Shown piece after piece: positions 1 to 64,000 of a stretch of DNA of 64,000 nt. Under the pieces are notes generated by a model, which worked only from the letters and a program-made list of their open reading frames with translations, did no database searches and was not told the origin of the DNA. This stretch comes from Diphasiastrum complanatum (Eukaryota; Streptophyta; Lycopodiopsida; Lycopodiales; Lycopodiaceae), in the NCBI GenBank assembly GCA_029204225.1, contig CM055095.1:15096049-15160048 (forward strand). The letters run 5' to 3'. Each line of letters opens with the position of its first letter. The stretch's first letter is position 1. The position numbers and the translations under genes are program-made.

Positions 1-2080
1 AGAAAGATACCTTAAAAAATGGTCTGCCTATGTTCTAGAAAAAAAGAAATAGAATATCATGTTTTTAAAATTTCCTGCTAAACGGAACCATAGAAGCATT
101 ATGTGCTTCATATAGTCTGTGCATTTTCTTGTTCAAAATTTTGTCATGGCCACATCATTTACACATTGTAGCTCTCACATGATTGGCTTGATAGGATACA
201 TAAACGTGCAGCATGCTAAATGGAGACTGCTTGTGCTAGTGATGCAGCTGTTTGATGTTAAGCTGGCAGAGAGCAGCAGATAATCTGAGACAAGTGGAAG
301 ACATGTGGCAAATAATTTTGAGCTATCTACCAGAGCTAAATCTTGACAGATTCCCCAGAAAACCAGTATAGTCCTGTACCAGGTGCCGTACCAGGGCACA
401 CATGCCGTGCGGCACCTGGTTTTTTTTTTTGGGTTTTTTTTACCAAAAATGACAAAAAAATAAAACCGTGATACGACACATGGAACTTTGTCTTAACTTT
501 AGGCATTTCATAAGGCAATAATGCCAATCTACACACATGATAAGGGACTACATACCAGGTTAAATGTATGTATGGGTATGTATGGGCATAAGAGTCATGG
601 ACATAAAATGAAGTGTAAGCAGCCTCTAAGAATGGAGATGCAAGAACTTCTAGCATATTCAATTTCCATTGATTCACGTGCATAACTTTATGAGCATCAA
701 AGAAAGGTTCCAGCTTAGGCAAAATGCCTAGCTTGGTTACCATTGATGCTTCTAGCTTGAGATTGTTGTTGGGCAGGATTTTCACAATTGACAATTTTAG
801 AGAGCAAGAGCTGCTTTGAAGGAACACATTGTGGTTAGGTTCTATTGCAAAAAGCCATGCAAGAAAAACGATGTATTAATGATTGTCTTGATACCTTATT
901 TGGAGATGATAATCCATTGTCAATTTCTTTTTTCCATTTTCCTGTTTCATACAAGTTCTTGTTTGTGGAGGTGTTCTTCACCAGAGTACAATCCACATAA
1001 AACTGTGTTTCATCAAACCAAAATTGAGACATAAATTGCTTTACGATAGCCAGCAAAAGATTTTTCTTAGAACAGTAAGTTCCTTCTTCAACTATGTATA
1101 TTGCACACACCTACCTCGATAGTTGTAACTTTACGATTTGAACAATGATATCCCCTCATCCTTCCTATTAAAGAAAGGATGCTTAATTCCAACTTGTGGT
1201 TGCATCCAAATGGTCTACCACAATTGAGCCCCTAAAAGGATCCCTAGGCCATCTTTTTGTCTCTTGTATACACTACAGAGTAAATATGTAGAGTAGTAGT
1301 CCTCGTGATTTGGACCCAGCGGGAAAAAATGACTAACATTGTCAATGCTCTTCAATCAAAGTCTGCAATGCCAAAGTTAAAGTGGCAATAATCACAAGAG
1401 TAACCAACCTAACAAAATAAAAAATTTGCACTGGAATAATTTACATCAAAATACCCCTATGAAAACAATAAAGATCATACAACTAAGCCAATATTCCCCT
1501 AACTCATGTGAGAAAGTAAACCTTCTCCCCATAAAGGTATAAACACCAGCCAACTCATCACAATATGTCTAGCCTAGTGATTGAAATATGCACTTCCAAG
1601 TATGAACATAAATGGGAGATGATCAAAGAAATGTATGCTCTGCCATGCATGAGTACTTTCTCAATGCTGAACAGAATTCACTTGTAGATTCTTTTCAGTT
1701 CTCATACCAGTGGGACCTGAATATGATTTATATGGCAAAAGAAAAGAAAAAAAGAATGAGCATATTCTCTCCAAAATTATTCGATACAACAAAAGTGGAT
1801 AGGAACAGTGTGTCAATGTAGTAAAGCATCTCATTCAGGCCTACAAATCTTGTACGCATTCAGAATCGTTGTAAACCAACAACATAGAACACCTTTGTCA
1901 AATCAACACACAATTCCAAAAAGGTTCAAAACTTCAAATGCGGACAGCCAAAACAAATGGTTATGTCAAAGATCATCCATAAATTTCAAGGTTACTGTGG
2001 ATTAGAATACAGCTTCCATCCAGAAAAAAACTACTTGCAATTTACTTGAAGTTGGTCTATAGTTTGCAATGAGTTGCTAC
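1..2080. other. Probable intron 4 of the VAP27-like gene
   Basis: No exon or transposon protein was recognised. The next VAP27 exon (FNKE...CKLRV block) was searched for and not found, so this stretch is probably intronic. A short hairpin lies at 378-420. Confidence 0.4.
378..420. repeat. Small GC-rich hairpin with perfect 11-bp arms
   Basis: ACCAGGTGCCG is matched by its exact reverse complement CGGCACCTGGT at 410-420, and an A/T tract follows. It could be a transposon end or a structured RNA element; no function is assigned. Confidence 0.5.
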
Positions 2081-2839
2081 CAGATCTTGAGATACATCCT
2101 TTGCAGTAGTTCCATGAGGAGCTATAACACTTTGCACCAAAAATTTGTCTTTGCACTGCATATCAGGAGGAGCTTCGCGTTGTGCCTGCATAGTCACTAT
2201 AGAATGTTCCCAAATTTAAAAAAAAACGCATTCATTGTTCAGTTGAATTTGTAACAAGCAAAAAGAAGAAAGAACATGAAAGACTTTCTTTTTTTTGGCT
2301 CCACATTTCAAAAGCGTGATGGACCAGACCTTTGAGACAAGGAGACCCATAAATAGTATGTATCTAAGGATGAAGATGTGGTAATGTCGTGAAACACACC
2401 AGTGATATCCGAACTGCTTTGTGGGAGAACAACTCCTGTATTTGGCCGCACACAATATTTCTTAGGTGAGGTTGTTTTGACCTGCAGATAATCATAGTGT
2501 GTGATCCTCACTAATCGACAAAAGCTGCTGAAGCATCTAACTGATGCCTTGCACTCACCAACACAATCTCGTAACAATTTTAGCATACATACCAATAATC
2601 CTTTTGCAAAAATCATGACCTTAAAATTTCTTATCACAAGAAGTTAGTCACCAGCTCCAAAAGTAGACAGTATGACTACGAGAAAAGTGAAAGAAGGATA
2701 TGAAGCTTGTTTAGCACATTAGCACTTAGATCTCCAACAAGTTGAAAAGTCAAGCTTTGAAAGCTTACCTTGAAAGCCACATAACTATTAGTATTGTTGA
2801 CCAGCCTCAAAGAGCACGAAATCTGCTTCTTCAACTCAA
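2081..2839 (-). CDS. VAP27-like gene, exons 2-4
   Basis: Exon 2 (2769-2839) encodes 24 residues from FELKKQ to YVAFK. Exon 3 (2400-2481) encodes [16 protein letters not shown] and on to SSSDIT. Exon 4 (2081-2196) encodes [18 protein letters not shown] and on to KDVSQDL. All boundaries are AG/GT with compatible phases. Together they form most of the MSP beta-sandwich, including the basic FFAT-binding face [10 protein letters not shown]. Confidence 0.9.
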
Positions 2840-5800
2840 CTGCTTAGGCGAAACATAGTATCAATCAGGACTTGCAGCTTGCAGTACGGGACAGTAATTA
2901 TCACACTACAAACATGTAGCTCTGTCATCATAATAACGAAAGAAATCAAGGTTGAAACGTAGAAACTGTATCCCTCTCAGATAATGGGGTGAAGAATATG
3001 CTTTATTGCATGATTAAAGACTTATGCAACGTGGATGGGCGTCTTGTCCGAAGTTTGATCAAAATTTCTGGTTTTTCGGAAAAAAGTCGAGAATTGCCAC
3101 ATCAAATCTGCACGCTGTTGTGGCCCAACCACCTGCATTTCCAAATCAAAGAAAGAAGCTTTCTCTCTCATTCTTTTGTTTGCATGTCAGTGCATGTTAC
3201 TACACACTTCTTGCATGTGTTAGTAAATCGATTTTTGAAGCGTGTTTAAACATTGTTGTGTCTATTCTATTGCGCATGCTTAATTTTATAGACATGAGTC
3301 GTACTCCAGTAGATGAACTTGAAGATATAGTCATGTCTAGTCTGCCTCATGGAAGTTCTGCTGTAGAAAAGAGCCAGTCAAAACCACTTTTACCGCCTAC
3401 TCAAGAACCCTTTCAAAATCCCTCCTTGCATGACAACATGCAGGATGAAGACATGAATGAGGGGGATGAAAATGAAGAAATATCATTAAACCTTTTTGAG
3501 TTTAGGCAGTGGGTAGTAGAAACATATGATCATCTTAAAAAATTAGAAGAGTCTGTTGAAGAGCAAGCCAATACTCAACAAGAAACTAATAAAAGGCTTT
3601 CCAGACCTGAAAGACTAGTACGTGATAGTGTTCAAAGCCTTAGTGCTTTAAATTTAAAACAAGTTGTTTTAGCGCAGTATTGAGTGAATCCTGCTATCCA
3701 CGGTAGTAGTCCTCCTGTCCCACCATCACCCCATAAGGTAATACCTAAGGATTTGCGCCTTCCCACCTTTGGTGGAGAAGAAAAAGACCGTAACCGAGAT
3801 TCGGTTGTTGCCTTTCTCGTTAAGCATGATGATGCTTTTCGATTAAAAGGGACTCTTGATGAGGATCGGCCTTTAGAGGCTAGCATCTCCCTGACGGGAA
3901 AAGCCTTTAGGTGGTGGATAAGTTTGCGGGAAAGTGGTTCAGAACCAAAGACTTGGGATAGTTTTCAGGATATGTTCAAGAAAAACTCTCTCCCTGAAAA
4001 TGAAACTGATAGAAACTGGGAAGATTGGGAAACTTGTTGCATGGGAAACCATCCTCTTACCCAATACATCGCCAGTTATCGGGATGCTACCATGAAATTG
4101 TCTGACTTAGATGATTATAATCAGGTAAGGGGATTCATTCGAGGTTTGCAAGCCGAATACCAAAAGTATCTTCGGCCTTTGAAGCCTAAAACATTGGAAA
4201 CTGCTATCACCCTAGCTTAGACTTATGATGACACACTTCGCCCAAAAGGTAAAAGAATTGTAGAAGACACCCGACCTGAGTCCTCCAAGCATGGAGAGAA
4301 GCGAAAAATTCCGACATCTAATTCTTCGAATAAAAAGAGGTATAGATTGTCGAGAAGTGACATAGAAAAAGCCAAGAGGGAGCACTTGTGCTTCATTTGT
4401 AAAAGGTCATAATAAGAGTCAGTGTCCTAGGTTGCAACACAAAGGGAATATTGACGAAACTCCCGGTAAGAACCAAAATGGTTCTTTTAAGAAACCGGAG
4501 AAGCAAGTTCACACTGTTCAAGTTTTCCCTTTGGGAAAGTCTCCCAAGGTAAAGTCTGTTCATGTGTCTCGTGTAAATGAGGCACATACCTGTTCAGTTA
4601 CTACCAACATTTGGCAACCTGCAGTCGGACCTCATACTATTTTCTGACTGTTAGGAAGTATTAATGGCTAGAAAGTTCGGATAATGGTGGACGATGGGGC
4701 AACCCACAACTTTCTAAACCATTCTTTGGTGAAGAAGTTGAAGTTAGAGCAAAAACAAAGTGATCATCAGTACGTGGTTACACTTGTCGATGGTCAACGT
4801 AAAGATATTTATGATACTTTTGTTCCACAAGTTCCCATACAAATCCAAGACTATCAAAATACTTTAGACTTTCAAGTAATGAGCTTGGCCTTGGCAGATG
4901 TAATACTTGGTCGTGAATGGTTGTTTATGTTAGAAACTACTGGTAGTCTTGTTCGTAGTTATGTTGATAACACTTTGGAGTTCATTCACAGAGGTCAGAA
5001 AGTTAAGTTGGTTGGAAATGCAAGTGTGCCGCGCCAGTTGTTTCTTCTGTGCAGTTGAAGCGGTTAGTGCGGAAACGAAAAGTTGAAAAGGTATTTCTTT
5101 GTTTCCTTACTTCTGAAACTTTTTCAAGTGATTCAAGTTTATCTTTTCCATATCCAAAGAAATGTGTTTCTTCTGTTGAGAGAAGAGTCTCTAGAGAGAT
5201 GTAAGTTTGCAAACTATTTTAAATGATTTTAAAGACGTCTTTCCTAGCAATTTACCTTCCGGGTTACCCCCGAGAAGAGAGGCAGATCATCCCATAGAAT
5301 TAATACCCGGGACTAAACCTATTAGTAAGCCTCCTTATAGGTTGAGCCATTCGGAACACCTAGAGGTAGTGCGGCAGCTGCAAGAATATTTAGCTAAAGG
5401 GTTTATACGCCCCAGTAAATCACCATGGGCCGCGCCCATTTTGTTGGTTAAGAAAAAAGATGGGTGTATGTGTATGTGCATAGACTATAGGGCTTTAAAT
5501 AAACTCACTGTTAAAGATAAGTATCCTTTGCCCAGGATAGATGAGATCTTTGATCAACTCAAAGGGGTAAAGTATTTTACTAAGATCGATCTTAGGTTTG
5601 GATATCATCAGGTACGTATTAAAGAAGATGACGTTTCCGTTAACGGCTTTTCGTTCACGGAATGGTCATTATGAGTTTTTGGTTCTTCCCTTTGGATTAA
5701 CCAATGCCCCAACAACATTTATGAGGTTAATGAACAACGTGGTCAGACATCTCTTGGGCAAGTTTATATTAATCTACCTTGATGATATCCTAGTCTTTAG

Positions 5801-8800
5801 TCGTACTAAAGAAGAGCATTTTGAACACTTGCGTCAAGTATTCCAGGTCCTAAGAGAGAATTACTTGTTTGCAAAGGAAGAGATTCACTATCTCGGACAT
5901 ATTATCTCCGCTGAGGGGATGGATCCTGAAAAGGTAGCCGCAATTATGCGATGGCCAACACCAACTTCGGTGGAAGAGCTGCAGATCTTCCTCGGATTGG
6001 CTGGATTTTACAGGAGGTTTATCCATCAGTATGCCCTCTTGACTGCTCTTTTGACAGATCTGCTCAAGGGTAAGGGCAAGTACTTTGGTTGGGGGCCTAA
6101 ACAACAAGCGAGCTTTAGAAATCTAAAGGCTGCAATTGCAACTACTCCTGTCTTAAGTTTAGTGGATCCAAATGAAGCATTCATAGTAGAGACCGATGCT
6201 AGTGATCAGGCAGTCAGTGTTGTGCTCACTCAACACGACCGTCCGGTCGCGTTTGAGAGTAAGAAACTGGATAAACACCAGTTGAATTATTCCACTTATG
6301 AGAAGGAGTTGTTTGCAATGTTTCAGGGGCTCGTTTCATACGTCGTTTCGAAACGCGTTTGAAACGACTGGTTCTGGTTCGAAACGGGATTTTTTTTTTA
6401 GGTTTTACCTGTCATAGACAGTCCGGTAACAAGTAGATACATCCAATTTCATGAGAATGCTCTAGAGAATGCAATTCAAGAGGAGAAGCTGTAGTATTAG
6501 TATGGTCACTGGTGAGTCGTGACTCATGACTCATGAGTCATGACTATGGTCAGTGGTCACTTGACACTTTCCTCAGTCAATTATTGATATTGTCACCATT
6601 CATCATAAATATTACAATCTCAATTTTCAGACATCCAAGAACTTCCAAAAATTCTAAACAGTAAAGTTACAAACTAATAACTATAGAACTTTCAACTTAC
6701 TACTTAGTACTTAGAAGTTACTAGTTAGTACTTACAAGTTACAAGTTACAAGTTACAAATTACAAATTACAATGCACTGACCACTAACTTGGAAGTAACG
6801 TCAAGTTGGCACTAAGTTCTAACTTCTAAGTAGTAAGTAGTAAGTTCTAACTAGTAACAATTTACAAATCAGTGACTCACAAATTACAATTCAAGAGTCA
6901 AAAGTTTAAACTTTAAAGTTTAAAGTAAAAGCAATGATGCTATCATGCTGCATAAATAACAAGAGTGTCAAGCGTGGCCTCGGCCCTCAAGGCTCAAGCC
7001 TGAGGCCCCATGAGTCTGAAGTCAACTGTCATATGTATAACTACTATGCTAGATCCTAGAGTATGCCACTAATAACTATCATCTATGCTGAGCAGTGAGT
7101 GTCCCCCCCCCCCCCAGTGCCCATCCAGGCTCTAGCCTCTAGCTGCCCGCCTCGGACGCTATCGTCGTGGAGGCACTGGCATGTCCTCAGCCTCAATGTC
7201 ATCCTCCCCATCATCAGAGTCACCCTCATCCTCCTCATCCGATCCCTCACCCTCAGTGGCGGATTCCTCATCTGAGTCAGAGCTAGAGGGACTCTCAGAG
7301 GTGTCTGAGACTGCTGCATGGCTTGGGCCCTCTCCTGAATCCTGATCCTGCGCGTGCTGCAGCTCAAGTGGTAGGCCTGCGCAATGCACACAAGGAAATT
7401 GGAATCAGGACTTAGGCTCCAGTCTCGACATGTCATATTACTTTTAAGTTTTAACTTACAATTTACAAATTACAAATTAGTAATTACAATTTACAATCTA
7501 GTAATCTACTATCTAGTATATCTACAAAAGTTCAAAGTACTAAAGGCCTACTAATGTAAAGCAGTGAATCGGAGAATTGGGCATCGAAATCAACCTGCAG
7601 CTGCTAAGGCCTCCCGATGGAGTAGAGCATAGACATCCTCCTCCTCTTGTGATCTTGGTGGCAAGTCCGGAACCTTTGCCACATCGATCTCATCGGGATT
7701 AAGCTACGAAAATTGAAATTAAACCAAGATTTCGATTCTCAATAGTAAGTACTGGTAAACGATTTGAAAAAAGTAGCAAATTTGAAATGTAAATGTTGAA
7801 ACTTGAAACTTGAAGCCTGAAGGTTCTAACTTCTTAGTGTAGAGTCTAGACTTTACTATCTAGACAAATCATGATTCATGGTACATACTAAACTATAGAA
7901 TTCAGATTGATGATTTAATCATGAATCATGATTCATTACATGTATGGGCTCCCCGGTCTCTCTCAGCTTCTTCACAAGCCGTAGGTTGGCATGCACATAC
8001 ACCAACCTCTCCAGCTGCGCAGTAGAAAGTCTGTTCCTCCTCTTTGTATGAATCAGAGAGAACACACTCCAATTTCTCACATGCAACTGCTGCGCAATCT
8101 TGTGAGAGGATGCGGATGGCAAGTTTCTACCGAAATCGAGGCGCTTGGTCCTGAACATTCAACATTCATCACCATTCAAATTTCAAAATAGTAAATACTA
8201 AATGCTTACAAGTTACTACTATTAAGTTTTAACTAGCAGCTAGCTTAAGCCTTAGACTTCAAAGTTCATACATATTACATATACATACTACATAGATGAA
8301 TACATATTACATACCTGGGTCCTGAATACATATTACAATTTACTAATTACATAGTACATACCTGAATAAATTCAAGTCATCCATGAGTGCATCCTCATCC
8401 CCAGGATTAGGATAGATAGAGGGAAATGCCATCCTTGCCTGAGCTCTCGATCATGGAATTGATCCTCCGTCCTCCATAGTGGATGAAGCAAGCAAGCCAC
8501 GACATGCAGAGGTTGATGGAACCACTGCCATTTGCCTAGAAATAGGCCCCTTACTTCTTCCAGCCTGCAAACAATCAGGAGTGAAGTTTGAGACTTGAGG
8601 ATTGAAGTCTCAAGAACTATTAAGTTTTAACTAAATTCTAATCATGACTGTCAATGAAGATTCAAGAATCAACTTTGAAACTTTTAACGTAGTTACTAGA
8701 CTCTAGTAATATACTTGTCAGGAGCCATGGTGGTGCAACTCTGAAGCTGCTCTCCCAGCTTATCCATAAACTCATAAAGAAGGCCTAAGGTGGAACCCTC

Positions 8801-11381
8801 TCTATCAGTAAGGAGAAGCACACTATAGATAGGCTGCATGGATATGACAATGGAGCATGCATCATCCCAAAATGAAGTCCCCATCACGATCGCCTCAAAT
8901 CTCCTGGCCTTGGCCTCTCGTGATCGGCCCCACTCTGCCCAATGGGGTGAAACCACTGTCATCCTCAGGCTTCCATGCACTTTTATGAGCCGCTCCAAAA
9001 CAATGAGCATATAGGCAAACCTAGGATGAAAATCATGAAATAAGATTTGTAATTGGTCATAGCCTATAGGCAACAAGCAGGCTATACTAGATAGCAAAAT
9101 TCAAATTCTATGAGCACTGAAACTTGAAGCTAAAACAAAATTGCAATTTTCAAATAAAAAAATTGGAAACAGGTTGTCAGGTTGGAACTTGGAACTTGGT
9201 TACCTAGTGGGGGCAGGCCTCAAGAGATCCAAGGTGGAATTAACCTGAAGATGCTCAAGACCCTTTGTCTCTTGGTGACAAATCTCACCAAGAATCGTGC
9301 CATGTCTACAACCTCCTTGACCCAGGGTAATCTCCCAATGTCTTCAACTAGGAGGTCAAGACAATGTGCAGCACATGGACTCCAGAAAATCCAAGGGTAC
9401 TTCTCATTCACCATCTTCCCCATGGCAACACAATTGGACGCGTTGTCCGTGACAACCTGCATTGGAATTCCAACAAAGGTCGAATCATAACTCATGAACA
9501 TTCACCATTGAGCATTCCAGAAGCAAATGCAAATGCAAATTGCAAATGTAAATGGCAAGTGCAAATTGCAACGTTCAAAATAATAATCACGATTCACAAA
9601 ATGTAAGTTGTAACTTGTAACTTACTAAGTTCTAACTTCAAAGCTGAGAGCTCAATGTCAAAAGTTTCAAAGCTGAGAGCTCAATGTCGAAAGTGGCAAG
9701 TGGCAAGTGCATACCTGGACAACATTCTCTTTTCCGACCTCCTCAATGGCCTGTGAGATGTACTCAAACAATCTCCTACCATCCAATGCCATGCCTGGCT
9801 CCGACGTATCAATGGATCTCAAAAACATGGTGCCCATGCAAGAAGACACCAATATATTCACAAGATGGCGCCTCCTTGCATCGGTCCAACCATCTGATAT
9901 TATAGTGCATTCAAACCTAAAACATTCGACAACACTTTCAAGTTTCAACTAACTAAGTTGCAATTTGCAAATTTGGAGATTTAAAGTTCAAAGTTATAAA
10001 CTTGAAAGTACTAATTTCTAAAGTAGTAAGTGGCAAGTGCAAAGGTTTTGAAGATGTAAGGTTACAGGTATACCTCGCCCACGACTTCCTAATGGGCTGT
10101 AGGTCAGCATCCACGGACTGCCGCTCAGCATGTAGCTCTCTCGTCCTCAATTGCTCCATGGTCGGGCCCTCCCACTCAACACCGATACGAGATACTGCTC
10201 GCATCATATCCCTCCATGCAGGGGTCTGTGCCACATGAAAAGGGAGGTCACACAAGTAAAAGCACCTCCTAACAGCAATAGCAGCTGCATCCCTATGCGA
10301 CTGCTGGAAGGCTGCCACAAAAACATCCCTGCCTCTCACATGTCCTCGACCCCGTCCCCTAACAGTGCTACCAATAGCACTACAGCCGGCCCCACCAACT
10401 GGCACTGCAGGAGTCTCTCCAGAAGAAGAAGGTGGAATGGATGCTGCAGCGGAGCTAGTGCTGGCCACAGGTGCCGGCTGCGATGGGGAATCTCGGCGCT
10501 TTGCCGCACCTGTAACAATAACATTGGTGTTACTAGTTACGCAGCAGGCTTTAGGTAATAAATTATAGTCAGTGAGAGAGCTCAGAGAACAGTCACTAAT
10601 TACTCATTAGTAATCAAAGTTTAAAGTTATAGCCTGAACTTTTAAGTTTTAGCTTTAGATCAAATTTCAAATTTTCAATCAATGTCATTGATCAAACAAG
10701 ATTCAAGAATCACTTGTGCTAGAAGTAGTAGCAGGAGAGTCGTCCCCGATCCCGACAATCCTCAGTGACTCTGGGGCCTGAGTGCAAACGGCGATCTCGT
10801 ATCCTCGAAGACGTAAAAGATGCGCCCTGATTCGAATGGGGCCACCTCCATAAGTGTTCCCGCAATACTTGCAAGTCCGCTTCTTCATGCCTGATGTGCC
10901 ATAACCTGAATTAAGGGTGACGTGATCCCAAAAGGGATCCCGCCGTCTGGGCATTGCTAATAGCTATCTAGTGTCAACAAAACAATAGTTGTATTAAATT
11001 CAGACTTCAAATTAAAAACTAATCCTAAATTCTAATTTCTAAAGCGGTAAACCTATGCTCTAAGTTCTAACCTCAATCTATCCTCAATCTATCCCTATCC
11101 TCTCTCTCTCTAGACTCTCTCTCTCTCAATCTCACACACACACACGTCACGACTCACACACACACACCACCCAGTGCACACACACACACACACACACAAA
11201 CACAAACACAATTTAACACACCACCACACTCAAAGTTCACACACACACACATGCCACGCTCACACACAAACTCCCTCTACTTCACACACACACACAAACA
11301 CAAAAACACTCCCTCTCTTTCACACACACACACACACACGTCACAAACACACAAACACTCCCTCTCTTTCACACACACACT

Positions 11382-11462
<81 letters not shown>

Positions 11463-13064
11463 GTTTTTCTATTGTGCCAAAAAGTGAAAACAGCCACCTC
11501 TCGGGCCCGCGTTGTATCGCAAAAAAATTTGCGTTTTTTCAACACTCGTTTCGAACTATGAAACACCATTTCGAAACGGGGTCGTTTCATACGTCCCGTT
11601 TCGAACGCATTTTGAGGAAACACTGGTTGTTTGCAATAGTCTATGCTCTTAAGAAATGGAGGCATTACCTCTATGGAGCTAAGTTTGAGATCGTGTTTGA
11701 TCAAGAAAGTATCAAGTGGCTTTCCTCCCAAAGCGACTTGAAAGGAAGAAAAGCTCGTTGGGCCGAACTTTAGAGGGATTCCCAACGGGGATAAGCCCAT
11801 CGAGAAGGCAAAAGATTTGCTTTTAACTAAGCTTGCACACAACACTGATGGTTTTGATACAGATTGGAGAAGTAAGTTTGACTCTAATGTCGTGTTTATC
11901 AAATTTCGCTCTATGGACTACCGCAACATAGCTTTACAACTTAGAGCCAAATTAAAAGGGACCTTTACTTTTATGGACGATGACCTTAGACACACGCAAT
12001 GGCAAGCCAGGAAACAAATTATTCAAAAAGCAAATGCAAGGAATCAGCGGGTGGTTTTCATTGAAGGCAAGCCAAATTTTTTTGATAAGATTTCACAAAA
12101 GATATTCGCGGCTCCCAGGCAAAGGTGCAGCCTGAGTTCCCCTAAGCCTTTAAGTATTGGTTTTTGGAATTGCAATGGCATACTATCATCTTCTTCAGCA
12201 AGCGATTTCCATTCTTTTATGCTGAGATGTGATATCCTCTTGTTAGCAGAGACTCATGAATCATTATACCGACCACTCCCATTCATACAGGATTGCACTT
12301 GGCACTCAGCACATCGGCCTTTCTTGAGAGAAAAGACCTCTCGTGGTTCAGGTGGTGTTGCATGTCTTACCAAAGACGTTTTTACTACTCATTTTAAACT
12401 GGTCAAAAGTGACCCATTTGCATATTATCTCTCCACCTCCGCCTTCACCTTCGCTTATCTCAGCCACGTTCACTGAGAGCCGTCTGCGAGAGCATAAAGC
12501 TCTCAATGTTCGTGTTAGAGGTATTCCGAACTCTCAAAATGTTGTTGCAGAAGCTGAGAAGTTTTTGGAAGGAAATCTTCAACACCATAGCAAAGGAATG
12601 GAAACTGCCTGGCAACCTAAGAAGGACCTAGATACTCTTGTCATCCGCTTCACATCAGTGTCTCACCGGCATGAAGTTCTAGGCAAGAGATTCAAATTGT
12701 TGGAAACCAAAATCTACCTGGACGAAGATCTTACCTTCATCCAAGTTCAAGAACGTAAGAAGGCAAGACAAGAAGCTCTATCAACTGGCAAACGGCTTAT
12801 CTATCGTGATGGTATTATCAGACTGGTAGATCAAAACCCTATAATTAATGATAATTCTGAGATAGAATCAGAGACAGAGAAATGAAGAGATGTCCAGCTG
12901 AACATGTAAATGGTCTACGTACCATATAATCTTGGCTATATGACTCTCTTTCTAGTTTGTTTGTTTGTTTTTTCTGCTTTGACAGCACTGATCCGTCTTG
13001 TGTCCAACTTAGTTGATGTACTTGTTCGTCTTATACGCCTTTTGGCATGGAAAAGACGTTAATA

Positions 13065-13159
<95 letters not shown>

Positions 13160-16100
13160 GCCAACTGGAGAAATGAGGCACGAATTGGCCCTCGCTGTAA
13201 ATCCGACTGGAACCAATTCGAGTCGCCAGCCGATTAAAAATCAGCCGGTTCCGATTCAATTCAGAATCGCCAATTCGTTGCCCTTGAATCGACGATTCGT
13301 GAAACTGCTCTTTTTAAAATCCTTCCACATGATACCTATATTGGCAGCTTTTGAGAAAAATAAACAAAAAGCATTTGGGATCCGGAAAACCCTAACAGGA
13401 ATTCCCATATTGTGTTCCGGATCGTGATCTGGAACGCATTCCAAATCACGATCCAGAATGCGTACTGCATCTATGATTTGTATATATTCAAGTCTATAAA
13501 AAAGATAATAGTTTCCAGATAAACCGCACAATTTTTACACCTGCTTTTTTGTTGGAGCTTGAAACAAAGATCACCTAGAAATCGGGTAGGTTATTGAAAA
13601 GAAAGTGAAGCCAAGAACAAACATAGTTGATTTCAAAAATCTTAGTACACATTTTCTTCTTGGAATCAACAACCTTTTGATTTAACAAACTCAAAACGCA
13701 TAAAGAAATTTCAACTTTAAGGCTTTCCATCAATTTTCCATAGCTTAATGTCAGAAACTAGCTCTTCCAAACAAAACATCAAATCATGAGAAATCATTGA
13801 AGATTTTAGCTTCTCATTCTGTTATAAAAGCATGGACTAAAAATTACTTTGATATACTAAATAAACTGAAAATAATCTTCGCTAAAGCCTTTAGCAGGTA
13901 TGCTAAAGTTGAGAGTTGATGACAGATGATGGTGTTCCTTTGAACATTCAATTTCTTAAAAGAAAGGAAAAAGAGAGCTACAAAGATTCAACACTAACTA
14001 AGTGGCCTAAAGAAGGATCACAAAATTTAAAATGTAAAGAATCATCACAACAATGAGACTTACTAAAAATAGACAGTCTTACAACCTATCTCACATAGTT
14101 GATGGCTCTTTTTGCCCAAGTCTTGACAAACTGGTTCCAAGCGATGCGAGCTGTAACATCAGTAAGCACTGGAGCATGCTGGCGTCGTCGATGAGTATGA
14201 GCATATGTAGTGCGTCTCTGTCTAGGAGGCCCGGTAGGACGTGTAACTCTCATGGTCGCCTGAGGCTGGGTGGTGCGACGTCTTTGCGTCCTGGGTCTGG
14301 AATGTCGTCGCAATCGCTGTCAGTCGTGTCTGCATCAGAATGCAATCTCCTGTGTGAGAAGAAGGATGTAATCTGGGACTGTGTGTCTGGGTAAGTATGC
14401 CGAACTGCCTGACATAGGTCCTGTCGTAAGAGGGACATCTCACGTAGCATAAGTGCCACACAACGGGGGTCCTCGTATGAGATAAGGGACCGCAGTGTAA
14501 CATGTGTCTGACGGAAAAGGCAATGACATCGCCCTCTGAAGGAATGTGTGGCATGTGCTTTCTACTTTTGAGATAGATTGTTGAAAGATTGGAAATGTGA
14601 CATATCAATGTGTTTGAAACTTGAAAGATGGGGAAAATAGAGTTGTGAAGGCTAGAAATAAAATCCAAAAAAAAAACCCTAAAATCGTTGTGAAGGCTAG
14701 AAATAAAATCCCAGAGTTGTCGATTCTTTCCCTTTCCAAACCCTTTTCGAAAAGGCATTTCGAAAAGGTCGATGGAACATTGTGTTGTTCGCTTCTTGAT
14801 ACAACAAGATCGCCAATGCCCTTGTAGCAAATTGTTAAAACAATAATTTTAATCGCTCAAGGACAGCAAATACAATGGAAGACTTAGGTGATATCTACTC
14901 ACCTGCAGCCAGCCCTTTACTCATTAATCTTAGCTTCATGTTGCAGTAATTACAACAACTCCAAGAACTTGTGACAAAGGACTGGAATTAGGGGAAAAGA
15001 GCTTCAAGTACGGATACAAGATGAATCAAAAACACTAAAAATCGTGCATTTAGGAGCCTCAAAAACAAACCAAGCAGCAACACCTAGTGGGGGAAAAGTT
15101 AAGAGGAGAAAAACGCAACATGGTCAGATGTGGTAAAGGGTAACATTTCCTACGAATTATATTATATTGGTACATTGGCCCATGTGCCATGCGTAGGTTT
15201 AGAAATACCACACAATTTAAGGTTCATATTGAAGGGGTGGAAACAGGGGAGCATTTTATCTTCCATTGTCCACTATATTATTAGATCAAAGGTAGCCTAT
15301 TCAAAATTCAGCCTATCAAACTACACACCTTGATAAAGTATGACCATCAGAGATGTGTTGCCCTAATGGTACGTAAGATCACTGAGATGTTCCAAATACG
15401 AGTGGCTATAGTTCAAATCCCTTGCACGCCACAAAAACAGATCACTTCACTTTTTTCTAGAAGGAGAGTCTACAGAGATGCAGAGGTAGATTTGGACACC
15501 GTGCTGGGAATCAACGGTCCCACCTCAACGTGTTATTCTTTACGTCGCCCTAGACACATCGTACCAGTTTCAATATCAACAACGTCCCCTATGGTTATTA
15601 CAGCCAAGCAATGAGAGATAGAGAAACTACATATACATATACTCACTTGTCCCAAAATATAATTTAGTTTTTTCAATTGAGTTAAAAATATAGTTATCCT
15701 CATTACACAATCTTTTTTTTGTAGTACAATGTATAGTTAGCCGATCATTCACTTTATTTTGGATTTTACGACATGTGGTTTACAATCATAGTACTTTACA
15801 ATGTTGGAGACATTACACTACATTCACACTCCCACAACATTTCATTCACACTTAAAATGTACTCGATAGTCTAACATACGTGAAGGATATTGTTGCCATT
15901 TTACTTCATATGTTTGAAGTGGATTAAATCATACAAAGAACGTCATTCCTCTGAAAATATGGTTTCAGCTTTGTGCCTGGCTTGTTTTATATAGAGGGCC
16001 GTAAAATGAAATGTGAAGTAGATTATCATTTGTGAAAATGACATGTGACACATTATGAAATCTTGGAGTCCATAAAACTTTTCAAAAGCAGTTTACAGTC

Positions 16101-17297
16101 AATATAATGTCCATAAAGAATTTGGGGCAGCACATCACACCTCGTACTATTCAAAATCTATGGGCCATAAAAAATATTTCAGCAGCAAAGTAAAATGCGA
16201 ACACGATCCTTTACGCTGGGGAGAAGTCTTTTTTATGACCTTTACACCAGGTGCAACAGCCTCGCCATGATTTTATGGCCGTTTTATCGGCTGCAAAGGT
16301 CACAGAAAAGACTATTCTCCTCAATATATCAAGGTACTTTGCAAACCGCAACAAAGCTTTCTTTCTCTCTCTTCAAATTATGGATATGAGGCCTCCAGCC
16401 TAGTCTTAGTGCTAAACGTGATAAAGGAAACTCTTAAGTTAAAATAGAAGATGCCAAAAAGGACAAATTCCAAATCTAATAATATGCATATCATCGTTAA
16501 GACATGGATGTAGAGCAGACCCAATAGGTTATTCTAGAAGTCAAGCGTTCCCTCAATCACTTTTCAGTCTTTTTTCCATGAGCTCTCCATTAGATATGAC
16601 TCGACAGTCTCATATTAGAAACAAGTAACACTTTGATCAGCAAGGGGTCAATCAGGTATCACATGCGGAAAGTAGAAACATGGTGCCGAAATACATAGCA
16701 AAAGACATATCATATTTGAACCGATATAACTGTGGAAGGATGGAACTAGGGGTAATCCATAGCGTCCCTATCCTCTCATTGTAACCCGGAATATATATTG
16801 TGGAAATAATTCTAACTTCTTCTTATTACGTTACTTTTGCCTTCCGAGTCCCAATCTATGCTCTTTACTTGTTCTTCTGGAAAAACATTAACTGGTTCGA
16901 TGTGTTATCTAACTTCTTGTTATATGGGGAAGATTTGTTAACACGCTACTAGGTCCTCATAATATATCAGAAGGCAATCATAGCCTGGCCATAATTTTTT
17001 CAGCTAACTTGCAATGTGGTGAGTCCTAGCCATCACGGTTAGATCAGAATTCAGAGATGCCGATGCAACGAAGACTGAGTTATAAGCGCGCCAATTTTTT
17101 CGCTGGATATTCTTGACCGAAACAAAGCATTAACGGTTTAGACGAAATACAAACACCTGGCGCTCACGGACCAGACTTACACAAAACCTGATATCTTGTT
17201 AGATGCCAAAATACGAAAATATGGGAGGGAGAAACAGCGGCCACTAACATGGAAACTGTAGCTCTCCAGGCTGAACGCTGAGCATCTCGCTAGGCAT
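2081..17297 (-). CDS. VAP27-type vesicle-associated protein (MSP domain), 5' half, four exons, 3' end off window
   Basis: Minus-strand exons are 17249-17297, 2769-2839, 2400-2481 and 2081-2196. Their phases fit exactly: 49 nt, then 71, 82 and 116 nt, each bounded by AG and GT. Joined, they encode about 106 residues of a major sperm protein (MSP) domain. Visible VAP landmarks are [28 protein letters not shown] and MQCKDKF. VAP27/PVA proteins are ER membrane adaptors that bind FFAT-motif partners at ER contact sites; in the family the MSP domain is followed by a coiled coil and a C-terminal membrane anchor. Those later exons were not found in 1-2080 and should lie left of the window. Exon 1 starts at ATG 17297, the normal VAP27 start position. 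Intron 1 is 14.4 kb and filled with transposons. No stop or frameshift is seen in the four exons, so the gene is probably functional. Confidence 0.9.
3294..4420 (+). pseudogene. Ty3 gag with zinc knuckle, broken
   Basis: Translation starts [11 protein letters not shown] at 3294. A stop follows at 3682, then the frame reopens with a retrotransposon gag domain ([28 protein letters not shown]). Another stop lies at 4218. A zinc knuckle CFICK...GHNKSQC near 4389-4430 needs a one-base shift to read through. Gag would package the element RNA. The breaks mean no intact Gag can be made. Confidence 0.75.
4684..5058 (+). pseudogene. Ty3 aspartic protease region
   Basis: The protease begins [10 protein letters not shown], the retropepsin active-site segment, with Asp where Ser is usual (D-S-G becomes D-D-G). 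The C-terminal [10 protein letters not shown] matches the ILGMDWL flap-distal motif of Ty3 proteases. It is separated from Gag and RT by stops. Confidence 0.75.
5207..6323 (+). pseudogene. Ty3 reverse transcriptase and RNase H, frameshifted and interrupted
   Basis: The first frame (5207-5640) has [30 protein letters not shown] and [16 protein letters not shown] one-base shift near 5640 moves to [13 protein letters not shown] and the catalytic YLDDILVFS, then HYLGHIIS and the RNase H start [10 protein letters not shown]. The RNase H reads to YEKELFA and is cut by the hAT insertion. A partial RNase H continues at 11626. Confidence 0.85.
7160..10954 (-). CDS. hAT transposase, BED finger + DUF659 + dimerisation domain, about nine exons
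   Basis: Minus-strand exons with GT/AG borders: about 10709-10954 (BED zinc finger, [18 protein letters not shown]), 10074-10509 (Arg/Gly linker and [15 protein letters not shown]), 9715-9916 (DUF659, [16 protein letters not shown]), 9245-9456 ([21 protein letters not shown]), 8715-9020 ([15 protein letters not shown]), 8362-8567, about 7945-8155 (hAT dimerisation, [18 protein letters not shown]), about 7590-7710 and 7160-7380 (acidic tail). Phases match at the joins checked. The 8362-8567 exon needs a frame change, so activity is doubtful. The protein would bind the termini and catalyse cut-and-paste transposition in the nucleus. Confidence 0.8.
11131..11462. repeat. (CA)n, (TC)31 and (GC)8 microsatellites
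   Basis: CACACA-rich sequence covers 11131-11380, followed by a pure TC tract at 11385-11446 and GC repeats to about 11462. They lie inside the hAT element between the transposase start and the right terminus. Long SLSLSL or RERERE reading frames here are repeat artefacts. Confidence 0.9.
11626..11773 (+). pseudogene. Ty3 RNase H, part after the hAT insertion
   Basis: [16 protein letters not shown] and then FDQESIKWL directly continue the RNase H that is interrupted at 6323. A stop at 11771 ends the frame. The repeated 12-mer gttgtttgcaat at 6308-6319 and 11626-11637 marks the join. Confidence 0.85.
11817..12476 (+). pseudogene. LINE fragment: ORF1-like domain joined to an endonuclease start
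   Basis: The open frame holds an ORF1-type C-terminal domain ([30 protein letters not shown]). It then reads into [24 protein letters not shown] and [11 protein letters not shown], the N-terminal half of an apurinic-type endonuclease found in non-LTR retrotransposons. The endonuclease stops after its first half. No reverse transcriptase follows. Confidence 0.6.
12470..13157 (+). mobile_element. ORF1-only LINE remnant with (CT)45 tail
   Basis: A frame to 12885 encodes an ORF1-like RRM/C-terminal region ([40 protein letters not shown]). It resembles the domain at 11884-12100. About 180 bp of apparent 3' UTR ends in AATAAAGCTCTCTC and runs directly into the CT tract at 13068-13157. ORF1 followed at once by a 3' end, with no RT, suggests a deleted or half-LINE unit. 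Confidence 0.55.
13068..13157. repeat. (CT)45 microsatellite
   Basis: A 90 bp pure CT dinucleotide tract abuts the LINE-like 3' end AATAAAG. Encoded Ser-Leu or Arg-Glu repeats are artefacts. Confidence 0.95.
14086..14530 (-). pseudogene. Transposon-like exon copy A (family unknown)
   Basis: The minus-strand reading contains [37 protein letters not shown] and APPSLRRP, then an Arg-rich stretch ending [12 protein letters not shown] at 14086. Homologous sequence lies on the plus strand at 15338-15570. The family is not recognised; repetition in opposite orientation suggests mobile origin. Confidence 0.4.
15338..15614 (+). pseudogene. Transposon-like exon copy B, inverted relative to copy A
   Basis: The plus strand reads [33 protein letters not shown] and YSLRRP in the same order as the minus-strand copy at 14236-14530. 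The two copies differ at many positions, so the duplication is old or came from two related elements. No function is assigned. Confidence 0.4.
17249..17297 (-). CDS. VAP27-like gene, exon 1
   Basis: This 49-nt coding exon encodes [16 protein letters not shown] plus one base, followed by a GTTAGT donor. The extra T joins the TT at the start of exon 2 to make the Phe of the conserved ELxFPFELKKQ block. The exon is too short for ORF calling and lies 14.4 kb from exon 2. It was assigned by protein match and phase. Confidence 0.85.
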
Positions 17298-18740
17298 GGT
17301 CGAAATCTGTGTGGTGCTTACGCAAACCTTCACACAACGTCTTCCCGCTCGGATAGATCTAGCTTTCGTATTTCCAGAATTACATTTACTGACGAAAATC
17401 AAGAAATCCTTGAAACATCACTCCATCTTGCCCCAGCCAAACAGCGGCCACCTTGATTGGCCCCGAAAGCAACCTTCCAACCTTATTTTCAATGAACCGA
17501 GACCTCTGCAAAAGTAACCGCCCTCAATCTGATCAAACTTTGCAAAAAGCTTCCAGACTTGCACAGACACTTAAGAAGCGACGATGAGGCTGGAAAGCTA
17601 CACACGGAAGCCTGCAGCATATGGTTGAGGGTGCAGAGACGATCCAGGACAGAGTTATTATCGTACGAGATCTCCACGGATCTAGAATCTGCACGACAAA
17701 ACAGAAACGATGCAAAAACAGACGAGGAAGCCGATGAAGAAGAAGCAGAAGAAAAGAAAACGAAAAAGAAAATGGAAAGGAATCTCTGTGCGAGAGAAAT
17801 GAACGAGCCTTCGAGCGGCACGAGGTATTCTGAGTTCAAACACTTGGATTCGTGCCACGTGCCAGACTGGCCACTTGGACTCTTTACGATCCTCGATTAT
17901 TTAACGGGACAAAATCTGGACGTCTACGACAGGATCCAACGGTCAATGCCCTCAAATCGGTCCGTGTCATGAAAAAAAGCCTCAAGACAGGGAGGATGCC
18001 ACGTAGCCTTTTAGGGCATCTCAAAAGCCCTAATATCTGGGAGCTGGTAAATCTACTAGCGCTTCCACAAACGACACGTGTCTACCTTATATCTCACCTC
18101 ACTACCTAATAATATGGGGTCTTTATAAAGCAAAGGAAAAGTGATATGTTTCGCCAGTGGTTAGAGACCCCTAAATTAGGGTTGCAGAACTGACCCTATT
18201 TTCTTGAAAAGTAAGGATTAAATTAGGGTGCCAGAGAAAGAGATACGTGGTTAGGTGAAGCTGGCAACTAGGGTTCAAAGTTCAAACCCTAAACCAGCGA
18301 AACCTCGGACTGGGGTTAGGTGAATCTGACTCAACCCTGCCAGCCTGGACTCCGGACACAGGGACGCGTGTTCGTCAGTGACGGGTGCACATTGCTCAGA
18401 GGGGGCCCCTCTAAGATCCGTCACATACATTCAGCACTCGAACTTTCACACTTGACCAGTTGGATGCTCGCCACGCGTCAGCGAAACCTAGAGTCTCCAC
18501 GAATGATACGTGGCAGAAATCCAATGCATATTTACAAAATCCAACGGTTCCAGGATTTAAAGGTTATCGTGCCTGCCTGGACGTGCTTCGGACGAATTTA
18601 ATAGATTTCAGGTTTCCAAGACCGTCAAATTTGAAGGACATAAATTTCTGACAAATTTCATTCTGGAATCTGGATGGAACGTGAAAAGAAAGTTCTACTA
18701 GTTGATGTAAACTTTAGTTGCACGTGACGTGAGACATTTA
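17298..18740 (-). promoter_or_regulatory. 5' UTR and promoter region of the VAP27-like gene
   Basis: This GC-richer stretch lies directly upstream of the VAP27-like start codon and differs in composition from the AT-rich flanks. It holds several ACGT cores (CCACGTGCC near 17855, GACACGTGTC near 18071, CACGTGACGTG near 18720) and telo-box-like AAACCCTA/TTAGGG words near 18168-18300. No TATA box could be fixed for the minus strand. A TATA-like TTTATAAAG near 18122 points the other way, so a divergent plus-strand transcript is possible. Confidence 0.45.
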
Positions 18741-20480
18741 AACTAAACTTTTCCATTGAGACACCATAGAAAATGCTTTTTACTCGGCTTTTGGTGCTTT
18801 AAGGGAACCTCTTTTGAGTATTCTCAAAAAAAAACTTGCATTTTTTAAAGGTTTCTGAGTTTTTTGAAGACTATTACTCATAAAAGGGTTCATATGCACA
18901 GTATAAAAAATTGTCAAATATTTTATGATATCGATTCTTGAAAAAACATGGTGGTTCCATTCATATACTTTGCTGATTTTCTCGAGCATTGCTTGGCTTT
19001 AACAAGTGTCGTTCTAGCCTGCAAGGAATGCCTCAAGTCAGTGTTCGGGAAAGCCGGCATTCTTAAGGAATGGAACCGGCATCTTTTCCCAAAAATTGAC
19101 AACTACAAAATTTTACAGGATTTTTTACATGATAAATTTGAGATTTTATAGGGGAAAACCGGAAAGTAGAAGCATATCCCCTGGTAGTAGCCGGAATACT
19201 CCTTAAGATATCGGATTTTTGAGGGAAACCTCAAAAAAGTCTCCCGAACACTGCCTCAAGTGTCAATGAGCCTACTCGCCCTCCTACAATCGGTGCTTTG
19301 TTGCTTAGAACTTTCCTTTTGGAGATCCAATTCATCACACAAAATGAGCACTTTCTTTTTGGAGTTAGACTCCAAGTCACCATACAAAAGATGACATACA
19401 AGATAGAGAAAAAGGAGTCAAGCTTACTATCTTGAGTGTGATGCTTAAAAAGTCATCATTTGTCAAGGTCACCATATTCAATTGGGTTACATGTAAGAGA
19501 AAAGCTCGTCCCCCATTCACGTAGGGCTTGACTAAGCCCAGTCAAGCCCAATGAGTTGTTGACATCTAGAAGCCGCGTTCTTCTTGTTTGGACTTAATCT
19601 TATATGTGATGTTTGATAAAAATGTACCCAACAAATACCAGTATTATTGATTAGAAATGAAACATTACGAAAACAAATATAAAATTCATCAATGCAAGAG
19701 GAGGGGGAAATTTCAACGCATTATGAAACTCCCTTTTATTTTCACAGTCTCTTATGAAACTCCTCTTATGGTGTGAGTACTATTCACTTTTCATTGGATG
19801 TGAGATAAGGGAATTTATTTGTTAGCAGCCTATCACTTTGTACTACTTTGACGGAATACCTTAGTTGCCTAGTGATAATCAATTTTTATTTGTAAGGTTT
19901 TGGAAATTAAGAGGGGGGGGGGGGGGGATATGCATACAATTCGTGCTCCAGGTAAGATATTTAATAACTAGACTGTCCTTGAATGATTTAAGAGGTTTTA
20001 GCAACTTGATGATATTCAATATTCAATACTTTAATCAGTATAGGAGGCATTGGCCTTGTCTATTTAAGTGATAAACTATTGAAATTATGGTATTTCATAT
20101 TCGAGGATGATTTTATCGAGCTCAAAACTTCAACCATGTTCAAATTGCATTGCCTGGTTCAGGTAGAAAGAAATATACCTTGAAATAGAAAGATAAAGAA
20201 AGCTCTGAGAGAAGCTCAAGAAAGAGAGTATTGGGCCGAGGAGAGACACATTTTGAATTAAAACATTTCAAACTAATTTGAGTATAGATATTTTCTATAA
20301 TGTTACAAAAAACTTCAGATCTAGATATAGAGTTGTTTTAGCAATTATTTTTCAATTGGAACATGACTAGATCTTAAAAAGGCTAAATTTGAGTTGTTTG
20401 TCTAAATGTTGTGAATATTTGAAAATTTATCATACATCTGAGAATCGTAAAACTTAAACTTTATTTTCGCTATGTATTTG
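18741..20480. other. Intergenic, no gene seen
   Basis: AT-rich sequence with only short frames. A G14 run lies near 19914-19927. No protein family or RNA gene was recognised. Confidence 0.5.
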
Positions 20481-20483
20481 GTA

Positions 20484-20640
20484 ACTCAATTTAATGGGAG
20501 ATTGATTAGAAAGTCTAGAATCGGGAGTGGAGTAAGGCAAGGATGTCCTTTTTATGTTATTGTCTTATGTTCTTAGCCTCTAATATATAGAATATCTTGA
20601 GAATTCTGCTTAGTTTTTTTACATGCCTGGCCTAAGGACT
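20484..20640 (+). pseudogene. LINE reverse transcriptase fragment
   Basis: The plus strand reads FNGRLIRKSRIGSGVRQGCPF, matching the RT segment NG...RGxRQGCPLSP of plant non-LTR retrotransposons. The frame closes soon after. Only this core motif and weak flanks remain. Confidence 0.55.
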
Positions 20641-21522
20641 TGGGAAAAATCATAAGCCTTAAATGTGAGCCATATGAAAAGTCCAAATTGGAATAATTTT
20701 TAACTTAATTGGGTCTTTGTGGCCAAAATTACCAAAAATGTAGGTGTCTATGTAAGAGTATCTAATTATCATAGATTTGATTTAATCTTTGAGAAATTTC
20801 AAACATTTTGCTTCCTCTAAGCTAGTTTTCCATTTTGTCAATTTGGATTGGTGCCAAAGTCACTTTGGGAATTTTTTTATGATTATGATAATATTTTTGA
20901 GGAAATAAAATTGTTTGTGTAAATTCAAAAGTTTGCGCACACCCATTGAGAACATAAATTTAGATCTTGAAGACCCTAAAGTCTAGTACAACAAATCTAA
21001 ACAATGAGCAACATTGGACATTGAATGTTGAAAAACTGATAGAGGTTGATAAAAAAATTTGAGGAAAGGGTCACAACAATGGATTTTGCACTTTGACGAC
21101 AAACAAATCAGTTTCACTCAAGATTGCCAAACTAGCATATAAGAAGAACAATCTTGGCAATGGCTACCGTAGTCTTTGATAACCATTCAACATGATAGAC
21201 CTAAAGCAAGTATATGACTAAAAACAAGTACATAAGACACCAACCAATAATATTTACCTCAAAAAACAAATGTAAAGTCGCTATACAATTTGAGTGTAAG
21301 CACCACTGTCAAGAAACTTGATTATCTGAATGTGCTCACTTTGTGAAAAACTTATAGATAAGCTCGAATCTGATATTTAGGATTTATCCACTTTCATTCA
21401 TGCCTAAACCTAACATCCTTAATTTAAATTGATAGCACCATTGACTTTTTGGTGACTCAACAAGACTATCTACCTACTAATTACTACATTCGATCCTTCT
21501 ATTTTGGGATAAAATGACTTTC
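20641..21522. other. Intergenic, no gene seen
   Basis: AT-rich sequence without recognised coding or repeat structure, ending where LTR-like repeat X begins. Confidence 0.4.
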
Positions 21523-22165
21523 TGTTGAGGGTATTTCTTGTAAATAAATAAATATAGCCGGAAGTAGAAAATAAGTTGTGAGGGCCGTGGCATCCTGCGT
21601 GCGTAAGCCCATAGCCCAATGAGCACTTGAAAAATATTGTATTCTAAATAAACTAGATTTGGGCCATGTAATCAAAATAATGTAAAAGGGTCCAAAGTTA
21701 AGTTAAACAAGTTTTGTTAAGTTCTAATTAATAGTCAAAGTCAATATGGTGGTAAGTGGGGTGTGCTTCCTTATGCACCTTAGATTGAAGCGTGTTTCTT
21801 TTGAAGGGTTAGGATTCCAATCCTCCCTCCCTTGAAGCAGCCAATAGAAACCAAGGAGCAAGGACCTCCTTAAAGATAAAAAGGCACCTCTTGTACTTCA
21901 TTTCACATGCTAATTGAGAGGAAGAGACTCTACCATTTTGAGTACTCAAGCATCCTCATGTGCTATTGCTTTTGTGTCCAATGCTCTTTTGCTTGAAGTT
22001 TTCTATTTCCCTTGGATTGTTATTTCATTGTTTATGATAGTTAAGGCTTTTCATTTGATGCTTGCAATAGCTAATGAGCACCTCCCTCTAATCTCTATTT
22101 GTCTCTTCCTTTCACCTCTACCAAGAATGTGGGAAAGGGTTAATGTTAGTTTGATGATAGAGTTA
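21523..22165 (+). repeat. LTR-like repeat X, left copy
   Basis: Begins TGTTGAGGGTATTTC and is repeated in the same orientation at 43103-43738, over 90 percent alike by eye. The shared part ends near GATAGAGTTA. Its TG start and paired spacing suggest an LTR, but the right end and a target duplication could not be fixed. Confidence 0.6.
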
Positions 22166-23298
22166 GTCTTTTTTGTAATGGATCTGTTGGAAGCTAGAGG
22201 AGGAGGTGTTTGGAGGTATACATAGTGGAGACCTAAGACAGCCTCTAAAGGCTTGACATATCATCACACTCACCAAAAAACCTCAAAAAACCAAGAGATC
22301 TACAATTTTGGAGGGAAAAAGTGAGCAAAAAAACCATCAGAATTTATTTCTCTATATCTAGTGGATAAGAACTCGCACGACTGGCAATAGTCTGAGGACA
22401 CTATCCCAGCCCTGCATATAAGCCTACGAGAGTTACTTCCTAACATATTTTCAAAAAACTCAAAAAAGTCATAAAAATTCAAAAAATCATTGTAAAACCC
22501 AACAAAATCAAAACTGCTCAGTAGCCTTCACTAGACCTCCTGTAGCACACAAACGAGTCTGTGAGAGTTGCTTTGCAGAGAAAGACCTGCTATGAGAGTT
22601 CCCAAGTTCTAGAAGAACCAAAATGAAGTCATAACCCTTGCCTATAGTATCTTTTGCAGTTTTTGTGGCAACTAACTCTTGCAAGACCTCCTGTAGCTAG
22701 ATCTCATTGAGATAAGCTCACAAACGAATTTGCGAGAGTTCATCTTGTTCCAATGAACTGCAAAAAGGTTCCAAGTGCTAAAAAAAATGAAAAATCATGA
22801 ACCCTCGCCCAAGTAACTCTAGCAGCATGGTCCATTGAGTCCATAAAGTTATTTTCCATCAGTGATCAAGTCTACGAGAGTTAATATTTAGTATTGATAA
22901 ATCTATAAGCTAAAAAGTGACTAAAAACACTATCAGACATCAATAACTTACAAATCTTCAAAATTTCACCTTCTTCACTTATTACAGAGCTAGATCCATA
23001 CCATATCCAGCTTCAGTTAAGGGGGCAAGAGTTGCTTCCTAGTAGATCTCAAGATATTAGAGTTTTTGACTGCAAAACAGTACAAAGAACTCTCGCACAG
23101 ACAACCCTCACATGATTAACCTTTGTAGATAGGATTAGTAGAAATATTTGTCTCAGATCTGACTATTGTGAAAATCTCAAGCGAATCAGAGCAAGGATCA
23201 GAGAGAAATCAAGAAAAAACCGCCAGAAATGGGCTAAAATCACACTAATAGTCATCAAAACTGATCAGATCCTCACAGATCCAAATTGCTTTCTCTAA
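22166..23298. other. Noncoding stretch between LTR-like repeats X and Y
   Basis: No long frames. It has recurrent words such as CTACGAGAGTT, GCGAGAGTT and ACAAACGA spaced irregularly from 22370 to 23110, which look like degenerate internal repeats of an LTR element leader. No protein was recognised. Confidence 0.35.
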
Positions 23299-23716
23299 TG
23301 TTATGGCCATATTCAGTTGTGGACATGGAATAGTCCTAATATGGTAGATTGGCCCTCCAGTGTTTGATCACGCCTAGATTTTATTCCACGTCGAGGCTTG
23401 TTGGTGACTAATGACCTTGAGAGGACTCAGACACTCTAATTGAGACATATGCAGTAGTGCATGTACGTGTGACTGATATAGGCAGGAGGTATGCATGAAG
23501 AGATGTGACTTATTTATAGTTGACCTGCATGGGGATTGCATGGGTTCATGCACAAGATCCTACTCTCTATATATTGAGGTGGTGATTATTCCGTCTACGA
23601 GAGTGGTCTAGGTTACCTGTAGAGCTCTTCTCCTCTTGCTATCACATGGCATGGCTTGGGGGCTAGATCCAAGAGGATTCTCCAGGAGGGATCTAGGATT
23701 GGTTGGGCGGTTTTGC

Positions 23717-24398
23717 TGTTAAAAATTCACAATTCTAGCTTGACTAGTTTTGGTCATATGACTTGTAAATAGTTAGATGGTCATGATGTGGCTTGTCACA
23801 CGTGCCAAATAGCATAGGATTCCATTCATAAGGATGTTCTCAAGTAGACCTAAGTGTTAGAACCTTTGGAATGAGTCCAAATTATGCTTAGATACAAGGG
23901 AGAAAAAATAGGAGCTATTTTTGGTAATTTTTGCATTGTTGAGGGATCTCCAAGATTCCAACCCTAACTTGGTAGGGATGAAATATCCACCAAAATTAGC
24001 ATTAGGGATAGGTTTAGGGCTACTCATACCTGCCCAAAACCGTGATGGATCATGTATATATAGGTGATGATATCTCACCAAAATCAATCAAGCAATTTCA
24101 TGTTTTTTCTCTCATAATGGTGCAATTGCTCTCTATGTTCATAATTGTTTGAGTACTTGTGATTACTAATGATTATAGGATTGAATGTAGGTCTGGTGTA
24201 CAGTACTCAGACTGTGGGAGGCCGTACTTTCACACGTGTGAAGCCTTCTTCAAGGATTTGGGCCATTTAGTGAGGTTCAAGCATAGATTTTTGATGGATT
24301 TTGATGGTTCAACTTGTGCTAATCTTATGAAATCATAATCTATTGTTTCCCTCATCATTTCAAGTGTTTTAGGATCCTTATTTGCTATAATTTTTACA
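23717..24398 (+). repeat. 5' LTR of copia 2
   Basis: TG...CA-bounded 682 bp, followed directly by the primer-binding site TGGTATCAGATCC. Matches 34447-35128. Confidence 0.95.
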
Positions 24399-24978
24399 TG
24401 GTATCAGATCCTAAAGGCTGAAATGAGCTAAATCCTTGGTTTTCATTTAATTTGATCACAATTTTTGATCTAAATCTTGTGTAGATTGGATCTTAGCATC
24501 TAGTATTAATTCTAGAACTCAAAGTGAGTCAAATACATTGGAGATTGGTGTTGCGTGACTTCATTTGCAGGTGTTTAGGTGTCTAAAACCAGAGGCAAAG
24601 TTGAATTCAATTCACATTACCAAGATAGCAAGTTTTGCTTGCTCCAAGCATTGATTTCTAAGCGAGTTTTGGAGGTGATTTCATAGAGGAGGCTTTTTAG
24701 CATTCAAGGAGAGGGAAGATCAGAGTTTTGGGGACTCTTCAAGGCTATTCTAAGGTGTAGTAGGCACCTCCTAAAGTGATTTAGATTCAGTCCAACCATT
24801 GCTTGACTTATGCACCAAATTAGATCAATTTTTCATCAATTTTGATCATTTTTTGCTTGTGATTGGATAGTAGATTGTGTTGCATCCTCATTAAGTTCCA
24901 TTCTTTTACAAGTGATTTTAGGAAGTATATTAGGTTGCTGAAATTCACTCTTGATCAGATCATTTGGAAGCTTTAATG

Positions 24979-25628
24979 TGTGAAAGATTCAACTAGTTTC
25001 ATCACATTTTGCAATATTTCCATATTTGGCATATTGAGGCTAGAACTTGTTTTAGACTTAGAGGTTGACTTTTCAAAGTTAATTAGTCTAAATTTCATTT
25101 GAATAAACACTTTTTGAAAGTGTGGGAAAGATAGAATGCGAGTTTGAGTAGATTCAATTTGAATAAGTTGGGTACATTGAATCTAGACCCAAAATTGGTA
25201 GGGTTAGCATTTTGGTGGGAAAGCCAAGTGGCCAAATAGGGTTTGGACCTGCTATAAAAAAATGTAACTCGTGGAGAGAGTCATCTTCTCTCTTCTCTAT
25301 CTCATTTCATGCTTATACATGGTTCTCTTGGGTTCTACTATCCATTGGTGCACTATCTTGGTGATTGCTTGCAATTCTATGTGTAGAATGATCTATATTT
25401 GCTATTTTTGGATCCACACGTGTGAAATACAGTAGCTTGCTGGTTTTGTACGGACAGCAATAGTACATAATCATTTCATTCAAGTTTGATCAAGTTCTAT
25501 TAGTATTTGCATCTCAAATTGTGTGTAGATGCTGATTTTTCTACAGTGGTGAAATTGGTAGTGTATTTCTCTTTCTAACCAAAGATCATTCAAGTAGATT
25601 GGATCTTAAGGATCTGAAATCTTTCACA
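24979..25628 (+). repeat. 5' LTR of copia 1
   Basis: 650 bp, TG...CA, followed at once by the primer site TGGTATCAGAGC. A TATA-like CTATAAAAAAA lies near 25253. Confidence 0.95.
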
Positions 25629-26200
25629 TGGTATCAGAGCTTGTGTTTCAGGTTATGAAGGAGGAAATCAGATCTATCAATGATTTGGTGAAGATATCAA
25701 GTCTAGAGCATGCTAGAGAGGATTCTACACCAAAATCAGATTTTTTGCTTTTGTAGATTGGATCTTTTGTAGATCAAAACACTAAATAGGTCAATATACT
25801 TGTTCAATTCCGTTTTTTGAATTCACATGCTGGATTTGGCCGATGTTTGGATCATTGGTTCAGCCTAAGTGGTGGCTTATAGATTGCATATCAAATTTTC
25901 AACATTTGCATGTAGATTTGGAATAGTCAATTTTTTGTGATTTTGTCAAAACCCTAATTTTGATTGGATCTCTAGATAGTGAGGTTGCTGGACTTCATTT
26001 GAGTGTGTTTCAATCTTAGGAAGTGGCAAAAGTCATTAGATTGAGGATAGATCATAGGTTGATCAAGATTCCATGATTCTATGTGTTGATTTGCTTGGAT
26101 AAGTGCTAGAAGAGAATTTGTGAGATAGTTTCAAATCTTGGTGATTTCTTTTGAAAGCATTTGTTGTTGTTCAAAGGAGTGCTTTGTGCATTGAAACAGG

Positions 26201-28650
26201 TTGAAAGAGGAGAAGATCAGGTCATTTCTACATGGAACCTCAATTGGAGTCATGTTGGAAGCAAATGATAGGCTTACCTCAAGTAACTATTCATTATGGA
26301 AAGTGAGGATGAATGATGTTTTGGATATTGTTGTAGGTTTGGAGGAGAGACCAGCAACACAACAAGATCAATTGAGGTATGACAAGAGGGCCAAGAAGGC
26401 TCTACACATGATAAAGATGAATGTTACCAATAAACTTCTCAAGGAAGTTGGTAAGTGCACATCATCTTTGGAAGCTTGGAATTCATTGAAGAAGCTTTAT
26501 GAATCCAAGTCTACTTCTAGAGTGTTGACTCTAAGAAGACAAATCTTTCTTGTTTGCAAAATAATGAAGAAAGTCCAAGTACTTTTGTTTTGAGAATGAA
26601 AGCATTGAATGATGAGTTAGCTTGCATAGATGAAAGCATTAAGGAAGGAGAGCTTATTCAAGTGATTCTTAATGGCTTGTTGGGTGCTCATGCTAACATT
26701 GTTCAAAGTATTGCTATTCAAAAGACTTTGCCAAGTTTGATGGATCTTCAATAGATCTTGATCAATGAGGAATATAGGCTTCAAGCAAGAGGTGGATCTA
26801 CATCGACACTTCAAGAGGATGCTATGTTCACAAAGGGCAAATTCAAGGGCAAAACCAAAAGCAAGTGGTCTAAAGGGCAAGATCAAGTGGATGCTTCTTC
26901 AAGTGGCAAAAAGAAGGATAGATCAAAGCTCAAGTGCTACTATTGTGGCATCAAAGGACACTTTGCAAGTGAGTGCTACAAGAAGAAGAGAGATCGAGGA
27001 GACAAGCAAGGTAATCTTACTCTTGATGAGGATGGTTTGGATGTGCAAGATGCAAATGATGATGATTTTGTGATGTCTTCATGTATGCTTGCTAATGATG
27101 GAGATCTAGATCCTTGGTGGATTGATAGTGGAGCAAGTTCACACATGACCTTTCACAAAGAGTACTTCACTTCTTTGTTGGCATATGGAGATGACAAGAG
27201 GGTGATCTACACGGCCAATGATGGTGAGTGTGCAATCAAAGGGATTGGCACAATTCCTATTTCTCTCTCTACAAATAGGAATGTTCATTTGGATGATGTC
27301 TTGTTTATTCCATCTATTACCAAGAATTTGCTTAGTGTGAGTCAAATGCTAAGTAAGGGCCTCAAGGTGGAGTTTGATGGAGATGCTTGTTTGATCAAAA
27401 GGAAGGATGTCTTGATTGGAAAAGGTAAAAGACAAGGGAAGTTGTTCAAACTTGATGCTTGTGTTATTGCTAACCAAGTTGGATGTGTTGCAAGGGAGCA
27501 AATTTCTATTCAAGAGGTTTGGCACAAAAGGATGGGACACCTCAACTCCAAGTCATTGGAGGTAATGGCAAGGAAGAAGGTTGTGATTGGTCTTCCAAGT
27601 TCCTTAAGTAATGACAAGCATGTTTGTGAGTCTTGTGCTTTGTCTAAGCCACATAGACTACCTTATACTAGATCTATTTCTAGATCTACAAAGCCTTTTC
27701 AACTTGTACATTCGGATATTCATGGATTTACTACAATTAGCAATAGTGGAGCTAAGATGTATGTAACATTCATTGATGATTTTAGTAGATTTTGTTGGAT
27801 CTATCTACTAAAGAGCAAGGATGAAGTGTATGATGTCTTTGTCAAGTTCAAGAATGCAAGGGAGAACCAATTCTTCACAAAGATCAAGTGCTTGAGAGGT
27901 GACAATGGTGGTGAGTACATATCTAACAAGTTCAAGGCCTTTTGTGATGAGCATGGGATCAAGAGGGAGTATACAACATCAAGGACCCCACAACAAAATG
28001 GAGTGGCTGAAAGGAAGAATAGAACTTTATGTGAAAGTGCTAAAGCTATGAGGTTAAGTGCTAATCTTGACAAACCATTTTGGGATCAAGCTTTGTTGTG
28101 TGCCAATTTCTTGTGCAATAGGTGGCCGAGTGCTATTTTGGATGGAAGGACACCTTTTGAGATGCTATTCAAGAGGAGGCCGAGTGTCAACAAGAACCTT
28201 TGGATGCACATGCTATGTCTCTTGATGATAGGACCAAGGAGTATCCATCTTCAAGAAGAGGTATTTTTGTTGGATATAGTGAGGTGAGTAAAGCATACAA
28301 GGTTTACATTCCTTCTACTAACAAAGTGATTGTTGGTAGAGATGTCATTTTTGATGAGGGAAACATTCCAAAGGTGTCTTCAAGCATGATTGATGGTAAA
28401 GTAGATGGATCTAACATTCTTGATGTTGATGAGAAGGATCCTACTTTGGATGGTGGTGATGATGAACCTTCATCAAGTCAAAAGCCAAGGAGAACATCAA
28501 GAGAAAGACAAGTACCTTCAAGGCTCACATATGATCAAAAGGGTAAGCAAGTAGTTTCTGGAAATTATGTTGCTTTCCTAACCTCTTTGGATGATCCTAC
28601 AAGTGTAGATCAAGCAAGGAAAGAAGAGGAGTGGATCCAAGCAATGGATC
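26201..28650 (+). pseudogene. copia 1 gag, protease and integrase
   Basis: Gag starts near 26201 (SSNYSLWKVRMNDVL) and shifts frame near 26560, with a stop at 26752. The 26758 frame holds zinc knuckle CYYCGIKGHFASEC, protease WWIDSGASSHM, and integrase H-H-C-C (HKRMGHLNSKS, CESCALSKPH) and catalytic segments (DDFSRFCWIY, GDNGGEYIS, TPQQNGVAERKNRTL). A frameshift near 28197 leads to GIFVGYSEVSKAYKVYIP, then GSRLTY-type linker sequence. It stops matching copia near 28685, just where RT should begin. Confidence 0.9.
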
Positions 28651-29144
28651 TTGAGTATCAAGCTCTTATGAAGAGTGGAACATCTTTTGGAAGATCTTCT
28701 TGTGTACATGGAGCTATGCAAGTGGATGGATGTTATCTTGCTGTAAAATCAAATATTGGATCTGGAAAACAAAGTTTGTTCAATGACTTTGATGATCAAG
28801 TTGAAGATCAAGAAATTGATCTCAAAGCGCTTCAACTAGTCAAAAGGGAAGTTGGCAATTTGGAGCTAGTCAAGAGCATCAAAGGAGAGGTAATTGGCAA
28901 AGGTGTTATGGATATGTTTTTGCAGCATATTGAAGACTCAAGTAAGGTCAAAGGAGCAGCAATGAAGTGTTGTTCAAGTTTACTTTACTTTTTCTATCTC
29001 ATGTTTGAGCAATTTCATGTGGATGTGTGCAAATTGTCAAGATATGGTAAAACTAGCTACATTGGTGAGCATTGTTTTGATGTTGGATTTGTACTAGCAT
29101 TCTTGGCTGATTTTGCTGATGGAAATGAAGCTATTGGAGGTTAA
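28200..29144 (+). CDS. Chimeric ORF: copia linker continuing into unrelated sequence
   Basis: The first 160 residues are copia integrase C-terminus and linker (VGYSEVSKAYKVY, RLTYDQKGKQ, EEEWIQAMDLEYQALMKSG). At about 28685, where RT should start, the protein changes to sequence with no copia match (YLAVKSNIG, QEIDLKALQLVKREVGN, CCSSLLYFFYLMF). The frame stays open for a further 150 residues. The foreign part is not recognised. It may be a captured host fragment or filler; persistence of the open frame may be chance or recent capture. Confidence 0.5.
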   Translation: MDAHAMSLDDRTKEYPSSRRGIFVGYSEVSKAYKVYIPSTNKVIVGRDVIFDEGNIPKVSSSMIDGKVDGSNILDVDEKDPTLDGGDDEPSSSQKPRRTSRERQVPSRLTYDQKGKQVVSGNYVAFLTSLDDPTSVDQARKEEEWIQAMDLEYQALMKSGTSFGRSSCVHGAMQVDGCYLAVKSNIGSGKQSLFNDFDDQVEDQEIDLKALQLVKREVGNLELVKSIKGEVIGKGVMDMFLQHIEDSSKVKGAAMKCCSSLLYFFYLMFEQFHVDVCKLSRYGKTSYIGEHCFDVGFVLAFLADFADGNEAIGG

Positions 29145-29159
29145 TTATGTCACTCATCC

Positions 29160-29951
29160 ATGGCTAAGTTCTCAAGTGTTGAGCTACTTGGTGCCAATAC
29201 TTGGAGATTGTCAGTTTTTGGTGAATTCATGGTCATTTTCTTGTGTCAAGTAGATCTTGAAGATGGACTAGTGCAAACTACTTGGTTTATGGAGTCATGT
29301 GGTGCTGGATTTGCATCATTAATGTACTCACCTACTCATGGATTTCCAAGGTCTGATGGTTTCTTGTGGCAAGATGAAGATGGAGGCTCATTCATGGAGT
29401 ATCATGGTGGATACAAGGCAACAAAGGACAAAGGAGGAGGAGACATGCAAGCAAAAGTTGATCACTCACATTTCTTGTTTGTTTGCTGTATTTTTCCAGA
29501 GAGTTCAGAGTTGGAAGCATGGTGGAATCATTTCATTTACATTCTATTTGATTCTTCATGTTCTAGTCACATTTTTACATGTAAAATTGATGTAAGAAAT
29601 AGTGAAGCATCCCAAGTGGACACTATTCTCTATATCAATTATGGTTGTTTCTATCTTGAGCATTACATGATCGTTGAAAGGAGATCTATTCTTAGGAAGA
29701 AGATCATTCTTATGATGGATCAAAGTTCTATTGTCAAAAACTATGCTAGGAGCAAGCATATTGAGATACAATATCATTTTGTGAGGGAGCGAGTCATTGC
29801 AAAGGAGGTGGAGCTTCAACATGTGTCTTCAAGGGAATGTGTAGCTGATATCTTCACCAAAGCATTGGGAAAAGACTTGTTCATGAAGCATAGGACCTCA
29901 CTTGGAGTATTATCAAAGTCTATGCTAAAACTAGTTGAAGAGGGAGTGTGA
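29160..29951 (+). CDS. Chimeric ORF: unrelated N-terminus joined to copia RNase H tail
   Basis: About 180 unrecognised residues (MAKFSSVELLGANTWRLS, SDGFLWQDEDGGS, FPESSELEAWWNHFIYIL) precede the copia RNase H end YARSKHIEIQYHFVRERV, RECVADIFTKALG and LGVLSKSML. It ends at the PPT and 3' LTR. The switch lies near 29700. Together with the previous ORF it defines the inserted block of about 1 kb. Confidence 0.5.
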   Translation: MAKFSSVELLGANTWRLSVFGEFMVIFLCQVDLEDGLVQTTWFMESCGAGFASLMYSPTHGFPRSDGFLWQDEDGGSFMEYHGGYKATKDKGGGDMQAKVDHSHFLFVCCIFPESSELEAWWNHFIYILFDSSCSSHIFTCKIDVRNSEASQVDTILYINYGCFYLEHYMIVERRSILRKKIILMMDQSSIVKNYARSKHIEIQYHFVRERVIAKEVELQHVSSRECVADIFTKALGKDLFMKHRTSLGVLSKSMLKLVEEGV

Positions 29952-30597
29952 AAGATTCAACTAGTTTCATCACATTTTGCAATATTTCCATATTTGGCAT
30001 ATTGAGGCCAAAACTTGTTTTAGACTTAGAGATTGACTTTTCAAAGTTCATTAGTCTAAATTTCATTTGAATAAACACTTTTTGAAAGTGTGGGAAAGAT
30101 AGAATGCGAGTTTGAGTAGATTCAATTTGAATAAGTTGGGTACATTGGATCTAGACCCAAAATTGGTAGGGTTAGCATTTTGGTGGGAAAGCCAAGTGGC
30201 CAAATAGGGTTTGGACCTGTTATAAAAGGATTTAACTCGTGGAGAGAGTCATCTTCTCTCTTCTCTATCTCATTTCATGCTTATACATGGTTCTCTTGGG
30301 TTCTACTATCCATTGGTGCACTATCTTGGTGATTGCTTGCAATTCTATGTGTAGAATGATCTATATTTGCTATTTTTGGATCCACACGTGTGAAATACAG
30401 TAGCTTGCTGGTTTTGTACGGACAGCAACAGTACATAATCATTTCATTCAAGCTTGATCAAGTTCTATTAGTGTTTGCATCTCAAATTGTGTGTAGATGC
30501 TGATTTTTTCTACGTTGGTGAAATTGGTAGTGTATTTCTCTTTCTAACCAAAGATCATTCAAGTAGATTGGATCTTAAGGATCTGAAATCTTTCACA
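29947..30597 (+). repeat. 3' LTR of copia 1
   Basis: 651 bp copy of the 5' LTR, ending CTTTCACA and followed by target duplication taatg. Confidence 0.95.
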
Positions 30598-30829
30598 TAA
30601 TGTTCTTTATAGAAAGAGGGTCAATTCTACTAGTATTGTCTACTTCAATCAAGCAAGTGCATTGTTTCTAGTATTCTATGATTTGATTTTGTTAGAGATC
30701 ATTCTTAGATCTTTATAGGAAGTCTATTACTGATCTTTTCAGGTTCCTAAGAAGTGGGATAAGGTAGACCTTCAATCAAATCAATAGAAGTAACCTTCAT
30801 TTGTGTCAAGTCCTTGATTAGGAGACTAG

Positions 30830-33800
30830 ATGGCATCTATAAATGCATATCTTTTGGATACTAATGAAAGGCTCAACAAAACTAACTATTCCATATGGAA
30901 AGTTAGAATGGAATCCATCATGATCATGCAAGATCTGATGGAAATTGTAAATGGTAAGGAGGGTGAACCTATTCATCCTCAAGAAAAAGCCAAATACATC
31001 AAGAGGTGCAATGTTGCACTACATTGCATAAAAATGAATGTTGCAAATGAACTCTTAAGAGAGGTAGGAGATTGCACTTCAGCTCAAGATGCTTGGGAGA
31101 CTTTGCAAAAGGTCTATGAATCCAAGAACCAAACTAGAATATTAGCTTTGAAGAATCAAATCTATAGAAGCTATCAAAAGAAAGGAGAGAGTGCACATAC
31201 TTTTGTCCTAAGAGTAAAGGAATTGAACAAAGAGCTAGCCTTTATAGGTGATCCTATCAAGGATGAAGAGCTTGCTCAACTCATATTGAATGGACTAAGC
31301 TTTGAATTTGACAATTTGGTTCAGGGATATGCAATTATGGGTAAGCTACCCATACTTGAAGAACTCCAAGGCACACTCATGGCCGAGGAATCAAGAAGGA
31401 GCCAAATGCAAGAGAGGATGGATAGGCTTTCCATCCAAGGTGGAGATGACCAAGTTCTCTTCACCAAAGGCAAAGACAAGTCCAAAGGCAAAGGATCAAC
31501 ATTCAAGAAGTCTACAAAGCTTGAGGATCAAGAAGGACCCTCAAAGACATCTCCATCAACCACCAAAGTCAAGAAGGACAAATCAAAGGTGAAGTGCTAC
31601 TATTGTAGCAAGATGGGGCATTATGCCTCGGAATGCTTCAAGAGGAAGCAAGATCAAAGCCAAGCCAACATGAGCAAAGAGGAGGAGGAGGAGAGTTCAC
31701 ATGAGGACTCTCTCATGATGTCCATATTTTTTTCAACAAGCTTCAAAGGAGAAGATCCTTGGTGGATTGACTCGGGTGCTAGTTCACACATGACTAGTAA
31801 AAGGGAGTTTTTCTCTTCTCTCTTATCTTATGATGGACCTATAAAGTCTATCTATACAGCAAATGATGAAGCTTGTAAGATTGAAGGAGTTGGTAGCATT
31901 CCCCTTTGCTTAGGATCTTCCAAAAAGATCAACATTGAAGGTGTTTTGTACATTCCTACAATAACAAAGAATCTACTAAGTGTTGGCCAAATGGTAGACA
32001 ATGGTTTCAATGTTGACTTTGCTTCAAATGAATGTTTCATCAAGAAGAAGAGTAAGATAGTGGCTAAGGGCACTAGACTTGGCAAACTTTATAAGTTGGA
32101 TGCATTTGTGGATACTAATGTTGTCATGTTGGCCGAGAAGAGAAAGATATCTACATTTACATTATGGCACAAAAGACTTGGACATGTCAACTCGGGTTCC
32201 ATGGAGGCTATGATCAAGGAGGAGTATGCTTTAGGCCTACCAAGGTCTATTGGGAAGGAAGACAAGGTTTGTGAAGCTTGTGATTTATCCAAGGCACATA
32301 AGAACTCCATCACAAAGTCATCTCATCCTCTTGAACTCATACACTCGGATGTGCACATTGCTAGCACCAAATCTAATGGAGGTTCATCCATGTTTTTAAC
32401 CTTCATTGATGACTACTCAAGATATTGTTGGGTGTTCTTACTTTCCTTCAAGTCTCAAGTATTTGATACTTTTGTAAAGTTCAAGTTGTTTGTGGAAAAA
32501 CATCATAATCATAGCATCAAGATTCTTAGAAGTGACAATGGTGGAGAATTCATCTCCAATGAGTTCAAGGCCTTTTGTGAGGAGGAAGGGATCAAGAAAG
32601 AGACTTCTTGTCCTTACACTCCTCAACAAAATGCAGTTGCTGAAAGAAGGAATAGAACATTATGTGAATGTTCTAAGGTTTTAAGATTAGATGCTTGTTT
32701 GCCCAAATCCTTTGGGGTGAGTCTCTTGTATGTGCAAACTACTTGATGAATAGGGTGTCTTGCAAAGCAATTGAAGGCAAAACTCCTTATGAGGTGTTGT
32801 ATGGAAAGAAGCCCACTCTTAATCACTTGAAAGTTTTTGGGTGTATATGTTATGTGCATGTGCCATTGGAAACAAGAACCAAGGAGGATCCATCTTCCAC
32901 AAGAGGGATCATGCTTGGATATGCAAGCTCAAGCAAGGGCTACAAAGTCTATCTCCCATCCTTGAACAAATTTGTTTTTTCAAGGGATGTCATCTTTGAT
33001 GAACATCATATGCATATGCTTGAAGAAGGCTCAAGTGCTCCAACAATCAAGAAGAAGATGGCCGAGGAGCAAGATCTTGGTTTTGAAGAGGAGCTCATGG
33101 AGGAGCAAGCACCAAACCCACCTATCACACCAAGGAGATCTTCAAGGGCAAAAGTGGAGCCATCAAGGCTCACATATCAAGGCAAAGGACAGCAAGTTGA
33201 GTGTATCTCATCCACTTCTTATGCTTTATCTAGTTTTGAAGAACCATCTAATGTTGAAGACGCATTGAACTCCAAAGAATGGTATAAAGCTATGTTGGAT
33301 GAGTATGATGCTTTGATTGAGAATTAAACTTGGTTGCTTGTTGAGAGCCCTCAAAGGAATGTAATAGGATGCAAGTGGGTCTTCAAGCTTAAGTTGAATG
33401 CAAATGGGAGTGTTAACAAACATAAAGCAAGATTAGTTGCAAAAGGTTATGCTCAAGAGAGAGGGATAGACTACGAGGAAACTTTTGCACCCGTAGCCAA
33501 GATGGTCACAATAAGGCTAATCATTGCACTTGCATCACATTTTGGATGGATTCTATGTCAAATGGATGTCTCTAATGCTTTCTTGAATGATTTTTTGGAA
33601 GAGGATATCTATATGGAGCAGCCACAAGGGTTCATCAAGCATGGAATGGAGAACAAAGTATGCTGGAAGTATGCAAAAGTGTTGACACACCAATGGAGCA
33701 AGATGTAAAAGTGCCAAATGAAGATGATGAAAGATCCTTCATGGACATCACTTTGTTTGGGAAACTTATAGGTTCCTTAATGTGGATCACTATAACTAGA

Positions 33801-34432
33801 CCAGATCTTAGCTTTAGTGTATGTAGGTTGAGCCAATCCATGCAAAAGCCATTGAATATCCATTGGAAAAAGGCTAAGAGGATTCTAAGATACATCTCGG
33901 GTACATTGGATTTTGGGATTCTATATAGAGGAGATGTGATTAACCTTCATGCATTTAGTGATTCAGATTTTGCAGGGGACAAGAGGGATAGGAAATCAAC
34001 AAGTGCCTATTCAACTTTCATAGGAGAAGGTGTGATTTCATGGCTTTCAAAAAACAAGAAACTATATCTCTATCTTCAACTGAGGCCGAGTACAAAGCTT
34101 TGGCAACCACTACAAAGGAGGTACTTTGGATCAAGAGATTATTGGTGGAACTAAAGATCATGGATTCAGAGGAGGCACCAATCATCTACAATGACAATAT
34201 ATCATCCCAACACCTTGCATCTAACCCAATCTTCCATGCAAGATCTAAGCACATTGAGATATGCCATCACTTTGTGAGAGAAATGGTGCAAGCCAAGGAG
34301 ATTGCTTTGGAGCATGTTCCAAGCAATGAATGTGTAGCTGATCTACTTACTAAACCACTTCAAAAGACACCTTTTATGAAGTTCAGATCATCACTTGGAG
34401 TGATTAGTAAAACAATGATTGAACCAAGCTAG
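30830..34432 (+). pseudogene. copia 2 gag-pol, RT core deleted
   Basis: Domain order is Gag (from MASINAYLLDTNERL at 30830), zinc knuckle CYYCSKMGHYASEC, protease WWIDSGASSHM, and integrase (HKRLGHVNSGS, DDYSRYCWVF, SDNGGEF, YTPQQNAVAERRNRTL). RT follows ([30 protein letters not shown]) and then RNase H (SDSDFAGDKRDRKSTS, ISLSSTEAEYKALA, ARSKHIEI). Breaks: a frameshift near 32705, stop at 33325, and a deletion near 33660 that joins upstream RT to the RNase H approach and removes the YVDD catalytic region. The element cannot supply its own RT. Confidence 0.9.
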
Positions 34433-34446
34433 ATAGTGAGGATGAG

Positions 34447-35128
34447 TGTTAAAAATTCACCATTCTAGCTTGACTTGTTTTGGTCGTATGACCTGTAAAT
34501 AGTTAGATGGTCATGATGTGGCTTGTCACACGTGCCAAATAGCATAGGATTCCATTCATAAGGATGTTCTCAAGTAGACCTAAGTGTTAGAACCTTTGGA
34601 ATGAGTCCAAATTATGCTTAGATACAAGGGAGAAAAAATAGGAGCTATTTTTGGTAGTTTTTGCATTGTTGAGGGACCTCCAAGATTCCAACCCTAACTT
34701 GGTAGGGATGAAATATCCACCAAAATTAGCATTAGGGATAGGTTTAGGGCTACTCATACCTGTCCAAAACCGTGATGGATCATGTATATATAGGTGATGA
34801 TATCTCACCAAAATCAATCAAGCAATTTCATGTTTTTTCTCTCATAATGGTGCAATTGCTCTCTATGTTCATAATTGTTTGAGTACTTGTGATTACTAAT
34901 GATTATAGGATTGAATGTAGGTCTGGTGTATAGTACTCAGACTGTGGGTGGCCGTACTTTCACACGTGTGAAGTCTTCTTCAAGGATTTGGGCCATTTAG
35001 TGAGGTTCAAGCATAGATTTTTGATGGATTTTGATGGTTCAACTTGTGCTAATCTTATGAAATCATAATCTATTGTTTCCCTCATCATTTCAAGTGTTTT
35101 AGAATCCTTATTTGCTGTAATTTTTACA
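34447..35128 (+). repeat. 3' LTR of copia 2
   Basis: Starts just after a purine-rich tract (GTGAGGATGAG) and ends TTTTTACA, then the target duplication tttgc. Confidence 0.95.
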
Positions 35129-35339
35129 TTTGCTCCATAATCTCTCTTCCTATCCTCATCTTAGGGGTTTTCCCTATTGGTCTTTACACCTACATCCATC
35201 AAGACCCAGTAACCATGGACTTCCTCAATGAATGAATCTGAGATTAGGATGATTAGTAGCAAGAAGAGTTGGAAGCACCAAACCTCCCCAGAGTTGCAGC
35301 CGCACAGATTGAAGCAGGAGCAGGACCAGCAACAATGGA

Positions 35340-36500
35340 CCCAATGGATCAACTCGTACATGTTGTACCCTTACAAGTAATTCGGAGGGCACCTTGTCTC
35401 GAAATGCCAAAATATGATGGATTGACAGATCATATCAGGTCCCTTTAGATCTACGAACAAGCGTGCAAAATCTACGGTGAACAAACTCCTGAGGAAAAAT
35501 TAAAGTTGTTTCCAATGTCATTGATAGCTGTCCAAGACTAGTTTTTCAACCAGTCGGCCGAAGAAAAAGCCACATGGGAAGGGGTTAAAGTGGCTCTCAT
35601 CACCTGCTTCAAACCGAGAAAGTTCCTAGAAGACCCGTTTCTTCTGCTAAGCAAAATCAAAATGCAAAAATGAGAAAGGGCTTGAGACTATATCGAATGG
35701 GTCAAGCATCTATGATTCGAATGCAACCCGGTCGTGGAACCTGGTCATCTGATGATTATGTTGTTCCTAGCCGGGTTACTATGAAGCTTTTAGCATTTCA
35801 CATGATCTGCTGATGGATCAGATTACAAAACTCCACAAACAACAGATGGAACAATTGACAACCCAGTTTGACCAAAAATTGAAGGCTTTTCAAAGTACTA
35901 TAGCAACATCTTCTAATGTGCCTGATCAAATCAACTATAGCACCTACGAAGAGAGAATGTATGGTTTCCAGTTTATACACAAAACCACACATATAGCACC
36001 TACGAAGAGAGAATGTATAGTTTCTAGTTTATACACAAAACCACACAGCCAATGAGTATTTTGTTTTGAAACAAAATCTCAAACTGACACATCGGTATTG
36101 CCATCTGTGCAACACATCATCGCATGAAACATCGTTTTGTCCATTCAACCACAAGATTATTCAGCAAAAGAGGAATCAATACGAGACCTCTTATCCAAAC
36201 CACCAAGGGGCACTGAATGCGGCACCACGGTTCGAAACTCCAATGAATCAGCACCGCATGGCATTATCTGCACCACTAGGGCTAGCTAACAATCAACTGG
36301 CCCAAGTAAACTTAATATCAGTAGAGCACGTGTACCATCCCAACCTGAGCAATAATAGTGGTATGGGCTAGATGAGCCATACGTTGATCCGGCTATCAAC
36401 GAATATTTTGCGACATACACTGCCCAACCTCAACACCAAGGTGGGAGAATTTATAGCTGTTATGGATGCGGAGAAGGGCATAGAATTGTCAAATGCCCTC
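35340..36500 (+). pseudogene. Tat-like Ty3 gag with zinc knuckle, decayed
   Basis: Broken frames give EKLKLFPMSLIAVQD, FFNQSAEEKATW and FKPRKFLEDPF, typical of plant Ty3 Gag. Further on are MEQLTTQFDQKL and a CCHC knuckle CYGCGEGHRIVKC at 36458-36496. An earlier HRYCHLCNTSSHET segment resembles a second finger. Many stops. Pol of the same type resumes at 39489 after an unrelated insertion. Confidence 0.65.
35937..36050 (+). repeat. Tandem duplication of about 58 bp
   Basis: The block beginning ATAGCACCTACGAAGAGAG occurs twice in a row within the decayed gag, with few differences. Confidence 0.85.
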
Positions 36501-36895
36501 ATAAGGGTATATACACACTCTTCTATCGAGAGTTGTGAGAAATCCAGAATATTCACATGGGTGGGGAACCACCATAAATGTGTGAATGATCTTACCAAAG
36601 TTTTGTGTAAGCACCTAGACCACATGGAGAGTGAAATTCACAATCTACCTCAAGAATTTAAGGCTTAAGCACAATCTAGAATGCTATTGATCAAAGCATC
36701 ATTAATTCCACACGTGTGAAAAAAGTACACAAGCATTAAATGTATGAAGAATGCTTCCAAACTCGGATTAGAGAGAGAAACACAATACAAGCAAAACAAT
36801 ATGAGATCCAATTTTGACATTATGACAACCTCTATCTTGATTCATCATCATTAATGGTGCGGAAACCCACAATATATATATAGAGGGAGCAATAG

Positions 36896-37328
36896 CTCGT
36901 GGTAGTACTAGCATGCAACCACTTTTAGCCATGTCTACAAGCCTAATCTACCAAAATAATGACACAAATCAATTTACATGCATGGTTGTTCACCAACTCC
37001 TACCTACTTTCTACATGTCAAATTCTAAACTAGATATGTACAATTCTACTTGCATGTGTCCATTACAACTTTTGCATGCCTTACATGCCACAATGGAAAC
37101 TTAGGACACAATGCATTTAATGTGGCTTGAGTTCCTACTAGCCCAAATTTGGCCAATTCTATGTCTAAACCTACATGCATGTCATTTTTGACCAATTAGA
37201 CATAAATGCATATCATGTAGCTCGAGTTTCTACAAGACTAAAATTGATATTTACAACTTGTAATAGTACATGCAAGATGAATTTCTTCATCTACCCCAAT
37301 AGTCAAGTTGAATGGCTTTTTATTCTTC
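36896..37328 (+). repeat. Direct repeat Z, left copy
   Basis: Begins GCTCGTGGTAGTACTAGC and recurs at 38222-39187, where it is interrupted by a 521 bp insert. The pair brackets about 0.9 kb of unrecognised sequence. It could be LTRs of a short non-autonomous element. Confidence 0.7.
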
Positions 37329-38221
37329 ACACTCCTTCTAAAAAGCTATCAAGTTGACTTGAACACTTGATCTTGAAATACTCCAAGGTTGGTCCAATGC
37401 TTGATGAAGAACTTTTTGTGTGGATTCTTTGCTTTGCATTTGAATTGAAGAACATCCAAAGAATCCATCATGGCAGCTCCCTTACCATATCCACGATAAG
37501 ATCTCTTTGATAGAAATTTCTTGCCAATTCCACCAAATTGCCATTATTCCAATTTGCTTCCTCCATGCTTGATGTTGATCTTGGATTTGAAAAATCTTTA
37601 TGTATGAAGATGCTTGCAAGAAAAAAGTAGAAATCTGAGGCTTCCAAGCCTCATTTTTTTTCCAAAGATCATAGAGATCAAGATCAAAACAAGAGCAATA
37701 ATCAAGATCAAGCACACTAGCTTTATTAGTCCAAACACTATGAACTCTATCCAAAATGGATCTAATCCTGAAACCAAACTCTAAATTGATCTCATTGAGG
37801 CTAAATACTTTCTTAAGGGTGTAAGTGTCCTCATTGGATGCTTCACTTAACCTCAAAAGAAGTTTACAACATGCCTCATCACATGAAAGAACATGTTTTT
37901 GAATATGTTTGAGCTTGTTCTTATTCTTGCTCTTACTCAATTTAAGAGCACACAAATGGTGATACAATAACTTGCTTTCTATATTACTTGGAAACATAAT
38001 TTAGTCACCAATGACTAGAACTAATTCCAAACTAAAGGCTTTATTCAAAACTAGAATAGCTTTACTTAACCTTTGAGATGAACAAATCTCAACTAAGCAA
38101 AATAATACATCAACCAAAGGAAGAGAAACATAGGTGAGTATTATGGGATGAATACCACCTGATCTTATCCCTTCTTTTTCATGAATAAAGAACCACAAGG
38201 AATCGGCCTTGTACAATGAAG
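37329..38221. other. Unrecognised sequence between Z repeats
   Basis: A minus-strand frame at 37482-37997 (171 codons) is the longest, but shows no recognised domain. It may be the internal part of a small LTR element. No function is assigned. Confidence 0.3.
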
Positions 38222-39187
38222 CGCTCGTGGTAGTACTAGCATGCAACCACTTTTAGCCACATCTACAAGCCTAATCTACCAAAATAATGACACATATAAC
38301 TTTACATGGATGCTTGTTCACCAACTCCTACCAACTTTCTACAAATGTCAAATTCTAAACTAGATATGTACAATTCTACTTGCATGTGTCCATTACAACT
38401 TTTGCATGCCTTGCATGTCACAATGGAAACTTAGGACACAATGCATTTAATTTGGCTTGAGTTCCTACTAGCCCAAATTTGGCCATTTCTATGGCTAAAT
38501 CTACATGCATGTCATTTTTTACCAATGAGACATAAATGCATATCATGTAGCTTGAGTTTCTATGTTATGTCCATGGTCAGTAAGTAGGATTCAGTATACT
38601 CCTAGTCTTGGATACACAGTACTCCAGTAAATCAAGCTGTTAATTATGCCACGTCATATTGGATGTGATCCGAAAGTAACTAATATCCTTGTGAGGCCCA
38701 GAACACACTAAATGGAGTCTAGACAAGGTATGAGACAGTGTATGCATGTGTAGAGTTATCAATAGCAATTCTATGAATAGTTGGTCCATGCTTAGGACTC
38801 TATTCTAGGTGAATCTATGTATAGAGAACTTACGGCTATGCATGACTATGTGCCCAGGTTGCTTTTGGCTCTATATATTGAGGCCAAACTCGTCCTACTC
38901 CTCATTGTGATCATTGATTCATTGCCAAGGTTTCACTCTACCTTCATGCTTCTTATTCCTTGGCTTGGGGGTGAAGCTTCTAGAGTTGATTGGTTGCTTC
39001 TACTTGGTTGGGTGGTTGCTCCATAGTGTGTTTTCCATTGTGTTTTGTCTTGTAAGCAGGATCTTGAGGGAGCTTCTCTTATATTCTACAAGACTAAAAT
39101 TGATATTTACAACTTGTAATAGTACATGCAATATGAATTTCTTCATCAACCCCAATAGTCAAGGTGAATGGCTTTGTATTCTTCACA
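38222..39187 (+). repeat. Direct repeat Z, right copy, interrupted
   Basis: Matches 36896-37328 in two blocks, 38222-38562 and 39084-39187. The gap is filled by the solo-LTR-like insert with a ttcta duplication. Confidence 0.7.
38563..39083 (+). mobile_element. Solo LTR-like insertion (Y family), 521 bp
   Basis: Starts TGTTATGTCC and is flanked by ttcta at 38558-38562 and 39084-39088. The uninterrupted Z copy proves the empty site. It shares CTTGGGGG and TTGGTTGGGTGGTTGCTCC with LTR Y at 23640-23716/35131. The 3' end CTTATA lacks the usual CA. No coding sequence. Confidence 0.75.
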
Positions 39188-39488
39188 AGAGTGTGGAGAC
39201 GAGCACTGCTACAAGAATTGCCCATTAAGACTTGGAGCGAGTGCACCACTGAATCTGATCATGATGTAGACAACAACAGCTCCAAAGCAAGTGCCATAGA
39301 AATCTCCAATTCTCCATGTTTCGGTGTTAGCAGTTAAGCAAGTCCAAAAATGGAAAGGAGTGGCACCATCCCCACGTTCTTCAGTATCATTGGCAAATGA
39401 TCAATCTTTGGCCACAGGCCCATATCCTAACGCAAGGGAAGAATGACGACTATACCAGAGAATACGCCATTGGATATAAGAAACCCAG

Positions 39489-41995
39489 GTGGAGGAAGTT
39501 GTGCAAGCCAAGGAAAAACCGGTAGAACCTCAAGCCTTAGAAGTTCTAGCACCATCCGTTGGCTCACCATTAAGAACCGATCTTAATGACTGCTTGCACC
39601 ATCAAGAATTATCATTCCATATGGGAGAGCTTGAAGCTCTACAAATAGAATTGCTCACAAGTCTATTGACTAGTAGAATGAACATATCCCTCGAAGAGTT
39701 CCTGCAAATTGCACCCCAAGCAAAGAGCGTTCTAGCAGAATGGATTGATTTGGAACCTGAACCAACAACAAAAGAGCCCTTGTATTGTGTGGGCTACGAA
39801 GGAATCAACAACGTCCTCAATATTGGAGCATCGTGGGAGAGTGAGCAACACAACATCACCCTGACAATCAAACACAAGAGATATGAGGACAAAGCAGCTG
39901 TGATATATGGGAATCAAGAGTCAACTTGATCTCTACTATCTTATATAAAAAATGGGGGGATTGAAACTAGCAAGATTTGCTATCAAACTAGCTGATCAGT
40001 CTTGTGTGAAACCAAAAGTGTAGTTGAAGACATTCCAGTAAAGATAGCAGGAGTGCAATTTGTAATCACCTTTGTGGTGATGAAAATTCCAGAGTCTCCT
40101 TCTGCCTATCGAGTCTTACTATGAAGACCTTGGTTGAGCGCCAGTGGTTCACAACTGGGGGACCGAAAATCTCACCTTCGAGAGTAGAGAGCACACAATA
40201 AAGGTAGATCCAACCATTTGGGTGGTGAAACCTATTACTCCCAAGGCTGATGATGATTCCTCCACCACAGACCATAGTATTGACCACCTGAGACCAGTCA
40301 AGGGAGGTCATTAAGATTCTCAAATTGACATTGTGCATTGGACAGAAACATCAGCCACAATTGAGTGTATGGCTGGACATGCGTGTCAGTTGGAATCAGA
40401 TACGAAATCCAACACATCTTCACCGAAAGGGTACACCCCAGATACGCTGATAGCTTACGGGGTGAACATGATCAACATGGCATGGTCAGCAACAGAACCT
40501 ATACCTGAGCAATTTGAATATAATTTGGTACCCTGGAAACATGCTTTTCATACAACAAAGAAGCTGAACTGACAAATGACCAGATCTTATAACATATGGA
40601 ACCTGATCGATTTGGAATGAGAAGGATACTAGCTCAACCTCCACAGAAATCGCCAATAGAGGTGGAACCACCCAAGACACCTATCACTAAGAAGAATAAA
40701 ATAAAACAACGCTACAATCAGGTGATCCGTTGGAGTGATCTACCAGAAGAAATGATAGCTACGGTTGATGTAGATATTCACAATCACGAAGTGAATATCA
40801 AGCTAGTTCCCCAAAAGGATAACAAGGATGTAACTGATCATGTTGAAAAAAAAGAAAGAAAGAAGGTATTGGACTCCTTGAAATCTATCCAATCGAAACC
40901 AGACACAGCGTCATCATCACAGATGACAAGAAGTAAGTTGTGCTAATATCAACTTATTGAAGGAAGAATCTCGTCGAGCGCCAGTTCACGAGATGCCAGA
41001 AACCTTCAAAATTATACCTTAGACGACGTGGTAATTATGTTGTCGAAAGTGCAAAGAGAGCATGATAAGAATCAGGAAACTAAAAAAACAAGTCTTTGAA
41101 GGACCTGCACCGACAAAACTGATGAATCTAGCAAAGCCAGACAAAAAAGAGAAATTTGTTTATGTGGGAGAACAATTGACACCCACTCAGTTCACACGAC
41201 TACCCACTCTATTGGTGGAATACAAAGACTGTTTTGCATGTACATACAAGGATCTGATGGGTATACCACCATTCGTAGTCCAACACACCATACCCTTGGT
41301 GGATGGAATAGTCCCCAAGGTGAGCCAATATTATCACTACAATTCTAACTACACTCAGTTGATCAAGCAGGAGTTGTAAAAGCTGCTCGACATCGATTTC
41401 ATTTATGAAATTGAGCATACAAAATGGGTATCACCAATATTCAAAGTACCCAAAAAGAATGACAAAATGTGAATTTGAGTAAATCTACAAGCATTAAATG
41501 TAGTTACAAAAAAGGATCATTTTCCCTTACCTTTCATGGAAAGTATTCTGGATGGAGTAGTAGGAGCTGAAGCTTACTATTTTTTGGACGACTTCAGCAG
41601 CTACATTCAAGTGAAGATAGCGTCGGAAGATCAACATTCGCCACTAAACGGGGAACTTATGCCTATAAGGTAATGCCATTCGGTCTTTGCAATGCTCCTA
41701 GTACCTTCTAGAGAGTCATGCAAGTGGCATTCAAAGAATACCTACAAAAGTTTCTAGATATTTTCTTGGATGATCTGTGCGTGCACGGGCACAATTCAGA
41801 ATACTTATCCACTTTGGAGAAAGTGTTGATTCAATGCCGCAAGTATCAAATATCCTTGAACCTAGAAAAGTGTCAGTTTTGGGTGACACATGACCTAATA
41901 TTGGATCATATTGTATCAAGACACATAATTGCTACAGATCTATCAAAGATAAGGGTCATTGTTGATTTGCCACCTCTAGGGACGATTCCCGCATG
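39489..41995 (+). pseudogene. Tat-like Ty3 pol: linker, protease, reverse transcriptase
   Basis: The frame at 39489-39929 is the Gag-Pol linker (ISLEEFLQIAPQAKSVL). At 39955-40200 broken protease sequence includes ARFAIKLADQS, MKIPESPSAY and VHNWGTENLTFES. At 41062 a new frame gives FACTYKDLMGIPPFVVQHTI. RT follows in broken frames: TKWVSPIFKVPKKND, LPFMESILDGVVGA, VMPFGLCNAPSTF and the catalytic FLDDLCVHG (Phe in place of Tyr). It ends at KIRVIVDLPPL near 41980. RNase H and integrase are missing. Confidence 0.75.
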
Positions 41996-41999
41996 AGGC

Positions 42000-43080
42000 A
42001 AATTTTCTGACCCAACAGGAGGAGCTTTTTCGACAGACACTCACAGGCTACCAAGCGGCCTTTGATGGGTATCACCTTAGTGCACACCAAGATCTCACAC
42101 AAGCTAAGGCGTCCCTCAAAGATTGGCAACAGCACCTGGCCCATCAGCCACAATCGGCCCCAATGGTGATTCCATCACCACCTACATTAGAAGCTGCACA
42201 GGCTAGCATGAGCCACGGTCAATGATCTGATGCAGCGGGGCATGTAGATCAAGATCAAGGCCCAGATCAAGACCTAGACACTACTCAAGGGCCAGACAGA
42301 ATTCAGACAGAGCAATTGAGGAGCAACAAACATCAACCTCCCAGGGCTCTCGGTCCATTTCGGCCAGACGCTGACCAAGAAGCGTGGAGGAGAAAATTGA
42401 TGCATTCATGGTACAATTCCCTCGAGGTCAATGAGATCGCATGCCTTCCGGCACTGGCTCCACAACCTGCATGGCAACAACGCACCTTTGAGAAAGATTC
42501 GTCGACCATCAGAGCTTATGTGACCAGTTTGCGGCAGCTACGGATAAGTCCTCATTTTGTCCCCATTCACCATGATACAAATGGGCGGAATGCGGGACTC
42601 CTTTGGACCAGATAACCATACGCACATTCAACTGGCCAAAGATATATTCAGAGCATGTGTGGGGCACGGACGTAGATGCCAAAAGGGCTCTAGTCCAATT
42701 TTTCAAGTAATATATCAAGTGCCCTGATCCCACAGTCCACACAATAGTCGAAGTCATCTAGGACTCAAAGTTTTTGCTGCGGGACTCCACCAAATGGGAC
42801 AACTTTTTGCCACCCTTGATTTTTGATCCCAACATAGCCCTGGCGTCAGATAAACTTGAAGACCAACTTCTAGTGGCCAGAGTGTACTATAGAGCGGCAA
42901 TGTTAGGCCATCCTTGGCCAGGCAAAATTTTGACATGGATAGCCCAATTTTGGCTGGCGGGTGTCCATAAGGTCTTTTTTCCACCCAAAGACGAGCATAG
43001 CCTGGAGCAAGTCGACTATATGAACGACGTCACCGAATATCTAATAAAGCATCGCCATGAAACCCGAGGCCCGTACTAGC
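42000..43080 (+). pseudogene. Unrecognised coding-like remnant next to repeat X
   Basis: Broken frames include FRPDADQEAWRRKLMHSW and, at 42774-43079, KWDNFLPPLIFDPNIALAS, then WPGKILTWIAQFWLAG, ending 23 bp before the right copy of repeat X. Composition is richer in G+C than its neighbours. Its place before an LTR suggests an extra ORF of a retroelement; no family is recognised. Confidence 0.35.
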
Positions 43081-43102
43081 GCCATAGTGCCGAGGGAGGC
43101 CC

Positions 43103-43738
43103 TGTTGAGAGTATTTCCTGTAAATAAATAAAAATAACCGGAAGTAGAAAATAAGTTGCGAGGGCCGTGGCATCCTGTGTGCGTAAGCCCATAGCCCAAT
43201 GAGCACTTGAAAAATATTGTATTCTAAATAAACTAAATTTGGGCGATGTAATTAAAAGTAAAAGGGCCCAAAGTTAAGTTAAACAAGTTTTGTTAAGTTC
43301 TAATTAGTAGTCAAAGTCAAAAAGGTGGTAGGTGGGTTGTGCTTCCTTGTGCACCTTAGATTGAAGTGTGTTTCTGTTGAAGGGCTAGGATTTCAATCCT
43401 CCCTCCCTTGAAGTAGCCAATAGAAACCAAGGGGCAAGGGCCTCCCCAAAGATAAAAAGACACCTCTTGTACTTCATTTCACATGCTAATTGAGAGGAGA
43501 CTCTACCATTTTGAGTACCAAGCATCCTCATGTGCTATTGCTCTTGTCCACTGCTCTTTTGCTTGAAATTTTCTATTTCCCTTGGATTGTTATTTCATTG
43601 TTTATGATAGTTAAGGCTTTCCATTTGATGTTTACAATAGCTAATGAGCAACTCTGTCTAATCTCTATCTGTCTCTCCTCCTTTCACCTCTACCAAGCAT
43701 GTGGGAAATGGTTAATGTTAGTCTGTTGATAGAGTTAT
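43103..43738 (+). repeat. LTR-like repeat X, right copy
   Basis: Second copy of 21523-22165. The two copies are 21.6 kb apart and bracket the nested copia elements and the Tat-like remnant, although LTR Y copies interleave with them. Confidence 0.6.
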
Positions 43739-44041
43739 TTGTGTTAGTTTGTGCTAGAAGGCAACTAAATAAAGCAACTAACCATAGTTAGAGCCCTATC
43801 CTAGTGGAACTAACCCTTTTGACAGGCGAAGCGTTGCTCACCACCATTGATATACCCAACACATTTGTCTCTAAGTCCCTCCCTATATTCTAGCTCACGA
43901 GAAAATGTATCTTCTAGTCTAAATGATTATTTAAGAACATTAAATATATCTAAAAAGCATGAGGTTTGCAGCCTTCCATCAATGACACCATGTGCCCCCA
44001 AACTACTTAGCTAAATATTATCAATTTTCACACTAGCTGTA

Positions 44042-44320
44042 TGGTAACATGTATTTGCTAATCACACCAAGTGCTAATCTAAACTTGATACATGAGGCTT
44101 TTGGTAATGCTTTGGTGAATGAATCAACAACACACATAGATAAAGATACATGATCTAATATGACCTTTACTAGCACCTTTTCTTGAACAATATGATGGGC
44201 AACTTCTATGTGCTTGCCTCTTGCGTGGAAGACTAGATCTGGCTTTGGGCTGATATGTTGTCACATCCTTAGATATGACCACCTTTAGCTCCACTAATAG
44301 TCTCTTGATCCACAATATTT
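44042..44320 (-). pseudogene. copia RNase H remnant
   Basis: The minus strand reads WIKRLLVEL, then after a frame change KHIEVAHHIVQEKVLVK, MCVVDSFTKALPK and FRLALGVISKYM. These are the conserved last segments of copia RNase H. No LTR is attached. Confidence 0.75.
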
Positions 44321-44870
44321 CATTAGTTCATGTTGTCAAGGTTTTGTACTCATTTCAATGGATGAGTGTGAGATTGTTTTCTACTTCTTTGATAATCATG
44401 AGATTTCTATTTTTCCAAAGAAGATTGCATACACACTTGTTGATTTTCTATCCACTCATTTTGATGCAAAATTAGATTTTGAAACACCAACCAAGTGAAT
44501 GTTGTCTCCCCTATAAAGTATGCCAATATTGAGAGTACTCAAGAGGTATTGAAACATTATTTTTGCAATTTTCCAATGCATGATTAGGGGAGATTACATA
44601 TGTTGACTCAATCTATTTATTTGGTCTAGATATAAATAGCCATATCAAAGAGCCTATGTGTTGTAAAGCTAGCTCCAAGTACAAGCTTTACCTCTGATGC
44701 CACTAGTGCTACATTTATACTCATGCTACTCTCGCTGCCACTGAGACCAGAATGCAGTCAGTGCCATTTTATCTAGGTATGATTAAAGGAAGCTTGGGAA
44801 TCAATAAAATTTAGAGAGAGAAAATTGTGTTTTACCATATTGGTCTAAGAACTTGCTGTAAGGGGAGGTG

Positions 44871-45013
44871 CAATTATTACGGCCATATTCAGCTAAGGAC
44901 ATGGAATAGTCCTAATGTGGTAGACTAGCCTTTTGATATTCGAGTTTGTTAGCCACGCCGAAAATTAATTTCCATGTCGAGGCCTGTTTGTGACTAATGA
45001 TGACCTTGAAAGG
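44871..45013 (+). repeat. LTR Y fragment
   Basis: GGCCATATTCAGCTAAGGAC and about 130 bp more match the start of LTR Y at 23299. It is cut off at about 45013 by copia 3 sequence. Confidence 0.65.
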
Positions 45014-45187
45014 TAAAGAAACAAATTGTTTCTGGCCACAAAGCTATGATAGCTTTAGAGCTCAAGATAGAAGAAAAACAAGGGAGCTACGTGGACGCAA
45101 ACAAAAAAGCTTCGAGGACCGAAGTCACGAAGACGACGATCAAACATTCGTTGACTGAAGGTCACACGAACACGAAGGTAACCAGTC

Positions 45188-46007
45188 CAGATACACCCAA
45201 AAGATCCTAGAGGACTTTGGAATGCTGAACTGCAAAGGAGCGATTATTCCAATGCTCGTAGGGACGGTGCTGACAAGCGACGACTGTCCAAAGACTGAGG
45301 AAGAGAGAGAACAGATGCAGCTCACACCTTACAGGAAGCTGATAGGATCACCTATGTACCTTGTAGACAACACACTCCTTGATATTGCTCATGCAGTATT
45401 CATGATGAGCCAATTCTGCATGAATCCAGGCTCGACACATTTGAAGATTGCGAAACAAATTTTGCAATATCTTCAATTAACGAGGGATTACGGGCTGTGT
45501 TATTGTCGTGGTGTAGGTATCAGGATACTTTCCTATAGCGATGCTAGCTGGGCATCTCTCAAGGACGATTGTAAAAGCGTCTCAGGAGGGTGCACCATCG
45601 CATCAAGAGCAACAATTCTCTGGGTCAGCAAGAAGCAGACCATTGTAGCCCACTCATCCTGCGAAGCAGAGTACGTTGCAGCAGCAAAGATGGCCAACAA
45701 GATAATCTGGCTAAGATAGTTCCTGGATGAATTGGGCAAAACAAGGAACGAGCCTCTGGTCTTGTAGATGGAAAACACCTCTGCAATACATCTAACAAAA
45801 GATCCCGTGTTCCATTCCAGAACGAAGCACATTGTGATCAAGTATCACTTGATCAGGGATCTAATTAAATAGAAGATGTTGCAGACCACCTTCATCGGAA
45901 CAAAAGACATGTTGCTGACATCTTCACCAAAGTCCTGGACAAAGGACTCTTTGGGAGACAGAGGAGCAGTCTCGGGATCGTAAAGCTATCATGCTTTGAG
46001 AGGGAGC
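45188..46007 (+). pseudogene. copia 3 RNase H region
   Basis: The frame from 45222 reads YRKLIGSPMYLVDNTLLDIA, SYSDASWASLKDDCKSVSGG and HSSCEAEYVAAAK, with a stop at 45717. Broken sequence continues through RTKHIVIKYHLIRD-like and DIFTKVLDKGLF-like segments. Integrase and most RT are absent, so this is a deletion derivative. Confidence 0.85.
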
Positions 46008-47035
46008 TGAAGAAACAAAATGTTTCTAACTACAAAGCCTTGCTAGCTTCCAGCTCTCCGCCTGACAGGAAACACGAAGATGAACAGTTTGCGAACATGA
46101 AAGTCAAAGGAGATGAACGCGAATGGTTCACAAACACGAAGGTCAAAGGAGACGAACATGAACGGTCCGTGAACACGAAAGATTCACGAACGAGAATCTT
46201 TTGCGGTTTGGCACGAGAACCTTTTGCGGTCAAGTACGAGAAAAGGCAGACGACCAAAATGAAACCAACAATGGGAACGGAACCAACGATGGAAACAAAA
46301 CCAACGTCGTGAAACCTTCTCAAGCCCTTCACGCTCCAAAGAGTACCAGCGAGATTATGCAAGTACCCAAAAGTACAGATGTCTGATCTGATGGCATGAC
46401 GTCAGTAGATACACTTTAGGTCATGGCTAATCTGCCACTCTTGTAATTTTCTGATTAGTTGTAGATGCTTAATCACTCTAATCTAAAAGTTACATAGAAC
46501 GACTATATACTTGCTGGATGATACTTGACAAAAAGATGACAAAATACACATACAGTGTAATGAAGTAGTCTGATGCTAGTAAGCAATCAAGACAAAATCA
46601 CAAAATACATGTCTGCTTGCATGCAAAGACAATTTTGTCTAGGATCTGTAGATTCAACAGTTTGCTAGTAAAGCGAGACGATTACTCATGAGAGAACCGT
46701 GTTTCTCCCACGTCAGCACACTGCATGCAGTGCTTGAAGAATCAAAGAAAAATCAATATAGATGATTTTATTGTCGTGTCTGTTCTCGAATGTAAATGTG
46801 TCTGTTGTTATTCCTGTGTCTAAGTTTCCTTGTTTATTTTAATTCCACACCTTGGTTGAAACTATGTTGAATGCTGTATTAATTTTACAAACGTAGATAA
46901 GCAGTGCCTGACTACACTCTGGAGGACTACAGGAATAATTCAGCTGGTAGTGTCCAGCGATCGCATCTGAACTCCATCCAAATCACAAGAGAGTCGTGGT
47001 CGTGACAGTTTCGCGATTTCCTTCTTTCTTGATCA
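46008..47035 (+). repeat. copia 3 LTR, about 1.03 kb
   Basis: Begins TGAAGAAACAAAATGTTTC after a PPT and ends CTTGATCA one base before the primer site. Its start matches the fragment at 45014. Near 46090-46220 it contains tandem copies of a unit of about 48 bp with AACACGAARGTCAAAGGAGA. Confidence 0.8.
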
Positions 47036-47036
47036 G

Positions 47037-47048
47037 TGGTATCAGAGC
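47037..47048 (+). other. Primer-binding site, initiator tRNA-Met type
   Basis: TGGTATCAGAGC, identical to the site after the copia 1 5' LTR at 25629. Confidence 0.85.
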
Positions 47049-47113
47049 ATATCACCTTGATTCTCATCAAAATTGGTCAAGCTAGAATTGTGAAATTTTA
47101 ACAACGCGTGGCT

Positions 47114-47224
47114 GTGCCACACGTGACAATTTTTTCCAGAGAGTTTCCTGAAAATTTTCTTTGCCACACTGTGGCAAAGCAAAATTTTAGGGAGCTCTCT
47201 GGAATAAATTGCCACGCGTGGCAC
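47114..47224. repeat. 111-bp foldback with about 55-bp arms
   Basis: The arm from 47114 (GTGCCACACGTGACAATTTT...) is matched by the reverse complement of the arm ending at 47224 (GTGCCACGCGTGGCAATTTA...). There are about 8-9 differences and almost no loop (TTTGCCACA-C-TGTGGCAAA). Further GCCAC/GTGGC words lie on both sides (47104, 47255, 47295-47320). The foldback starts 66 bp after the copia 3 primer site. Confidence 0.85.
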
Positions 47225-47387
47225 ATTTTTTTACATGTTCCTTGGAAATTTGCCACAGCGTGGTAAATTTTCATAATTCAGATTTTGGAAAATACCACTG
47301 GCGTGGTTCTACCACGTGGAATTTTTTGTGCAAAAGAAAAAGTGCGCGAAATGAGATTTGTGTTTATCAATGCGTCGATTGCATTGT

Positions 47388-47540
<153 letters not shown>

Positions 47541-47559
47541 TGGTTACACAATGTAGGTT

Positions 47560-48185
47560 AGCATTCACTTGATAGTATTTGTGTTTGATTTGAAAAAAAT
47601 AGTTGATTATAATCAAATGAGTTATGTTATGAATCTTTGAATGTGAGATTAAATAATGCATTCACATGTCATTTTAGTAAATGGTTTGTTAAATTGTGTG
47701 GTGATTGAATCAATGTGATTTTTGTATAATATGTTTTGATCTTAAGACTAGATTAGATAAACTTACACATCAAGAGAAAAAAGATAGTTATTGCTAATCT
47801 TTAATGGTTTGCCTTTGATTGATTGATTTGTAGAATAAAAAGGATGATGACTTTTGAAAAGAAAGGGCTTTTGATGAAGACAAGCAAATGAGGTATGTCA
47901 CGCGTCTTCTTCATATGAATATTTTGTGATTTCATTTAAATAAATGGTTTGATAAATTTTAGTGTTAATTTTGTAGTATATGTTTTGTTCTTGACACTAG
48001 ATTGCATATGTGAGTTACTTAAATTCTGTTTATAAAACGATGAACATTCTTATAACAAAACAAGATCTTAATACAATCATAGATGGTGCACAATAAATGG
48101 GTAAAAGTTAAAACAAACAATGCAATTATAGACAAGAATTGAAATGTACATTAACAATTGATAAACATAGATGGTGAAACAAAAA

Positions 48186-48240
<55 letters not shown>

Positions 48241-48374
48241 GATCCTTTGAAAAAAAGTACGTTTAGTTTTGTTTTTAAGAAAAGGCTTGAAACAAAATTC
48301 CTTTCTTCCTACTTGCTACATCAAAACTAAAAGGTAAAAAACATTACATTAAACTTTAATCAAACAAAGACTTC
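47560..48374. other. AT-rich spacer, no gene seen
   Basis: Apart from the (CA)25 tract, nothing is recognised. Confidence 0.4.
48187..48236. repeat. (CA)25 microsatellite
   Basis: A 50 bp pure CA tract. Confidence 0.95.
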
Positions 48375-48515
48375 TTAATTGTCATCGTCCGAATACGAGT
48401 CTCGTGCGGAAGCTTGTCCTTCACTCTCACTTCCGGACATCTCCCCTTCCCGTTCCGCTTCCGCTTCACCGGCTTCTTCACCCGACCCCTCCTCTACATA
48501 AGATGCCGAGCTTCT
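48375..48515 (-). CDS. Possible terminal exon encoding an acidic Glu/Ser tail
   Basis: After an acceptor-like TGATGTGTAG, the minus strand encodes about 47 residues ending SYSDDDN-stop, rich in Glu, Ser and Gly (EEGSGEEAGEAEAE). The acidic tail resembles the end of the hAT transposase at 7160-7380, but no upstream exon was recognised. It could be a transposon remnant or chance. Confidence 0.3.
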   Translation of the reverse strand, partial: RSSASYVEEGSGEEAGEAEAEREGEMSGSESEGQASARDSYSDDDN

Positions 48516-49016
48516 CTACACATCACAAAAAATAACAAAAGTCAATAAACAATAAGTAAAGTACGTTAGGGGATATTAAAATTCAAAATGGGCCCTTTGT
48601 CAAGATGTTGTTTTTGACTTCGCACGCTTTCAACGCTTATGTGTCCCAATGAATGGTGTCCATATGTGACAAACTGTAACAGTGGTTGACGAACGGAAAT
48701 TGTATTCAACTTTTTCGGCCAAATTTTCATGAATTTAAAATATCCCGTCGGGCAAAACAAGCAATTGTGATTGGGCCACAGTTACTGCCCGAATACTCTT
48801 ATGTTGCCCGTCATTATACACTCGAGGTTGATTTGACGTCAATAGTCGTAAACTATAGTTAACTAATCCTTGTAGTTTAGGAACTTCTTGTCATTCATAG
48901 ATATACCTCTCATTTTCTTCATTCTATCTCTTATTTTGGATTGTCATTCTTAGGTTTACCTCTCAATCTCTACATTCTCTCCGTTCTCAGCCTGCACACA
49001 TGTATTTTTGACTAAT

Positions 49017-50215
49017 GGCTACACATAAGCGTAGACCAAGAGGAACCATTGATGCAATCAACATTTGTAATGAAAAAAATGCAAAAGATCAATGGGTATC
49101 AAGAATATATTAAAATAATCAATGGATCTTGATGCATCCCTCTGCAAAAGGCTCATTTCGGAAAAGAAAAACATCGGATAACATATATAGAAGCTCTTGG
49201 AAAGGCAGAATAATGGATTTCAAAGTATCACCTGCCGGTCAATCTATCACGAAAATTTTAGTTCAGCATGCTTATCTTCACAATGAGCTGAACATTCATG
49301 ATTGAAATCCAAATGATAGAAGAAAATGCAATTGTAAGTTTTCAGATTTAATTTTTTTAGAGTTAGCATTTTCTTTAAATTATATTTTTCTTGTGATGTT
49401 TTTGTTGGTTTTGCATATTTGTATCTATCAAATTTCGTTGAATGGAAAATAGTTCAATCGATTGCAGGAATAATCGATGTCATACATTTGGATATCTTTA
49501 TTTTACAATGTAAAGGTCGTTATCCAAAATCACTTTTAGAGTCAAGAGTTTTCTTTTATGATCAACATCTATTTTCCTGATAAAAATGGTTTAGTTGGTA
49601 GATTAAGACCATATCGTCTACCAGATTTTTCGAGTGAGGAATGGATTTCTCCTAATGCAGCAATTTCAGAAAGTTTTTGATCTAGGCTATATATTGATAT
49701 TCAGAGTATATTAAAACGTAGCACTGGATCAAAGAATAATAGATTAAGTTGGTATCTACATTTTTTTAATTTTTGTTGATTTTTTTTTAAAAATGCAATG
49801 TTCGAAGAACAAAAACAATGTTTATTTGTAAGGACTTGAGTCCTGAAATAATCGTCGAGTTGTTGGATGATGGTTGAGATACAAAACAAAATCAGCAAGT
49901 TGAGTGCAGAGTATGTTACTCATCAATGACATTTACATATCACATCGAAAAACATATGCTCACTTTGCTGTTGTATTATAGAAGATGGATTAAATGCAAA
50001 AATATTTGAAAGCCACTTGATCAAGATTTTGGTATAAACCCTCAAGAGCAACTTCAGATAACAGTGAAAAGAAATGACAACATTCTTGTAATGGTTGAGG
50101 TCGAGGAAGATTTTGGTGTCAATCACATTCGATCAAAACTAGACATGTTGCAATTCGATCTACCTCAGTACTATCAATTTCGATTGAATGGTGTAAATGT
50201 ACATTATGCCATATG
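49017..50215 (+). pseudogene. Unrecognised broken coding-like region
   Basis: Plus-strand segments look protein-like across stops: MATHKRRPRGTIDAINI near 49017, GRIMDFKVSPAGQSITKILV near 49205, and later QITVKRNDNILVMVEVEEDF to DLPQYYQFRLNGVNVHYAI near 50055-50215. A CxxC...H...H spacing (CRVCYSSMTFTYHIEKH) near 49910 may be finger-like. No family is identified. It lies beside transposon sequences and may be part of one. Confidence 0.3.
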
Positions 50216-50329
50216 AAAATATTCTTTTTTTTCTATTTCTAAGTGAATCAGTTTCAAAAAATATATTGACTAGAACAATTTCTCTTGTGCAGGTAAGAGT
50301 AAGGCATGAAGATTTGGAATTTGATCAAA

Positions 50330-50640
50330 TCTAGATGGGATGACACATGGGAGGCATGATGAGCCACCACAAATCGGAGATCTGAGGTACAAGATGCCAC
50401 TTCTTTTAGAAGTTCATTACTAACATTCATTTTTGGGCAATGTAATGCTAGTCTAGCTCTCCTTTTGTACCTCACTAGATCTTGCCCTCCTTGAGGTTCT
50501 TCTTCCTCTCCTATGACAAGATCATACATATCTTGGAGCACAAGTAGTGACTCCATTCTTACTTTCCAAGTTGAATAATTATTAGAATTTAGCCTTTCAC
50601 TAGCCTCAAGAAGATAGGCTCCAATTGAACCCATTATATC
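50330..50640 (-). pseudogene. copia gag fragment
   Basis: The minus strand reads MGSIGAYLLEASERLNSNNY, STWKVRMESLLVLQDM and KMNVSNELLKEVASCTS, the same N-terminal Gag segment as copia 2. No flanking LTRs were seen. Confidence 0.8.
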
Positions 50641-50879
50641 TAGTAACAAGTAAAACAAATGTACTATTTAAATGCTCTCTCTTATCTTTTTCTCAGAATT
50701 TAGATATAAAATGCAAAGATATTGGAACATCCATCAAAATTGAAGATCCATAGATTATGAACAATGGAATTTTGTATTATGTAATAAATTTTTTTGTATA
50801 CATTATTTTTGAAAATATATGAACCACTTTTTCTATGAGACTCTTTCATTTTTATGATCTTCATTTCCATGGTGCAAAA

Positions 50880-50990
50880 CACAATGTAATTGCAATTGGA
50901 TAATATGAGTTTTCGATAACAAGATTCATTGTCTCTTGTAGGAAATGCATTATCTCCATTGGGGAGATCTTCGGTCACTTGAACTCCAGG
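50880..50990 (-). repeat. Partial duplicate of the Ulp1-like terminal exon
   Basis: Closely resembles 51515-51599, the last exon of the H3/Ulp1-like gene, sharing CTCCATTGGGGAGA and surrounding sequence. Homology ends just before CACTAC at 50994. Confidence 0.65.
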
Positions 50991-51440
50991 GACCACTACA
51001 ATCAGATATCGAATCGACGCTTGCCCTTGTTGAAGTCTCAAATATATTGGTTGTATTTTTGGTCTTCATTGCCTTGGTCTGTATTGTCCTTGTCTTGGCA
51101 TATTTGGATATGTTTAGAAGATGATCTGATCAAAGTTTTGCTGCAACAAATCTAAGTGAACTTATGTCACATGTTTGGATTGGTTGTGGCAAAAGTTAAA
51201 TTAGATCATCTTTCTGAACTTATCCAAAAAAAACCATGGTAAAGACAAGGCAGACCAAGGCTATAAAAAATATACATGTCGGAAAATCGTCGAAATTGAA
51301 GATGAATGAATAATAACCTAAATTAATAACAAGAAAACAAACAAGTAAGAACAACCATAGAAAACTGTAAATATATTTCTATAAAATTTTTCTGTACATG
51401 TGCCTCATCCACATAAAGTGCGACCAACTTTTTATTAGTA

Positions 51441-52335
51441 TCAACTATCTATGTTCTCTAAATCCATTTTTTCAGTTGGAAGTAGCTTGGGTGGAGAACA
51501 CTCTGCCACTGCAACTAGATATGAATTTTCGATCACAAGCTTTATGGTCTCCTGCCTGAAGTGCATTACCTCCATTGGGGAGACCTTCGGGCATTGAAAC
51601 TGAAAAAAACAAAAACACAATTAAATGTTATTAATCAAAGATTAGTTATTAGGAGTTTGATTATGAAAAAAAGAACAAAAACACAATTAAATGGTATTAA
51701 TCGAAGATTACCTCTTTCAGATTAGGAAGTTCATCTTGTAGTGCAAGCCAATTGAAAAAGTGTTTGGCATTGCATACCGTATACTAACCACAGCTGGCAG
51801 AATCAACTTGCTGGGAGGACTGCAGTATCCAATATAAACGAAAGTTAGTAACAAAATTTTAACATTATGAAATATTCGATCAACGCACAGGAGGTTATAA
51901 TAAAATCTACAACGGAAACAAGCGCGCGTCGAATCGATATCCAAAAAATATTGTTTGAATATTGGATCAGTGTGCACGATATGAAAAAAAATCAAACAAT
52001 AACTACAAGGGCGCGTCGAATCGATATTGATAAATTTTTACCTCTGCATCAACCATTTTCAGTTTCGTATATGCTATTGCACGTGGTACTGGAAAGAGTT
52101 CTAGCATTTTCTGGATATGGCTCCTGGCAATTTTGTGTGTGTGTGTGTGTGTGTAATAGAGTTTATTTTTAAACAAACTGGATTACACACACCCTCATCA
52201 TTGACATATAAGGACAACACATATAAGCTCCAATGATCACTGCAATAAAAAAACAATAAATTTATGAGAATCAATGTGAAATCAAAATTCATATGAAAAA
52301 TTCAACTTAATAAAATCTGAAAAAATACACTTACT
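51441..52335 (-). pseudogene. Ulp1/C48 cysteine-protease-like domain
   Basis: Shows the family order: a region before His (LGILILVLPYIT), NDHWSLYVL with catalytic His, a helix SHIQKMLELFPVPRAI, QxxDSxxCG with oxyanion Gln and nucleophile Cys, NAKHFFNWLALQDELPNL, and a C-terminal helix FRQETIKLVIE. Family members cleave SUMO or related modifiers and occur in host genes and in some plant transposons. A TAG two codons after Cys and loss of the Asp segment argue against activity. Confidence 0.7.
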
Positions 52336-52979
52336 TTGTTATGTATGGGAGCACGAGAATTAGAATCCCCAGTCTGACGTATTGGAGCATAACATTGTGC
52401 AGATTTTTGAAATCAGGAAAATTAAATGTAGCCATGAATTGAAGCGGAAACAATGCTACATTTGTAAACAATGGGGTCTGGAAAAATTCCATCCAGTGCT
52501 GAATTGCCCCACCTCCTACATTGTCCCCTAGCATTTTACCCCTACTTTCTAATTCACCTGTATCTAATTTAGAAAGGGGAAGACCAACATTGGTCTTCAG
52601 CATCTTAAAATTGTATCGAGGACCTAAAGCTTTAAGATATGTGTTTAACAATTGCTCATACTGTACATATTGAGGAGTATTTACAAAGGCAAGTGCAAGG
52701 GGTGAAGGAAGTAATACAGATAAACCACAAAAAGAATTGTCATTCAAAATTGATTCTAACTTTACATTTACAAAATCATCTAAATCATTTCCTAGAACAG
52801 GAGGTGGAGAACTAATATTTGTGGAAGTAGGAGGAGACTGAGATTTTGAAGGAGGAGGAGATTTATTAGAAGAGGAAGATTTAGCAGGAGACGATAAAGA
52901 TGGAGTTCTAGGAGGAGAAGAAAGAGACTTAGGAGGAGACTGGGGAGGAGATTGTCTAGCAGATAGAATCTAATGGGAA

Positions 52980-53286
52980 ATTTCACTTGGAAATCCTCAT
53001 ATGCAGTGTGCAGCGCCTCTATTGCCGTTACAGTCCATCTCACATCTGCAGATAGACTTCTTGTAACCTGTTTGATGGATCTCTTTATGTGAGCTTGCAG
53101 AATCAGAAGATTATTGGTCTTCTGTAGCTTCCGAATATCCTTGAGCCAGGGTGGGTCTCTTCGTTTGCCCCTTGGCCTAGGAGGAGGTGGTGGTGGACGA
53201 GGAGGTGGTGGTGCATTTCCTTCTCCCCCTCATGTGATTGGGATTCCACCAGGGTGGACTCGTGCTGTTTGCTTAGTCCGCGCCAT
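52980..53286 (-). CDS. Histone H3-like region of the fusion
   Basis: One frame with a single TGA at codon 19. Relative to canonical H3, the tail keeps R2, K4, R8 and G12-G13. K9, S10 and K14 are replaced by Val, His and Ile. The fold part aligns without gaps from alphaN to mid alpha2. L1 has canonical-H3 length, but RW replaces RF, as in many CenH3 proteins. L2 and alpha3 are absent, so a normal H3-H4 dimer is unlikely. Confidence 0.75.
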
Positions 53287-53513
53287 TAGTATCCAATATC
53301 GAATCAGCGTGCGAAGAAGGAGAACTCAGGATCAGAAGTCAGGTTGAGCTGTCAAACTGATACCTGAACTTAACCAAACCGATACCTGGTAGTGGATGGG
53401 AGCGCACAAGTAAAAGCGAAATGTAGGTAGGTTGTTTCGACCTCGCTGAATCGATACCGCATGGAAGTAGAGAACGATAAGAACTTTAAGCAAAAAATTT
53501 CAACGTCGTCCAT

Positions 53514-53528
53514 CTGTATATATAGAGA
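53514..53528 (-). promoter_or_regulatory. TATA box candidate for the H3/Ulp1-like gene
   Basis: Minus-strand TCTCTATATATACAG, about 230 bp upstream of ATG 53286. It implies a 5' leader of about 200 nt. It faces away from the plus-strand TATAAATA at 54683. Confidence 0.5.
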
Positions 53529-54456
53529 AAATTCGAAATGATTGCATACGTGGTGGTTTGGATGTCCGAGGCTAAGATTACACTGATAATTACTTCGAGA
53601 TATTCAGAGGCTTGTCAATCAAATCAAACTAAATATCCATCTTTTATCAAAATGATTAGTCGATAATAATGACCACAATTAATCTCTACAAAAGTATGGT
53701 CACATCTACAATTAATTCTACAAAAGTATGGTCACATCTACAATTTATTGCTGAAATTGACAAGGTTAAGCTATAAATATCTAACCTTTTTTGATATCCA
53801 ATCATTATAATTTCGAAAAATTCCAATGGCCATTATTTCACCCAATAGCAAGTCGACATGCATATATTGCATTGTAAATCAGAGGGGCTATTCTCACGCG
53901 CTGAACTGATATTGGACGAAATATGAACGATCAGAGCTTGACTTGATAGATTCTGCATATCTTTGGACAATATGAAGAGTCTACCGAATCAAGATTTGAT
54001 CATGCATAATAGGGTCCAATAATTTCGACAATTTCAAAAATCTCTTTATCCTGCAATAGCGATTCGACTCACGCAGTCCAAGTGGAAAATAACTTTCTTC
54101 TACCAGGTGCACTGATTCGATATCTGAGACACACTGAAAATATATTGGAACACATTATGAACCATCAAAGCTTGTTTCGACAGATTTTTTTAAGCTTTGG
54201 ATGTATGAGGAGTCTCCCGAAGCAAGCTTTAATTATGCGCGTCTATTTGATCTGTTCCTATGAAGCACTTGTCCTCTCGCGTGGAATCGATTTCGGCCAT
54301 TTCAAAATGCTCCGCCTTGTGAAAATGTTCTGAATGAACATTATCTCAAAAGGAAAAATTTCGTCTTTACGGTGCTTAAATAGGACGAGAGACTGTAATA
54401 ATTGCCCTCTACATGTTTTTCAATGATGTCCATTTAATATTTGTTTATCATTTGTT

Positions 54457-54600
54457 TAATGATGATTCGGTGAGGCTAGTGATAGACTATTTAATGTATT
54501 CCGACACAGGTACAAAGTGTAGGGTCAGGGCTAATGATGATTCATAGAATCTAGTGATAGACTATTTAATGTATTCCGGTGTAGGTACAAATTTTGTCTC
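54457..54600 (+). repeat. Tandem duplication of about 75 bp
   Basis: TAGTGATAGACTATTTAATG with its flanks occurs twice in tandem, with modest divergence. Confidence 0.75.
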
Positions 54601-54682
54601 ACTCTGATTGGTGGATAAATATAGGCTGTGCTCCTGAATTCATTATTTGACAAATGTATGCCTGTGATCAACAGGAATAGGC

Positions 54683-54690
54683 TATAAATA
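54683..54690 (+). promoter_or_regulatory. TATA box candidate for a plus-strand unit
   Basis: TATAAATA in the context GGCTATAAATATGAGC, about 700 bp before the exon-like frame at 55364. Together with the opposite TATA at 53514-53528 it outlines a divergent promoter region. Confidence 0.4.
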
Positions 54691-55363
54691 TGAGCACTAC
54701 TTTTTATATTTCGATTCCGTGATCTTTTATTCTGAACTCTCTCATCATTTTGTTTTCTTTCTTTCTCGCGATATCGAATCGACTCGCGCCTTCACATACA
54801 ATGCACGGCCGGATTCATTCAAGCGCACTGAAGCAATATCAACCTCTTCTGACGTGTGCTCACGGAAAATTTCAGTCTCGTCCTAACGATATCGGATCAA
54901 CGCACACACTGTTGTTCAGTCCTCGACCAAAATTATTCAGTCACGTTAAACCGATATCAGGTTCAATATGGCTAGTTCCTCCATGTCCCCAGATAACAAA
55001 CTTCTGGATTTTTTGAATGCTAGTCACATTTCATCTGAGAAATTAGAGTATTTTTTGAGTATTTTTTTTGCTCTCTTCGATATCGATAAGCTAGTTATGA
55101 AAATCATTATAATTTAATTTTTTATCTTGATAATTTTTTTCAGATTATTAGTACTCCTGTTCAAGATATAGATAGTTTTTGTTTCGTTCACTTTCAGGAC
55201 CTTGTGCATTCCCAACCATCCTCTAAACATAAACACAATAGAAAGTACTCTAACCTGCATGACCATTTCAGAAGAAATATATATTGTGGTATCCACAAAA
55301 GAATATGTCGCCTTCTAATCAAAGGAATGGCTTTTGTCTTTTAAATATCTATTGAAATTCCAG

Positions 55364-55930
55364 ATGATGAGTCTGTTGAATCTTCAACTGTTCCATTGAT
55401 CGAAGCATCTACATCTACTCCAGTTGATGTAGATGATGCAGATACTGATATAAGGGTTGAAGCTGAAGCATCCATGACTTCAAATTATCAAAAAACTCTC
55501 CCTCGTTCTATAATCCTCTCCGATTCTCTTCCATCTACATCTCATGTTAATCAATTAATTCTACTCGATGTTCCCTTATATTTTATAAGTAATGAAAGCT
55601 ATATTTCATTTAATGATATAGAAGATACTTTGAATTTGAAAGAGGATGAAATCCTCTCGATTTTTGCACAAAATTTATTTGAATTTTTTGACATTGTTGA
55701 TTACACATATGATGACCTTGAAAGTGAGATAAAGATGGCAATTGGAAATCTGGCAATGAGGCCTTGGAGGCCATGATTGAAAAATCTAAAGCCTATGAAA
55801 AAACTTTGCCTACAGAGGAGGAATTTTTGGAATTCTAAAAAAATATCCCCCAAGGCCTAGATATATCCCCTCCGAAAATGCAGAGGCCATTGGAGGACAT
55901 GACATTAGTAGAGCAAACATCGTCGAATAC
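55364..55930 (+). pseudogene. Unrecognised acidic ORF, probably transposon-encoded
   Basis: After an acceptor-like TGAAATTCCAG, a frame reads PDDESVESSTVPLIEAS, LPRSIILSDSLPSTSHVN and DDLESEIKMAIGNLAM. A one-base change near 55755 continues it as AMIEKSKAYEKTLPTEEEFLE and NIPQGLDISPPKMQRPLE. Acidic and helical; no family recognised. Its place between the divergent promoter and the CACTA transposase suggests a transposon product. Confidence 0.35.
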
Positions 55931-56199
55931 GATGATTATGATCTGGTACTTAGATATCATATTGGTATTGATATTGTTCAGTTTTCTTATTTCAAACACT
56001 GTGTTAAAGTATGAGTTTGCAGTGTTATGTATCATTCTAAATTTATTTATTTTACTCGTTTACAGGATGCTATTGAAATAGATGCCCTATTGGTTCGATT
56101 CATGGTATTAAATCTTAGGTGTATTCACAAATTTTCTTTCAATTTGAACATTAGACTCACAATTAAGTTGGTTTTTTTGTCTCAATGTAGGGCCCCAAA

Positions 56200-58200
56200 C
56201 TAGTGGCTAATGCACATCCCGTTGTGGTGAGTATTTGCAAGCACATCACTCACAACATCTACGAAAGATGGTTTATGAGGGCCACACTCTCGATACCTTC
56301 CACCTGATCACCCTATGCATGATGGGCTTGTTGGTCAACATCCCCACTCCATGAAGGTACAATACATATTTGGGCCAATTAATGTACATGTCATTTATTG
56401 ATTTTATAGTTACTCTCTTTAGATTTCTTCTAATGATAATCTGCATTAAATGTGTGTGCTTGTTTGTTAATATTGTAGGCAAGTGATTGGCTTCAAATTT
56501 GGAGGATCTAGGGTGACTCCCTCCTAGTATGAAGAGGTTATCAATATTTCATGAACTTTCATATTGGAGAAATTGTTGATAAACCATATTTTGGACCGGA
56601 TGCACATATTCAAGAATGTCGGGAGCACGATTTGGGAGCACTTGACCGGGTCAAAAGATAAAAAAGATGCACGAGATGACTTAAAAGAAGTGGAAAAGAT
56701 GGCTGATTTATGGCCACAAATGGTGGGGATTTCAATTGTCCTCCCAAAGGCTCCATGGAACTTCTCGAGGAGAGAAGAGATGATTTTAAAGAAGGCAATA
56801 GCCTCATTTCGAACTCCGACATGACACATGTGATGCCTAAAGGGTGCCTTCACTAGGGACAACAAGCTAAGTGGACTAAAGTCTCATGACTAGCATAAAT
56901 TTTTACAGGTTGGCATGGCATGTTTTTTGATGTTGCTTTCACCTTAACATTGTGGATTACATTTTATATCATATCTTGTAATTTCATGATGATCTCATTG
57001 CACATATATGTATCTCAATGACCAGATTGTTTTTGTGCATGCCATTTGTGTTTCGCTTTTGGTGTTGAGAGGCTTTTTGATAGAGGAGTTAAGGAGTGCA
57101 ATCTACAAAGTCAGTGGTTTGGCAAGGTACGGCGAATGCGACTCACATCATTTTTTCTTGGTATGATTCAAGATGATGATCTTACTAATGCATATGTCAT
57201 TGTTGTTTACTTTTCTTATGACGATACATTTCATCCAAGGAGAAACTGATGGCATTCATTGAGGAGGCAAGAAAAAGCTCCATCGAGGCAATGTGTTTGA
57301 TCAAGAAGCACTTTCCCACATCCATTCTCACCATTCAAATGTATGATGAGGTGGCCATTGCAGGTACATCACCTACTTTTGTCAATTGCCTATTCTTAGT
57401 CCATCCTAGCCTATTGCAATTGTGGTAATTGCAATGTTCTCTCACTAATATTGATCCATATTTTTTAACTAGGCACTGTCCATAGACGTTGGATGTTTTT
57501 CTTGAAACGATTCATGAAAACATTGAAAGGCTTCGTAAGACAAAGAGCAAGGCCTAAAGGATGGCTAGTGCAAGAGTCCATGGTTTATATCACGGAGTTT
57601 CTTGGTCATAGCGATCCTTCTATTCCTCGTCTTTGGGATAAGAAGGATTATGAGTGTGTTGTTGGGAAAGTTCCTCAAGGAAAAGGAGCGATCATGAGAA
57701 TGAGTAAGTCCTTCAAGGAGAAGGTAAATAAGTTTTGCATTCTTAATAGTGAAGAAATACAAAAGTGGATTTTGCTATACGAAGAGGTCAAGGCTCGTAG
57801 ACAAACCGCTTGAGCCACTTTCAGGAGAGGGCATAGAAGACAGCCATATCCACCTAACCTCGCCCTTCTACCCAAGGACATGACGCTTGATTGGCTATGT
57901 GATGTCCTTAGAGAAGCCTTGGCGAATAGCTAGGAAGTAACAAAGAGAGAGCGGGAATTCGCAAGGGGGTGCGATTTACATGTAAGATATGATGATCATC
58001 ATTCACATGCTAATTAAACCATTTGTACATGCAATTTTGTACATTTTTGTTGTATCCCTAACAGATTTAGTTCTATTTCGTTTAGTACAAGAAATACAAT
58101 GCATTGTGGATGCATGCATGGACGACATTTTCATACGGAGCACTTTGACAAAAATAGAAACATGTACGATTGTACAGTCATGGCAAATTTTATTGTAAGA
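56200..58200 (+). pseudogene. CACTA (En/Spm) TNP2-type transposase, C-terminal part
   Basis: Exon-like frames: 56564-56824 (EKLLINHILDRMHIFKNVGS, TIWEHLTGSKDKKDARDDL, LPKAPWNFSRREE), then GAFTRDNKLSGLKSHD. Next are 57046-57140 (GVERLFDRGVKECNLQSQWF) and 57493-57813 (MFFLKRFMKTLKGFVRQRARP, GWLVQESMVYITEFLGHSDP, DUF4218). Further fragments such as PRPSTQGHD-like and KIETCTIVQS run to 58200. Stops (for example at 56527 and 56821) break it. The N-terminal catalytic part is not recognised here. Confidence 0.85.
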
Positions 58201-58249
58201 ATTGCCTTATGAAGATTGACTAGATCCTATTGCAAAACAATCAAAAGGA

Positions 58250-58560
58250 CACTTTTGGAGCAAGACCACCCATCCAATCCTAGATCCCTCCTAGAGTTCC
58301 CTCCTAGATCTAGCCCCCAAGCCATGGTGAATGAATGCAAGAGAGGAGAGGAATCCTGGCTAAAGAAATCGAATTTCCAATAGAGAGATGGGCGAGTTTC
58401 CATGGTAAGTATTCTCTCTCCAAAGAGAGAGTATTTTCCTCAGGATCCCCATGCAGCCTATATTAGCTATTAACCTCGTATTCTTGCATTATAGCAGTCA
58501 GACACCATGCAAGTGCTCCTATGTCCAATTATAGATCTGGGCCCTCATATGATTATTAAT
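58250..58560 (-). repeat. LTR Y-related fragment, inverted
   Basis: The reverse complement contains CATGGCTTGGGGGCTAGATC, then GGAGGGATCTAGGATTGG and GGGTGGTCTTGCTCC, matching LTR Y near 23645-23716/35131. It is inserted between the transposase remnant and the CACTA terminus. Confidence 0.6.
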
Positions 58561-58589
58561 TACTTTACAGGCCGACGTATTTAAAGATG

Positions 58590-58822
58590 CGTGGCGACAG
58601 ACATCGTGTTGTCGAAAGACGTTTAAGCGTCACAAAAATGTTGCTAGTTTTGTCATTTTCATCATTGATATGTCACTATAAATGTCGTCAGACGACGGGC
58701 CAGTAGCGATGCTTAAAAAAGAAGATAGCGACGTTTATAGGGACATTTATACAAGTTGTATCCGTCGCTAATATTTGCATAAACGTTGCTATAAATGTCG
58801 CTGTGTCATTGATGTGGTAGTG
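58590..58822 (+). mobile_element. CACTA 3' terminus with subterminal repeats
   Basis: Ends TGTGGTAGTG at 58822, the complement of CACTAC. The last 230 bp carry repeated GCGAC/GTCGC words (GCGACAGACATCG, AGCGACGTTTATAG, CCGTCGCTAATA, TGTCGCTGTG), typical of plant CACTA ends. The matching 5' end was not identified. Confidence 0.7.
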
Positions 58823-58999
58823 TAATATGCAGACATGTATTACCTATTTCAAATCATGTCTAATTTCATGAATATTAATGTATAAGTGTTTTGGTTATGA
58901 TTTGTTTAATCCTTGGGAGCAATTAGACCAAGAAGATAAGAACAGAATCATTGGCAGTTTGTATTGGAACTTTTCAAAATTGAACAAATTCGATAATAA

Positions 59000-60700
59000 A
59001 TGGGCATTGATGACATGTATATGTGCACACATATTCATTTTAAATGCCAATCCTTAAGGTGTGTGAATAACGACAAAAAAAAAAGTTGGAAAGATCGGCA
59101 AAAGGTTATACACGAAACCAAGAACCCAAATTTGGAGTGCTTCATACAACAAGTAGATGTGGCGCCATCAAGGATCAATCTTTGTGCTAGTCCCACCTTG
59201 GCTTGAAAGGCAAACTTGCAAGCTCAAATTGTAAGTGTTTATTTCTAAAATGATTTTATTTGTTTAGGCATGTTCTTATTACTAATTATTTTTCGGTTTC
59301 TAAATCATTGCATTTGTGTTTATGCATATTGTTGACTTTGGGTGCAAATATATGAATGTTGAGTACAAAACTGGATAGTACTTCCAAGGCTATGGTGTTT
59401 GGTTGACTATCTTGTGAAAAAAACTTAACTCTCAAAAGTTGAGAAGATGAAAATAGAAAGAAATCGATTTAAGAGAGGACATGCAAGGTGATAAGAGCAT
59501 ACTTAGGCGACATGCTAGTTCCAAAGCCACACCTCAAATCTCAACCCTCCTTACTAGAGAAAATTAGGATGCATAAGACAATGTCTTTTGACATCATTAT
59601 GACTAAGTCTCTTGATATATTTTTGTATCCAACATGATTCAACAAATGATGAGATGTCAAAGAGAACCTAGAGCTTATCACATTCTATTATTGTTCAATA
59701 TCATGCATGTTTGGAGGATGAGCAAATTGGGCTGGTCAATAGTTGTCAGCAAAACAATGGAAAGGATGGTCTTGAAAGTGCACACAATGGCATAGGTAGA
59801 ATGATGATGTGGCGTGTAATGAGGGAAGGGTGAGGTCACATAGCACCATATGTGGGGTATAAAGGGTATAGAGGTAGAATGATGATGTGGGGTATAATGA
59901 GGGACAAGGGTGAGCCCACATAGTAATTCAACCCAATATATAAGACAATAAAATGATAAAGATCACATGAAGTGTCATGAAAAGGAATAAAGTATTCTTA
60001 CAATATTAAGCAACTCCTGCTGTCCTGCATCTCATTTTAAGATGCTTGGAAAGGCAGTTGAGGTAAAAGAAAAGCAGTTTAGGTAGGCATTTTGTTGGTA
60101 GGCCAACAAGCCAAGTGGGCTGGCTTAGAGGACAAGCATGGTGAAGGCTAGCAGTGCAGGAAATGATGTGTTTTATAAAGCGTAACATCTAAACAGCTTG
60201 CTGTGCAGTGTGAACCATGGTGACTAGAATAACGGGGTAATTCGTCTCAAACATAATGAAGCGTTATAGTTGGTCGATGTGGGTGGCTGTGTCGCATTGC
60301 ACGAACAGAAAAGATGATAATCTGACAGTTTATGTAGGTGCACTTTTCAATGAAGGATAGACAATTATATATATTGCAAAGCGATTAAGATCCACTGTTT
60401 CTTATGATCATCTACTCTCATCTCTTTATACGGCAGATTTCTTTCATAACGAAATGGCAGTAGCAAGCTACTTAGTATTTAGAGTAGTGAATAGTTTTTA
60501 ACTGATATGATAAACAACCAAGATTCAGAAAACACATACAGAATGCCCAGATTTTGTTCAACAGCTTCGAAATTGGTACGTTAGACATTCTCGTGCCTGT
60601 ACATAGATAATACTTTCTGCTATCTACAAACAAATTGACGCTGCTTACTCTAGAGAGCTTAAGCCCGTTAAAAATTGACGCTGATCCTTCTACAGAAATC
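59000..60700. other. Spacer downstream of CACTA, with a short tandem repeat
   Basis: No gene recognised. GGTAGAATGATGATGTGG and its flanks occur twice, near 59795-59850 and 59871-59925. The part nearest 60719 should contain the 3' UTR of the CASP-like gene. Confidence 0.4.
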
Positions 60701-60719
60701 CAATTAGTATTCAGAATTT

Positions 60720-61749
60720 TTAACGAGTAAATAACCGTCGTGCAGAGAGCACACTGGTTACCATCAATACAACGACTGCAAGGTAGCACAGTACAATAGC
60801 CCCGCCCACAATGTTACAAAATTTGTTGAAGTTATCACAGACGGCGCTCCATCCAACTCTTTTTGATCCGTTTTTGGAAATATATGCCACCTCGGTAGCG
60901 GCAGCAGTAGCCCCGAAGAGAAGGTATGTCAGGGACTGTGGGGATCAAATTAAAAGGTGTGATATCAGAAACAACCATAAGCCTAACAGTCAACTAGTTA
61001 CTAGATCAATCAACTAGATGCTACAAAACTTGTAGCTTAAGTATTTCCTATTATTCTCTTTGTTTAACGTGAATATGCAAACGCGATCGTGCTCCGTGGA
61101 TAATATACATGACACTAGAAATAAGAGCGTGGAAAGAAGATATGTCAACAAAAACAAAAAAACTACTCAGAAATTTAGACCTGATCTGCCAAAAATACTA
61201 TCCAGGCATGGGCTTTCTTAGTGGCAACGGTGTTGTGGTTGAAAAAAGACATCAGATCAATAATAGTTTGTATGAATGAATATGCGGCAACGACCGCGCT
61301 AGCTCCAACGACGGCCCTGTAGGGATAGAGCACAAAAATTTATCAATTCTCTTCTTTTACAGTGCAACATGTAAAACTATGAAGGTAGTACAGTCTACTA
61401 AGGAGTGCTGCTCCAGTTAACCTTTATTAGTGTCAATTCATGAGCTACGATATACATATCACAACTGACAAGCTTTTAGCCAGAGAATTGATAGCACTCA
61501 CTCGAACGCCTTTGAGACCTTAAAATCAGCGCTGATCTGCAAGGTAAGGATCGTCGTCGTCTGTTTGGCTGTTACCATGAGCGTCAAAACAAACAAGGGG
61601 ATACCCATGCCGGACATCCTAAGGAAAAGGTTTGCCAGCTTAGATCCCCGACTAGCACCGACTGCATTTCCATTAGCTGCTTGACTGGCGGCACCAAACT
61701 TTTCTTGACTGTTCTCTATAGACACGGACGTATCCTTTTTGGCAGACAT
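60720..61749 (-). CDS. CASP-like membrane protein (CASPL, DUF588), complete, three exons
   Basis: Exons 61502-61749, 61181-61316 and 60720-60935 (248, 136 and 216 nt) join in phase to 199 residues plus stop. All borders are GT/AG (GTGAGT, GTCTAA; CCTACAG, CCCACAG). The protein has a polar N-terminus (MSAKKDTSVS), then four predicted membrane segments: MSGMGIPLFVLTLMVTAKQT (TM1), VVGASAVVAAYSFIQTII (TM2), AHAWIVFLADQSLTYLLFG (TM3, with the conserved Asp) and NIVGGAIVLCYLAVVVLM (TM4). Arg before TM1, the VTAKQ motif and WSAVCDNFNKFC between TM3 and TM4 are CASP-family marks. CASPLs form plasma-membrane scaffolds and some guide Casparian strip or wall deposition; the exact role here is unknown. 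The length is typical. Confidence 0.9.
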
Positions 61750-62300
61750 TTTGAAGCAATACTGGGCTCAAAAGACACAGTAACTGGTTTGGACTGAGAA
61801 CACAACTGAGCAGGCTAGATTCTTGGCTGATCTGAGGTTGGAATGATCAGAACAGGATGTAGCTGCGCAGACTACAATCGATCACTGTTGTGGCGCCGCT
61901 GCTCTTGGTATAGCTGATTTCTGAAAGCAGCAAAGCAATGCGAGTAGAATCAAAGCAGATCAAGGCCTTCTTGTGATCAGGGTGAGATATTTCTCATCAA
62001 ATAGCCCAGAAAAGATGCAAGACAGTTGCAATTGCGCTTGCTCGATCGCTCGGTCGCTTCCAGATTGTTGGAAGTGAAGCCGAGAGTGGCGTCAATATAT
62101 GAGAGAGCAGGAACTGGTTCAATAGGACTGACTGGTGTGAAAAGTCCGAGAGATTTATTTGTACTGCCGGGCGCCCATGCCCATGCCCTCTCATAGAAAA
62201 GGTTGCTAAGGATTTGGGTTTTGGAGTGGGTGGGATAATGCCAGGGTAGATTGGATACGTGCTTGTCCAATAGTTAATTTCTAATGAAAAAGGTAATCAT
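61750..62300 (-). promoter_or_regulatory. 5' region of the CASP-like gene
   Basis: Upstream of ATG 61749. A TATA-like CATATATTGA on the minus strand near 62093-62102, after a CT-rich stretch, could set transcription about 320 nt upstream of ATG. Only the position and the word support this. Confidence 0.3.
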
Positions 62301-63389
62301 TCAACCAACCGCGGAATTCTTCAGAGTTTTTGTACTCGCAAGGGATTACGTCACATTTGCATCACATTGTTGTGTCGCACGTGCGACTACGATAATTTTG
62401 AGAATCCAAACTTTTGATGCGTAGGTGGTTTGGGTTTTGTAATCGATCAAATTAATCTGGGCAAATGTTTTTAGAATTTCACTTATTTACTGGGGGTCTA
62501 GGTTCTTATTCAATAAACTAAAACCCTATAGGATGACTTGAAATGATGTTGTAGTGGGTATGTTCATTACGCTTTAGGCTTATTGCGAAGGCCAAGTGGT
62601 CCTATTATAAGGTGGAGCACCACCCGCAGCGTGAACTTTTGAAATATGAAGTTTATACCACTCTTAAAAATTATAGAGAAACCTTTGAATAAATGAACAT
62701 TTTTATCACTTGTTAATTCCCCATAAAAATCTATATTTCAACATAGAAATGAAAAGCACTATGCACTATCTACTTGATAGGAAAAGCCATGAGATACACC
62801 ATAATTTGTAGTTATGCAAAAGTTGAAGTATGAAGGGTGAAGCTATAAGTTACTTGCAGGGGAGTTTATTTATCACTAGAGAAGGTACTTGTGAAGTCTT
62901 GTGAGCCTTGTGATAATTAGATGCCAATTTGGGAGTAGAATTGGGACTCAATTTATGTGGGCAAAACTTGAGCTCTACTATCGTAAAGGATCCTATAGCA
63001 CAAAAGTAAAATTGCTGCAAAAAATGAAAACCAAGCAATTCAAATTAAAAACCAAAGCACAAGTCTCAAGAAACCCAAGGCCCCCCAAACTATTCTAGTA
63101 TAGTCAAATTAGCTAATGTTGGCAAGATATTAAAAAGCTCTTTTCTTATCTCACATTTTGATATGTTATGATTGGTTGTCGACATGTCATTGCCCTTATA
63201 TGTAAACCATTGCAAATACTTGGATGTTTTTATTACTTTGTTTTTTAGGAGATAATGAAAGATTGTGTTGTCCACTTATAAGGTAAGATTGATAACTACT
63301 AGGCAGGACTAAGTTTAAATTTATGTGAAATCTTGTCATGATGTTTCCTTTCATGATTCATGCAATTTGTGGACTAAATCTACCTTCAT
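62301..63389. other. Intergenic, no gene seen
   Basis: AT-rich, with short frames only. Confidence 0.4.
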
Positions 63390-63790
63390 GAGATTTGTTG
63401 GGGCCTCCACAATCATCCCATGCCCAATGCGGGAGCGAGTTATGACATTATCCAATTCAAATTGAGGCCAATTGCGCTGATATCCAACAAGTGGATTTGA
63501 GTCAAAGACCTTTGATTGGCCATTTGCAATAGAGTGATGGATTTTATCGATAAGGACTTGAGTATCCAAGGTTGGCATGAGCTGTGTCCCAAAAGTAGAA
63601 GTAACTTTGCTATCTGGAATAGACAATCCATTTAGTTACAAAAGATGACTGTAGTGGTCGGTTCCCATATTGGTCTAGTGAACATGAATAAATTGAGCTT
63701 GCATAGAAAACTTGTCGATTACTACCATGCACGATTTGTAACTATGATAGGTATGGAGAAGGCTTAGGATGAAATGCTTGGAGACATATG
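63390..63790 (-). pseudogene. Ty3 integrase remnant
   Basis: Minus-strand fragments VVIDKFSMQAQFIHVH, TFGTQLMPTL and HHSIANGQSKVFDSNPLVGYQR resemble the VVVDRFSKYAHFI, FGTQL and YHPQTNGQTEVVNRxLxxYLR segments of Ty3 integrase. Short and broken; identification rests on these motifs. Confidence 0.45.
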
Positions 63791-64000
63791 TCCACTAGCA
63801 GTGGGATACAGATCATGTGCAAAAAGTTAGAAATTTATTTCAAGAATATTTACTATGACCACAAAACTGGTTATCATACAAGATTTTGGCTAGTTCAAAG
63901 TTCATGTACGGCCAATAGAAGTGTGTTTTAAGATGGGAAAATTACTTTTGAGAACCAAAATGACTAGAAATGGGTAATTTAGTAATAATTTGTGGTGAAT

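Follow-up and report, generated by a model that had tools for sequence, protein, structure and literature searches.

A broken transposon gene that joins a histone to a protease was identified on the minus strand (53286-51441) of the window, that is, the whole 64 000 nucleotide stretch of Diphasiastrum complanatum DNA analysed here. The gene reads as an H3-like tail, a histone fold, a basic and Ser/Pro-rich linker and an Ulp1-type protease. The initial annotation had reported such a fusion from this copy; the observation is confirmed and reaches further than first stated. It is almost certain that the architecture is that of an H3-type histone with a tail and a complete fold, followed by a basic Ser/Pro linker and a C-terminal Ulp1/SENP-type cysteine protease.

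Structure of the H3-Ulp1 gene

The features named in the initial annotation (MARTKQTAR, the Pro-rich and basic part, the H3 segment, the linker, DHW and QxxDSxxCG, here QQVDSASCG) were all found where it had placed them, on the minus strand (Table 1). The gene starts with MARTKQTAR at 53286, is interrupted by a TGA and continues into the Pro-rich and basic stretch. The TGA, a frame change and a TAG are all present, and the copy is broken, as had been claimed. The frame change lies at the border of a loss of ∼285 bp relative to most sibling copies; this deletion adjoins the alphaN-alpha1-L1-alpha2 segment and accounts for the absence of L2-alpha3 from the window.

Table 1. Positions of the H3-Ulp1 gene, its parts and the neighbouring features in the window
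Feature	Position	Strand	Remarks
DNA transposon copy, part common to siblings	48564..56086	.	Left terminus at 48564; homology ends at 56086, right end missing
Copia-type gag piece	50313..50703	-	Inserted in the window copy
Partial second copy of last exon	50870..50983	-	Many siblings have one too
Ten sites of the 18 bp motif (≤3 mismatches)	51005..54905	.	All outside predicted exons
Last exon	51441..51599	-	
Exon 3, Gln and Cys (QQVDSASCG)	51712..51819	-	Then TAG in the window copy; Trp at the TAG position in 20/21 rows
Exon 2, catalytic His (DHW) and TG repeat	52042..52239	-	
Exon 1 (tail, shortened fold, linker, first protease part)	52335..53286	-	TGA after tail; frame change within
Protease region, N-terminal part	52335..52798	-	Last residues LPYIT at GT donor
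Ser/Pro-rich linker	52799..52969	-	
H3-type alphaN-alpha1-L1-alpha2 segment	52981..53157	-	Ends ∼52981; Pfam, PDB, siblings
H3-like N-terminus MARTKQTARV	53257..53286	-	Also seen in siblings
Gene B (MASSSMS..), broken	54968..56086	+	Head to head with the H3-Ulp1 gene

The exon boundaries were compared in an alignment of 21 rows, comprising 20 sibling copies and the window. GT was found in 20/21, 19/21 and 16/21 rows at the three donors, and AG in 18/21 and 15/21 rows at two acceptors. The Ulp1-like domain had been described as split; its DHW and QQVDSASCG motifs are present, but the DHW piece and the piece that follows it (SHIQ..) probably form a single exon containing the TG repeat, because the two are continuous in family 2 (see below). 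The TG repeat itself (52133-52154) apparently belongs to protease exon 2, and the reading frame is offset by it from copy to copy. Downstream of the gene, a 203 bp imperfect palindrome (72%) occupies 51065-51267, and siblings match it in inverted form.

Sibling copies in the genome

The genome containing the window (1.74 Gb, 5176 contigs) was searched with the DNA of 51441-53286, and 40 places were scored among 1982 candidates. The protease side was matched at 83-92% identity in the 39 places other than the window, in some of them in part, and 32 of the 39 also matched the H3 side. The initial annotation had asked if the H3-like and Ulp1-like parts are ever adjacent in other copies; they were found together in 33 of the 40 scored places, window included, and in two further families. 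Most scored places contain ∼285 bp extra between the H3 and the protease parts, and this stretch, absent from the window, represents the remainder of the histone fold and a basic stretch.

Twenty siblings were fetched, which represent ∼17 independent copies, as the pairs L013/L014, L020/L021 and L011/L016 are near-identical and are probably each one insertion present on two contigs, or recent duplicates. In 18 of these 20 siblings alpha2 continues into L2-alpha3; the exceptions to a regular histone part were L010 (without alphaN), L017 (an internal loss) and L018 (without the histone part). Since the siblings carry L2-alpha3 and match the Pfam Histone model over nearly its full length, the window copy carries a deletion, and family 1, as the window and its siblings are termed, encodes a complete histone fold. 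The alphaN-alpha1-L1-alpha2 segment first described is present in the window, but it is not a natural truncation.

A fully intact copy was not seen among those read. The suggestion that the gene is borne by a transposon was supported. The alternative offered alongside it, domestication by the host, found no support, the copies seen being multiple and decayed.

Further families with the same order of parts

The genome was also searched with an Arabidopsis CENH3 sequence, which gave 150 scored H3-like places among 5403 candidates. It matters for annotation that just 13 of these scored like canonical H3 (E ∼1e-28). The other 137 were divergent (E between 1.3e-18 and 4.5e-14), and their frames were often long, reaching 527 amino acids. 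Five places from this search were read (L034, L035, L036, L037 and L038), and two of them represent further, divergent families with the same histone-protease order: L034 (family 2) and L037 (family 3).

L034 has a stop-free frame of 527 amino acids which begins MARTKQTTRPKS.. and contains the full fold, a basic linker and the first protease part; HHW and then SSQQVDSFSCGWY come next. L034 was considered as an intact gene and rejected, as exon 1 is open but a stop lies ahead of the Cys exon. L037 has the same order, with GHW and SPQQNDSFNCGWY; the MARTK start is absent from the frame read and a stop lies at the end of the exon 1 frame. When a 432-residue query from L034 was used to search the genome, 97 places were scored among 8917 candidates, and 28 of the 97 were covered by a single match running from residue 40 or earlier to residue 400 or later of the 432; the 28 include L034 itself and some near-duplicates, and the last residues of the query are intron read-through.

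The remaining three places (L035, L036 and L038) belong to a fourth H3-like family, which is more H3-like, ends in LARRLRRERN and occurs in several places. Long Pro-rich or other N-terminal stretches were observed in this family. No protease was recognised by eye near these histones within the 3 kb read. The fourth family may be another transposon, or a family of H3-variant pseudogenes.

Identity of the histone and protease parts

The H3-type piece that follows the TGA in the window matched Pfam Histone with E=2.9e-9, and against PDB all of the 60 matches listed, of 170, were H3 or CENP-A type by name. Single siblings matched nearly the whole Pfam model (L012, 6.2e-21; L020, 7.7e-16), and the values for the other families were 5.4e-25 (L034) and 3.5e-25 (L037). 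All 60 PDB matches listed for L012 were H3-type by name, and H4 scored far below H3 against the histone part. By these matches the histone part is assigned an H3-type fold with alphaN, alpha1, L1, alpha2, L2 and alpha3.

A comparison of alpha1-alpha2 put CENH3 ahead by ∼3 bits, and the histone was at first called CENH3-like; this call was dropped, as CENH3 was not favoured over H3 once alpha3 was included. Over the full fold, L012 was identical to H3.1 at 37/83 residues and to Arabidopsis CENH3 at 40/85, and L020 at 33/84 and 35/85 respectively. An unrooted tree placed families 1-3 apart from family 4, H3 and CENH3 with an ultrafast bootstrap of 88%, in a small set whose reference sequences were in part taken from search outputs. 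At tail position 9, H3 has Lys, whereas the alignable tails here have Val, Ile or Pro. The initial annotation had proposed capture of a histone H3 gene; an H3-type histone is indeed joined to the protease, but a canonical H3 gene is no more than a candidate source, the core being about equally close to H3 and CENH3.

In the protease part, the catalytic residues were retained in most of the 21 rows (His 19/21, Gln 20/21, Cys 19/21), as was the following Trp (20/21). An MN pair is invariant across families, while the Asp of VND, a candidate for the triad acid, varies. The window protease alone had no match in Pfam, and against PDB gave three chains at E≤10, namely SENP8 (two sequences) and RickCE; the best match was SENP8 (E=1.2), and the catalytic Cys was aligned in register. 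Peptidase_C48 was likewise without a match in a Pfam scan of family 1 copies alone. Against PDB, a profile built from seven family 1 copies gave SENP8 alone at E≤10, in two sequences (0.19 and 0.29), and a profile of all three families found seven chains at E≤1, all of them SENP2, SENP8 or yeast Ulp1 (best 0.017). Pfam Peptidase_C48 was matched by family 3 with 9.6e-5, above the cut-off, and by family 2 with 8.9e-4, just below it. By these matches the protease part is homologous to Peptidase_C48. The initial call of an Ulp1-type protease was no more than suggestive from the window alone (no Pfam match, PDB E=1.2) and became significant through the other families.

Selection on the histone fold

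A comparison of L012 (family 1) with L034 (family 2) showed 60/96 identical residues in the fold, with pN 0.25 and pS 0.75 (saturated), and the differences at the three codon positions number 34, 18 and 51. The retention of 60/96 residues despite saturated synonymous sites shows that the fold has been maintained by long purifying selection between families. The protease region of the window copy was 28% identical to that of L034 (pN 0.53, pS 0.63), in a rough alignment and with the window copy a pseudogene.

Among family 1 copies, pairwise dN/dS came to 0.22-0.53 in the protease exons and 0.67 in the fold, with values of 1.03 (linker), 1.08 (last exon) and 1.24 (tail) elsewhere. Measured against the intron mutation spectrum, the observed/expected ratios for the fold were 1.31 (N) and 1.08 (S), and no constraint on the fold was visible within the family by this measure. 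Against this C-to-T rich spectrum, the fold and the last exon had N to S ratios of 1.21 and 1.46, and the linker and the protease ratios of 0.73 and 0.69. Both within-family substitution sets took in L018, which is without the histone part, and are dominated by decay of the C-to-T type. The variation within the family is read as decay after insertion, masking any constraint.

The element and its surroundings

The left terminus of the element lies at 48564 and reads CGTTAGGGGATATTA.. in the window and CA[C/T]TAGGGGATATTAGAAC in siblings. It is CACTAGGGG in L010 and CATTAGGG in L012, L028 and L024, and is degenerate in the window and L023; the termini accordingly begin with CACTA in L010, CATTA in L012, L028 and L024, CGTTA in the window and AATTA in the L023 copy. 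CACTA ends were not found when sought in the window alone. L028 and L023 also yielded a right terminus; in L028 the termini are inverted, with 29/35 positions matching the left end, and delimit an element of 9913 bp. A 3 bp target duplication was not seen in L028 (TCA/ATA) or L023, two copies that are ∼10% diverged.

In the orientation of the window, the element has plus-strand frames near its left end, then the H3-Ulp1 gene on the minus strand and gene B on the plus strand, gene B being present in 12/20 siblings and the window. L028 has a further minus-strand gene (6948-9427) in the right half of the element, and homologous DNA is present in L023. Pfam scans of the remaining genes of the element brought no match better than chance. 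By eye, the gene at L028:6948-9427 shares ..QGAC(D)..GISR.AY.. with L037:142-490, just upstream of the histone.

Directly past the end of the shared homology, 56211-57810 is a remnant of a Tnp2-type (CACTA) transposase (DUF4218, 3.5e-7). This piece was considered as the transposase of the element but is not counted as such, as one of the 20 fetched regions (L027) has such a piece and the other 19 do not. Elsewhere in the window, nested repeat pairs of the LTR-retrotransposon type were observed at 23717-35129 (98%), 24978-30598 (98%) and 21522-43737 (92% between pairs).

An 18 bp motif, GATATCGAWTCRRCGCGC, occurs at ten sites in the window with ≤3 mismatches against 0.05 expected, and a local shuffle control agrees. 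The 21 related copies contain 173 sites, frequently paired on opposite strands at a spacing of exactly 53 bp. They occupy the space separating the divergent genes, the intron upstream of the Cys exon and the region past the 3′ end of the H3-Ulp1 gene. The motif was observed to retain CpGs within an otherwise C-to-T decayed element.

Proposed role of the fusion protein and alternative explanations

Taken as a joint statement, it is somewhat probable that a decayed DNA transposon copy with an H3-histone/Ulp1 accessory gene lies in the window and that the product of this gene acts as an anti-silencing factor. The anti-silencing role by itself is put forward tentatively, as are the chromatin mimicry and the removal of SUMO suggested in the initial annotation. 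The accessory protein would bring deSUMOylating activity to chromatin and counter silencing there. The partner of the histone part may be H4 of the host or a chaperone of the H3 class, or the part may present its H3-like N-terminus to readers; it would thereby carry the protease onto the chromatin of the element, where silencing proteins or histones would be stripped of SUMO (or a related modifier). Some element-encoded protein would bind at the dense non-coding motif, and the transposon would profit by relieving its silencing. There is a precedent in the available text of two papers, in which transposon Ulp1 proteins, some of them said to cause hypomethylation via short motifs, are described (PMC13317346, PMC5735166). 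A bolder version, in which a plant transposon lineage makes a nucleosome-competent fusion of H3 and SUMO protease that loads on element chromatin and erases SUMO-dependent silencing, with the motif array marking the copies and the whole selected through the divergence of several families, is doubtful.

Two readings that grant the fusion a function differ from this in what the histone part does. A CENH3-like histone part could anchor the machinery of transposition on chromatin of a certain type (centromeric or newly assembled, for instance), with the protease adjusting SUMO-dependent factors. RWT and LLIP match plant CENH3, Arabidopsis retrotransposons that integrate into CENH3 chromatin are on record, and the loading of CENH3 via KNL2 is SUMO-dependent, both of the latter according to excerpts of the literature; but the full fold is no closer to CENH3 than to H3 and the places found are spread over many chromosomes, and targeting of this kind is considered unlikely. 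Alternatively, the fusion might be a precursor from which the protease releases the histone-like part; an H3-type protein made by the element would then act alone, and the substrate would not be SUMO. The two parts share one open frame through exon 1 in L034 and are separated by a flexible basic Ser/Pro linker, but clan CE enzymes of the Ulp1 type have mostly ubiquitin-like modifiers as substrates, and self-processing appears improbable.

The remaining readings deny the histone part a function. It could be a captured fragment carried passively, and the lack of constraint on the family 1 fold against the intron spectrum, the decay of the copies and the H3 pieces amplified by fungal hAT elements and inactivated by RIP (PMC6710886, as excerpted) are all in keeping with this. 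A passive fragment is nevertheless very improbable, as three families share the complete fold and the order of parts, 60/96 residues were kept at saturated synonymous sites, and the fold is better conserved than the protease region when family 1 is compared with family 2, with the caution that the 28% identity of the latter comes from a rough alignment with a pseudogene. That two unrelated gene remnants adjoin in the window by accident is hardly tenable: a frame change does divide the two parts there, but it is the edge of a deletion, the fold runs to the linker in one frame with a single stop in L020 and none in L034, and the same order recurs on many contigs.

Transposon-borne Ulp1 genes have long been known, and the role of the domain is called unknown in the excerpted text of a review. 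An Ulp1 version joined to a selected histone domain offers a definite clue, in that the protease would have an address on chromatin, and the question of why plant transposons carry SUMO proteases becomes directly testable. No paper on a histone-Ulp1 combination was found among open-access PMC papers, and within that literature this would be the first case of a histone-enzyme fusion encoded by a transposon. Searches for protein homologues gave 8000, 4 and 42 candidates with none past the threshold, in a database that was taken to be poor in plant proteins because few candidates shared words even for the H3 fold, and scans of viral and prokaryote contigs gave no relatives.

Comparison with known systems

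The protease shares the H..Q..C order, in register, with the SENP/Ulp1 proteases SENP2, SENP8 and yeast Ulp1, but the similarity is weak, and the element protease has an invariant MN pair and an uncertain triad acid. With plant CENH3 the histone part shares RWT at L1/alpha2, LLIP in alpha1 and the MARTK start; unlike plant CENH3 it is without the L1 insertion, has KRVTIMPKD as in canonical H3 and is fused to a protease.

Among transposons, CACTA-ULP elements are likewise DNA transposons with an Ulp1/C48 domain, and the termini here start with CACTA or CATTA. The available text on these elements describes five grapevine Cactavine families and rice Tnp2+ULP1 proteins (PMC2528002), and a Chenopodium CACTA ORF2 carrying Peptidase_C48 (PMC8978399, in part). 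The present element differs in that a complete H3-type histone precedes the protease on the N-terminal side; the regions fetched for 19/20 siblings contained no Tnp2 gene, and a target duplication was not seen. VANDAL elements (VANC/KIU (Kaonashi)) resemble it in having an accessory protein, in some with Ulp1, and a short motif that is dense in non-coding parts, whereas the element here has inverted termini and a histone in place of the VANC N-terminus; DUF1985 (VANC) had no match in the Pfam scans made. Fungal hAT elements with histone H3, as described in excerpts of PMC6710886, are similar in that a DNA transposon has amplified an H3-type coding sequence. The H3 there has stayed close to the original and was inactivated by RIP, whereas the histone described here is old, divergent and fused to a protease.
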